DNA from: Branchiostoma floridae | Lineage: Eukaryota; Chordata; Leptocardii; Amphioxiformes; Branchiostomatidae | Assembly (NCBI RefSeq): GCF_000003815.2 | Contig: NC_049997.1 | Coordinates: 16,346,817 to 16,410,816, forward strand | DNA length: 64,000 nucleotides | Direction: 5' to 3' | Shown: piece by piece, positions 1-64,000 of the stretch | How the letters are laid out: each line of letters starts with the position of its first letter | Position numbering within the stretch: the stretch's first letter is position 1 | Made by a program: the position numbers and the translations under genes | Notes under the pieces: model-generated | What the model was told of the DNA's origin: nothing | Seen by the model: only the letters and a program-made list of their open reading frames with translations | Databases searched by the model: none

Positions 1-3000
1 AAGGTCGTGAACCTGCTAGACAAAGTTTCCACAGCCAGCGACCAAATGGCAGGAAACCTCCAACAGGTAAGGGGCTTGTTTAGTACGTTTGGGACTGCAT
101 CTGTAAACAGCGACACCTATGCTGCAGTACAATCTGAATCATTGAGAATAACCCAAATAAGGTGACAGACCGTCACCGAAACGTTGTTTAATAAAACTTT
201 TGGGTTGTGTCGAAAGGATTTAGTTATTCAGTGACTTGCCAACCTGATTAAATTATGTATGAAGGTAAGAAGCGAGCAGTAAAGAACTAAGACCTGGTCC
301 TTTGTGCTGGATAAGAATTTAGCATGGTATTTCAATACTAAGTATGATAGTTCCTCCTAATCAGAGACTGTTGTGTTCAAGTGTCATTGGTGATGTAAGC
401 ACTAAGTCTTAAACATTTTTATCATCTATTTCTTTCTGCAGTCTGTTCAGAAGCAGCATAGGATCGTCGACAGTATCCTCACTTCCGACGTGCTCCAGAA
501 CCAGGGTCCATCCCAGCCTCCTTCTGACGTCACACCGCCCATATCTGCACCCCCATCTGTTGCCCCATCCGAGCCAATGAGTCATTCCGAAGTTGTACAA
601 CTCCAGGCCAGGTACTTTCAATTTTCTTGAGCTTCCGTTGTCCTTTAAGACCATTGCCAGTTTCGGTTTTAGAATACCTTGAGCCACAGGGTGTGCTTTC
701 AATTTTACGCCTTCGTAGTAGGCTTCTTGGATGGGCTTTTGGAGGTTTGTTGTATGTGGGGAAACAACTTATAAACTCCTAGTCTTCGAGCTTTGTCTGT
801 GGCTTATATATGTGTAGGGGTAGAGATCGCAATCTGGCATAATTGCAAATTCTATCGGCAGAGATTTGGTTTAGGATGCAAGAAATGTGTCAGGATGGTT
901 TCTTCATTATGAATCCTAAATTGCATGTCAATCTATTGAAATGACATGAATCGATGTTGAAAATTTCTAATTCTGACCTTGAATACAGTCTTTAACTTTA
1001 ACTTTATTTGATTTGTAACAAGACAATACAATATGCTGCACCAGGCAGCAAGATGCTGATGTTGAGCAGCATACACATTAAGACACATACATAATACAAT
1101 GAATACAAAAAGTACAATCAAACGTGTACAAGTGACTCCCTCTACACGACGACCAACTGGCCAATGTGGCCACTTCTCTGATGGTCTCTTAGATAATTTT
1201 CCCATTGACACAAGCATTAAGAACCCCGTCTATAGTGAATACTTATCCACAAAGTCGTTGAAGAGGTTCATCAGTCACGTATGCAAACAATTACAACAAA
1301 TTTTCATCAATCAATGACTGTTTTTGAAAAGGTACAGTACATACCTCCCAAATTTTCGATGTCTACCAGTACATCATCGTCAGGGGAATGACCTAATCTC
1401 AGTTCTCGCGAGAGAACACGAGACTAGGTCACTACCAAGCCCATCTCGGACAACATAGACATTATTGACTTAGAAACACGCAATGCACATAGAAAGATTA
1501 AGGAGGCCATCCACATTTAACTAGAGGCTGCGAAGTTGAACAGGACTGAGGGTTGGGAGCTGCCCAAGTGCTACCTACCCCTTCTCCGCAAAGAGTCGGG
1601 GGGAGGGGGCAGATGATCCACGCAAGCCTGACCTAGTCTCGTGTTCTCTCGCGAGAACTGAGATTAGGTCATTCCCCTGACGATGATGTACTGGTAGACA
1701 TAAAAAATTTGGGAGGTATGTACTGTACCTTTTCAAAAACAGTCATTGATTGATGAAAATTTTTTGTAACTGTTATCCACAAAGACCTGATTTTATCGGT
1801 CCCCGAGTAGCCTTCTTGTGCAGGTTTTACTTAATCTGCAATTTTACAGACTTCTTTCGGGATATCTACCGGCAGATTCGGCCAGATGGCAATCTCAAAC
1901 TTGGCATGTATATTATATAACGGGCAAGCAATCTTTCAGCACAATATCTTAGTGGCAAAATGCCACCAGCCAATGTCTAGTTATATATCAATGCCAAGTA
2001 ATATACGTACGGTCATATTGTTCCTTTTCGTCTATAATGAATACCCTATAACACATGTAGACAACCCTTAGGCCCATCCAGGCAAGAATTAAGTATGAAC
2101 ACTAAATACAATGTCCCATACCTCTGAGTGTTTTTCCAAACACACCTACTGTCTATGGACTATACCATACTGATTTCTGGAAGGGGATGTTCAGTATCTG
2201 AATGCTTACACACATGTAGACAGCCTCAAAGCGCATCTAGGCATGGATTAACAAGGAACCAAAAATGTCCTCCCTCTGTGAAATATTTCTAGCTTTTCCA
2301 AAGTAGACCTTTTGTCTATGGACTTATACCAGGCTACAGTCTAGAAGGGGTTGTTGGGATACAATGCTTCAATATCTGAAAGCCTTACGTTTAGAGAGTC
2401 TCAAAGCATATCTAGGCACGAAGTAATTTAAGATAGATAATCTTTTACCTCTCTTGAATATTAATAGTTTTTTGCACGCAGATAAGTTGTCTATGGAGTA
2501 TGCCAGACTACTTTCTGGAAGTGTTGGGATGTCTTTTTGCGGGAGAAATATCTACCTTCATAGCAATAGTTATACAAATACATCAAAGGGATCTTGAGTT
2601 ATAGGAAGAACCACACAGACACAATTTAGATAACTATCTCCGTCGCAGGTGAGGTAATAACATTGAAATTACCCTCTTGTGTGGGCTTCTATCTGGTCAC
2701 TGTTAAAGTCACAGAACGTCCTTCAAACGCTGTCAAGGTTTATGTGTTTCTAGATTGCTTCCCACAGAAAAATAACGTTATAAAATGACAAAGAGTTGAC
2801 TTTTACAAAGGCCACACGAAGGCCAGACGAAAGCAATACCTGCTGCCCGAAATTACACCAATGTCTGCTTTTTTCACAAATGCCCTTATAGAAGTGATAC
2901 TTCAGCGGTAGATATTTTTATCACCAGTCGGTGAAAGAAGCAGCCATTCGCGTTGAAAGAACAGGCACTAAATTACAGTAAGTGGTCCTAACACCATTCC

Positions 3001-6000
3001 GCTTCGTTGGTCTTCGCTGCGACCTACAATTTGAATGATAGCTCAATGAATTGAATTTCATAGAAAGAAGAACAAATTTCCCTAACATTTTGTATGCTTT
3101 ATTGTCTTTTCATTCATATTTTTGTACATTTTGCATAGTATCATATATTCCAGTTATGACCAGCAATGGCCGAGTGGGTAGTGTTCGCCTTGCATTTGGT
3201 AGGTCGTGAGTTTGATCCCCAGCCGATTCATACCACCAAAGACTTTAAAATGACACATGCTGCTGTCTCTGTTTAACACTTAGCATTATTACGGAAGAGT
3301 GTGGGAGTTGAAGTTCCATAGTGAAGACTTTGAAAATGGTACATACTGATTTCTCTGCATAATACTCAGCTCTAAAAAGAAATGGTATGGGAGCTAAACA
3401 CACATCTCTACCAGCAGACTAGCCCCCTGCTGTAGTGGCTTGCAAAGATGTGTGGCCTAAAGGCTACAGACATTGAGAAGGGCGCCACCCTTCAGCATCT
3501 TTTACAGATGTACGGGCAACTTTATGAAATCTAGGGTTACAAAAATTCCAGCTTAGGTCGTAGCGACATCGCTGTCTAGAATGGCCCAAGAGCTACAAAA
3601 ATTGAGATGGACACCACCCTTAAGTACCTGTTACAGATGTATGAGCAACTGTATGAAATCTAGGGTTTATAAACAGATCCAGCTTAGGTCGTAGCGACAT
3701 CGCCGTCTAGTGTGGCCCAAGAGCTACAAAAATTGAGATGGACACCACCCTTAAGCATCTGTTACAGATGTACGGGCAACTTTATGAAATCTAGGGTTAC
3801 AAAAAATCCAGCTAAGGTCGTAGCGACATCGCCGTCTAGTGTGGCCCAAGAGCTACAAAAATTGAGATGGACACCACCCTTAAGCATCTGTTACAGATGT
3901 ATGAGCAACTGTATGAAATCTAGGGTTACAAAAAGTCCAGCTTAGGTCGTAGCGACATCGCCGTCTAGTGTGGCCCAAGAGCCACAGAAATTGAGATAGG
4001 CGCCACCCTTAAACATCTGTCACAGATGTACAGGCAACTTTATGAAATCTAGGGTTACAAAAAATCCAGCTTAGGTCGTAGCGACATCGCTGTCTAGAAT
4101 GGCCCAAGAGCTACAAAATTTGAGATGGACACCACCCTTAAGTACCTGTTACAGATGTATGAGCAACTGTATGAAATCTAGGGTTTATAAACAGATCCAG
4201 CTTAGGTCGTAGCGACATCGCAGCCTAGTGTAGTTGGGTGCCTTCAAGCGCAAGCATTAGCAATCAGAAAGAGGCCAGTACATCAAATGACAGGTTATAG
4301 CCTCCCTGTTCACATCATAAAACCCACTCCGGCGCCATCGGGATCTCATTTTTACGACCAGTGTCCAACCTCCAAGGAAAATCAGACGGACGCTTTATAA
4401 CCATATGCCATCGTGGTCCATATAAAAATGAGTCATTCGGGCACACTTATGAAACAAAAAAGTTGTAAGGTACGTTAAATTTTTGATGAAGAAACATTGG
4501 GACTGTCTTTGGATCAATTGCTGGTCAGTTTACAACTTTTGTTACAGTATTCTGTGGGAAAATGTAATGAATAAATTGACGAGGAGTGGCGGTGTAAAGT
4601 ATGGTAATATAGTTTTATGTGGAGAATAGAATATAAAATGTCTGCGGCTGAGGACATACGTTATACGGTCTTTTTTAACGTTATTGGAGCATTTATTTTT
4701 CATTCTGTATAAGAACAATGTCGTGAGAAAGTCTGTAGACTAAAGCTGTAAAGATGAAGAGGAACAATATCACGGACACATTAAAAGCCAGACGACTTAA
4801 TAGCTTGTCATAAGCTTTAGTGTTTTTATTGAAATCAAATTCTTGAAGTAAGTGTTTTCGCACAGACCATAAGTCTTATTGGATTTGTCTTCCCGTTTTG
4901 AGTAGCCTTGGCGTGTATAGAGTGTTACCAGAATGACTTGGACAAGATTGGAAAACATAAAAAAAGATTGAATTCTTCTAAGTGCTAATATAAATTTGGC
5001 CCGTGCGTTGGTGAAATACTTTGAACATGAATATTGCTTGGTGTTTAATATTTCCATGTTAGGTCTTGTTCTTTACATCATGGCTTACAACACTGAGTGT
5101 ATTTTTTTCATTATTAACGGAGAATTTAGACTAGAGATTATCGGGATCGAGAGGTTATGGGTTCGATCCCTGGCATCTCTGGCCTCTGGTTGGGTAAGAG
5201 ACAGTGAAAGAAAAGGGATGGGCTCGGCTTGCCAATAGCGTGCTGTAGACAACGTGGATAACAACCAACTACTCCTACGGTGTCTAGAAGGCACATGACT
5301 CGATTTTTCTCTCTCCAGTGAGGTGTAAGAGTGGATACATGACTTCGGTTAGGGAGGTAAAATACGGTGGAGGGAGAGGGATGTGCCCGTTTCCCAGTAT
5401 CGTACCATAGACATCACCTTCCTCATGGTATAATGGTACTTACACTTACTTTCCTCACTTCACCCAGGTGTAACATTGGGTACCTGACTTCGTTTGAAGA
5501 GGCCAAACGAAGAATAGGAATAATATTCCATGCAATGCCCAAGACATAGGAGATTATCAACCTACTACCCCTACGACCACTATAAGTCTATGGTACCTTT
5601 ACCTTTTACCTCTACTTTTATTGCTGATACTAATCTTCACCGTTTTCTCTTTATTCAGTGTCCGGGCAGTAAGAGAAGAGATCAAACTGTCGATGGCTGA
5701 AGCGGAAGAATCAACCAAGTTGTTGAGACAGTGAGTCTATTTCATTTCCTCTATCTTTATTGGTACATGTCCAGTCGTTCCGCCAACTAAGTTTGCGCTG
5801 TTTGATAGTCTACTGCGTTCTTATTATGTTTCCCACGCGGAAAACATATTGTTCTTGCTGGTGTGTTCTTCTTCCATCATGAACCATTCAGAGCTGAAAA
5901 CTGCCAGTGACATCAGCATATTCCGAGCAAATATGAAGAAGTATATATAAAGCTAATGGTACACCACCGTACGTCTTATTTGTCCGTACGTTTTTTGGGA

Positions 6001-6617
6001 GGCCATGTCCGCCACGTATTTCTGAAAACGTTCAGGCTGTACAGGGCAGACGCGTCGCCCGTACTGGCGCGGGGGCGAATCCGCAGCCTAATACACAAAG
6101 TTTTGCCTGCACGTATAAAGTTTACGGCGTGTCGGCGTGCTCCAAAATCCATCGGATTCCCTACGAGTTCGTACGGGGGCGGTACTTACCACTTACGAAT
6201 CCAAAAATTGCCCACGTTTTGGCACGTAGAGAGCACGTATTTGCAGTTACTTCTTTATTTCTTTATTTGAATTTACCACATGCAAAAACAAGTGGAAGGG
6301 AGGACAAAACAGGTGTATCAACACCTTTACAAGTTGTCCTCCCAAACTTGAAATGATAATAGAAAATTGTGTACGACATTTTAACTATTGCAGCTAATGT
6401 GAACAATTACAAGTCTAGCACAATCTGTATTAGTAATTGCAGGTTTGCGATAGCAAAGCCTGTCTTGGTTTCATAAAAAGGCAAATTACTGGAAACATCC
6501 TGCATGTTCTCGAAAGTGTTTTCTATCTAATTTCTTATGTGTGTTTCTTATAATTACAGACTCGGCGGGTTCAGTCTGGAGAATGGAATACATGTGGAAG
6601 GAGTGGCAAATGGTTGA
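1..6617 (+). CDS. 3' end of multi-exon gene, function unknown, coiled-coil tail (5' part outside window)
   Basis: Four exons join in a single open frame: 1-66 (donor GTAAGG, phase 0), 442-611 (acceptor tctttctgcag, donor GTACTT, phase 2), 5659-5730 (acceptor ctttattcag, donor GTGAGT, phase 2) and 6560-6617 (acceptor tataattacag, stop TGA at 6615-6617). The other frames of the first exon hit stops in exon 2, so the frame is well determined. The visible tail is about 120 residues. A polar stretch (VVNLLDKVSTASDQMAGNLQ) is followed by a Pro/Ser-rich linker (PSQPPSDVTPPISAPPSVAP), then a charged heptad-like helix containing VREEIKLSMAEAEESTKLL, then a short end, GIHVEGVANG. This looks like a disordered linker and a short coiled coil, perhaps for dimerisation. 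I do not recognise the family. The 5-kb intron 612-5658 is filled with repeats. The gene is seen only at its 3' end, so no product name is offered. Confidence 0.72.
985..1289 (-). repeat. possible retroelement 3' end, minus orientation
   Basis: The sequence opens with an A/T-rich run (ctttaactttatttgattt) followed by acaagacaatacaatatgctg. Similar A-poor tails on the minus strand are common at 3' ends of invertebrate LINEs. No coding remnant was recognised. Small ORFs on both strands here have no family features. Confidence 0.25.
1290..1769. mobile_element. foldback (long terminal inverted repeat) element, about 480 bp
   Basis: Arm 1290-1430 is the near-perfect reverse complement of arm 1631-1769 (about 140 bp each), separated by a 200-bp unique middle. 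The inner arm ends carry the palindrome ctcgcgag. The motif ttatccacaaag occurs just outside both arms (about 1243 and 1774). That may be a remnant of the target or of an older element. No ORF is present. It lies in the intron of the 1-6617 gene. Confidence 0.8.
2050..2545 (+). repeat. three degenerate tandem copies, about 165-175 bp period
   Basis: The markers gtctatggactatacca (2151), gtctatggacttatacca (2313) and gtctatggagtatgccag (2490) recur. So do acatgtagacaaccc (2055), acatgtagacagcc (2214) and a decayed third copy near 2390. The units are old and diverged. No coding signal was seen. Confidence 0.7.
2935..3130. mobile_element. partial inverted-repeat element related to those at 30061, 53305 and 54035
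   Basis: The stretch gcgacctacaatttga near 3020 matches 53339 onward. The following core (acattttgtatgctttattg) resembles the core of the copies at 30190, 53390 and 54117. The terminal arms are decayed or missing here. Confidence 0.5.
3158..3440 (+). mobile_element. tRNA-derived SINE-like element
   Basis: The head contains an A-box-like tggccgagtgggta (3167-3180) and a B-box-like gagtttgatcccc (about 3208-3220), spaced as in a tRNA gene. The body includes tgacacatgctgctgtctct and agccccctgctgtagtgg. A reverse-oriented copy with the same order is at 51955-52225 and a truncated one at 36780-36890. The tail merges into the tandem array that follows. Confidence 0.75.
3441..4228 (+). repeat. 129/131-bp tandem array grown from a SINE tail
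   Basis: The marker taggtcgtagcgacatcg recurs at 3554, 3685, 3814, 3943, 4072 and 4203, giving periods of 131, 129, 129, 129 and 131. Each unit begins with a decayed version of the SINE tail (ggcctaaaggctacag becoming ggcccaagagctacaa). Units ending 3685 and 4203 share the longer tttataaacagatcc variant, which implies a higher-order duplication of about four units. A unit of 129 bp is 43 codons, which creates the spurious ORF at 3712-3945. Confidence 0.9.
5130..5600 (+). mobile_element. SINE-like repeats, two related bodies
   Basis: A B-box-like gggttcgatccctgg lies at 5159-5173. The body contains agggatgggctcggcttgcc and tggataacaaccaactactc. A related second body follows (ggagagggatgtgcccgttt; tcacttcacccaggtgtaac). 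The same motifs recur at 15195-15345. No TSD was resolved. Confidence 0.55.
5962..6250 (+). mobile_element. short inverted-repeat element, copy 1 of a family also at 25967-26297
   Basis: The left end caccgtacgtcttatttgtc and the inner text (ttgggaggccatgtccgcca; gtacagggcagacgcgtcgc) match the copy at 25967-26297 almost throughout. The right end is decayed (gcacgtatttgcagtt). It lies between exons 3 and 4 of the 1-6617 gene. ORFs over it are shadows. Confidence 0.7.
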
Positions 6618-8540
6618 TCTTAAGATTGGCCTCGCAGACAAGGCGTGCGCGGGAAAGAGATAAGAAAGACATCTATTCATTTGGAGGAAAGGGGGCTCAA
6701 TTCACGTTGCAATTTTCAGGTTCAAATTGCATATTGATAGTTTCACCAGGTTGGTTATCAAAGTCTTTGTACACAGCCATTGCTTTTCACTTGTCGAAGT
6801 GTGCGAAAAAAGAAGACTTTTTTAACATTATGTCTGTTGGAAACAGCTAAGTAAAAACAGATGTATTGCAATTCTTTCCTACGAACGCCTGGTTTGCGAG
6901 GCCATAACACACGTTGAAACCAAAGGCAGAATGAAAAACGCCTGTACCGTGCAGAACCGCGGCAGCTTGGGCTGGACGAAGCTGTATTTTTCTTCATAGC
7001 GCCATCTATTTCCAACTAGTCCCATCATGCGTTGACAATGACGCCCTTGGGGCAGTAACGCCCTAACATCATGAAATCATATACATGTAGGGAAGACTAA
7101 GATGGTTGTCTTTACTATGATTGTACAAACTTATATAATACTATAGATGTGAGGAAATAGATACATGCCTACTGAAATACACAGGATAAGGATAAACTAA
7201 GAATAATATGGTGTCCCAACTTTAAATCCTAACATTAGTGCTTATCTTATTTCAATTAATTAAGAATAACGTACTCACACACTGACGCAGATTCATACTT
7301 TAATTTCATTTAACAAAAACGTAGACGCTAGGATACACAAGTAAGCCAGATGTTATTTCTAAGTCAAAGAGTTGATTGCAGCAAACAATATCTGCATCTT
7401 CATATGATTTAGTGCAACTTCAATTTGATCTGCCCTGCAATATTTTTGTACTAGGTTTTGCACTCGACTACGAAAAGATATGGCTGTATGCCTTAGTTTT
7501 GTGGTATATATTTTTCTTGGGGATATTTGAAATGATCAGTCCCTTTAACGCAAGCTATTTTGTCGTATTATACTTGTACAAATAAGAGTATGGTGTAATT
7601 TTAGAAACGTAAGACTTTTTGAAATATCATTTCAGCATAATTATATAATATTTGGTATCAATCAAAGATGTAGTATTGATATAATGTACATGTATACAGT
7701 CATTGTACATAGTCTGATCATGGCTTTATTATCGTTTTGTGAGCTTTGTTTTTCACAATGCCTGATTTTAAGAGGCTGTACTGTTTTTCCCCGTTAGTAA
7801 AATATTTGTGACGTGTTTTTGACAGTTTGGTCACTATTTCAAGTTATACTTTGCTAGTCAGACTTGGTCTTCTTCAAGTCTAAATGAGAAGTGTCTAAAA
7901 CCTTTCTGATTGCATTCATCGCTGAACGCAAGTTTTCGTACTATCTGGAAATATATTGATTGCCTAATGCGGCTAGACATATTTTATTCCCAATGTTTGA
8001 TTTCAAGTATGTGTAAAATAAACGTTGCCTGCATTTATCAACAGCAGAATGCACCACAGTCCCAGCTGTTGTTCCTCAATCTACCTGCTAATGCTTAGGA
8101 TCCACTGTTTACTGTGCTTGTGTATAACAGCTAGGAGAATTTTCCCGGTACAATGAACGTGTAAATTCTGTACATGTCGTCTGCTTTCTCTGTCACAACC
8201 CCTGGAAAGTAGCTCATAGCGATAATATAACATTGTATTGACATCCGGTTTAACTTCACTATGTTTCAAGCTCTCTACAATAACATGGCATCTCCGTATA
8301 CTGATTATCACCCACTGCATGTACAACTGCAGTATTTTACATTCACACCAACACTCGCTCATCCACTTACGCTTAGAAAGAAAGGGGATTAAAACACCCG
8401 TACTTGCCGTTACCAGCATGTCGATACCACAATACGCGGAGGGTTTACCGGAACAAAGCGAACGATATGGGTTTCGCTGCGGCCGGATATTGCAGCAGAA
8501 GGGGGCGTAATTACGAATGTAGCACTCGTAGACTGATCGG
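6618..8540. other. 3' flank and intergenic DNA, no gene seen
   Basis: This A/T-rich stretch follows the stop codon at 6617. Scattered small ORFs have no recognisable features, neighbours or splice logic. No clear polyadenylation signal was found close to the stop. Confidence 0.5.
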
Positions 8541-8542
8541 CT

Positions 8543-8830
8543 GATAGTAGGACTGGAGCTGCATCCTTGATGTATGTCCGTGCCTTACATTCGCGAATTA
8601 GACAATGCATATGTGGGGATACAGACTTAACCACGTTCGGGATCGTAATCTCGTTGTGCAGCGCCATCTAGTGTCGATAAATAGATGGTAGGACTAGAGC
8701 TGCATCCCTGATGGCTGTCCTTGTCATACATTCGTAAATTTAGACAATGGGAATAGAGACTAGTACTTAACCACATGGGGATCATCGTACTCTTGCTGTA
8801 TGTAGCGCCATCTAAAGGCGATACGTAGCA
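8543..8830 (+). repeat. two tandem copies, 141-bp period
   Basis: The phrase ggactggagctgcatcc (unit starting 8543) recurs as ggactagagctgcatcc (unit starting 8684). The rest of the unit follows in the same order, ending in gcagcgccatcta and gtagcgccatcta respectively. Confidence 0.8.
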
Positions 8831-10329
8831 CTAGCCACTATAGCCCTGAAGCAAATTGACTACCATCATGTTGGCATATAACAATTGCTTTTTTTTTTGG
8901 ACATTTACTAAATATCATTTTTGACCTTGAACAGCAAGGCAATGTGTTGCTGGGGACACAGGTGACTATTAAAGCTACTAAACACAAGTTTGTAATGGGA
9001 CATGACTGACTGTCCAGGTCATGAGGTCAGTGGAAGAGGCTACTATTTCTCGGGTAGGTATTGTTTTAGATGTGTATTTTCAGAGTTTTGTATTTTAATG
9101 TGCTAGTCACGTTTACCGTTGAGTAACAGAAAGTGATCATTATTGATGAAAACCTTACTTGCACATTCAATGAATTGCAATTAAGAAACATACGAGGAAC
9201 TCAAAATATCCCAAGTTATCTTGAAACCGTCTTACTCTTGTTTTGCTCAAACGTTTATTTCTGGGGTCCTTGTTTCATCTGTTTCATCTACGAAATTCTA
9301 CCAGATTGTTGCTCATTAGTAATCACCAAGCGTCCATTGCCATATCCGTTTGCTCCAATTTCTTATAGGGGTCGCTGATGCATTCCAACGCCAAATCCTC
9401 AAGGTTGCATGTAGTTCTATAAACTTGACCCTTTATAGTAGTTCTGAAAGTCTTGGGGCAATCTCAACGCCCACACGTTCATTCAGGGTGGCATTGATGA
9501 CCATGGTCGCATTGCCAGTGACAGCCTCTGTAAACCTTATCATACAACCTATCAATCTTCTACGGTTACACTTGTACTTTTTTTCTTTAATGATCCTACT
9601 TTTGACTCCTCCTTTGGGATCCGCGGCAAAGGTGTATTTTAGAGTGTCTCTCAATCTTTAAGACGTGGGAGTTCAAGAACCGTTGCTTCGTTGCCAAGGA
9701 GACTAAGACGTTCGCGTTAGAGTTGTCCATAGGGTTGCCATTTTCACGTCGCAAGCATTTACTACATGTATTAGTAAGTGAGGAATGCTATGAAATTTGG
9801 ATTCCTATGTAACCTTAACACCAATCCATCCCAGGGCTGTAGGCTGGATTCCCACGGCACCGTACGCTTCTATCCCCGTCTGGAAATGTATGCCAGCCCC
9901 TCGGGCTGGGGCAAAATTTCATCGGGGGCATCTTAGCCCTGGTGTCGTTAAAATACCATAAAGGCCCTGGAAAAAGCCTTGATTCGATATCAATCCTTAC
10001 GCAACACATTCCATGGATAAAAGAGAGTATCCCTGAGAGTAAGTGGCGGTTTCAACCCCAACGTTATCTTTACGTGACTGTAGTACATTTATTTCGCCCT
10101 AGATATACCCTGGACTAAAATACGGACAAAAACCTTTCTACGATTACGACTATTATATCTACAAAATGACAACTGCGATAAAGATCTTCCATTTTGCATA
10201 ATATAAATGATTTATGTTGATGATAGTATCAATATTGTGGACACAGTTTATTTTGCAGAGAGATCTCAGGCGACAATGTATGCAAAAATACATCTAATGC
10301 AAAGATGTAGAGATTGCATTTTCTGGAGT
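8831..10329. other. intergenic DNA, no gene seen
   Basis: Opposing ORFs at about 9433-9660 overlap each other on both strands and have no family features. A GC-rich hairpin-like stretch (gcccctcgggctggggc, about 9896-9912) sits in a block that looks like a decayed repeat. Nothing else is supported. Confidence 0.4.
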
Positions 10330-10695
10330 TACTGTAATGCTACTACGCATGTCTGTATGCTGAACTTCCTGGCATTCTATCAAATACCTTCGTAATTGGT
10401 TTCCATTTTCGATGGAAATAAAAAACGTGTCAGCAAAATACTCTAAAGGATAGCCTTTTATTGAATCATGCTTTTACTATTATTCCATTGTTCTGCCATT
10501 ATATCAAATACCTTAAAATTTGTCTTTAGATTTCCATTCTTTGATGACCAGAAAAAACTCAAAAGCAAAATCTCTAATACAAAATATAGATTTTTCCAAG
10601 TCATTCTAGTACTATTACTACGCCAGTGTTCTGGCATTATATCAAATGTCTTTGTTTCAGATGCCCATTTCCGATGGACGAAAAGACTTATTAGC
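10330..10695 (+). repeat. three degenerate tandem copies, about 125-138 bp period
   Basis: The marker cattctatcaaatacc (10373) recurs as cattatatcaaatacc (10497) and cattatatcaaatgtc (10635). Each is followed by a diverged ttccattttcgatgg-like motif. Confidence 0.7.
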
Positions 10696-10872
10696 TGCTA
10701 ACTGCTGATGTCCAATACCTGGCCGGCACACTTAGTATCTGGCCTGTCGATGAGTCTACAGCTGTGGCCAATCAAATGGCCTGTTGTGAACAATTTACGA
10801 TTCCACCATTTGTTCTATTTTTAGGTTTGGGTAGATTCAACATTGAACGATGGAATGCTTCCAAGTTGTAGT

Positions 10873-11243
10873 AAGGCCACACCAATTTAATTTCTTGGTT
10901 CACGGATTTTTTCATAAAAAATATGGAGCGAGAGGGCGAAATAAAAATAAAAATAAAAATTGTAAAATGGTTGGGGTAAAGGTAAAGGCTAATTCAAAAC
11001 ATAAAGGAAAAAAGTTTTCAACTTGAAAAAAGTACAAAAACACTATTTTTGTACAGTAACAGCACCTGTACCCACACTTTAAGGAGCTTATAATATAAAG
11101 GCCAATTTGCTACACCAGAAAGTTGGTGAATGGTTTCATTAATGGTGAAAATTTGCTGACTGGTAATTTTTATTTTTATTTTTTTTCCCAAAAAATAGGA
11201 GCGAGCGAATCCGTGAACCAAGAAATTAAATCGGTGTGGCCTA
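10873..11243. mobile_element. MITE-like element with about 35-bp terminal inverted repeats
   Basis: The left end aaggccacaccaatttaatt (10873 onward) is the reverse complement, with few mismatches, of the right end at 11208-11243. Just inside, A-rich aaataaaaat repeats at the left are mirrored by T-rich repeats at the right. It is about 370 bp long and has no coding capacity. Confidence 0.85.
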
Positions 11244-11740
11244 AGAACTAGAAATAACCAATCGAAAATCGGATACATGTACCTCCATAGTTGAATTTCT
11301 TGTTGCAATCATCATTGTGAAATTATCGCGGAGTCTGTCCAATACATTTTCTAGCAGGTTCCCTTTAGGCAACAGATGTCTCAGATAACAATACATGCAT
11401 CAGGAAGTTCAAACATTAAATGAGATAGATTTTTTCAGGACCTTTCTGGGACCTTTTACCAAATTTCCTGACAGTGCTATAAAATGTCTGGCATGTGATA
11501 ACCAACCTGAAGGGGAACCATTTTCACCTCTAATTGACCTCCACTTCTTGTCAGTTTGATGTCATTTTGTAGTCAATCAACATTTCAACAACTACAGACA
11601 CGCATTAACACAAATATACAGACAGTAAATGAGATTTCATAGAGGTAAAAACTTTGCCACTTACGCCAATCAAATAAACTCAAGAGAGAGACATCATAAA
11701 GGAAACAGTATACAGATTCGGAATGGCAAGCGGTCGCGTA

Positions 11741-12288
11741 TAAGTACGCTCACCGTACGTTCTGGGTACGCATGTGCAGCGACAAATGTCAAAGGTGAAA
11801 GCCCCTGACTTGAAAATAGTTCAGGTGTCGACCGTCGTTGCAATTTGCATACCAATACCCAGACGTGATTTGTTTATGTGTAAGGTACGTGGGGAGTGGT
11901 ATGCAATTTTGTTGTCCCACATAAACCCTTGCTGTCAACAGTCAAGAGAAGGAAGCTACAGTGGTACGGGCATGTGACCCGTCACTACAACTTGGCTAAG
12001 ACCATCCTACAGTGCACTGTGGAAGGAGGGCGACGCCGTGGGCGTCATAGCAAAATCTGGCAAGACAACATCAGAGACTGGACATTCCTCAACCTACGGC
12101 AGGAGAGACTGTTTGTGGCAGAAGACAGAAGGGCATGGAGACAACTCTCCATCTTCATGTCTACCTTGTCCCCCAACGACCTGCAGGAGGTCAAGGGACT
12201 AGTGTAGGTAGGTTAGGTGCCTTCACCACGTATTACCCAAAGTTTCTGAAGCTGCACTTGCGTACTCGGAACAGTGAACGTGCTTATA
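11741..12288. mobile_element. MITE of the GCATGTGCAGCG family, split by a LINE fragment
   Basis: The left part (11741-11925) contains gggtacgcatgtgcagcgac, matching the intact copy at 39591-39801. The right part (12211-12288) contains gtactcggaacagtgaacgt, the expected opposite end. The 280 bp between is a LINE tail fragment, so an older MITE was interrupted. Confidence 0.65.
11930..12207 (+). pseudogene. non-LTR retrotransposon (LINE) reverse transcriptase C-terminal fragment
   Basis: The open frame reads LQWYGHVTRHYNLAKTILQ, then EGGRRRGRHSKIWQDNI, then AEDRRAWRQL. WYGHVTRH together with EGGRRRGR..W.DN is the conserved C-terminal signature of animal non-LTR reverse transcriptase ORFs (established family knowledge). 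Only about the last 90 codons remain, with no polymerase motifs upstream, so it is a dead 5'-truncated copy. It ends with a stop at 12205-12207. The surrounding MITE halves show it inserted there. Confidence 0.88.
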
Positions 12289-12289
12289 T

Positions 12290-13970
12290 TTGCTTTTTTT
12301 TTCGTTTATAGTTGTTTGTCCGTTTTCCATGGCCCCTTTCCAAGTTTTGCCCCCCCCCCCCCCCAAAAAAAAAACTTGAGCGTATATGCATGTCCATCAA
12401 GTAACGTCAAGGCACAGACTGCATAAATCTAGTAAACATTTTGCCGAGTCGTAACTTCCAAAACGATCGCTGGGGCAGATTTATTCCATGATTACGTGCT
12501 ATACGACCAGATATACCGCCAGAAACGGCGCTGTAAAATAATGACCCCCGCAAGAGGGCACTCTCATCAGCACGGTCTCCATGGTTACGGCAGTACCCGG
12601 ATATTAAATACGAAGTCCCATACCGACATTTTCTGATTTAACGCGCCGTAAACATCTAACGGAGCACGTTTTACAAGCAAGAGAAATTTCTTTGGACGTA
12701 AAACTTCCCGCGTAAGCTTATGTTGATATATTTTGGTAATGGAAAAGGATTTGTTGTAACGGGAAGAGATCAAAATGTAACGATACGTTTTGATTCACTG
12801 TCGCGGTTTCAATATTACCGTGTGTGATCGCACATGCTGAGTTTACTATTAGGCCATGTTGATTCCATTATATGGATGACATCCAAGTACGCGCGAATTG
12901 ATTTTTGCCCTTTTCTAAAAGTGAGTTTGCAACCATAGAAAGCAGCTGAAAAATGGGCAGATAAATGTCGTAAAATTGAAAAAAAGAATCGGAAAGGATG
13001 CTAATGCTGTAGAATGCCAAAATCATAGATGAAGTCATGTGTTCCACCTTCCTAACCACTTAGATGTGAGAATAAACTTAAGGCAAGTGTTTTTGCCATG
13101 TTTGCACGCTCGAATAAGTTTTGGGGTTACCAACGAATGTTGGATATCATAGCAGATGCAGACAAGAAACATACATATATCGATCTGCAATCCTGTCTAA
13201 AGAGAAATCCACAAAGTTATTTACAAAGTTTATATCGTGACCAATTTTTACAACTAAACATCGTGACAATAGCAAGTCCAGAACACTGAATACCAAAACC
13301 GGCAGAGTAGCTGCAGTACAATAAAAAGCAGCTAGGAAGCCACAAATCTATTCAGTTAGAGGTCGCAAACAGACGAATGCTGCCGAAAACAAGTGTCCTT
13401 GTTGGCAATGGTAATAAAACATTGCAAGATAATCCCTGCGCCGACCATACCCTTTTTTCAAAACCTTACCAGAAACACAACGTTTAATTTCCTAGGCCTT
13501 ACATACCTGATGACGTGATCGCACATGCACAGTTTATTGTTATTACGGGTGTGATATTAAAACTCTTGCTGGGAAAACGGTTTGTGGTCGTGTGGGTTCA
13601 TTTTATCTCCCCAATCTCGGGCCTTTAACGAAGCAATGACGAAGTTTACGAGATGAAACTGTAAAACTGGTTTTAATCCAAAAGTCGTTACGTGTCATGC
13701 AGGGACAGGAAATAGCAGAGATGGGAGCACCCAAATTGTCGGTTAGATTTTTGTGGCCAATCCGTGATTTTTACTGACTTTCTCCGAGGGTTTGAAATAA
13801 AGTCGTTAACGTAACGGTCTGTACCTAATGTCCTGTCACGGTAGATATGTGCACTAATGAATTGTAATATCGCATCTGAGAGCTGAAAAAGCCCCGCTCT
13901 TTCCAAATTGGCTATGTTTAACGTACCATTGTTAAATAAAAGATATAAATTATACCTTATTTGCCTGATG
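12290..13970. other. intergenic DNA, no gene seen
   Basis: Contains a poly-C/poly-A run at about 12348-12373 and only isolated short ORFs. The 138-codon minus-strand ORF at 13688-14104 overlaps the inverted-repeat element that starts at 13972 and is not supported. Confidence 0.4.
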
Positions 13971-13971
13971 A

Positions 13972-14219
13972 ACAGCACGTCACCGGAACGTACTGCGCCT
14001 GCGCGAACCCTGGTGGTTTGGGGCTTGGTTTGGTCAACGTTGCATTGAAATTCCGCTTGTTGCACAATATATGTTAGAGAAATGGTTTCATGTAAAACGT
14101 ACACGGAGTTTTACCCTTATATACGCACACACTTTCTTAAATGCGGCCCTTTAGTAAACCGGTAGTTTAGCATGTCTATACTTTTCGCGCAGGCGCAGTA
14201 CGTTCCGGTGACGTGCTGT
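13972..14219. mobile_element. MITE-like element with 36-bp perfect inverted repeats
   Basis: Arm 13972-14007 (acagcacgtcaccggaacgt onward) is exactly complementary to arm 14184-14219. The arm includes tgcgcctgcgcg, which resembles an NRF1 binding site. The interior is about 175 bp without features. Confidence 0.88.
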
Positions 14220-15190
14220 GTCACCTCTCCGAGGATGAACTGAACTGAACTGAACTGATTTTTTTGGCAATTCAAAGTTGTCCGCCATCTTGATTTTGAC
14301 CTCAAAAGTTTCCGTTAGCTTCCAATATCTTTCCTCAGTCACATGTCAACTCAAATACACATTTTTAATACAAACTACACGTGTCTTCGGACTCATTCTT
14401 AGTTATTGATGCATAAATTTTTGATTGAAGGTTTTGTAGTATTCCTTAAAAGCGCATAATGTTTGGTGTCAAAATCAAAATTTCGGAAAACTTAAATTCC
14501 CATTAGGTCATCTGACGAGATACAATCATCCAATTTGTCAAGCTAAATCCATATCTATAGGTAGGCTAAACTATGGTACATCACAATCCGATACGGTATG
14601 ATTAACTGTGAATATTTGAGATAATATCCTGTTTCTTAATTCAGTATAAACCAGTTGTACAAGTGAGAACAAAACGTAACTTTACATTTTTGGACGCTGT
14701 AGACAAAATCTTACCCAACTAACGCATATCAATGAATAATGCGCAAACACAGTTAATCAAAGTCTCATCAAAAACGCTGAAAGTAAAGAAAAATCGATAA
14801 AATCGGTTAATGACTGCTACTTCGGTCAGAACCAATTTGCTGATGACCTCATAATCACACGTCTCGGTTGAGTGGTCGACAGCTGATGGTCACTTACGTT
14901 GAAATAGCCCTCAACCCGGGCAGTTTTTATGGTAGCATAATGAAGACTGATGGTTTCGCTCATTGACCAAGTCATGAGGCATGGAGAAGATCATTTCTAA
15001 AGACTGAGTCCGCTCTTTACCGGTATAGTCGAAATACATCTACGAAAATAATCTATTTTCGAGTGTCGTGTTGGACTGTTGTGCTTTGACGAAGTATAAG
15101 TTTGTCGATGCGTAGTATTTTTGTTTGAAAGTTGTCCACTAAAGATGCTGTAGCGGACATCCAAACAAATATTTTGGTCTTTGTCATTGG
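14220..15190. other. intergenic DNA, no gene seen
   Basis: Unique-looking A/T-rich DNA. A YY1-like motif on the minus strand (gtccgccatcttga at about 14280) is the only recognisable site. No gene is supported. Confidence 0.35.
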
Positions 15191-15194
15191 GAAA

Positions 15195-15345
15195 GGAACT
15201 TTTCAGGACTTTCCTTACGCCAACCAGGTGTGACAATTGGCACCTACAATTGGGGTGGTAAAAATGCGGTGGAAGGAGAGGGATGGGCTTCGCTTTCCAA
15301 TACCGTACCCTAGACACAGTGGATATCAACCCACATCCCCTACGG
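15195..15345 (+). mobile_element. SINE-like fragment related to 5130-5600
   Basis: The phrases gccaaccaggtgtgacaatt, aggagagggatgggcttcgc and gtggatatcaacccacatcc parallel the copy at 5220-5290. It is truncated at both ends. Confidence 0.55.
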
Positions 15346-17110
15346 TTTCGAAAAGCTTATGAGACTACTATAACCTTTGCGTACATATGGGGCACTGTTG
15401 AAATAAGCTATCAATTTCCGAACTGTACTACATTCTCCTTGTCTGTAGAGGAAAGAAGTGAGTAAAAAAAAAAATTGGAATCCGTAAAACAGCTTGGTTT
15501 AAATTAGTTAGTTCTTTGGAAAACTGAGATTTTAAAAACGTGATATTGCGTATTTATCAAGTCTTATTCATTAAGTCTTCAACTACCTTTCTCATGGCAA
15601 AAATAGTTACTACTCTACTATACACTATGTGACTTATATGTAGCGGCAAGAATGTGGTCATTATGCCCCGAGGAAGGTACCTGAAAAGTTTCCGAAACGT
15701 CAGCAAGACAAAGACTTTATTGGTGGTGAAAAATAGCTCCATTTACCGGCGAACATTTCAGCATATTGGAAAATACTTCACTGCACATCGTGGTGTATGA
15801 AAGGTGGCTAGCGGCCAGCTTCTATGGATGCGATACTGGAGGCAAAAGTACGTAAACTGTAGTGAGTTGTTCTGTGAACGAGGAAAAAGGACAGACAGGC
15901 AACCATTGTGTTACTCAATATAACTATATATATATGGCAAAACGAAACATATTCGATGCATATTATTATGGGTTGACAAATGCGGAAGCTGCTGTAATAT
16001 AGTAATAATTCAATCATACAAGAATATTATTAAAAAAAACATTTTGGAACTTTCACTTCTAAAAAACTAATATACTCTTCTATAGACAATGTTCTATATA
16101 CTCATATTGTCTTTGGTGGAATGTCCAACACTCATGCAGTTTCATTGTGTGAGAGAGAGAGAGAGAAAAAAAAAAGAAGAAAGAGAGAGAGAAAGAGAGA
16201 GTTGGTTGTCATGCATTTCAATTGTGAGGATTGTCATATGTATTTTATCAATTGAAACAAATGTCTGTATAGAAAACTAGAGTTCCTCGAACACACATCT
16301 TCGCCAAATAAACATTCTTTATCGAAGGTCGTTGTTTTTGAATGATTAATGTATGTAATTATGGCTATAATGGGCCGGATAAGCACCAAATACAGCTTAA
16401 TACGAGTTAATATAGCAAAGCTGGATGTAAGGTCTTTAGTTAGGCTAGGTTAGGCTAGGTCTTTAGTTTTATATAAGATTTCACTCTACAAAATGTACAT
16501 TGCAGTCTTTTCGTAAAAAAAGAAATAATAAACAAACTTTGAGTGACTGGCCTATATATTAGATAATAGGTCATCTAAGGGTTACCTAAGGGTCATACGT
16601 AAGGATTGTTACGGCCCCGCCTTGGTGAATGTTTGTGTCCATCTCATGAAAATAGTAAGTAAAGTTTTGCAATCGCGAGTCAAGTCAGAGGTATTTTACA
16701 CAGTCTACCTGGCCTGGCTATCACGTCAGGCTACTCAGATCCCCCCATTCATAGCCCCGCAAAGACAAAATAGCTGATTGACGGGCATGTAGTAATTGCT
16801 AATCTCCAAGTATTAGTATATTCATAAGCCTTACTTAGATCCTCCTCTACAACCTAGCACAAACCGAGACAAGATACGATACCACCCGCGTTCTATGACC
16901 GCACTCGTACAACCCGGAAGTATATGATATTGTCGTAATCGGTTGCACGGAAACCCCCATGCAGTGTGAAATCGAGGCCAAAATCAGGCAAAAAGAGCCA
17001 GTTTGAAGGCAAACTTTGACTCTTCAAATCTCATCCCGAAATAGTATTTGAATCATTAAGCGTACTGTATGCGATCGAACAACTCATGAGGATTACGTTG
17101 GCACCTTTGA
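15346..17110. other. intergenic DNA with one GA microsatellite
   Basis: A (GA)n/(A)n purine tract lies at about 16149-16201. A short direct repeat of the form gttaggctag is at 16440-16462. No gene was seen. Confidence 0.45.
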
Positions 17111-17119
17111 CAGCCTGAT

Positions 17120-17450
17120 TTGGCCCACCGCGATGTTTTAATCTTTTTTTACGTGACCATGTCTTATGTCTCAAACGGGCGGGCGTGTAACACCCTGCCA
17201 TGGCATGACGATTAGTTCTGCTCCACCTTTGATTTGTCTGTGCTAAGACCCGGAGACTGAGGGCAGGGGGTTAATTTGGTGTGACTGGCCCTTGTCAGGG
17301 AAAGGAGATCAGGCTTCTGCTTCTGTCTGAAGGGCTTGAATGATAAATGGAGATTAATGGTCCACACATTAGTGCTGGACTAGGGTGACAATGGTGCCAG
17401 TGTCATGTTGCACTGCACACCACTTTTGTAAGGGATGTGCTTCTCTCCAT
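17120..17450. promoter_or_regulatory. candidate conserved non-coding element
   Basis: This stretch contrasts with its repeat-rich surroundings. It has no internal repetition, is balanced in composition and is dense in words resembling transcription-factor sites: cctttgatttg (TCF/LEF-like, about 17227), tgataaatggagattaatgg (homeodomain-like, 17340-17359) and cattagtgctgg (about 17367). It has no coding frame of interest. The call is inference from texture only, and conservation could not be tested here. Confidence 0.3.
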
Positions 17451-17499
17451 GATAAGAATCCCAAAGTAATTATATTAAGTAGATCGCAATTTACATAAT

Positions 17500-18232
17500 T
17501 AGCATCTCATTATGTTGATAATCACCCTAAGTACCTACCTACCAAAAGCAAAGAATATCCATCAATCCCCTCTGCAGTTATCCTTTTTAAAAGTTACAAA
17601 CTATAAGACCCACTGCAGTTCCAAACAAGCTGCTAGGGGGCCCAAAATTACACCATTCACTCCTAGTCCCAACAGCTATCCACCACTTAAAAATCATGAA
17701 CATGGCACTTCTGGAAAATTTAGGCGCAAGCTTTGACGCTCACTTGCAGTACCAAAACAAGTCGCTAGGAGGCCCATTATCGAACTTGACCTTCCTTTCT
17801 GTGTCCCCTACATATCAACAAAATATCATTAGCATCCATGTAGAACATCTCGAGTTATCGTGTTAACAGACAAACGCAATTACATACAAAGCCAGCTACA
17901 GCACCATAGGTAAAAGCTAGCTAAACCATTCTCGCACATGACAATCCTTTACACAACCGCTACACACCTGCCAAATATCGTAGAAATCGCCCAGCTGCAT
18001 TTTGAGTTATGCTTCTCGAAACAAACCTCGAAAAAATACAAAGGTCGCTGCTGTACCGTAGGAAAACGCCAGGTAAACCATTTTCAAACTAGGCATGCCT
18101 TTCGACAACCGCTACACACCTACAAAAAATCAAAAAGTTCCATCCACAATTTCTCGACTTATATGCTGTTGACCTACATACAGACCCAAGTAAGCAATCT
18201 TATAATCTTCGCTGGCGAAGATAATAACAGCA
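17500..18232 (+). mobile_element. retroelement 3' region with internal repeats
   Basis: Repeated phrases are gctgctagggggcccaaaat against gtcgctaggaggcccatta, ctacacacctgccaaat against ctacacacctacaaaaa, and a tail with a palindromic tcttcgctggcgaaga (18207-18222). A similar tail, inverted, is at 28305-28325. ORFs through it have no domain features. The class (LINE or SINE) is not determined. Confidence 0.5.
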
Positions 18233-19584
18233 ATGTATAATGCATTATACGTTTGTCCTAATGTAGAGTCATATATTGTGTAGTTTGATTTCATTACGTA
18301 TTTCCCACAAGTGCCTTCAATAATTGTATTTTACGGGAGGATAAATATGACAGACTCCCAAGACTCTCGTTAACTGCTGCTTGAGCACTTAGTCATTTTC
18401 CTTTTAAGCAAATGCGAACACAAATTGCAAGAAACATAATGATGATGCAAAATCAGGAAATCCCAACTGATTGAACAACATTACTGTGAAATACCAAATT
18501 TCTCTTCTTCGCAAGCTCCGAAGATAACTATCTTTTCCGACTATTTCACAGACAAGTACACACACCGTTAGGGTAGTGAGCTCACCGTCACGAATGGGGG
18601 AAAGGTCAGAGGGTAAATGGGGTCAGAGGGATAAGCATCAGGGTAGGGGGACACGTGACTTGTCTGTTCAACCGTCGGAAAACATGAATTAATTCAGAAC
18701 GTACAAACTAAGTATGACAAGTTTCTAGGCTTGCTTAAATTACAGTTAAGGCAACATAAGAGAATTGAAATGGATATGAGACATGAGACATGTTGTAGCT
18801 AGGATAAGGATGATAATAAGGGCATTAGAAATTGTAAGCCATTTTCAAAGTTGAAAAAGCGCAATTCATATCCTAAATCATATAGTAGAGTTACTTTATG
18901 ATACCAACTATCAGTTCAACATGAAAACTACATTTATTTAGGAATTTAAACGGTTTTTGGCAGGCTTGGATGAAAGATACATAGACAGTGAATTGCTCTG
19001 ATCACACTGCCATCGATGTGTTCTGAGGTTATTATTAAGTCCCACTATTAGTTGTGGCATGGACGCCAAGATCATTTAGACGGCAATGGGGAACCTCAGC
19101 AATCCCAACAGACTGAAATGAATTGTCATTAGACATGGAACTACTCAAGCCACCTCAAGTTACGCTATCTAATAATTCTACCCATCAATCATAGAATTGA
19201 TACCAGATTCCTTAAAGTCTTGTTAGCTGGTCATTTAAAAGAAAACTTATTCAAGTAGACTAAGCAGATTGGTCAATTGTCAAGGAATTTCTTGGACTAC
19301 ATTTTGCATTGTGAAATACTCTGGAGGGTTATAGCATGAATGACAAGGTTATTCAAGTAAGGATCTAAGAATCGGGTTCGTTAAGGTAAGGATCTAGGGA
19401 TTTGGTAATCTATAGAGAACCGGCTGGAATGGGCGATGGGCCTGAATAAACTTTCGACACTTTTGCGCCAGTGAATTGGCAACAATCAGTCTTTAGCAGG
19501 GATGCCACATCTGTGTTACACTGATTTAAAAACCTAGTTCGTTCACTTCAGGATCCAAGAGCTTTTTCTGGACTGAGTTGAATG

Positions 19585-19782
19585 CTGTAAATACAAGTTC
19601 GCGGGGATTTAATTTCGCGTTAGAGAGAAAATTTTTGCGGTGGTTTTAAGTTCGCGGTAGCGCCATGCACTGTAGCCTCTTTACTGCCATGGAAAAATGT
19701 TCGCGATGGTTTTAAATTCGCGGTGAAGCGGCCACCGCGAACCGCGAACATTAAACCACCGCGAATGTTTCAGCATTTACAG
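19585..19782. mobile_element. MITE with CTGTAAATGC-type ends
   Basis: The ends ctgtaaatac (19585) and gcatttacag (19773-19782) are inverted repeats. The interior has gttcgcggggatttaatttc, gcggtggttttaagttcgcg and the mirrored caccgcgaaccgcgaacatt. A sister copy is at 23215-23425 and a fragment at 57397-57435. It is inserted in the 19.0-22.5 kb array. Confidence 0.88.
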
Positions 19783-21412
19783 TACCCAATATGGCCAGTA
19801 AGCTATTCTGGCGACATTGAATCGACACTGATGACACTCAATTCGTTTCCTTACCACCAATCATTCAAACCTAATGTTTTGTAATAAACTTGGCCGTCAC
19901 ATGCGGGTACCTGTGCCAAAGTCATTTAGGCGAGGATCTGGGTATCTAATCGTCCGAAGAAAAACTGTTTTCGGGTACTGAGTCGAATGTGGTCAATTGA
20001 CAGGGAATTACGCTGGTCACACGTACGTGAATTAGAGTATGTCCAGATATCTTTTAATAGAATGAAGACCAATTTCATTTCAGAAGTAATGAACTAGGAA
20101 TCTAAAAGACTGTCTGAGCTTTTGCAGAATTAGTTGAATGTATGTATTGCCACATTGAGTAGAAACTGCGGGTTTTTGATGCAATATAATATTATGTGCT
20201 TGTTGATGCTTGTGAAATGATTGAGACAAGTAAGTCCAAGTGTTTTCGTATATGGTTCTGATATAAAGTGAAGCGTTAGTATGTAAAACTAAAGAGAAAA
20301 CGCTGTCAATATTTGTAGAAGCACATAAGTCAATGTAAATGCCACAATGCATATAATTATTGTTATTTGTCAATAAAGCTTTCAAAAAGAAAAAAAGAAT
20401 TAAAATGCGGGTACTTCATTATTTCACCATCCAACCTATCACCTAATGCTTTGTAATACATTTGATGTCCGTCTTGTGGATCTTTACCCAAGTCATTTAC
20501 GTGAAGATCTGGGAATCTTACCATCTATAGAACACAGTTCTCGCGAACTGAGTTGAATGTCCAATGGAGTACAGAAAATTACCCCAGCCACGCGTACGCC
20601 ATGAAATAGATCCAAGTCCGAATATCAGGTAATGGCACCTTTTAGGTAAGAATCTAGTGGAAATCTGGTCATTTAAAGGGGACGGAGTTTGCAGACAGAC
20701 GTTAGCTATTTGAATGGTCAATATGGTCAGTGAACTAGTTCGGTGACATTGAATTGACGGTATCAGTGATGACACATCATTCTTATTCTTATTCCCGCTC
20801 TCCGAACTGTTATCCATGGTTTCTAATTAAATGTGGCCGGCAGTAATGGTTTGGATTAAATGTCAAATTGATCATGTACGTATCTGAGAATTTATAGTCT
20901 GAAAAAGACAAGTTTGCGTGCTGAGTCGAATGGTCAATGAACAGAAACTTATCAGTGGTCGATAGACTCATTTAGGTAAGAATCTAAGAATCAAGCCACC
21001 TATAGTTTCCGCATACTTAACTGAATGGTCTATTTGAACATGGAGTCAGTCCTGCGTCATTGAATTGACTCTCCTTGCTCTTTATGTTTCGCCCCACTCT
21101 CTACGCTAATGTTTTGCAATGAACTTGGCAATCGCTTTTGTGGATCTAAAGCAAATTCCCCTCTGCAATTGTAGATCTAGAAATCTAATCGTGGAAAGAA
21201 TACAGCTCTGGTACAATGAGTTGAATTCCCGATGAACAGAAAATGACCCAACAGAACTAGGATAAGTCCAAATATCAGATTATAGCATCGTAGCCAGATT
21301 TATTTAGGCAAGGCTAGAAATCGAGTTACCTAAAGAAGAGAGAGCTTTTGCAGACAGACTAATTTAAATGGTCAATGTAGGTGAACTAGTCTGATGTCAT
21401 TGTCATTGAATC

Positions 21413-21497
21413 ATTCTCTTGCGCAGAGGAAGGCAAAGTCGTCTCATAACTTTATTTTACTTTTGAGACGACTTTGGTCCCCTCTGCGTAAGAGAAT
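21413..21497. mobile_element. 85-bp hairpin element with 34-bp arms
   Basis: Arm 21413-21446 (attctcttgcgcagagg onward) is almost fully complementary to arm 21464-21497, with an 18-bp A/T-rich loop. The word cattgaat flanks both sides (about 21404 and 21499), consistent with a target-site duplication in the host repeat unit. The fold is also of pre-miRNA size, but the flanking duplication favours a mobile hairpin. Confidence 0.7.
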
Positions 21498-22229
21498 ACA
21501 TTGAATGACAGGAATGGCACTTTATTCGCTTTCCAAATCTCGAAATCGCAGCCATGTAATGTTTTGTAATGAACTTGGCTGTCACTTTGGCAGATTGAAG
21601 ACCGTTGAATTTATGTAGGGATCTAGAAATGAAATTGTCAAAAGAAAACAGTTCTGGTTCACTAAATGGAATGACCAATGAGCGGAAAATTACTACGACC
21701 GCAACTACACAAGACTAGGATAAGTCCAAATGTGAGATGGTAACTAGATTCATTCAGGCAAGGATATAGACATCGAGTTGTCTAAAGAAGAAAGAGTTAT
21801 TACAGACAGACTGATTTGAGTGGTAGATGGGGAGGAAGTGAACTAGTCTGGTGACAATAGGAATGGCACCTTATTATTTTCTGCACTCTCAAAGTTGTCA
21901 TCTAATGTTTTACAAGGAACCTGGCTGTCACATGGTGAATTGAGGGCAAGTGCACCCATATGTAGAATCGTCGAAAGAAAATAGTTATGGCACACCGAGT
22001 GGAATGGCCAAAGAAGAGAAGTGAATCACTCTACTCTGGCCACCGTTATGCCACAGAACCGGAGCTTGTTCAAATGTCAGTTAGCAGCTTAAATGCAAAA
22101 TGCCTTTAGGTAAAGATCTATGAGTCAAGCCCCCTTCAAGAGAAAATTACATTTTAACAGGACAAACGTAGTGTCGATTTGGACAGTATATATTTTCTCT
22201 GGCTGTATTTAGTAACTTAGTGATTCACT

Positions 22230-22940
22230 CGGATGGAGGCCTGGCGAACATCCGTCTCGTATCAGCCATACCATACGGTAATTTACATCATTCTCCCGGA
22301 CGGGAGACCTGGCGCATCCCTGTCTTTTATCGGCCAAAGAAAGGCTGTACTATCTACGTGTACCTACCTAAGAATGTTTCAGACTGAGGTTTCGTAGACT
22401 TGAATGGTCATTATGAACATGGAGTCCCACTGGCGACATTGAGTCCTACTCTAATCATTTTCCTCCCCTCTAAACTGTCACTTACACGTTTCATAATGAA
22501 CTTGACTGTCTCTGACTCGGAACAAATCATATTTTGATCCCAGTATCCCTCCCCTCGTGCCGGCATTGTCAGTGACGCTATCGCGGTAAATTCAATCACT
22601 TGAGCGCCACGCGAGCGCCAACTGAAGAGCCATTTTTCATTGTCTGGTGCGGAATTGAAGTTGTAGTCCTGTATGGATCGTATCACGCTCTCTCTAGGCA
22701 TGATAAATTACATGTAATGCCTTCTGGTCTTGTTGAAAAGCCCCGTTCCTACGTCAATGATGGAAAATAGTGTCCGACGTAGGACATTTACGTGTCATTG
22801 AACTAGCTTCAACACAGTTTTTTCCAATAGCATTGATATCTATTTGGTGTCTCTTGGTATGACAAATTACCGAAGTCTACTGGTCTCGTGAAAAATATGT
22901 CCCGTTCCCGCGTCAGCAATAAAAAAAAGGTAGCATGAAA
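22230..22940 (+). repeat. short dispersed duplications
   Basis: Two pairs of diverged direct repeats are visible. One is cggatggaggcctggcg (22230) with cggacgggagacctggcg (22297). The other is ttctggtcttgttgaaaagc (22723) with ctactggtctcgtgaaaaat (22878), each followed by cccgttcc and a gtcaatgatgg/gtcagcaat end. Confidence 0.5.
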
Positions 22941-23214
22941 GTTCATCTGTGCTGGTAAATGACAGTATTGATAAACTAAACCTTAAATGACCAGCACTAA
23001 ATTGATTGGAACTTACCGTCCATCACTGAACAGAGACGGTGGCCAGAAATGTTGTACAAATGACTGAGCACGCAAAAATTTGTATACTTGTATATACTGA
23101 GCAACGGATTTTTTTTTCTTTCGCATCTTCTACTTTCACCTTGAAATCGACTTTGCATGCTTCGACATTCGTATCTTTTTCAAATACATGTACTTTTTTG
23201 CAGTCTAAGGCTTA

Positions 23215-23425
23215 TACTGTAAATGCATTTAAGTTCGCGGGGATTTAATTTCGTGGTAGCGGGAGAAAGGACTTTTCAGGTGATGTTATGTTCGCGGTAG
23301 CACCATCCACTGTAGTCTCTTACTGCCATGGAAAAATGTTCGTGGTGGTTTTAAGTACGCGGTAAAGCGGCCACTGCGAAAACCGCAAACATTAAACCAC
23401 CGCGAAAGTCTCTGCATTTACAGTA
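23215..23425. mobile_element. second copy of the CTGTAAATGC-ended MITE
   Basis: The ends actgtaaatgcattt and tgcatttacagta are inverted repeats. The inner phrases (gttcgcggggatttaatttc; cgcggtaaagcggccac) match the 19585 copy. Confidence 0.88.
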
Positions 23426-24320
23426 TTTGCTCATTTGGCAGATATTTTAAACGATTTACAGTGTGGATGAAAACAATTTTTGGAAAGGGCGCAATGATGT
23501 CATCCATGTAATCAAATCAACATCGCATAAAGTCCAAAACTCCACAATATGTAAATCCCTTTTTAGTATGCCACAGGACCTTGTCAACGTAGGTGGTATT
23601 TTGTCTACGAGCTTGGCGCCGAAACTGTAAATTTAGCGTCTGTTTTGCCCCCACGAGTATCCTATGATATTTGCTTTCCCGACACCTCGTCTCATAACAA
23701 CATAACGCGCCACAGGAATTCTGTTTAAGAAATTAATAATCACGTTTTGTTTGAGGTTGCTATAATCAGTTTTGGGAAATGTTCCTCCCCCAAGAGTTGT
23801 CTTTCCAAACACATCAATATTATTATTTCAGTAAGGATTAATATTTAGACGTACCCTAGCATCGAAGTGTCAGTACAGTTACCTATTAGTAGCTTTCGCT
23901 CAATAGTTTTTTCTTTTCTTCTAGTCTTTTAGACCTTGTTTGTAATGGTGAAAGCTTTTCAATACAAATTTCAACTTTACCATACATATATATAGGTTTT
24001 TTGATAAGTCTATAGCAGCTATGGTTATGTTAAGGGGCTTAATAAGTCATATGGTTTTAAAAATATAACAAGCCGTCTGAAATATGACAAGGCGCCAAGC
24101 TATATTTCATTAAAGGATTTTACCACACTGTAACTTTCGTTCACGCAGTTTGACATTCTTAAAATTTATGACACAATTCGATAACAATGTGAGTATGTAT
24201 ACATCTTCAGTGTATGGGGATATTTCCCATTTAATCTAGCATAAACAAATACAAGTGTGCATTTTTCGAACAATTTTCAGTGCAATAACATTTCACGCAT
24301 ATGTGTTTTATTCGTGGTAA
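23426..24320. other. intergenic DNA, no gene seen
   Basis: Unique-looking DNA with only short ORFs and no repeat or gene recognised. Confidence 0.35.
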
Positions 24321-24326
24321 CATTTT

Positions 24327-24610
24327 CTACATAAATGGACCATTTCGCGAAACGTTACCAATAAACCTAGCTTTTAAGTGCCGTATCTTCAAGTCTTTAT
24401 ATGGGAATGCCTCAAACCATCTAACCTTAATGGGCCAATAAACAGACAAGACGTTTATTTTGTGTACATCAAACCACATACTGCCCCAGGCGGTCACAGG
24501 ACTGCCCAAGGTACACTGGACACGTGATGTATAGTCAACCGCCATGTGACTTTCATAAATCTCCTTCCCAGACCAGATAAAGCTGGAGAACTCCTTTATG
24601 TTCAATATCT
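24327..24610. promoter_or_regulatory. candidate non-coding regulatory element
   Basis: A compact stretch without repeats carries several binding-site-like words: gggaatgcctc (TEAD-like), gggccaataaacagac (forkhead-like), caaaccacata (Runt-like), acacgtgat (E-box) and cagataaag (GATA-like). The minus-strand ORF of 92 codons over it shows no domain. Inference only. Confidence 0.2.
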
Positions 24611-24831
24611 GTTTTTACGATAATCTAACTGCCCAAAATACTTTTATGTCTTTTTTTTTTCATTTCTAGATATAGCTGAAAAAATGCTTTGATGCAAAAA
24701 TTAACACGTAAATCACCTCCCACATACTTGCAAGCGACAAAATACACATAAAAACATCAAAGGGATCGAAAGTTATATTTACAGCTGCGAACGTACGACA
24801 TGAACAACCTCTTTCACGGAGGTAAAATTAA

Positions 24832-24960
24832 CTCCTATATTTCATTGTTATTACCAAATAGTCAGGTCAAGCCAAAGTTTAGTGCACAACAATTGTAACA
24901 GGTATAATATGTAGGGCGAAGTAACATAAGTTTACATATGCATTGAGGTAACTGGCTTTG
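24832..24960 (-). repeat. retroelement-tail-like fragment, related to 39800-39880
   Basis: The phrase agtttagtgcacaacaa occurs here and at 39818-39834 in the same orientation, each followed by a ctgcaac/ttgtaac plus gtagtgc/gtagggc box. It is probably an end of one repeat family. Confidence 0.4.
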
Positions 24961-25089
24961 AATTTAAAGACAAAATTCTTATGGCTGGATTCGAGGCCTA
25001 CAAATAATTTCGAAGTGATACTCACTAGATATACTAACATAAAGGTAATAATCCACCAAGGCATTATTGAGTTATCGTTTATTTACTGG

Positions 25090-25237
25090 CAGACACACAC
25101 ACACACACACACATACACATTACATACACACACACATACACACACACACATACATATACACACATGCACGCACACGCACATACATACATACATACATACA
25201 GACATACATACACAGGCACTCACGCACGTGTGCATAC

Positions 25238-25272
<35 letters not shown>

Positions 25273-25283
25273 AGCACAAGTTG
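25090..25283. repeat. (CA)n / (CATA)n compound microsatellite
   Basis: Alternating blocks of acacac and acatacat occupy about 190 bp. ORFs crossing it on both strands (runs of HTHT or CVCV) are artefacts. Confidence 0.95.
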
Positions 25284-25299
25284 TCTACTCAAAATTCAA

Positions 25300-25960
25300 G
25301 GCCTAAAGAAGTAGTAGAAACATTCTAACTCTTTCAAAGATATATCGCCGTTGAAAGCATTTCCCATCGCATGGTACTCTAACACGTTACACCTACACAC
25401 CTCTAACGTGAAGTCAAACCGCCGTGAAAAATGCCTCGCCATTTCCACATAAGAGAAGGGAATTATTTCTTACTCGCCGCGAAGCATAACGTATTGCATG
25501 GCATGAGCGTTTGCCCTAGCGGCAATACATTTCAAGTCTAACGCTCCTTCAATATAGCTATTCGCCCATTTCTTCGGCAATCCCCCATATAACTCATGCA
25601 CCCAACTGCGTTGGAGATTTTGGTTGTCGTTGTTTCAATGTCAGGGACATTTTGTCATTTATTTGAGGAGTAAATGTCATAAATTGTACGAATATAGTTC
25701 GGTTCTTTCAATAGAAAAGTTTTGAGGATTATATTTTACAAAATGATTGTTTGTCAGAAACAATGTGTACGTTAATACTCGTTATGTAGCTAGTCTTTCT
25801 GGATATAAAAATAAAGAAAATGTACATGATGGTATACAGATCACATAAAAGAGGTATGACTATTCGAGACGATATGTATTGGTATACTATATGGGTAAAG
25901 TTTGTTTCTCTGTTTACTCAAAATTATGTTTGTTCACCCTGTACTACTTAAAGCTAAGGG
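25300..25960. other. intergenic DNA, no gene seen
   Basis: Unique-looking DNA. The part 25440-25620 is less A/T-rich, without repeats. Nothing is supported. Confidence 0.35.
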
Positions 25961-25966
25961 CACAAC

Positions 25967-26297
25967 CCGCCGTACGTGCAATTTGTCCGTACAATTCTTG
26001 GGAGGCCACGTCCTCCAGGTATTACTGGAAACGTTAAGTCTGTACAGGGCAGGCGCGTCGCCCGTACTGGCACTTACGGGAGTGGGGTGGGGGGCGGTTG
26101 CTGTATGTTGGGGGGGAGGGGGTGGGGGTCCGCAGCCCGATGGCACACAAAGTTTTGCCTGCACGTGAAGTTCTACGTCGTGTCTGCGTGTTCCAAAATT
26201 CGTCGGATTCTTTACGAGGCAGTACTTACCACTTACGGATCCCAAAAGATTGGTCACGTTTTGGCACGTAGACAGCACGTATTTGCACGTACGGCGG
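25967..26297. mobile_element. short inverted-repeat element, copy 2 (family of 5962-6250)
   Basis: The left end ccgccgtacgtgcaattt and the right end cacgtatttgcacgtacggcgg (26276-26297) are inverted. The interior matches copy 1 except for an extra G-rich block (about 26080-26130) of gggggg runs. Confidence 0.82.
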
Positions 26298-26299
26298 TA

Positions 26300-28200
26300 C
26301 TTAGCTTAATAGAGGCATATAGGTCAGCAAGATTCCTTGTTGTTTCAGTAGCAGGGTATATTTTATAGGGAGGGAGTTGCTAGCATCTACACTTTAACGT
26401 TCACCGCGTTTGTACTTTATTATAGTGCCACAGGTGACACATGTGTTCGTTAAAACGTTTTACACTTTGGGAATTTAGGCTCGGAGGAATTCCTGTACAA
26501 AACTGTCAAAAGTTAATGGAGTAATGGTAGGTAACACCGTCAGAGAGTTGTTATGACGTGCACTGGGTGAGTTTACGTAAGGAAATATCCTGCTGTGATT
26601 TACAAAGTACTCGTCATGGGTTTTCAATATTCATAATATTTGACAGGTCGCTTAACGAATTTCATACATGTTCTGTGTCCGTATTTGTCCAATATTTACT
26701 ACTTTTCCAGCGACCTGTACGTGAAGCCTGGTACAGGCTACAAATCCACACGGACCTCATACGGACTTGAATATATACGCACGTGCTTTAAAAATTCTGT
26801 GAACAGTCACTAGGGAGTGTACGACCCCCCCCCCCCCATACTTCTCAAGTCCCATAGCGACGGGGAAGGGTGAAAAAATAAAATGTTCATATTATATATA
26901 TATAGTATAGACATATGGCAGGGAAAGTACATCGAACATATGTGTGCCCCTTGGTTTTGTAATTAGGCGGAATATGACGCAAAATGTAAATGTATGATTT
27001 GATAGGACCACAAAACACACACACACACAAAATACATGAACGGGCCTTGAAACAATCCGTTCTTTATAGGGGCAGGTACCTGTACAGAAACGTCAGGTAC
27101 AGGTACGGACGGTACATGTCCAGAGCATCAGGTCCAGGTCCGGACCTGAACCAGGACGTAAGTATCTGTGAAAACTTGTGAATGTGCGATTTTTTCTACA
27201 AAGGATTCTAGCTAATTGGTGGAGTATCCGACGTCCATTGGCGTTTTAAAATCCCATCTAAACAACACTAACTGTCTCTGTTTTGACCAAATTTGACTGT
27301 AGAAGCTTGGTAACAATGACTATCAACTCTCTCCTTATTCGCTCTTGTTCTTTTCTTGGATCTGTAAGCCCCTAAACACTCGAACGCCTGCCAATAAATA
27401 ATCTGTTCATTTTCGAATCATTCTAACATCCGGTCCGGTCCGGTCTGGTTTTGGGTCCGGTTTTTCTGGACCGGTTCAAAAAGAAAAACGGGTACACTGT
27501 ACCGGTATCCACCCCTAGAAACTTTGTATGCATTACTACAAAGTTTAATGTTCTATATAGACTGCACAATGCGGCTCAATGCATAACACATTAATTTGAT
27601 TAATGCACATCGTGAAAGACGGGCTGTGTTTAAGTACCCTACTTCTTCTGTTTCCTAATAGTAGTAATATTTCATAACCTAATATAGCCATTCACGATGG
27701 ATAGACAGAGATAATAGCTAGAGTTAATGTAATGTAAATTATCATTTATATTTCGTCAAAACTCATAGTCAAGCCAGTAACTTGTGTCGTAAAAGAATTT
27801 AGAGGATTCTGGAATAGTCCATTCTGATTCCCTAGGGGAAGATTTTTTTCTATTGTTAAGGTCAACGTTAAAATTTTGTATCATTTTGTTTATATGATTT
27901 ATGAAAAGAACTCACTCTATTTTAGTTTAGTTTTAGTTTGCAGCTTTCCATGTATAATTTTCATGATTGTAAATCGTTATTTCTATCTCCATTGAAAAGT
28001 TGCGAGGCATTTTTTTCGAAAGTAGACACTCTTCGCTTTCTATTGATGTATTTAACAATATAGTACTAAAATAGTAGTTTTGATTTTTAAAATAATGTTT
28101 CATCATGCTAAGCATAGATCCATCGTTCGCCTGGCTTTTCCTCTGATCGTAAAATTATAATTGTGTATGAAAATGCCAATAGTTGTCTACATAAAACTTA
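26300..28200. other. intergenic DNA with short palindromic blocks
   Basis: Includes a poly-C run (about 26826-26838), a TA run (26893-26903) and two blocks of self-complementary words. The first is ggtacctgtacagaaacgtc with aggtacaggtacggacggta (about 27074-27115). The second is ccggtccggtccggtctgg (27431-27449) with tctggaccggttc. No gene was seen. Confidence 0.4.
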
Positions 28201-28201
28201 A

Positions 28202-28290
28202 ACATACATACATACATACATACATACATACATACATACATACATACATACAAACATACATACATACATACATACATACATACATACAAA
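28202..28290. repeat. (CATA)n microsatellite
   Basis: About 21 units of cata/taca with one interruption near 28252. It adjoins a retroelement-like tail (ccttcttggcgaaggt, 28308-28323), so it is probably the microsatellite tail of a minus-strand retroposon. Confidence 0.93.
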
Positions 28291-28299
28291 GGCTACCCA

Positions 28300-28740
28300 A
28301 AACATAACCTTCTTGGCGAAGGTAAAACTACTAAATCACCCCCTCCGTTAGAAGTGGTCGAGTCCATGCAGCGGATGTCATCAAACTGCGGTGAGCGCCT
28401 GGGAACGTAATACTGGGAACGACGGTGCTTCCCTTGGAGCTCGTTCCCACACTCCCTATATTCCCACCGCCCTTTCCGCATGTCATCAGTGAGAAGACAT
28501 ACCGTCCTGCATCGATTTTTCGCCTTACCAAAAGAGATCCGTCCATTTGCCAAGCGATTTTCCCAGCCGTCCGTCTCCGAAGAAAATCGACGAAGTGTGC
28601 GCGGGTGTTGTAGCGGGCTTGCTGAACGTCGAGCCCGCTTGCTTGGGTACTCCTGAAACGGTGAGTACATTCTACAATCCTCCGTCCATGTTATAACACG
28701 AACTTGTGCAAGTGGAGTGTAAATGTTAAGAGTCACTTGG
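28300..28740 (-). other. GC-rich block with open frames on both strands, identity unknown
   Basis: The minus strand is open for 147 codons (28293-28736) with a strongly basic product. The plus strand has an open frame from about 28492 to 28659 ending at a good donor (acg/gtgagt at 28660), containing PYQKRSVHLPSDFPSRP and KKIDEVCAGVVAGLLNVEP. Composition is clearly richer in G+C than the flanks. It could be a retroposon body whose tail is the 28308 palindrome and the microsatellite, or an isolated exon. I cannot choose. Confidence 0.3.
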
Positions 28741-29360
28741 GTATAGGGATTTTGGGTAAGAGAGTTGTAGCGCCGAGTAGAGATTTCAAGAAGGCTTGGG
28801 CTAAAAGCTATACGTACACGCGGTCGCTATAATGTATGTTAGTACGTGTCTGGCAACAAGCATCGGGATAGTACCGCAAACTATACCACAAAACAATGTG
28901 TGAAATACGGACGATTTCGTGTCGTTTGGTACTAGTTTAGTCTTACTCATTGCACAATCTGTGCTACAAACATTCGCTTGAAGATAAACAACATGAAATG
29001 ATGTAACGCAGAATGGGGAATATAATAATTACATTTAACCTAGCCCATCTCTCTGTATGGTACATGTACAATGCACTGAGTGTACCAGGCGTATTTCTTT
29101 GTGGTGTGTATATATGTATATAACTTTGCGTACAGGCCATACACTATCATAACAAAATTTTATATGAGCAATTCGTCCCTTTGGTATTTTCCCACGCTAA
29201 TACATTTTCCCAAGGATACTCCATTTTCCCAGCGTTTGTGTATACATGCCCGGGCAAAGCGCCAGATGGAATTTCCTCGCATGCTTGCTACGAAATTTGC
29301 TGATGATTAATTGTTGCATTTGGGATCAAGTGCGACACCCCGCTACGCGTTTACGCACAC
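28741..29360. other. intergenic DNA, no gene seen
   Basis: A/T-rich; only isolated short ORFs. Confidence 0.35.
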
Positions 29361-29540
29361 GCAGTCACGAGTTCTATTCCCAAACAGCTAATATTTAATT
29401 TGCAGAAGAAAAAAAAATAACAGTCACGAGTTCTATTCCCAAACATCTAATATTTGATTTGCAGAAGAAAAAAAAAAAAACAGTCACGAGTTCTATTCCC
29501 AAACATCTAATACTTGATTAACAGAAGAACAAAAAATATA
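29361..29540 (+). repeat. three tandem copies, 59-60 bp period
   Basis: The phrase cagtcacgagttctattccc occurs at 29362, 29421 and 29481, each followed by an aaacatctaatatttgattt-like end and an A-run. The copies are nearly identical, so the expansion is recent. Confidence 0.93.
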
Positions 29541-30060
29541 AAACGATTCTTTTACAAAAGAAACATACTATTAGACAGAAGTAGGGCGATGGTAAATGAG
29601 GTGCTGTCTAAACCGGAAGTCATGAATACAAATAACTATTATTAGTCTGCGTGCTTTTGCCAGCGGTGTTATTGCCATAGCAACGTAAGAAAAACAAGCA
29701 GCAATCTTCCGTTATTTTGAACAAGAACATCATTGAAACAAATGAATGACGTACGCAAAGATTTTTTGGTGAAATTCTTCTGAAGTTTTTACTATTTTTT
29801 GTGATAATTTTTTATCTCTCTTATCAAAGGCTTAAGAAGTGCGCTGTTTTTGTGTCGTTTGTAGTGAATAATTGCGCTTGTTTTATGACGGTAAACTTAA
29901 TTAGCATCTGTTTTAGACATGCGCAAAGGACTCATTACCAAAGGTTGACCTTTCCGAATTGGGGTCATCGTAAACCGCCGAAGACCAGACACCGTTTCAA
30001 AGTAGCGGAAAGTAAAAACATCGTTCAATTTCACGGGAGTGTTCTTAAAACCAAGCAGCG

Positions 30061-30314
30061 TAAAGGTGGTATCTCACTGCACTTGGGGCACCGGTGCGGC
30101 ACTGCGGGGTTCGAAAGATTACTCAAAGAATTTAGGAGATAGAGCACGAATTTTCTTACGTTTTGTGTATTTTGTAGTCTTCTAAGTCATCCGTGTACGT
30201 ATGACGCAGTATCTGAATTATGAAAAATCGGCGAAAATAACAAAAACAGTGCCGCAGTGAACGAACCCCGCAGTGCCACACCGGTGCCTCAAGTGCAGTG
30301 AAATATCATCTTTA
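30061..30314. mobile_element. MITE with about 53-bp arms (family of 53305 and 54035)
   Basis: The left arm (taaaggtggtatctcactgc onward, 30061-30113) pairs with the right arm ending tcatcttta (to 30314). The core (acgaattttcttacgttttg; tatctgaattatgaaaaatc) is shared with 54035-54286. Confidence 0.88.
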
Positions 30315-31512
30315 CTTTCCAAGCAGAGTTCTAACTCCGGTCGGTTTTTACGTCATTTTAGGCGTATTCTACTGGCTTTTTTTTCTAGTTCTTCTTTTTT
30401 TTTACTGCTACACAAAAAGAAAGCTTGACAAAATAGAAAGCCAAGCCTAGTCTACCGTACATAGCACATTGGTTCTTTCTAACCCACAAATATATTTCCA
30501 TTCTTTTTTAAATTTCCAGTTCACAATGTTTTTGCCCATCTTGTCTTACATACTACATCATTGATTGATAACTCAAGAATAGTTTGAAAGCCTTTTTTTC
30601 AGTTCAATTTTTGACCCAGTCTACTTTACATAACGCATCGGTCATTCTAACATGTTTTCAAAACCTTTTTGCCTTTTTTCACTCACAATTATTGACCTAG
30701 TATACCATATATAGCACATCCATAATAATTACCGCACAAAATCTATACCGACCATGACACAGCCGACCTAACGTTGACTTGGTCAAACGATCTACGTAAC
30801 GATATCTATAACTCCTAAATATTATCTTACATTTCATAATCAAACGCCCCATCAAGTAGATATTGACACAATATAAATTCAAAGAGATATATTTTCAAAA
30901 TTCTATATGGAATACTATGGATTTGCGCTTATGTTTTAAATTTGTATAAGGGCATACATTGAAATTTACACCCATATAATGCCATAACGATCTTATGAAC
31001 GGTATTATTATTACTAATGATATTACAACAAACATAATTGCCTATTCACAGATATCTATGTCATTAATATTATATATTGATATCATGTTTCATAGTCTAA
31101 TTACATTATTCTAGATGATATCTACATGAGTGGCGTTCAGAATCAACGATTCCATTAAAAATTGCTTTTTCTACTTGACAAATCTAGCATAATATGTCAT
31201 GTAATGTCATAAAACAATGATTTTGTATTTCATAAAACTTACAATTTTTAATAATCAGCATTTTAGTAACGTTACGATGTCAGTGTTAGTGGTTAGTTTT
31301 CATCTAAGTAATAAAATAAATGATAAACTGTGACATAACATAATTATATCATATCATATCATGCCGTAAATCAAGGAATTTTCTATTTACAGTAGATACA
31401 CAGTAGTTGCAAGTACTTGAATGGCGTTTACAATCAAAATTACGATGAGAAATGATTTTAGTGTTGTCTGATAATGAATATCACGCAACAATAAGGTGAC
31501 TAAGTGTTCTAA
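30315..31512. other. A/T-rich intergenic DNA
   Basis: The words cagtctactttacataacgc, tagtctaccgtacatagcac and tagtataccatatatagcac recur (30448, 30614, 30697), so decayed 80-160-bp repeats are likely. No gene was seen. Confidence 0.4.
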
Positions 31513-31920
31513 TTTACGAGAAATTTACAAGCCCGACCATAAGATATAGATTGTGATAATTCTATCCCCCGTCAAAATTGCCCTTTTCCACAGAGTATGG
31601 CTGGAGGTATATATAAATATCTTAAATTTATTGTTTACGATAATTTAATCATTTACGAGAAATTGACAAGATTGGTCGTAAAAATGGATTCTAATAATTT
31701 GTATGCCCCATGAAAATTGACTTTCTTCAACAAATAGGGCATGGCTTTAGGTATACAGGACCAAAGTGTATTGTTTACGATAATTTCCTTATTTACGAGA
31801 AATTTACAAGATTGGTCGTAAAAAATGATTCTAATAATTTATATGCCCCCATGAAAATTGACTTTCCCCAACAAATAGAGCATGTATACATAAACAGCCT
31901 AAAATTTATGGTCATTTATT
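31513..31920 (+). repeat. three tandem copies, about 141-bp period
   Basis: The phrase ttacgagaaatttacaag (31514), ttacgagaaattgacaag (31654) and ttacgagaaatttacaag (31795) heads each unit. Each continues with tcgtaaaa, ttctaataattt and atgccccatgaaaattgact, with the first copy most diverged. Confidence 0.88.
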
Positions 31921-32565
31921 GCTTCCGAAATGAAGGTATGTTTAATTCATTTCACAGTTAACGACCGTGAAGGGATGTATATTTTTTCTCAGGACGATGA
32001 TTTTTGCTGCCGAAGGGGATTTCTTGAGAAATATAATCGCTTCCGATGACAAAGAGATATAGCTTAGGCCACAGCAAGTGCAATTTATGGATGACAACCT
32101 CAGCAGACACCATATTGAATGAGAGAGGATAAAAAAAGATTGGTTGAAAACAAGTTATCTAGATTTAAAAATAGACGTTGTAAAAAGAATTGAGGCAAAA
32201 AACAACAAGGTATTTGTAGTCCTGTATTCCAGAGGTGACACTAGCGTGGTAGATTGGTATCACTTTATAAGTCATCATCAAGAGCTAACAGAGATCTTTC
32301 TTTGCAATCCAGTATTGTAACCCAAAACGCTTGAGTGGCTCCATGGACCTTTTTTTGCGGTGAATCCCAGGTAAATACGATGAAATAAAACTTATTAAGT
32401 TGGCAGCCACATTGGTGCCACTTTAACTGTAGAACTAGTTTAACTTCTACAAATACAATCATTACTACTTGTACCAAACTACTGTCCCTTCTACAAGTAC
32501 AATCGAGACTACTACACGATATACATCTTCCCATGTTGGTGCATTCAAAATCATAGAAGTGGGAA
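31921..32565. other. intergenic DNA, no gene seen
   Basis: No repeat or coding signal recognised. The minus-strand ORF at 32265-32534 has no domain features. Confidence 0.35.
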
Positions 32566-32569
32566 GAAT

Positions 32570-32910
32570 TTCTTTTTTTCCAAAATCACGCAAAAACTAA
32601 TGAGCGCGCTGATGTCATCCACAAAACCTACTTGCTTTGGCCTTATAGAAAAATGCTCTGACGTTGGACTGAGTTACGACTTGATTACACCATCTTTTTT
32701 TCCATGTTGGTACTTGTCCAGTTCTCTATGGGGGGGGGGTCATTTTTTTCCAAATCAGGCAAAAACTAATGAGCGCGCTGATATCATCCACAAAATCTAC
32801 TTGCTTTTGCCTTATAGACAAATGCACCGACGTTGGAGTGAGTTACGACTTGATAGACATCGGTCGATACATATACGATTATCCTACTTGTGCGCGAGGA
32901 AAGAGCGGGT
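32570..32910 (+). repeat. two tandem copies, 169-bp period
   Basis: The phrase aaaaactaatgagcgcgctg occurs at 32592 and 32761 and is followed in both by tcatccacaaaa and ggagtgagttacgacttgat-like text. A poly-G run (about 32730-32738) ends the first copy. Confidence 0.9.
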
Positions 32911-33270
32911 CTCCGGCTCGCGTTATCCAATGTAAGAGCACTCAAGATCCGCAATCTCACATCTATACATCATGTAGTGATGTAGATGGATTTGAAGGCT
33001 GACATTTTGATCCTCGTCGCTGCATGCATCTGATGGTGAATCGAAAAGTGGACATTCTATCAACAAGTTACAGTTGCGTTAAAGTGCTATTGTAATAAAA
33101 TTTGCTCTATATGTACGTACAAAATTGATCCTTTGTGCTCTTTCCTGAGACAACTTAGTAACATGTGTAATGGGGACAGTCCCGTCAATGTCTTGTTAAA
33201 GTGTCAGTGCAACGAAATTTCCTCTATATTTACGTAAAAATTGATATTTTGTGCTGTTTGGAGGGACGAC

Positions 33271-34225
33271 TTAACCCTATTCAGACCGGGGGGGGGGGGC
33301 TTTTGAGGCCTGCGCCTACTTTGATGTCCTATAACGCCAGAACGGCTTACGCTAGGGCCACCAAATTTTGTGAGTTTTCCTAAAATATTGTTGGCAACAA
33401 TTTTACGAAGTTTGAAAAATTTTCCATATTTTCGTGTTGCCATGGCAACCGTTTGTTGACAGGCTGTTTTGCCAAAAATCACTATTTTTGGTTCTAACAA
33501 TGTATTTTTCACATTCATTTGCTATATTACTGCTATTTTGTTACATAAATAAAATCTTATATTATCTAGCATATCTTTCATAATTATATATGCATAAATT
33601 ATGCTAATTTGATGACGTCATCAGCCCAAAATCCAAGATGGCGGACCGTATGGCCAGATCAAGAATAACGAGTTAATTATCCCTTAAAATTTATAACTAC
33701 CTGGTATTTTTTCATCAAAAACCATCTAAATGAATGTATTTAGTCTATTTCCATTGCCCTTTGTGATTATTTGTTGCAAAAAAAGTATTTTTAAAAAATC
33801 AAGGTGATGGATATAATATGGCGGAGTCCAACTGGTATCTTAGATGTGTATGACGTCATTTTATGACGTCATTTTGACGTCATTGATGTTGCTATTGGCA
33901 ACGCAAGTCGTAATAAACATTATTATTCTGTTATCTGCACTTGTTGTTACATTTTTGTAGAATAACTTCAAAGTTTTCTGAGAATACCCTTTTTTCATGG
34001 GTCCGGCCAATATAATCAAATTGATGACGTCATCATTACGTCATCTTACGTCAACGTAACGTCAAACGTCAAATACTTGTCAGATATTATGTCAATATCA
34101 TGTCCTAAAAATTTAGTGGCCCTACGGCACGTCGTTTTAGAGTTATAGGACTTCAAAGTGGAGGGCCTCAAAAGCCCCCCCCCCGGTCCAGGGATGACCA
34201 AAAAAGCCCGGTCTGAATAGGGTTA
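33271..34225. mobile_element. 955-bp non-autonomous DNA transposon with TTAACCCTATTCAGACCGGG ends
   Basis: The left end ttaaccctattcagaccggg is the exact reverse complement of cccggtctgaatagggttaa at the right end. Subterminal poly-G (left) and poly-C (right) and ggcttttgaggcc/ggcctcaaaagcc extend the inverted repeat. The interior is non-coding and carries several TGACGTCA palindromes. A TTAA at each outer edge may be the target duplication. Confidence 0.92.
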
Positions 34226-34239
34226 ATATTGGGTATGAC

Positions 34240-34490
34240 GTAAAAAGTATGGCGTCAATGTGGCTAGTGAAATTTCCTCTATGTTAACGTACAAAATTGA
34301 TCTTTTGTGTCCCTTGGTGGGACAACTTAGTAATGGTAATGACGTCACAAATATGGCGTGGTGTCGCCCATGCAATAAAATTTCCTCTACATCAGCGTAG
34401 AAATTGATCTTCTTGTGCTCTTTGGTGGGACAAATTAGTAATGGATCATGACGTCACAAGTTTGGTGACGTCACGTAGGGCATTCGGCTC
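34240..34490 (+). repeat. degenerate tandem copies, about 90 bp, extending back to 33080
   Basis: The phrases gtgaaatttcctctatgtta, aataaaatttcctctacatc and tggtgggacaacttagtaat recur at about 34268, 34375 and 34314. The related aacgaaatttcctctatatt lies at 33211 and ataaaatttgctctatatg at 33095, on the other side of the transposon. The array was therefore split by the 33271-34225 insertion. Confidence 0.7.
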
Positions 34491-34499
34491 AAACCCATA

Positions 34500-34830
34500 A
34501 TGTATAATGGTTTTGAGTCCCCAGTTATCCTCGGACGTCGTGCCCTTGGGAAAGGCACTTTACACTGATTTCTTCAATTCACTCAGGTAAAAAGTACTGC
34601 TTAGCTTCCATTGGGTAGGACGTTTAATGTAGGTTCCCTTCTCAAGGACAGCCACACCTCGAGCATGCAAAAGTACCCACCACACATATCGAAAAGAGAA
34701 GGGGACCTTCCCGGTGTGAGTGGTTCAAAACATTCAGTTTTTTGGCCGCACATGGGGTAATTGTTTTTGTATTGGGGTCACCTGAGTTAGTGCTGGATGG
34801 CAGCCGTTCCAGACCCTTGCGACAGTCGTA
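34500..34830 (+). mobile_element. SINE-like repeat (families shared with 46205 and 62930)
   Basis: The part ccttgggaaaggcactttac to taggacgtttaatgta (34550-34631) matches 62985-63070. The part ggtgtgagtggttcaaaaca to ccagacccttgcga (34713-34823) matches 46207-46320. Confidence 0.65.
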
Positions 34831-35465
34831 TTTAAGTTTTTCTGTGACGTCACGATCGGTTGCTAATTTGTCTTTTTATTTTTCATATTTTTCTTATCTT
34901 AGTCTCGCCAAAGAGCACACAGCAGAGGGTTAATTTTAATATCACATACTTTTACATGTAGATGTTTTCAAAAAAAGACTTTTTTTAATTATGTGAACGA
35001 TAGAGGAGATTTCGTTTTACTCGTAATAAAATATGCCGCGACACAAATTCACTGCTATTTGGGACACCATAATAGGATAAAAGTGCAATACAGATGGAAA
35101 ATTGTACTTTCTAATGAAATGAGTTGATTTATTTTCAACAAAATCACAACCAATTTAGCATAAATTTTCAGTGCGCTTATGATCATAAACCATAACAGAC
35201 GATAAATCGAAAAAGTGGAGCTACTATCAGCTCGTTACAGTTGCGTCTAAAGCTCGTCAAAGTCGAGTCTGTGACTCGTTAAAGTCGGGACACACAAATT
35301 CAATGTCACCCGGGGACGCTAAAGATACAACTGTAGATTGAATGTCGTAATTTCTAATAAAATTAGTCGATTCAGTTCCAACTGGAATAACATTAAGCAG
35401 CGTGCCGCGGATTGATTGAGACCACTTATGAACTTGAACGTGATTAAGGTCAGGAAACATCATCA
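34831..35465. other. intergenic DNA, no gene seen
   Basis: A/T-rich, without recognised repeats. Phrases such as ctcgttacagttgcg (35231) and ctcgttaaagtcggg (35276) hint at a very decayed short repeat. Confidence 0.3.
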
Positions 35466-35479
35466 TGCATGAACACGTT

Positions 35480-35830
35480 ACAGTTTGCTACAGTGCCTGG
35501 TTGTGTCTACATTGCTCTCCAGTTTCTGGTTGTCCCTCACGTGTATGGTTGCCCCTCTATGGTTGTCCCACCAGAGCCTGGCTGTGTCTCCAGTGCCTGG
35601 TTTTCCCTCTAGTGCCTGGTTGTCCTTCCAGTGCCTGGTTGTTCCTCCAGTGCCTGGTTGTCTTTGAAGTGCCTGGTTGTCCCTCCAGTACCTGATTGTC
35701 CTTAAATACCTGGTTGTCCTTCCAGTGCCTGGTTGTCCCTCCAGTGCCTGGTTGTCCTTCCAGTGCCTGGTTGTCCCTTCATTGCCTGGTTGTTCCTCCA
35801 GTACCTGGTTGCCACTACAGTGCTTTATCG
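35480..35830 (+). repeat. minisatellite, about 20-bp unit
   Basis: The unit gtgcctggttgtccytcca is repeated about 16 times with substitutions (cagagcctggctgtgtctc; gtacctggttgccac). ORFs across it are artefacts. Confidence 0.92.
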
Positions 35831-36419
35831 TAAATGTATATTAAGGCAAAAACTTCTCTTGCTACTACTTTCAAGATTTATTGACATGTCGAGACGGATT
35901 ACTTGCCCGTAGCTCAATTTACAATATCATTGCATCTAAATCTATTCATCGAACGTACAAAAATGCAATTTTTACTCATAACTAGATCAAAAATAGCGAA
36001 ATTGGTTCTTAATAGTACAACTCCTGTGTATTTACAATCAATACCCTTCCTCTGTAGAAATATTTTTAATATGGCTTAAATAGATTACTGTACTCTTTTC
36101 AGTCATAATTATTACTATAATAATATAAGAGCATACGAAATGGCCTTGACGTTGCTTCCCGTACATGGCTTTCATTCTCTTTAATAGACTGGGAGTTACG
36201 ATAACGGTAGTACGCCTGGAGCCACGAGATAGTTGATAACAGTCCACAAGATTGACAAAGATGGGCCAGATGTTGGGGAGAGTAGAGATTGGGGGAGTTT
36301 CTTAATGCCTTTTGCCCTGCAGGGGTAGCAATGTGAAGATAAGATAGGTTAGCTCCATTCATTTTACTTTGAAGGGTCTTAGGAATGGTACACTACATGC
36401 TATACATTCGTTTGATCAG

Positions 36420-36690
36420 CGGTGCCGTCACTGTTTCTTACAAAACTTTGTTCATGTCCGCCATACGTTGTTGTTCTCTGTTAGCTTGAATTTTACGACA
36501 CTTCTGATCATAGTTGCTTTTTACGATACATGCAAAATCCCCGGATGTATTGTCACTGTTTCTTACAAAACTTTGTTGCTGTCCGTCAAACGTTGTCGTT
36601 CGATGTCACGGATTTATTTTCTCTCTGAACATGAGTTTTACAACACTTCTGAGCATAGTTACGTTTTATGATGCATACAAAATCCCCGAT
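36420..36690 (+). repeat. two tandem copies, 125-bp period, third relative at 38262-38345
   Basis: The phrase gtcactgtttcttacaaaac occurs at 36427 and 36552. The second halves acgacacttctgatcatagt and acaacacttctgagcatagt also match, and acgacacgttcgagcataca recurs near 38296. Confidence 0.82.
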
Positions 36691-36779
36691 GTATAATTGC
36701 AAACAAGGACCTTGTTTGTTTGATGTTTGCAATCCAAAGTCATCTACTTTCGTTGGCTTAGTCGTCCATACAGCATATG

Positions 36780-36890
36780 ATGGTTGATAGGGCGGCGCCC
36801 GTCTCCGTTTCTATAACCCTTGGTCCACACAACTGTTCAAGCACTACAACAGGGTAGTCTATACGGGTATCCTCGCTGAACGACAGCTCA
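36780..36890 (-). mobile_element. truncated SINE-like copy (family of 3158 and 51955)
   Basis: The text tagggcggcgcccgtctcc, ataacccttggtccacac and tacaacagggtagtctatac follows the order of 51970-52045 with many substitutions. Only the tail half is present. Confidence 0.6.
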
Positions 36891-39240
36891 ATGATATGAA
36901 CACATTGTCTTTGTGAGAGAAATATTGGTCAGAAGTTTGTAACATTCTAAATAATAACAAAAATTGTTGACGGGGAAAATTCCTTGAAATTGTTTCTGCA
37001 AACCATGTGCTTCGCTAATTTTGCAAATACGTTGGAAGAAAAAACAATGTGCTTGAAATAAATCAGAATGATGCTTTTACTCTTAGACCTAAGACGACAT
37101 CAAAATGAATGGCATTCATCGCATCCCCATCTAAAATGAATGGTAAACGTAATTAGAAAACCTATTGCGTGCTGTTACCCCGTGGCCAATATGGCCACCA
37201 AGGACTGAATGAGTAACTGTAATTGCGTACTCTTGAGATCTCTTCTTAGCTGAGCAACTAAGGATCGTGCATTTCCTTTAAGTCTCTTTTATCCCTTAGG
37301 ATCCTTCCTAGAACCAAGAAGATAAAACACTGGATTGAACTTGAGACCTGAGTCGGTAAAGCAACAAAGCCGGGCGCTCTATTTCAGAGCCCTTCATCCA
37401 TACCAAATGGAGCACGAACGGTGGGGCGCTGGCCTTCCTACGAAGATCTTACTGTAATCTAAGAGCGGATGACAGGAAAGTAGTTACCGTTTCTCCAGTA
37501 CGTGTGGCTTGAAGAAGTGTCCCTGAGTGGAGAGTAACTCAAGCAGTCTGGCCCATCTAATACCTGCGTCCCTGCAGGCTGAAGTGATGCATTTTTAAAG
37601 AGACGCCGACGTGTACTAATAACCTCGTCAATCCTATAGATTAAAAGCGGCGAAGACTTTACTCCCACGCATACTAAAGCATACCAAATGGCGTATCGCT
37701 ACCAGTTTGTCTTTGAAGTCCTACCCTGTTCTATGTATAAGCAATTTCACGGTTATGAGTGCGCATGTGCAGTCGTGCTGCATTGTGGTCTAGGTCAAAA
37801 GTTCAAGGTCCCAGTGAGTGATATATCTATCTCTTGTAAATAGCCCCAGTCAAATGTTTAAACGAAAACTGTAAGTCTTAACCTTTGACCTAGAGTGTTT
37901 AGACTCACGTGACCAGGACTTAGGTAATGCCCGCCATGTTGGATGGTTAAACTGAAAGCTGCCGTTGAAATTTGAATCTGTACTACAAATTCCTAGGTCT
38001 AACTCTTTTAATAGACCGTTATTGGCCAATAGAAAAGTGAGATTTGGTCCTGGAATTGTCTTTACAAACTACGGTCATTTCCTAGAAGACGCCTGTTCGC
38101 TTCTTTGTTCGTGAATTTCAGAGTCCCTGATCTTACTTTCAATCCACCACACGTCTAAAATTTATTATAAGTTAGCCGTTTGGAAAAGACCTATTCCTGC
38201 GTTATTGTTTCTTATGCGCCAAGGCGATCACCAAACCGCAATTTACGACATCTACCATACGGTCAGGTTCATTTCTGTCATAACTTGAGTTTTACGACAC
38301 GTTCGAGCATACATTTTGCGATATAAACCAAATTCCCGGATGTTTAATGGCGTCCACAGAGACCTTACCAGCATAGCCCATGCTATATAAAGCCACAAAT
38401 AACACGCTTTGGGTGGTAAAATTTTATCACAGTATCCAGAATGTATGTCCAGGAATATTGATTCTAGAGAATGATATAGATCGCAAGCAAAGGTATGAAC
38501 TTTCTGATTTTCTTGCCAACAAATAAAACATAAAAAATTATTTCACTGCCTTTAAAAGTAACTTTTTTTCTTAATGAAAGATTGTTAGTTTTTAGAAACA
38601 ATAGTAACTACAATGATAAAAGTAAAGAGTAAAGAAGATTGAAGACAATTCATTTATCATATTATATTTCTGAGACAATTTGAAAGAGAGACAGATCTAA
38701 AGAAAGATCGAGCGAAAGAAAGAAAGGAAAGGGAAATAAATAAACATCCGAGAAAAACAAATGATCTTCATAAACATTTGTTTGTTCTTCTTCTTCCAAT
38801 TATAGTAAATCAAAATGTGTTTTTCCACCTAGTTCGTTTGTTAACTTTCTGTCAGAACATTTTAGACTGTCTTTTTCTTTTAATGGGTTGAGGTGAGGGG
38901 TCTTCTTTGTTAATGGACCTTATTGACTGTTTTACGCAAAATGAAGTTTTATGGCGCCTAATCAATATATAGAACGATAAGAGACTCCACAGTGCCGTTT
39001 TTAAATCTATATTTATGTGTTCCCACATTGAACTTGTACCCTAAGCTGTAATAAACTCTCACAGTTTGACATATAGTTCTGACTTATTGCCAATTAGAGT
39101 ATATTTCCCAAGTTATACTGTTCTTCACGGTATCCACAAACTTCATACTCCATCTCTTGAGACATAAATATATTGAGTGTTGCGTATTGCTCAGCAACAG
39201 TACTGCACTGTCAAAAAGGGTAGATTCCTCTATGAGGAGG
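36891..39240. other. intergenic DNA, no gene seen
   Basis: A gcgcatgtgcagtcgtgctg phrase at about 37762 is a fragment of the 39242/39591 MITE family. The stretch 37440-37680 is GC-richer and has a short minus ORF without features. No gene is supported. Confidence 0.35.
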
Positions 39241-39241
39241 T

Positions 39242-39450
39242 ATATAACGTCCTTGATGACTGTAAGTGCTCATGTGCAGCGGAACGCATTGTGGGTAATA
39301 ATATGCCAAAGGTTAAGGCCCCTAAGACATAAAGTAAACACTTCTGAACATTGTTATGCAAATCGAGCCAATGATCGAGGCAAAAACTATTTGACCTTTG
39401 ACATATTTCCAGCAATTTTATTACGCATGCGTACTTAGAACTGTGAACCT
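39242..39450. mobile_element. MITE, GCATGTGCAGCG family, diverged copy
   Basis: The left part has tgctcatgtgcagcggaacg and cattgtgggtaata. The right part has tgacctttgacatatttcc and acgcatgcgtacttagaact as the inverted counterpart. Confidence 0.7.
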
Positions 39451-39590
39451 TCTGATAGAGTAAATAGTTCAGATTGCTACTTAAATTATTTTCAAACCAA
39501 AACATATTCAAATATCATTATGTGTATCTTATTGCCAGAAAAGAAAAGAAAAAATCGAGAAATGAAACTAAAAACTCTCCGTCCTTTTGT

Positions 39591-39801
39591 ATAAGGACGT
39601 TCACGGAGTATGCATGTAGAGCGACAGGAACTATTGGTAACACGTCATAGGCGAAGGCCCTTAAAACTTCAACAATGACCTTGCGACATTGTTATGCAAT
39701 TGAGAAATGGTTAAGACGAGAACTGTTTACACGTCAGGGGCCTTCACCTTTGACATATTACCCACAATTCCCATCGATGCACATGGCTACTCGGAACAGT
39801 C
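39591..39801. mobile_element. MITE, GCATGTGCAGCG family, best copy
   Basis: The left end (ggacgttcacggagtatgca) and the right end (gatgcacatggctactcgga) are inverted. Inside are ggcgaaggcccttaaaac and its mirror caggggccttcacctttgac. The same arrangement occurs at 11741-12288 and 39242-39450. Confidence 0.78.
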
Positions 39802-40590
39802 AAGTCAAGTCAAAGTTTAGTGCACAACAACTGCAACGGCTACAATGTAGTGCAAACTTAAGTATATTGTACAGAAAAACTTATAAGCTATGTAGTAACA
39901 TTAATATTATAACACTGTATACAGTATACGTAGATGTAGATTCTAGGCTTTATGCAATATCAGACGTAAACAAAGTCTACAATATAAGACAAAGCCAGAA
40001 TATTGCGTCAGACTACATGCTGATATAGAAGCATATATATCAAAACTACAATTTAGGTCAAATTATAAACACACAATATTCTAAGGAGACACAGTGAGGA
40101 TTTGTATATCTAGTGTGTAGATTGTGATATTTCCATTCTTAGGTCTCTATCATGAGGTTCCCTTTTAACGTGGAGGCATATATGTATTGGACCAGGTATA
40201 CAGAATCATTGTCGTAACATGACATAAGTACATGGGATAGTGAACGTACTTATAGCAGTAGCCAAAACCCTGGAGACGATATTCCTTGAGCACTACCAGT
40301 GTCACCTAAAAGCTGACAGACACGATTCGATCCCTCCCACTGTTTTACATAACAGGTTCTGTTCCCGAAGATGTAATTTTAAAGGGATATAGAGGTTTAG
40401 TCCTGCCAGTTGTGGCGAGGGAGCGGAAGGGACTGTTTCATCAGTCGAAAAACTTTTCGCAAACGAAACTACATTTAGGAAAGAGCATAGATCATTGTCT
40501 TTCCATTACTTGTGTTTTAGATGATGCACAAGACTAAGATACGTCAAACAAAAAATCAAACCCAACCGTTAACGGATATAATGTCACAGA
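39802..40590. other. retroelement-tail-like fragment then unique intergenic DNA
   Basis: The opening (tcaagtcaaagtttagtgca) is shared with 24838. Beyond about 40030 no repeat or gene was recognised. Confidence 0.35.
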
Positions 40591-40599
40591 GAGACATCT

Positions 40600-40870
40600 G
40601 TTTGTTTGCTTTTGTTTGTTTAATTGTTTGTTTGTTTGTTTGTTTGTATTGCATACCAAGTAAGCCACCTCATGGCGTTAGCACAATAGGTTTGTACTGA
40701 AGACAGATTTACCTGATCCACTCACTCGGGGAAGGACCCATATTCTTTCGATACGTGTGATTGGGTTCTTTAACATGCTCAACGTGTGGCTCTCCTCAAA
40801 CACGTGACCTACATGTAACGTCCTATCCGATAAACGTCCCAAACCGAATTTGAGAGATCAACCGAGTGAA
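40600..40870 (-). mobile_element. SINE-like repeat with (TTTG)n end
   Basis: A tract of tttg units (about 40604-40648) adjoins a body with ctgatccactcactcgggga, gggttctttaacatgctcaa and tgtggctctcctcaaacacg. It is a recognisable dispersed-repeat body, probably in reverse orientation with the TTTG tract at its tail. Confidence 0.5.
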
Positions 40871-40984
40871 GTGAGGAATATTGTGCAAAGAATGTCAACT
40901 AACTACCATTAGGCGACGCCGACGCCAGAAATTGAATACCACACCAGGATTCCAAGCACTTTGGGATACCAAGCACTTTGGGAT

Positions 40985-41163
40985 ACAGTCAAACCTGTAT
41001 TAGGGGCCACCTCTACAGAGGGGCCACCTGTCCATAGTGGCCACTTTTTGTCGGTCCCTTGGGTATTTTATCTACAAGTTGCCACCTCTATACAGAGGCC
41101 ACCTGTCTATGGTGGCCAAATTTGTCCGGTCCCTTGAGTGGCCGCTATAGACAGGTTTGACTT
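40985..41163. mobile_element. MITE with ACAGTCAAACCTGT ends
   Basis: The ends acagtcaaacctgtatt (40985-41001) and tatagacaggtttgact (41146-41162) are inverted. The interior repeats ggccacctctacagagggg and ggccaaatttgtccggtccc. TA-rich flanks fit a TA target. Confidence 0.85.
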
Positions 41164-41700
41164 TATATATAATACGAAAAGTTTTGTTTTAAATTATAAC
41201 GATACGATTTTATCCGGCCACCTATGTTTTAAAGAAACAAAACATTGGTAACGTTGGAACTTTGGAAACAATCCCCAGCGTCACGATGGCGATCTATGCC
41301 CCACGGTTCCTTGTAAGCGTTAATCTTATAGTCGATAAATTTCTCTAGAAGTTGTCGCCTCCAAAACGGTTCATTGTCTTGAGAAGCAAAGTGCCGACTG
41401 GTTATAAACCTTTAGGCTGAAATTTATCGTCTTTATCCATCTACAGTTTGTCATGACTGTCAAAAATGATAACTACTAATAATTTGGTAATATAGTGTAT
41501 TGCTGCAATTGGGATGCTATTTGTTTTATTTATGAAATTCAAAATAGCATGGACCTTTAGAATTCAGAACAGAATCCAAAATAATAAGGGAAAATCTATT
41601 TTATTCCCTTTTTTTAAACTTGGAAATGGAAAAATGAAGCTTCATATTTAACTAAAATGCAGCCGTCTTGGCTAGTTATCTGGAAATTGAAGACATCCGT
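41164..41700. other. intergenic DNA, no gene seen
   Basis: A/T-rich DNA without recognised repeats or coding signal. Confidence 0.3.
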
Positions 41701-41711
41701 TCACGACGTAT

Positions 41712-42167
41712 TGAGTCATCTGACTCATGCAAGGATCGAATTATACAGCCGTGTTGGCTTGATTTACTCAGTTTGAAGGGGAAGATTTGAGTCATGTGAC
41801 TCAAGCTTGGGAATCTGAGGCATATGACTCGTTCTATGGGATTTAGAGTCATATGACTCAAGCCTTGTCGTCAGAGTCACATGACTCAAGCCTTGTCGTC
41901 AGAGTCACATGACTCAAGCCTTGTCTTCAGAGTCACATGACTCAAGCTTGGTTTCAAGAGTCATATGACTCAAGCTTGGTTTTAAGAGTCATATGACTCC
42001 AGCCTTGGAATCTGAGTCATATGACTCAAGCCTGGTATTCAGAGTCACACGACTCAAGCCTGGTATTTAGAGTCACATGACTCAAGTCTTGTATTTAGAG
42101 TCACATGACTCAAGCTTGGTTTTAAGAGTCATGTGACTCCAGCCTGAGAATCTGAGGCATGTTACTC
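41712..42167. repeat. tandem array of a 14-bp palindrome, 28-bp period
   Basis: The core gagtcatatgactc or gagtcacatgactc occurs 14 times at a 28-bp step (41789, 41817, 41846, 41874, 41902, 41930, 41958, 41986, 42014, 42042, 42070, 42098, 42126, 42154), plus an outlier at 41712. Spacers are aagccttgtcgtca-like and vary more than the core. Each core combines a central E-box-type CANNTG with flanking TGACTC. Most cores continue into TGACTCA, the AP-1 consensus. Confidence 0.93.
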
Positions 42168-42805
42168 AAGTGAAGAAATATGAACATATGGGTCAGGTGA
42201 CTTAACTTGGGATCAAGAGTTCTAAGTATAAGAACGGTAGTAAGTGCAATGATTCACATCAGTTGAAGTGAAAACCTACTAGATTTTATTTCTATAGTTA
42301 TTGTTTACACAAAGTACACATGGAGAGCGTACACATGAGTTTTTCCTTCTGCATAACGGATTCAGGAAAGGGAAAACATATCGTCAACATATCAAAATTG
42401 AAAATAATAAAACAACTACACAATATATGTCAATTATACGATCACTACAGGGGACAAAACCCGTTCCAGGTACACTGACTCAGAGTTTCCATGGTTTGCG
42501 AAGCTTATGCTCATCCCTCCTCGTTTGAACGATGTTTAAACAAAAGTTCTTGATTATGATGAGTACTCGTAGCCTGGGTATCATCCTCCGTAATGACCGC
42601 TGGCTCACGACTTTCGCTTGCTAACCACGGAGTGGTTAACTCGTTAACTAATAAAGTAAAGTAGTACAAAGAATGATAACGATACTATTAACATAAACAA
42701 TTAATTAATGGTATGAGTTAACAATCAATGATAAAGTAAAGCAATACATAGAAAATGATGACGATGCAATAATGATAATCAAATAGAGGTATCAGTTAAG
42801 AAAAC

Positions 42806-42940
42806 ACAACACGGTGTATTCCGTATCACCTGAGGTTCCAGCCCGACCGTGGGAAGGATCGCACGACGGCCGAAGGCCGGAGGGTGATCCGACCCGCGGG
42901 AGGGCTGAGACCGAGGGTGATGCGGAATACACCGTGTTGT
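42806..42940. mobile_element. foldback MITE, 25-bp ends
   Basis: The left end acaacacggtgtattccgta (42806 onward) mirrors the right end ending tacaccgtgttgt (42940). The interior is GC-rich with cgacggccgaaggccgg and gatccgacccgcggg. It lies just beyond the 3' end of the ParB-like gene. Confidence 0.85.
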
Positions 42941-43308
42941 ATTTTATTTATGTCATACCCACCCAAACCCTTGTTTTGATGCGAAAGGTGCCAGAATTTG
43001 AACAAATTTGGTGCCCTCGAACAAAAAATGTTGCAACAGCAATGCTCGCTCGAAATGATTGGATTTACTCGAAGGAAGCCTGTGTGATACGCCTTTCGAA
43101 CCTGTGCGATACGGAAGTTATGGCCCGGTCCGGAACACCAGTATCGAACGTTTTCGCGTCATAAGTATGACATAAGAACAATATTTGTGGCTACTACACG
43201 GGACTCGGATTGTTTTATAGATAGATTTTCATAGCAGTTTTAAATGTCAGGAGTGAGAAAGTGAGATTTTTAAGGAAAAGAATATTCCGTTTTGCAACAC
43301 ACATGTAT

Positions 43309-46300
43309 CTAACGGCATGCATTTGTTGCCTTCACCCATTCCTCCACGGGCAAGGTCATGTCCTTGTCAAACACCACGGTTGTGGCTACATCACGAAAGG
43401 CGCAGGTGGTCGCGGGGAGCGACTGGCCGTTGCTCTTTTCCCGTTCGTATATGCCAGTTTGGTTGTCTGGCACATACCACACGAGCCGGAGCTTCTTTTG
43501 GGCAAGATTGACAGACACAACCCGCCCAAACCACGCCTCAATGTCGTCCCCGTCGTTCACGTTCCCAGGTACAACAACGAAGTCGTCAGCCTTGTACTGA
43601 CTCTCCTGTAAAACAAATGGCCCAAAGATGTGTGTAAGCTGAAGTCGAATTTTCGCAGCGGTGGACACGTAATTAGAAATAGTTAAGAAACGTTCCAAAT
43701 AATGACACCTAATTGACCTATCTTATAACTGTGAAACATTTCTAATTCACACAAAAAAAGGTGAGTGATAATGGCTGTTTCTTCACAAGTTCAGTGCAAA
43801 TTAATGGCATGCAGCTTCTGCAAGATAATTCAATAAAGTAGCACTCACCCCGTGAGCTGCGCTCCGTTGTGACTTCCTAACGGGCGCCTGTGCCAAAGAG
43901 AGACTGGTTAAAATGCGTGGATCACAAACTTAATTGGTCATTATTATTTCATTTTGGCACCGTGATTGTATGAATGTTTGTATTACTTCATATGATTGAC
44001 TTGTGTCATTGCTACATTTTGCATGCTTCACATGATCACAACGAAATGTATCACATCCAGTACACATTTCGTATCAAGTAAATGAAATTGAAGATTCTTT
44101 AACAATCACATAATACTACTGTCTTTGTCTTCGTACTGAACATTAGTTAAACATACCGACGGAGGTTCCTGCTCGCTGCTTTTCCTCTTGTTGCTGTCAA
44201 AATAAACAGTATTATAATTATTATTCTTATGATTCTATCCAGTAATAAAACAAGTTGATGCATAGCCGACCCACGTCTTTTTCCCGACAGGCAATGTCTT
44301 CTATTTTCGATAAAGCAAACGTTGTCTTTTTTAAATAATATTAAACAGTCACTGTAGGTGTAGATATGTTTCTTGCTTGTGAAAGTGGAAAACCGAGTAT
44401 CCTTTACATGTGAGGCTGGCTTTTACAGAAACTTCCAAAAAGGTTCTGAAAGGTGATTCACTGCATGGTGTTTCAGACGAAATTCAAATGATTTTCTTGA
44501 ATTATTATAGTAAGAAATATCTTTGTAGATTCTTACCTTGTCCGTATTTTGTCAAGTGTGCCATCTTCATTCTGTCAAAAAGAAACCATGGAATGTTATT
44601 AACCATTAGTTTCGTTCACATATGGTTGGCCGACAGCACGTTCTTGTTCATGATATAAGCATATTTATAACCAGGTATATCTTAAGTACTCAAAAAGGTG
44701 GGAAATCCCACGAAGAGCCTCATTTTAGCAATGCCAATGAAACAAGAGGTAAGCAATCATAACACCAAAAACATGAATACTTTTGATTCGGGGCATCTTG
44801 AAATGTATCAGTGATAAAAATTGGCAAACTATAACAATTCCTCCAAAACTTAGATGTCTGATACCGCTGTTTTTTCGTCCCTTAGCCTCTTGGTCATTGT
44901 CCGCAGACTTGCGACTTCCTAACAATCATAATAAAGGACACAACATACTTTATGGCCGACGCCCAGGAACATAATATCTACTTAACTGATAGGTAAACCA
45001 ACTCTAATCGCTCACTAATAATTACCCATATTTTGTATGGCTAGGTATCAGCCACTGCGCAGTACCCCACGACCCTATTTATGTAATTAAACCTTTAAAC
45101 CATTCTGATTGTGAAAAAGAGAACTCACCGCCAGTAGGTTTCTGTTCTCAGTCTGCAGATCGACATCGGCATCCTCATCTCCCCTGTCGTCGTTGTCTTT
45201 CTTGGCACCCTCCGGCTCCAGACCCCCTAGATCGGACTCATCATCTCCTCCGTCGTTCTTATCGTTCTTGGCACCCTCCGGATCCAACTCCTCAGCTCCT
45301 CCGTCACCATCTTTCTGGAGTGCGGCCGCTTTCATCTTCTGCTTGTTTTTCTTTTTCTCTGATTTGTTTGCTTCCTGTACGATATAATACGATAATCCAT
45401 TAGCATGTCTATCAAACTGATCGGAGTGGATAATCCAGAATAGGTTTTGTTGCAGGCGCGCGATGTGATCCATCTCAACATTTTGCGATAATCCAAACAC
45501 TGGTTGGCATGAAATACCTTCTGGAAGGTTTTCATCGTGTTATTTAATGCAGTGTATTTTGCTACTTTCAATGCACCACAATACAAAGTTGTCATGTTTA
45601 GAAGAACGTTTCCGCTCGTTACGTGTCCACGCCAGATACATGTAATGTGAAACTTTAAATACAGAGAACAATCTTGTGTTGGATGCATTGCTACATTCTA
45701 TGTTGCGAAGAATTACTTTGTCAATCTTCTTCAAAATAATAACTTCGGGAGGTTTGAGCAACTGTGAAAGTGTGATGTATACAGAAACCAATAGCATATG
45801 TGTGTGTGAGCCCTAGCTTGTAAAAAGAAGACGTACCGAAGTTTGCATGACTTCTTTGTAATCCAGTTCGCCGTTGTTTAGTCCTTGTAACGTTGACACC
45901 TGCTTTGCAGTCTCGTCATCATCATCGAGGAAGCCCAAATGAGTTGGTTTTAACTCTGTCTTCTTTTGCCCTAGGATTCGCCTCTCCTCCCACTTCTTGG
46001 CAAACTCTGTGATGCCGTTCCAGACTGCGCACGGCATTTCAGCCAGACTGATGGAACGTCTGTGCCTATTGTTGAGTTGTTTGCGCTGTTGATAAGATAG
46101 AATATTAGCATTAAATACCAATGCGCCATGTCCTGTAGGACGTGTAATTGCATGGCATCAGTAGATACCCCAGGCACATTTAAGAACCTACCACACGTGC
46201 GATGGTGAGGTGTGAGTGGTGCAAAACATACAGTCCCTTGGCCGCACCTGGGGCAATTACTGTCGTATTGAGGTCACCTGAGTGGCGCCGAATGGCAGCT

Positions 46301-49300
46301 TACTCCAGACCCTTGCGATTTAGCCCCGCCTATTGTAAGCTACTTGCAATTCAGCAACTGGCTGCCCACCCAATAACAATAACAATCTGTTTAAACTATC
46401 GTAAAAACCGTGTCCGTGTAACACAAACTCCGATGTCTGAGGCTGTAAAGCCCCGTTTACAAATCAAGAATTCAGCATTTTCGGGCGGAGTATGACCGGC
46501 GTTTAGGCGATTACGCGGGCTTCGGACGATTTTTAGCAGCTCGGTCGACGTTTGCGGGGCACTTGCAGCTGCGCTTAATTTTAGCGAGGCCTCGGCGGCG
46601 ATTGTTGAGCTCGGAGAGCTCGTCAATGGGTTGCCTGTAGCTCGAGTGGAGCTTTTCCAGGCAATGGCCAAGACTTGGCCAATACTCGGGCGGCAACCCG
46701 ACGGTTTTAGACTCTTTTTTTCGGTCGGAGTTTGCCCGAACTCTTCGGCGTCGCGCCAGCCTCGCTCGGGTTCCCTACAATAACCGGACGATATTCCGTC
46801 CGGCATTGACAAGTTGGGTGCGCTTCGGGCGGGCGTCGTGCTACTGTCGGTGGGAGCTTGGAAGGGCTCCGGCAGAATTTTAACTGTCACCTAATCGATT
46901 TTACACCTGTGTTGAACATATGCTTTTGTTTTTGGCTTTCATCTTTAGTAGACAGTTTGGTCCGTAATATAAGATAATAAAGACTACTGTATAAAATTTT
47001 CTAAGAATGCTGCGTACCTTTAATAATGAAAGGCAATTGGACACCAAGACAGTACTTCCCATTTATTTTTTGCTATTGGTTTGGATGTGTGAGATCATAT
47101 ATTCTTCATGTATGAAGGCTTCCAGGCTGAAACTCGGACGGCCTTTGCCAGCCTTCGACCGAGGTTCGCCCGATTCCTACTTTGTCAAAATTATTGTATT
47201 ATGCTGAATCAGACTGGTCTGTTCACTTTTTGGCTCTTGTGGTAGTTTTTGGATTGGTGTATCATAACATTCCTGTTAATATTATTGTTTTCAGTGTGCC
47301 CGTCCACTCCGCTCATATCCTACATATTTTCCGCAACTCAGAAATTAAAGTTAATACAATGTTTGCTTTTTACAAGGTTAGTCAGCTCTGAATTCGTCCT
47401 TGTTCAAGATATAGTACAATCTCATTAAACAATTATAATCAGNNNNNNNNNNNNNNNNNNNNNNNNNNNNNNNNNNNNNNNNNNNNNNNNNNNNNNNNNN
47501 NNNNNNNNNNNNNNNNNNNNNNNNNNNNNNNNNNNNNNNNNNATCGCGTATCGCCCAACGCCGGTCATACTCCGGCCGAAAATGCCCATTTGGAGCTCGC
47601 TGACAAGTCGGCCGAGCTGAATTATTGATTTGTAAACGGGGCTTAATACCCGCCTCACATTATATACGATCTTCGGACGTACTTCGCGATCGCAGGAAGG
47701 TCGGTTGATTTTAAGATCTTAAGATGGTCTTGCGTATTTTTCGCCCAAAATCTGTTTCCCTCACATATAAGCGAGCCTCGTGCGATCGACGGTGAATAAA
47801 TCTATGATAATGAACCCCCCATGACCTCTTGCACGCGGACAAGGGAACACAAAACGTTCCTCAAAAAAGGCAAGAGATCAATAAATGTTGCGTATTTTGT
47901 TGTCGGAATCTTTTTAACCAATGAATGGAATACGGGGGCATAATAGAAATGACACAAGAAAGGAAATTGTGTCACAAAGCCAGCCTACATACTGCCACAG
48001 GGGCCACAATGTTAGAATTACCCTCACTTTCCCAAAAAAAAAATCAATTTTTGTAAACAATCGGAAGTCGGGTGAACGTCGCCCGACTTACGGGCGTTCG
48101 CCATCCGATTTGCGTTCGATGATTAATAACTATGTCTGTGCTCGCCTATCGGTCTTCAATCGTTAGATTGACGCAAGACTATTGACCGATACCCTTGCGA
48201 GGTACGCACGATTTGCACGCACGATCTGCGACTCGGTAACGAGCTCTGCGATCTCCGAGATCTCCTGCGACTTGTCGCTTATGTTAAGAACATGTTTCGC
48301 TGCACCGCGACCATCGTAAGATTCCTGAAAATTGCCGACGATCCCTAAAAATCGCGAGAACACCGGACGTCTTACTCACGAAAATGTCATTTAGAGCTCG
48401 TAAACTAGTCTTCCGATCGAATCGCGCCTAATGTGAGGCGGGTATAACGACACTTGAGGTGGACTGGATATGGGCCAGGAATCAATAATGGGTGTGACCA
48501 ATTCGTTTGATAGAAGAACAGGCAAGAAAATACAAATGATGATGGAGGAGGGGGGGATACGGGGGAAAATTGGTATTTTCTCAAAGTACATTAACTTAAG
48601 TTTGTTTCATAGATAATCTTAAAGATATCAAACTCACCGGCTTAGTTTCTTCGTCTCCATCACAGCGCAGCATGACAGCCAGTCCTTCCTTCCACGCGTC
48701 CTTGGTTTTCTTCTCGGCTGGTGGCTCCACCGATGACATGTCACCGGCCCTTGTGAAGCCAGCCTTGTTGTACAGACTGGCTCTCATGCTGATCAGCTGG
48801 TCAAGGGTGGTTTCTGGCTTTGAATAATTCATGACATTATTATGGGCCATCCCAACCCGTTTGGCGAGGTCATCGGGCAGGCCGCAGTAAATATGCATGT
48901 GTACACTTGCGACGTCCAGTTTTTCGGGAGTGTCACGCAGTATCTCCTGCAGCGCAATCCTGGTATGATTGCCCCCGATGACCTCGTACCTGTACCTGTC
49001 AACCCTTGTCCTGTCGTAATGTTCCGTAGTCATCTCAGGGATGTTCCCGATGAGGACAGTCGTCATCTGTCCAGATGACGCGATGAACCGTTGTTTGAGG
49101 TTCGATACGTGTTGGGGGTCCGCCGCTCTCACCAGCCGCTTCCATGCTGGCTCTACCAGTCTTTTTATTGGGATGTCGAATGCCCCTGTAAAGTGCAATA
49201 TTTGCAGCTTTAAAGCTCTGTTGCTTAACATGAACTGATCTACCAAACCTTCATACCGGTTTCACAGTTGTCAGGAACAATTCAACATATGGAATTTACA

Positions 49301-52300
49301 TATGGAATGTAATTCTAGCGTCCATTTCAGTAGACTTTTACATTTAATCAAGTGTTTTGGGGGAGTCATGTTAATTCGCGCCTGTCTTTGGTGTCAGTTT
49401 AAATATGGGGGTACTGTTCCATTTTAGTTTTTGATACCCGTATGTAGGCGGAGCTTATGAAGTGCTGTACATGTTCAAGGGCCCTTTATAATAGCCTTAG
49501 GCTGGTTGGGTAGCCCTTGCTGTATGTGTTACTATGCAGCCGAATAAATAAATCAAATCAAATCAAACCAAAGGGTTGTGGGAAAGCAGTCCAACCAACA
49601 AGGGAAGAAGAGTGAGAAATGCCGCAAATGGAGGCGCATTAACTTACCCATGTAGTGACGCTTTATAGCCGCCATAGCCTCCTCTTCTGCGGTAGTCTTC
49701 TGTGCCGTCAGGTCACCTCGCTTGTTTGTAGACTGCTGGGATGTGGAGGCCGTGACGTCACCTCGATCACTTCCCTTCTGCTGGGTAGTAGAGGGCGTGA
49801 CGCCATCTCGATCACTTCCCTTCTGCTGGGTTGTAGTGGGCGTGACGTCACCTCGATGTTTCCCCTTCTGCTGGGTTGTAGTGGGCGTGACGTCACCTCG
49901 ATCACTTCCCTTCTGCTGGGATGTAGAGGGCGTGACGTCACCTCGACCTCCTCCCTTCTGCTGGGATGTAGAGGCCGTGACGTCACCTCGACCTCCTCCC
50001 TTCTGCTGGGATGTGGAGGCCGTGACGTCACCTCGATGTTTCCCCTTCTGCTGGGTTGTAGAGGGCGTGAAGCCACCTCGATCACTTCCCTTCTGCTGGG
50101 ATGTAGAGGCCGTGACGTCACCTCGATGTTTCCCCTTCTGCTGGGTTGTAGTGGGCGTGACGTCACCTCGATGTTTCCCCATCTGCTGGGTTGTAGAGGC
50201 CGTGACGTCACTTCGATGTTTCCCCTTCTGCTGGGATGTAGAGGCCGTGACGTCGAATAGCTCCTTCCCATTCTTAGACGAAAACGCTGAAGAGGCACAG
50301 GAGTTTGGTACACGAGGTTGACACCAGCGTTTTACAAAGAAATCTATGGCATAATGATATTGTATACTTTACGATGATGTTCTTTTTGATTGTAATTTTG
50401 TACAGATTTGAGCAAGACCGACTTTCCGGACTAAGAAAACATTGTTAAAAAACTGAAAGAAAAATTAGTCTTATTTGTTACCTTAAAGGCATACTACGCA
50501 GTTTTTTGCGCTCAATTTGAAATATTCTAGAATAAGAAATATCAGATTTACTACTACTTTTTGTCACTTTTTGACACTTTTGTGTCATTATTTCACGTTT
50601 GCAACGTAAAGGATTAGCCTACAAACATTCCGATCTAGGCACCCTGTAACCTTGTGTCCCCCCAAGTTAGACCCTCCAGGTCTTGCTTGCCACCGGTAGG
50701 TCCCCCGGGGTGGGGTAATCAGTTAGCACATGCATGGCAGACTGCAGATAAAGAACACAATGGAGATCTTCTTTGGAAACACCTATATCTAATCATTCTA
50801 AAATAGCATATAATCATGAACTTATTAGTCTATTTTGTAGGATATCAACAAGCTAAGGTCATATTCCCTTCAAAACTGCAAGAAACCTTGTACAGAAAGC
50901 TAGTCTACTGTACTCAGAGGAACTGTCAACTGGCCCCCCACTGGGAAGCCAGGCTGATAAGCAAGAAACAACAACACACAGAGGCAGTAACCAGCCTGTG
51001 CCCATCTGTTTCTTGGAAGATCACAATTTTTATACATCATGCTTATGTGGTGCATTGATGTCGCAGCATCTCTCAATGAATATTGGTATGCAATGCTATA
51101 GGGTTGATTGAGCTAACAATGTAAAGAAAAAGTAGGAAAAGCTACTTTTTGTTTTGTTCAAAAATCCCGTAGTATGCCTTTAAACAAACCAACAAATGAC
51201 TGGAAGCTTGTCCCTTGCTTGTTAGTATTGCATTGTCTGGAAACCTCTAAACCGCTTTGGATCTACAAGAGTAACACAGTTACATAGTCGTGTGGCTGTC
51301 GTTGTCTAGAGACTGTTGTCTTTAGTCACGCGGTCAGGAAGTATCCCAGTACACCCGCGCGGTAGGATTCCATTGCGGTGTGTGCGTGACCGGCAGTGAC
51401 CTCTTGCGCGCAAATCTAAACTCAGCAGTAACTGGCGGGAAACGCTTCTCCACCCACTAAAAAGTCGGTCGCACGTTCGTGTCCGAGGTGGTCGCACGAT
51501 AATTTCTAAGTATATAGCTAGAAAATCCGAGAAATGGTGTTATGCAATTTATAGTTTCTACCTATTCTTCAAGAATTTGGGCCATACAACGACACCATCC
51601 GACACAAGGGGTCGTGGGCACACTGTGCTCTGCTACCTCAACCGTGTAATGTGAGGAATTAACACCAACCCGGTAAGTAAGCTGAAATTCACTTTTAATG
51701 GGCTTGATCGTTTCCTGTGGCTGACAACTAAAAGTGTAAACTACAATTTGGTATATAGAGTTCTGTGCGTTCTGTGTTTCACCTTCCATCTCTCAAGATC
51801 TACGGTGCGTGTCTGTGTTCGCGTGTGTATTTGTGTGCCCTCGTGTGTATTTGTTTGCCTATGTGGCGGGTATGAGTGAGTGCTATATATAAATCAAGGA
51901 GGTTAAAAAAACAGCCTTGATATAAATATACTATCAAAAGTCGAAGTTCCTTCCCGCGCCTGATGGCGCATAGGGCGGCGCCATCTCCATTTCAGTAGCC
52001 CTGGGCCACACAGCTTTGTGCAATCACAGCAGGGGGCCAGTCCACTGGTATTGGTGTGTGTTCAACTGCCATATATACATACTCTTTCCCGGATGCTGAG
52101 TGCTAAGCAGAGAAAGCAGCATGTACAATTTTTAGAGTCTTTGCTATGACTCGGCCGGGGATCGAACTTACGACCTACCAAATGCATATGTAACGAGCTA
52201 ACGAACAGATGTTGGCAAGGCCATGTGGGAATGTTGTGATGACGTCATCAAAACAGTACGGTGTCTGGTTTCACCGTCAGACTATGGCAAAGAAGACTAC

Positions 52301-53770
52301 TCTCCAAGCAGAGGTAAGGCTCCGGCTGTTTTTTTAACGTTTTTTTAGTCGTTTTTATCGGGCTTTCTATTTTGTCATTTTTTTTTGCTGTGCCGGACAC
52401 AGCAAAAAAATGACCAAAAAAGCCCGATAAAANNNNNNNNNNNNNNNNNNNNNNNNNNNNNNNNNNNNNNNNNNNNNNNNNNNNNNNNNNNNNNNNNNNN
52501 NNNNNNNNNNNNNNNNNNNNNNNNNNNNNNNNNNNNNNNNNNNNNNNNNNNNNNNNNNNNNNNNNNNNNNNNNNNNNNNNNNNNNNNNNNNNNNNNNNNN
52601 NNNNNNNNNNNNNNNNNNNNNNNNNNNNNNNNNNNNNNNNNNNNNNNNNNNNNNNNNNNNNNNNNNNNNNNNNNNNNNNNNNNNNNNNNNNNNNNNNNNN
52701 NNNNNNNNNNNNNNNNNNNNNNNNNNNNNNNNNNNNNNNNNNNNNNNNNNNNNNNNNNNNNNNNNNNNNNNNNNNNNNNNNNNNNNNNNNNNNNNNNNNN
52801 TAGTAGTTTCTTGGCTTCCTTACTAGGCGTGTCTTCCATATATGCCCAGAATGGGTTCTTGCTTGCCAGGTCATCCCACTTCTTGACAAACTCGGCAGCC
52901 GTCTTTAGTCCATGGAACTTCTTGCAGAAGTAGTTCTGATCCACGTAGAATTTCGCCACTACGGCGCAGAAGTCTACCCCAGGGTCACCTCCTGCCTCGA
53001 TCTATAACAAAAGATAAGGCAGTGACTCATCAATATCTAGTAAATATGGAAGTTAACCAATCCTAGATCATACATATCCTCTTACATTAATTCTATCCCT
53101 TGCCAAGTTTACTATCGACTAACCTGGATGCCATACTGTTTCCATGGCCTACAGAAGCCAATTCCTCGGCTCTAGGGTCAACATACCCCCGAGGAAATTC
53201 TACAGCAGGCCCCGCTGAGATGAGCCCGGGGTCTGGCACGCAGACTATTGTAAAGTATGCTCAGATCCACCCGTGCATGGGTCCGGTAGAGCTCTTCAAT
53301 TATACCCCCTTTCCACTAGGACGGCGCTCTCGCCGCGCTCTCTCGGCGACCTACAATTTGACACATCATTCAACGAATTGTATCGAAAATAAACGAATCT
53401 TGTTACACTTTGTGTGTTTTGTTGTCTTCTCAATCACACTTTTACGTTTTGTATGATATACCCAGTGTGAAAGCGAAGGTTTCACATATGTTATTTAGGT
53501 CGCAGTGAGAGCGCAGCACGATCGCCGTCCTAGTGGAAAGGGGGCCTTATTACCCGACAGACGGCAATTATTTAATCTCGTACTACGAATGAATAACAGT
53601 GTAATTTTGAAAATAATGAATCAACTTACATACACAATCCCCGGCTTTTTCGTCTTCGATACGTTGATGACATCTCCGCCAACATCGTCAGCTCCTGAGG
53701 CATACGCGTAAATGTCGCCTTTTCTTACTTCAAACCACCAGCGGTCTGTACAAAGCGTATTCGATCCCAT
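43309..53770 (-). CDS. ParB/sulfiredoxin-like domain protein, multi-exon nuclear gene
   Basis: Coding exons in transcript order (high to low): 53770-53630, 53001-52801 (runs into a gap), 50286-49648, 49185-48638, 46085-45837, 45374-45129, 44571-44537, 44193-44157, 43887-43849, 43605-43309 (stop). All have AG/GT borders and all phases agree on both sides of the gap. The start ATG has a strong Kozak context (ccaacatgg). Exon 1 has DRWWFEVRKGDIYAYASG. Exon 3 has twelve 15-residue repeats (GDVTASTSQQKGKHR type). Exon 4 has the ParB-like core YRYEVIGGNHTRIALQEIL, followed by VHMHIYCGLPDDLAKRVGM. GGNH there corresponds to the GxRR/GGCHR signature of the ParB/Srx superfamily. Exon 5 is basic then acidic, exon 6 is Lys-rich then acidic, and the three microexons give KRKSSEQEPP. 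The last exon (YKADDFVVVP; IEAWFGRVVSV; LRLVWYVPDNQTGIYE) resembles an SH3/BAH-type fold. A nuclear role is inferred; activity is unknown. At least one exon, or an exon end, is lost in the 52433-52800 gap. Confidence 0.82.
46205..46325 (+). mobile_element. SINE-like fragment in an intron of the ParB-like gene
   Basis: The text gaggtgtgagtggtgcaaaa to ccagacccttgcga matches 34713-34823 in the same orientation. Confidence 0.6.
46447..47645. mobile_element. long inverted-repeat element with AAGCCCCGTTTACAAATC ends, intronic
   Basis: The left end (aaagccccgtttacaaatca) mirrors the right end ending ttgtaaacggggctta. The inversion continues inward (gcggagtatgaccggcgttt against aacgccggtcatactccg), so arms exceed 100 bp. 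The element is GC-rich at its ends and A/T-rich inside, and a 100-N gap (47443-47542) interrupts it. The 164-codon ORF at 46396-46890 belongs to the arm and is not a gene. Confidence 0.85.
47443..47542. other. assembly gap, 100 N
   Basis: A run of exactly 100 N inside the long inverted-repeat element. A round size suggests an unsized gap. Confidence 0.99.
47646..48446. mobile_element. inverted-repeat element with ATACCCGCCTCACATTA ends, directly abutting the previous one
   Basis: The left end atacccgcctcacatta (47646-47662) mirrors the right end taatgtgaggcgggtat (48429-48445). Subterminal acgatcttcgg/ccgatcgaatcg adds to the inverted structure. It is about 800 bp with no coding frame of note, and lies in the same intron. 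Confidence 0.85.
49718..50257 (-). repeat. coding minisatellite, 45-bp unit, 12 copies, in exon 3 of the ParB-like gene
   Basis: Twelve units encode GDVT(A/P)(S/T)T(S/T)QQKG followed by KHR, SDR or GGR, and a thirteenth is degenerate. Most units contain tgacgtca, the CRE palindrome, because Asp-Val-Thr is written GAC GTC AC. All changes keep the frame. Open frames on the other strand are consequences of the 45-bp period. Confidence 0.93.
50482..51184. mobile_element. 700-bp inverted-repeat element with TTAAAGGCATACTACG ends
   Basis: The left end ttaaaggcatactacgcagt mirrors the right end ending cgtagtatgcctttaa. It lies in the intron upstream of the repeat exon and has no coding capacity. 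Confidence 0.85.
51185..51954. other. intronic DNA, no exon supported
   Basis: Minus-strand ORFs at 51306-51497 and 51562-51789 lack convincing splice borders in a phase that fits the gene. The block is GC-richer than its flanks and may be a decayed repeat or a missed alternative exon. Confidence 0.35.
51955..52225 (-). mobile_element. tRNA-derived SINE-like element, minus orientation
   Basis: Read on the minus strand it starts with catggccttgccaacatctg, then a B-box-like aagttcgatccccg (about 52155-52168), then gctgctttctctgctta and the tail with agggctactgaaatggaga. This is the same order as 3158-3520. Confidence 0.72.
52298..52432. mobile_element. foldback element truncated by an assembly gap
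   Basis: The element starts with tactctccaagcagaggt. The stretch ttttatcgggctttct...tttgctgtg is followed at once by its complement cacagcaaaaaaatgacc...gcccgataaaa, and the N run begins where the arm would continue. Its outer end motif also occurs at 57309 and 59446. Confidence 0.75.
52433..52800. other. assembly gap, 368 N
   Basis: The gap removes the 3' part of exon 2 of the ParB-like gene (last readable residues KEAKKLL) and the far arm of the foldback element. Confidence 0.99.
53305..53544. mobile_element. MITE with 22-bp perfect ends, in intron 1 of the ParB-like gene
   Basis: The end ccccctttccactaggacgg (53305 onward) is exactly mirrored by the right end 53523-53544. The core (aaacgaatcttgttacactt) relates it to 30061 and 54035. 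Confidence 0.88.
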
Positions 53771-54034
53771 GTTGGCTGGTAGGCACGTCAGTAAAGTATG
53801 TATATATTGGAAGGAAACTTTAAGCTAAATTGCAACGAGAAGACTACCCGTGCTTCTGCTTCCTGACGTGGCTTCACACGAAGTGAGTCCAATCCATATG
53901 TGTGCCTGGTATCTTGTCGAGAGGAGACACGGCTATTAAGACGAGAGATGATATCTCTTCCAGATGAGAGGAGACACGGCAAGGCGAGTTTCGTGATGGG
54001 ACAGATTATACTTTGAGATCAGGCTGGAGTTTGG

Positions 54035-54286
54035 TTAAGGCCCCCTCTCACTTGACGTGCGGCACGCTTGCGGCTTTGCTGCGTTCGGAAGATGCTCGAC
54101 GAATTTCCGAGATAAAGAACGAATTTTCTTACTTGTTGTATATTTTGTCTTCTTTTATGTTATACTTATACGTATTGCGCAATATCTGAATCATAAAAAA
54201 TCGAAGAAAACAACAAAACAGTGACGCAGTGAACGAACGCAGCAATGCCGCAAGCGTGCCGCACGTCAAGTGAGAGGGGGCCTTAA
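54035..54286. mobile_element. MITE with about 53-bp arms, possible TTAA target
   Basis: The left arm ttaaggccccctctcacttg (54035 onward) and the right arm ending agagggggccttaa are complementary over about 53 bp with one or two mismatches. It lies in the 1.28-kb space between the two divergent genes. Confidence 0.9.
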
Positions 54287-54361
54287 CCGGGCTAAGGCTA
54301 GTGGTGCATAGCATAGCAGGTCACAGCAGAAGCTGAGGGATTTGGGGAAAACTTTCAGCTT

Positions 54362-54426
54362 GCTTAGCCGAGGACGTTATATCAGAGAAAAATTATATGT
54401 GATATTATATAACGTCCTTGGCTTAT
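54362..54426. repeat. short hairpin
   Basis: The stretch ttagccgaggacgttatat pairs with atataacgtccttggctta across a 24-bp A/T-rich loop. It lies between the divergent genes. Confidence 0.7.
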
Positions 54427-54433
54427 CCTCTTA

Positions 54434-54500
54434 TTAGTAGCCTGGAAACCATCCGATTTCTACCGGGGCTCCCTACACTCGGCGTCGCTACCCTAATCGA
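54434..54500. mobile_element. solo arm of the 59634 foldback element
   Basis: The text agcctggaaaccatccgatt and tctaccggggctccctacac matches one arm of 59634-59744. The other arm is absent. Confidence 0.6.
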
Positions 54501-55054
54501 ATGGTACCCGCGCTATCTAGTTAGCAAACAGCGCTTTGAAAATTAAGTCAGACATTAGATTGCGCTTCGGAACTTGTCACTTTTGGTTAGAGGTCAGGTC
54601 GCTTTCTCTGAAATTAAACTTAAATCTTATCAATAGGGTGAGCGATAAATAAGCTGCACAAATAGAAATGAAGGAGGACAATCGATGTTGCAGTCAATCA
54701 TTTGATACGACAACTTAGAAGGTTTGCTGTGCTCGCTCTAGATGCGCGCCAGATGCTGGCATAGATGGTCCTAGTTGCTTCGTACTTGAGAAAATGCACT
54801 TTTCTTCATTTCGTCATCAACATTTGCAACTAGAATATATTAATAAACTAGAATATATGTTGGAAATCGACACTTCAATGTGTCATGCAAATGACGCGTG
54901 AAATTCTTAGGCGCCACACATTCTAGCCCGTGCCATGTGTCCCATATGGGACGGGGCATACGAGCATTTCAAGTGCCCTTCCCTTCCCTTGAGTCCCACC
55001 TCTTTGACAGGCCCAGATTGATGTCACTTTGTTATTTTCAGTCGGAAACTCGCG

Positions 55055-56705
55055 ATGGCGTACACTCTGTCTCTTTTGTGGTTCTGTCTATGTTTGTGTA
55101 GTGCCGCTGCTTTATCCAGCCAGGTGAAGGAACATACTCTGACCACAGGAAGTAAGGCGAGTCAATGCAACAGCGTTCATCCCTCTAGGGTCACCATTCG
55201 TTTCGTTCAGTTCAGGCGGCGGGGGTTATGAGGACCAACCGCCACCAGACGACCCCGGGTTACCTCGTGGATTTTTCGTGTACGGAGAGGACATCACCGC
55301 TGCATTCTACACACTTCTCGACATCACAAGGACTATCATTCACCTAACAGACAGGTTTTGGGAGATGCTGCTTTGTACCTGGCGTTTCGTTTCTCGTTGT
55401 ATGGAAGTAGTTTTTTTCCTGACTCTACCGAGTTCCTCCCAGTACTGTACTCGGTTACGTGACGGGACGATCTTCTATGTAATTCCTCCCACTGGACCAG
55501 TTTTCCCTATCCGGCTAACAGAACTATCTGTCGAGCGCATCTATGAACAAATAGCCTATAGCACAGGGATTCCGACGACAGCGTTCAAGCTCTTCAAGAA
55601 CAGCAAAGAGGTAAGTTGTTCTCTTATGTAACGAGTACAAAAAAGAGAGTTGGATTTTGTTTCAAAACAAGTTTCAGCTTGGGACTCATTTAAATGGAAC
55701 GGCTGAGAATCTGTTCTTCTCGAGGACCACTCGGAGATACAGTTACTCGGAGAGGTGTCATGCAGGGACGGAGTTTCCGACCTAGCTCTCTCTCCCTACA
55801 TGACGCCTCCCGAACTGCTTATCCACGGTCCTCGGCAAGACCTGCCCTGACTCCCGAACACTCTCTGCCGACCCTAGCCAAGGACTGGTGGACCTTAAAA
55901 ATTACGTTGTGTGTTTAAAAAAAGCCTATTACTTATAACGTGGAGACGGCTTTAGTCAAGTAACTATACTGGTTCCCAGGTTCCAGGGCCTACACGGGTC
56001 AGTTCAGCTCTAGGGCCCCTGGAAGAAAAAATTATGTGCACATGTGTGTGTATCTGTGCATTTTGATGCTTGAGTCGTGGAACTGGCAAGTGTAGGCCCG
56101 GGCCTGTTTTCTGGCAGCTTCTCTTTCCAGTAGACATTTCAAATTACTGCCGTGCCTTCCTGAGCTATATAGTCCTCTAAGCCCTGATTTGGTTCAGTCT
56201 TTTGTAGAAATCCCGCAGATTGAATAATGAGGCTACTGTTGGTGGGGGGGGGGGCACCTTTTTTTCGCACGTTCGCGTCAGTATTCCAGTGCCCATAGAT
56301 GACTGAATCAAATCAACGTGACCTATAGGACACAAGCAGGTCCAGGCTTGAGGAAGCGCTCTGCATTTTGGGTTCAATCCCTATGTTCCGAAGGCGCTAT
56401 ACGTATGTTTTGGAGATCTCAATTACACTCGAGACAGAATATGTGTCTTGAAACAGCTGTATAATAAAAACAGTGCAATTTTGTTACAAAGTGTTTTTGC
56501 CCGCATACTTCCGTAAGCAACTTTGTTTACCGTTCAACTTTACCCTTTAGAATGTTGAACTGGTAGTAAGATTTTCGTACTTTGATTACAGGTTCGGCAT
56601 TTCTGCCAGATTGCAAACGGTGGGTCAGTTGAGATTACTATCCCGCTGCTGGGAGGAACACGGAAAAGAAAAAGGACCGATGACGTGACACCGTCGACCC
56701 GGCAT
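55055..56705 (+). CDS. ubiquitin-like domain protein with LLGG and basic tail; may continue into the 60884 exons
   Basis: Exons are 55055-55151 (donor aa/gtaagg, phase 1), 55216-55610 (donor GTAAGT, phase 0) and 56592-56705 (acceptor tttgattacag, donor GTAAGT, phase 0). Together they give 202 residues. Residues 4-20 are hydrophobic (LSLLWFCLCLCSAAAL), like a signal peptide or anchor. An acidic Pro linker (YEDQPPPDDPGLP) and a hydrophobic stretch (about 57-103) follow. Residues 116-186 look like a ubiquitin fold: PIRLTELSVERIYEQIAYST matches the ubiquitin helix region, and SVEITIPLLGG matches the last strand and the di-Gly end. The tail TRKRKRTDD follows the GG, as in ubiquitin-like precursors that are cut after the glycines. 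No stop is seen before the last donor, so more exons follow. Intron 1 is only 64 bp, so exon 1 is less sure than exons 2 and 3. A leader combined with a ubiquitin fold and a nuclear-type KRKR is odd. Confidence 0.68.
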
Positions 56706-57300
56706 GTAAGTGTTTGTATCAATTTCTATCTAGAAAACCGAAGTACTTTGGCACTCAAAGTCAAACATAGCCTCGGTAGCAATATCTGAAGTAGCGTAGC
56801 GTAGCGTTTGCAAGGATTTCATTGCTAGAAACCTAACCCAAAGTCCACCAAAAACAGTAGTATGTCTCCAGTTACCGACCCGACCCACCCCCTACGGCAT
56901 AGCCTGGTATCCAGACGTATCAGTAGTAATTGTCTCCCGAGACGAAAGGAGCCGAAAAGAGACTCCCAGCATAAATGCTTTTCACTGATAGAGCTATAAT
57001 ACATGAAGAGCTATAATACATGTACGTCTGGATGCCAGGCTTCCCGGCCGGCCCCGGTTTGCTCCGTGTCAGACATGTTCTTCTCCACAGTTCACCATAA
57101 ATATGTTTATTCGGACAAGTACGATACTCGTGTCTGCTTTGAAAAATTGAAGCTGTTCAAAGTGACGAGTAACGTTTCATGTCGTCACCCGAACTTTACC
57201 GATTGTGTAAACCGTCTGGCGACTTGTCTGTCCCTGTAACCAAGGAGTATTCATAGACTTCATTAGAGACCATTGACACAACTGAAGGAGTCAACAAACA
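56706..57300. other. intron or intergenic DNA, no exon supported
   Basis: The palindrome-like cagacgtatcagtag and tacgtctggatgccaggctt (56915, 57021) suggests a small inverted element (about 56903-57040). No coding signal was found. Confidence 0.4.
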
Positions 57301-57308
57301 AAAAACAC

Positions 57309-57471
57309 TACTCTCCAAGCATAGGTTGAGTCTCGGGCATATAGTAGTAGTCGGAAAATTTACAGACGCAGCCAGTAGAACTCCCAACCATCACTACCGT
57401 AAATGCAGAAACTTTCGCGGTGGTTTAATGTTCGCGTTTTTCTCCGCGACTCAACCTCTGCTTGGAGAGTA
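57309..57471. mobile_element. MITE with TACTCTCCAAGCA ends containing a piece of another MITE
   Basis: The left arm tactctccaagcataggttg (57309 onward) mirrors the right arm ending cttggagagta (57471). The interior contains ccgtaaatgcagaaactttc (about 57399), which belongs to the 19585/23215 family. The element is therefore chimeric. Confidence 0.82.
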
Positions 57472-57585
57472 CCTTGACACCACCCGCCAACATACCACTC
57501 CACCACCTGCCGTGTGGGGATTAGTTGTTGGAAATGAGGTAATTGCACTGAAAGTAGAACGACGCGTGCTGGGTGAAATATGTAG

Positions 57586-58803
57586 AAGGTTCCGGGTCGG
57601 AGTTCAAATCTGACTAGGCTCGACAGCCTCAAAATAGTGTTTTTGACATGAGTTTAAACCGCTCCTGTAGGAAAAGTAACCATCGCAGACAAACCAAATG
57701 TGGATATATGGTAGATATGAACTTTTAATTAATACAAATACATATTGAGAGAAAAATGTCCCGCTTAGTAGGGCGGCGCTTGTACCTTATATGACGTCTA
57801 GATGACGTAATTTCGACGTTTTCATCAGATGTCGCGATAAGTAAAAACAAACACCGTTTTGCATTTTTCTAGTTACAAATTTTCCAAAATCATTTCATTC
57901 TCTATGTCACTTGATTAGAGCCGACATCTGTCGTTCACCTAGCGCATATCTTCGCGATACCGTGCATTAATATGACTTAAATGGGCATTAAAGCTGGAAT
58001 CTTGGGGTTTAACTCAAGGATAAACTGGGTTTACTGACTTTCGGTTCATAGCTCCTTAACGCGGCGATATTTTTTTCTTTCAGTGGTATGTAGTAATAGC
58101 CTACTTAAAGCACTACACATCTGTGCCGCGCTTATTCAAACTGTCCGCTTCTAGCGCCGACAATAAGATCCAGTTTGTGTATTGCACTGTGTAAGAATGC
58201 ATTCTTGCACACATTTGGGGCGCATTGTGCTTCTTAAGGGGCCGTTCACGGCGAAGTAGTTAAGAGTTTGGTGTCGGACGCGTTTGATTCTGAAAGCGTG
58301 AGATCTGGTCTACAGCGCCACGTCAAAATCTGGCACATTCTTCATTTTACTTACAAGCGACGAACTTAAAACGCAAACCCTGCTGTTTTCCTTGAGCAAC
58401 CTCTGACGTCACGTCACTCCGTGACGTCAGCGATGCCAACTTTTAAAGACGGTTTTCTGCCGATGTGCAGCACCGAAAGGACGGAGAGCGCACATACCTT
58501 CCCGGACAAATTCATGCGAAGACTTTGCACCCTATTTTATCCGTTGTCAGAAAAGCGATGTCAGAAAAAAGCATGTTTTTAATGTTTCTCCATTATGACG
58601 TAGTTCCAATATGCATCTAGGCTTGACAGCCTCAAAATACAGCGTTTTTGACATGACTTTAAACCGCTCCTGTGGGAAAAGTAACCATCGCAGACAAACC
58701 AAATTTGGGTATATGGTAGATATGAACTTTTTGATTAATACAAATACATATTGAGAAAACATGTTCCTCTTAAAAGGTTCCGGGTCGGAGTTCAAATCTG
58801 ACC
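57586..58803. mobile_element. element with about 155-bp terminal direct repeats flanked by a 29-bp duplication
   Basis: Direct repeats are 57615-57769 and 58618-58774 (taggctcgacagcctcaaaa against taggcttgacagcctcaaaa, continuing through gtaaccatcgcagacaaacc). Outside them the phrase ggttccgggtcggagttcaa is found once before the first copy (from 57588) and once after the second (from 58777). This is the order of an insertion with terminal direct repeats, but a 29-bp target duplication would be unusually long. The interior of about 850 bp is non-coding, with several TGACGTCA-like words at 58404-58428. Confidence 0.65.
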
Positions 58804-59630
58804 TGAGTTGGCGGAAGGGTGGTGTAATAGGCCAGAAGTGCTCTGTTGTCTCCCTAACTTTTGCTCCCTATTGCTTGGTGACCGTTATAGCTGAGCATAG
58901 ACTTGTCGTATTTCCTGAAAAGCCCGTGGGTTGTATTATTTTTGTGCGAGGACTAGTTGGTCGGCCAGCGAAACCATTTTTTTATTAGTCCGCTGCAACG
59001 GTGATGCGTTTTTTTCGCCCGATGACCCAAATAGCAGCGTTTTTCATGCGATTTCGATAAAATTACGTCATCGGAGATTACAAAAAAGTTATCACATGGA
59101 ATTTTTTATTTTCATTTTACAAAAACATGAAGAATTTAGCTTCTCTACCACGTAGGCCTTTATCCTGGGAAAATTCGTTTTTTCCAAGCAGCTTCGAACA
59201 AAAAAGTGTCAAGAAATTATAGTTTTCGGGTCCAAAATTAAAATGTTACTACATATTCTACCCAAAATAAAGAGGCAACAGACGATACCAATAGGTTTGT
59301 TGGAAAGAGGCAGTAAACGGCTTTCCGCCATATTGATTAAGTTTCGCGTTCTACGTTTACTAGCGGAACTGTAGCCCTTCGGCCTGAGGCTGCCTGCCAA
59401 CCTCCGAAATGGTAAAAGAAACTCCGGTCCGATACCAGAAAGACGTACTCTCCAAGCAGGTGTAATCCATCTTTATTACAGTGTTTTACGCGTGTGTTTG
59501 CTGCATATGATCTTCGGCGAATCTTTTTACATTTTGGCGTGTGAACAGAAAGCTGACGGACGACTTTGGCATATGTCATTGTCGTACGACCAGAAATATT
59601 CCTCGTGTGAACCGGGCCACTGCAGGCCGA
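58804..59630. other. intron or intergenic DNA, no exon supported
   Basis: Contains a solo tactctccaagcagg end (59446-59460). The short ORFs have no features. Confidence 0.4.
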
Positions 59631-59633
59631 TTT

Positions 59634-59744
59634 CTAGCCTGGGTACAATCCGATTTCTACCGGGGCTCCTTGGTAGCGAGTGTAAGGAGCCCCGGGTAGC
59701 GAGTGTAAGGAGCCCCGGTAGAAATCGGATAGTACCCAGGCTAG
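59634..59744. mobile_element. 111-bp foldback element
   Basis: Arm 59634-59670 (ctagcctgggtacaatccga onward) is mirrored by 59708-59744, around a loop with two copies of gtagcgagtgtaaggagcc. A solo arm is at 54434. Confidence 0.88.
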
Positions 59745-60147
59745 CCGCTTCCAGCTTCTCATGAATGAATAAAGGTTCAAACAAACAAACCTCTCTCACC
59801 ACAGGAAGCCTGCCACATGGCCAGCCCAACACATGGCAGAGCCATTAGGTAGACCACTGCGTTATGTGCAGACACAAACAGCGCCAATCGGTGTAACACA
59901 AACCCCGTTGTCCGGGCAAGGCTACACAGTTCTAACCCGGAGCTCGGTCGGGATGTTTGCGGAAACGAAAAATTGAAATGTTAATCTATCAATGAATATA
60001 TACAAATTATACCCACGATTGCTAATTTTACGATCCGGCCTGGTACTCGGGGTCAGACATTTCCTTCTTCATCACCAATGATCACAACTTTGTTAAGTTT
60101 CGAAACATATTCCGTGTCTGGTTTTAGAACATCGAAGCTGAACTTAA

Positions 60148-60240
60148 GTGTGTGTGTGTGTGTGTGTGTGCGTGTATGTATGTGTTTGTGTGTATGTGTG
60201 TGCGCCGCGTGAGTATGTTTGTGCGTGCGCGCGCACGCCC
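60148..60240. repeat. (TG)n microsatellite
   Basis: gtgtgtgt tract with cgtgtatgtatgtg interruptions. A second (TG)n tract flanks the far side of the gap (60530-60562), so the gap is probably repeat-caused. Confidence 0.92.
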
Positions 60241-60363
60241 AAGCACGCGAGTGTATTCGTAATTTTTTTTGTAACCTCCACCAGACCTTCCTACTCAGTA
60301 CGGGCCCACGGATCTTAAAATTCAGCAAACAATCGGCAATAAGGCCACGAGGAGTCAGTCCAC

Positions 60364-60529
60364 NNNNNNNNNNNNNNNNNNNNNNNNNNNNNNNNNNNNN
60401 NNNNNNNNNNNNNNNNNNNNNNNNNNNNNNNNNNNNNNNNNNNNNNNNNNNNNNNNNNNNNNNNNNNNNNNNNNNNNNNNNNNNNNNNNNNNNNNNNNNN
60501 NNNNNNNNNNNNNNNNNNNNNNNNNNNNN
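60364..60529. other. assembly gap, 166 N
   Basis: A run of 166 N that ends directly in a (TG)n tract. Confidence 0.99.
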
Positions 60530-60847
60530 TGTGTGTGTGTCTGTCTGTCTGCGTGTGTGTGTGCATGCGCTCTTTTTTTTAAACAAGTTACACTGACATG
60601 ATTCTATAGTCTGCTTATCAATTTGCACCGTTATTTGATAAAGTTGGAAGAGATTACGCCCCCTATTGACCCCAGTTGTTTTCCCCTGTTGTATTATTTA
60701 TTTTTAAACGTGTTTTATGTTCGCCTATTAAGTAGTCTTGACATTATTAGTTAGTTGCAAAGAGTTTGTATGTGTAAGGCATAACTGATCGTTGGTTCCG
60801 AAGTTTTCAGCGTTATATGCCAGCTGCATGATGTAAGATATAGATCA

Positions 60848-63800
60848 ATGCTAGATCTAATACTTTGTGACTTCGACTTTCAGAATGATGTCCCTTCCAA
60901 ATCTGTAACGGATGATTCACTGCTTCATGCCGAGGAGGAAACATGTGGCTGCGGGGGCGCTTGCAACTGCCTCGCTTTCACGTCAAGCAAGAAGGCGAAC
61001 TGTGATCTACCAACGGGCCACGTCAAAGATGCTGTCCGCTCCAACCGTTCCATTCCGTACAACGTGTCAACATGGTTGAGGTCCTGCGGGAATCAGAAGC
61101 ATGCACAAAACCATGATGGACAAGTCTCCCACACTTCATCTGAACACTTCAAATCGTTCCCACTACGGCCACTGTCCCGTTCGCCTGTAATCACTGGATT
61201 GTCCCCTCTGAGGTCATCGCCCCGTTCGCCTGAAGCAGCTGAATCGTCCCCACTTCGGCCGTTGCTCCGTTCGCCAGAAGCAGCTGAATCGTCCCCACTT
61301 CGGCCGTTGCTCCGTTCGCCAGAAGCAGCTGAATCGTCCCCACTTCGGCCGTTGCTCCGTTCGCCAAAAGCAGCTGAATCGTCCCCACTTCGGCCGTTGC
61401 TCCGTTCGCCAGAAGCAGCTGAATCGTCCCCACTTCGGCCGTTGCTCCGTTCGCCAGAAGCAGCTGAATCGTCCCCACTTCGGCCGTTGCTCCGTTCGCC
61501 AGAAGCAGCTGAATCGTCCCCACTTCGGCCGTTGCTCCGTTCGCCTGCAAGTACTGGATCGTCCCCATTGTTGTCGTCTCCCTGTTTGCCTGCATATAGT
61601 GGATCGTCCCCATTGCAGCCGTTGCCCCGTTCGCCTGAAGCATCTGTACTGTCTCCACTGCGGCCGTCGCCCCTCTCGCCTGCAACTACTGGATCGTCCC
61701 CATTGCAGCCGTTACCGCGTTCGCCTTCAATCTCTCCAGTTCAGTCATACACAAGCAACCCATTGAACGATGTGTTTGATTTCAACGAGCCTGATACACC
61801 ATACTCCCCCGTTATACTGTCCCCCCGAAAACAGGCACAAGATCTAGATGCCGACGACATGTCCATTAGTAGCCAGTCAACCCACAGTGACAGTGAAGCC
61901 AACGAAGATTTTGCATCGTCAGACATGGAGTCAACCGATTCCGAAAATTTGGACAGCTCATATTTCGCAGAGCCTCAAGTTCGGCCTAAAACTTCGAGAC
62001 GTTGCAAAGATTCGGAAGTAAAGAGCAGGAGCAAACTACTACTACGTGCTATACACCCGACTACGCTGCGAAAGGTTGCTGCACTTGAGCGTTGCTGTAA
62101 GAAAAACTGCGCTTCTCGATTTTCCAGATCAACCATGAAGGCGAAAAGGACGGACTACTTCTGTGCAGAATCAAGGAAACGATGGATAAAAGAAAAACTT
62201 GGAAGCTTTCAAGTCGGAAGGGAAAAAGTGTATTTCGAATTCAAGGTTGACGGCATTGTATTGTGCAGGGAAGCGTGGTGTCGAGTTTATGGTATTAATA
62301 AAAACGCATACTACCGGGAGTTAAAGGATTTCAAGCTGGGGCTGGAGTGGGACGGACTAAGGCGGGGAAGGTCTTTATCCATTCAATGCGTAAGCGCCTC
62401 CGTCTGGTTTGGGTATTATGTAGCAAATCATGGGGACAAAATGCCACACAAGAATGAAATATGGCTTCCGTACAACACCCGAAAAGTTGACATCTACAAC
62501 AAATACGCAGAAGAATGCGAGGAGCGCTCACAGAAGTTCTGTTGTGAGGAGTCTTTCCGGAATATGTGGAAGTACTTCTACCCCCACGTTTCAATAAAAA
62601 CGGTACGATTTCGATACAGGCAGATTTTGATTTGAAAATATTTTTCAGTCAGTTTTGAAGCGACGTTTGATTTGATTTCATAGTTTCAACTTGCCTACAA
62701 TACTAAATGGTAATTTTCTTTTCTTAACAGTGTAGTCTCTTTACAAAGTGTACCATCTGTGTGCGCCTGGGACGGAACCTGGCTAAAACAAGGGACCCTG
62801 TCAAGAGGAGGGAGATCAAGTTGAAGAGACAGGAGCACGATGCCAGGCAAATGTAATGTCTTGCACTATCATTAGTCATTGCCATTGCTCGTTTTGCAGG
62901 TAATATAGAGATTTTGTGAGATCGAGTGGCGTATTGGCATTGTGTTTGGCTTGGTCCCATGTCCGGCCGTTGTCACCGATATTGTGTCTTCCGAAAAGGC
63001 ACTTAACAAACTTTCCTCACTTCACTCCGGTTAAAATGAGTACCTAGCGTCGGATAGGACGTTAAATGTAAGTCCCGTGTTTGGGGAGCCACACCGCACG
63101 TTACAATTACATGAGTAATTCAGCTGGTCTGAATCATAATGTTTATGACTTAGGGAGAAGAGATGCTGTGTATGTCACCCGTAACATTTGAGTGCCTTTC
63201 GGGTCACACTTGAAATGACCTTCGTGATTGTGTTACGTGGTGACCTTACTAAAAGGTCCTTTATGTCTTGCTTTGAGTCCCGTGATATTTGTTGGCAGAG
63301 ATAACGATTTTATCAATGTGCTTCGTTGTCTTGGTTTCGGGTATCACGTTTGCTTATCGCTTTAATATTTATTTTTCAGGGCTGAGCGACTGGCCTACTA
63401 TCAGAGACGGGAAGCGGCAAGGAAAGAGCCTGAAAAGTACCTCAGCCTTATAGTCGATGGTGAGGAAAGTCTCCTTTTGAACTATAATAAACACAAGTCT
63501 GGCACCATCCCATATTATGTAAAAATACACATACTTAGCATATAGCTAAAATATCATCTTATTTTTCGTTGCATCAGACACAGAGACCAATAAGCTTAAG
63601 CCACTGATTGTGTACACATACAGGAATGGATCAGGCCAAGACGTACTTGCCGCATTTCGTTGGAGACAAGTCAAAGGTACGAAGATTGTATTAACTGATG
63701 TTAAACGTTTTTATTTACGTCGTTAATTGATAACTCCTTATGCAGGTGTTATGGATTACAATGCCATGTATAATTTTAAGGTTCTCTGAACTATTCTAGT

Positions 63801-63966
63801 ATAAGAAAAGAATTTTTTTGGAAAAGGAAACAGAAGGGGGGAAACATAATTGATAGTAGCTTGTTGTTTCACCGCCACATTCCTTGTCCTAGGACCTAAC
63901 TACCGCCGACCAGATGAAGGTCCATGTCTCTGGAGTCATAAGCCACGGTCACGGACTACGAACCAC
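60848..63966 (+). CDS. multi-exon protein with Ser/Pro 15-residue repeats and Cys-containing domain; 3' end outside window
   Basis: The large exon is open from 60848. A good acceptor (cttcgactttcag) at 60883 suggests it is an internal exon starting at 60884 (NDVPSKSVTDD). It ends at 62602 (acg/gtacga, phase 0). Further exons are 62731-62852, 63380-63459, 63578-63676 and 63893-63966, all AG/GT and all phase-consistent. Counting from the 60848 ATG, there is a Cys cluster (CGCGGACNC, about 34-42), repeats (103-297), an acidic Ser region (DADDMSISSQSTHSDSEANE), then a domain at about 412-585 (CCKKNCASRF; CREAWCRVYGINKNAYY; MPHKNEIWLPYNT; MWKYFYPHV). Exon 2 gives CSLFTKCTICVRLGRNLAKT, then a helix YYQRREAARKEPEKYLSLIV across exons 2 and 3. 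That order (C..NC.RF, F..W..FPHV, C..C, R..YY..R..A, YLSLIVD) is what I recall from the N-terminal half of invertebrate proteins carrying a DUF7869-type domain, some linked to transposons. The expected following MDQ segment is not seen. Confidence 0.75.
61154..61738 (+). repeat. coding minisatellite, 45-bp unit, about 13 copies
   Basis: Seven nearly identical units of SSPLRPLLRSPEAAE are flanked by diverged ones (SSPLQPLPRSPEASV, LSPLRPSPLSPATTG). Every unit has one or two Ser-Pro sites, a pattern typical of proline-directed kinase targets. The antisense 164-codon ORF (61191-61685) arises only because the period is a multiple of three. Confidence 0.93.
62930..63260 (+). mobile_element. SINE-like repeat in an intron
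   Basis: The stretch gtgtcttccgaaaaggcact to ggataggacgttaaatgtaa (about 62983-63072) matches 34545-34632. It sits between the second and third exons of the 60884 gene. Confidence 0.62.
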
Positions 63967-64000
63967 GTATGTGATTTCTTCGAGTACCCCCATGACTCGA

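Follow-up and report, generated by a model that had tools for sequence, protein, structure and literature searches.

A 548-nt exon of an amphioxus (Branchiostoma floridae) gene very probably encodes a domain of the ParB-N/Srx superfamily, named after the bacterial DNA-partition protein ParB, and the gene, which is spliced, very probably serves a giant DNA transposon as an accessory gene. The exon lies on contig C19 in the window, by which we mean the whole 64,000-nt stretch of DNA analysed here. The earlier note on this DNA, which had picked out the exon and its domain, overlooked this context: the gene sits within a 29-kb transposon with terminal inverted repeats that reaches from window position 41568 to beyond the window end.

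The spliced gene and its ParB-like exon

The exon described in the earlier note, 548 nt long with AG/GT borders, is present at window positions 48638..49185. Its strand had to be set to minus, where the frame is fully open (182 aa), while the plus strand contains stops; the peptides quoted for it, YRYEVIGGNHTRIALQEIL and HMHIYCGLPDDLAKRVGMAH, are both found in the minus-strand translation. It is bordered by AG at 49187-49186 and GT at 48637-48636, begins with two nucleotides of a split codon, finishes in phase 0 and carries the motif GGNHTR, followed by ...PDDLAKRVGMAHNN. That it belongs to a spliced animal gene with in-phase neighbours, as had been claimed, is borne out by eight exons that form a single open frame ending in a stop, with AG before each of the eight and GT after each exon that has a following intron.

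All exons lie on the minus strand. The first of the eight, at 49648..50272, has a tentative 5' acceptor, carries 45-bp coding tandem repeats with a 15-aa unit (e.g. VTASTSQQKGKHRGD) and ends in ...HYM|G; its number of repeats is not equal in the C19 copy and in a second copy of the gene on contig C8. Downstream of the ParB-like exon follow exon B (45837..46085), which is kept in paralogues on C4 and C16, exon C (45129..45374), lysine-rich and then acidic, and three short exons, D (44537..44571, 35 nt), E (44157..44193, 37 nt; SNKRKSS..., compare NKRNISG on C4) and F (43849..43887, 39 nt). The last exon (43309..43605) has its stop at 43309 and encodes a C-terminal domain of about 98 aa, WFGRVV...VWY, for which no convincing match was found in PDB or PHROGs. 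Of the ten or more exons first suggested, eight are established, and a ninth, upstream at 52822..53001, is plausible, with reading frames that differ between C19 and C8 and an assembly gap adjoining it. The C4 paralogue carries two additional coiled-coil exons.

Searching the genome (513,431,437 bases in 431 contigs) revealed a 100% identical copy of the ParB exon, two 41% relatives and one 33-34% relative on other contigs, and these exclude a chance open frame. In the C4 paralogue (stretch L037), where identity in the ParB exon is 41%, the ParB, B, lysine-rich, small and last exons occur in the same order and phase as in the window (phases by eye). Since the C19 and C8 copies are near-identical and so are those on C4 and C16, the four main copies represent two lineages. 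The relative on C14 is a single open frame of 491 aa, in which a 33-bp coding repeat precedes the ParB-like domain. Bacterial contamination is ruled out by the introns, the in-phase exons and the paralogues on several contigs.

By sequence comparison the assignment of the exon as ParB-N/Srx-like is well supported. The earlier claim of a ParB/Srx-like domain is upheld by PHROGs, by a viral profile and by profile-profile alignment, and not by sequence matches to Pfam ParBc or PDB. In PHROGs, the top two families for the window exon, phrog_723 (E 3.4e-4) and phrog_6392 (5.8e-3), are both annotated 'ParB-like partition protein', as are the best two for the C4 exon (phrog_6392, 7.8e-5, and a second family, 6.3e-4); for the C14 relative a family of unknown function ranked best (0.0061) and a ParB-like family second (0.015). 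At E<=1, PHROGs returned nothing for two other exons of the ParB-like gene, nor for the second gene of the element described below. With tblastn (limit E 10), four of the five weak phage records found with the window exon are annotated as ParB (two phages, each twice; best E 0.4), and so are four of the seven found with the C4 exon (three phages, one of them twice; best E 0.02).

The viral profile was built from 45 non-redundant members of a set of 84 sequences, consisting of five phage proteins and 79 viral loci drawn from the best 80 of 273 relatives, and was run against 1,957 six-frame ORFs from the window and ten stretches of the same genome, plus their reversals. It matched four of the 1,957 ORFs, all of them ParB exons (E 1.6e-7 for C4, 2e-7 for C16 and 2.1e-5 for both C8 and the window), with the next best at 8.9. 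None of the 1,957 reversed ORFs was matched at E<=10, and neither was the C14 ORF, which was among those searched. Profile-profile alignment with hhalign gave 96.4% and E 1.3e-9 against a phage set that had itself been picked by earlier weak matches. A single-sequence Pfam search, which had been suggested as a check, gave no ParBc match for the members tried, single-sequence searches of NCBIfam and PDB likewise gave them no ParB match, and a profile built from four members did not detect ParB in PDB. PF02195 (Pfam ParB_N) has zero matches in this genome, compared with 11 positive among 14 control genomes. At the search thresholds used, no homologue was found in viral contigs, phages, prokaryote genomes or plasmids, and AlphaFold run on the single sequence of the exon yielded no usable model (mean pLDDT 36).

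The arginine pair of G-E-R-R is absent. Set against the phosphate-binding motif G-x-(R/H)-R, the domain has G-N-H-T-R in the window and in C4/C16 and G-N-H-R in the C14 relative. GNHT is present in 33 of 33 rows of alignment A4, and phage DLP_3 has GHHR. Phage ParB-like proteins (PHROGs 723 and 6392; mycobacteriophage Indlovu gp1 and its relatives) have EV(L/I)xGNHT...A in common with the amphioxus domain and, as here, also possess DD-x-A-x-R-(I/V) and an N after the GNHT pattern, with significant profile scores; they differ in that identity is 13-22% (alignment A4), their genes have a single exon and the flanking parts are others. Sulfiredoxin is the known eukaryotic protein with a ParB fold, and the GNHR of the C14 relative resembles its G-x-H-R type motif. 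However, all four aligned members have Asn in place of the catalytic Cys of GCHR, and size and context are different; the absence of this Cys rules out sulfiredoxin identity.

Element ends and palindrome arrays

The element measures 29,198 bp (C19:16388384-16417581), and 41568..64000 is the part of it inside the window. Its left terminal inverted repeat (41568..41788, plus strand) extends over at least 221 bp and is 100% identical to the inverted C19:16417361-16417581, and the 4-bp target-site duplication TCAG at 41564..41567 has its partner copy at C19:16417582-16417585. When the terminal 227 bp were compared with the genome and 40 of 78 candidates scored, a second perfect inverted pair was found at C8:22788281...22821852 (33,572 bp), again 221 bp long, a length limited by the end of the query. 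The C8 copy is flanked by its own 4-bp direct duplication, CTGT (all four C19/C8 ends were read). Perfect inverted ends combined with different 4-bp duplications are the signature of independent DNA-transposon insertions. Window 41562-64000 is repeated on C8, mostly at about 99% identity, in pieces split by insertions and assembly gaps. A 4-bp target-site duplication is a feature of the Sola superfamily, and TCAG and CTGT agree with it; Polintons have a 6-bp target duplication and are ruled out on this ground. One element end lies 1.7 kb beyond the end of the ParB-like gene, which is transcribed toward it. The gene's place inside an element of about 30 kb with inverted ends makes it look like a helper gene of the transposon and not like a host gene.

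Close to the left end, at 41711..42167, is a subterminal array whose 28-bp repeat units contain the 14-bp palindrome GAGTCAYRTGACTC, and in this array we counted 14 sites with at most one mismatch compared with 0.07 expected; the first of them overlaps the terminal repeat as searched. On C8, two palindrome arrays 33 kb apart flank the ParB gene, that is, they occupy both element ends. Genome-wide we counted 71 places with the exact form GAGTCATATGACTC versus 1 for a reversed control, and the 50 of these that were listed make up 11 clusters. For these listed places, and with 40 of 78 terminal-repeat candidates scored, all seven clusters with two or more sites adjoin a terminal-repeat match, as do none of the four single sites.

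A tandem array of another kind, with a 25-bp unit and inverted arms GCGG...CCGC, is found on C4 at L037 429-828, 1.5 kb downstream of the stop of the ParB gene, and falls outside the stretch common to C4 and C16. Since this array and other minisatellites show tandem arrays to be common here, we judged the palindrome array solely by its link to the terminal repeats.

We tentatively propose that the palindrome arrays at the two element ends serve, in one form or another, as binding sites of the ParB-like protein, a proposal that may well prove wrong but deserves to be taken seriously. The bound protein might be a nucleotide-gated clamp, as ParB is on parS, and, in an element of such length, might help to pair the two far-apart ends, to mark them or to protect them. 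Taken in full, as a ParB-parS-like system of an animal transposon in which a nucleotide-gated clamp at the end arrays joins or marks ends 29-34 kb apart, this model is speculative and, on balance, unlikely. If true, it would solve the problem of end pairing for a very long cut-and-paste element in chromatin.

The arrays could instead be bound by the transposase, with the ParB-like domain acting as a nuclease or as a chromatin-acting factor. A more specific version, in which the domain is a ParB/Srx-fold nuclease or NTPase (Osa/GmrS-like) that serves the element by nicking or degrading DNA and is no clamp, is possible, although we would not expect it. The motif GNH[T/R] recalls the nucleotide-binding signatures GCHR of Srx and DGQQR of GmrS described in PMC4619093, and 'ParB-like nuclease domain' is the annotation given to several phage relatives, yet no nuclease active site can be pointed out in the amphioxus sequence and the phage annotations are themselves predicted.

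The partner gene and the question of cargo

Near the far end of the window, at 60785..63678 on the plus strand, lies a divergent putative transposase gene with a long first exon reaching to about 62600, later exons near 62731-62855, 63380-63459 and 63578-63678 (splice sites and phases by eye) and a continuation beyond. From its co-travel with the ParB-like gene and its position we infer that this partner gene encodes the transposase. It has no Pfam transposase match, and an RFX match (0.005) was below the cut-off and was set aside. Its long first exon contains 45-bp coding tandem repeats. These repeats (61152-61725, SPLRPLLRSPEAAES type) are unrelated to the 45-bp coding repeats of the ParB-like gene (49733-50254, VTASTSQQKGKHRGD type), and repeat numbers in both genes differ between C19 and C8. 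At 55143-55631 on the plus strand is an open frame that, judged by eye, finishes in a ubiquitin-like sequence (RLRDGTIFYVIPP...) and has no Pfam match.

The conserved part of the partner gene has 18 matches in the genome, or 15 places after close ones are merged. Six of these places have a ParB-like place no more than 25 kb away; the figure for chance, per ParB place, is about 0.0015. Partner gene and ParB exon are 13.4 kb apart on C19, 15.9 kb on C8, 21.4 kb on C4 and 24.0 kb on C16, and the two genes are on opposite strands in all four. Fragments of the partner gene are also found near ParB-like places on C5 (0.7 kb) and C234 (8.8 kb).

Among the 40 scored terminal-repeat matches, 24 form 12 inverted pairs, two neighbours on C3 make a pair that faces outward, and 14 stand alone. 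Ten of the inverted pairs, further to those on C19 and C8, show 77-98% similarity across 47-128 bp of the query and are spaced 12.5-19.1 kb apart. None of these ten more distant pairs holds a listed ParB-like or partner-gene place, so a family-wide need for the ParB gene is not established. The boundary sequence of the C4/C16 copies matches only itself in both copies and has no inverted partner, and an intact C4/C16 element is therefore not established either. Elements of 12-19 kb with related ends include C17:712994-732100, where palindrome arrays are present at each end, and C15:3770708-3783246.

Comparing C19 with C8, we found the seven non-repeat exons free of mismatches over the 1,448 of their 1,451 nt that aligned, the repeat exon being left out of the count, versus 35 mismatches in 5,389 aligned nt of introns and 3' flank, where each stretch contributed its top one or two alignments and 15 of the 35 mismatches fall in one intron. 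At the non-coding rate about 9 exon mismatches would be expected, or about 6 without the 15-mismatch intron, and thus the coding part of the gene appears to have been under constraint since the copies split. Between C4 and C16 the ParB exon has dN 0.020 and dS 0.043, values with few changes behind them. The C-terminal exon differs by an indel between these two copies, and its dN/dS value, computed out of frame, was discarded as invalid.

This constraint, together with the many introns and their conserved phases, gives the gene a host-like look, and one may ask whether a host gene with a ParB-like domain and a host role was taken up as passenger cargo, the transposon merely duplicating it. The C14 relative would also suit such a history, since it is a single 491-aa frame and the genome search with the conserved part of the partner gene found no partner-gene place on C14, and so would the ten related inverted pairs that lack a ParB-like place. 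However, each of the four main copies, which stand for two lineages only 41% alike, has the partner gene no more than 25 kb away; many decayed ParB-like fragments and some of the partner gene are scattered over C6 and small contigs, as is the case for mobile DNA; and an algal transposon is reported to have the same arrangement (PMC12477816). We therefore think cargo quite improbable and retain the reading of a transposon accessory gene. That the C19 and C8 copies arose by segmental duplication or assembly artefact and not by transposition is barely credible: it would agree with the assembly gaps that both copies have and with their identity of about 99% across most of 22 kb, but the perfect inverted ends lie exactly where identity stops, the two 4-bp target duplications are different and related inverted pairs exist at 10 further sites.

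Broken ParB-like exons are numerous on C6 (about 19.7-28.0 Mb), C165 and C234, a number of them interrupted by stops or frameshifts, and decayed ParB-like as well as some partner-gene fragments are found on C6, C234 and small contigs. The fragments on C6, C165 and C234 look like a graveyard of the element.

Comparison with known systems

The closest parallel is Sola1-1_Ec32 of the brown alga Ectocarpus, described in 2025 as a giant transposon 21.5 kb long in which the ParB-like gene and the transposase occupy opposite strands; its ParB-like protein has 1104 aa and includes a DNA methyltransferase domain (PMC12477816). The amphioxus element likewise is giant and carries a ParB-like gene opposite a transposase, here a putative one. 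The amphioxus case differs from the algal one in its animal host, in the repeat-rich N-terminal part and WFGRVV C-terminal domain of the protein and in the palindrome arrays at the ends (C8 copy). Pfam detected no methyltransferase in the exons scanned of the amphioxus gene. KolobokP composite transposons (PMC9587614) are an example of animal DNA transposons reported to have a nuclease besides the transposase, but they belong to another transposase group and their accessory fold is a His-Me finger.

ParB-like accessory genes in giant transposons are thus already known from algae (PMC12477816). Titles and abstract openings in the open-licence literature reported no ParB-like gene in an animal transposon, and a giant transposon of an animal with a ParB-like gene, no methyltransferase detected and palindrome arrays at its ends appears to be a new form of such elements. 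With its animal host, different architecture and end arrays, it suggests that a strategy for the movement of very large DNA elements is more widespread, and the palindrome arrays offer a concrete DNA target for testing a eukaryotic ParB-like protein.

Elsewhere in the window, other perfect palindromes of 14 bp lie at 33436, 33610, 34022 and 52237, and three copies of TGATGACGTCATCA are included among them.
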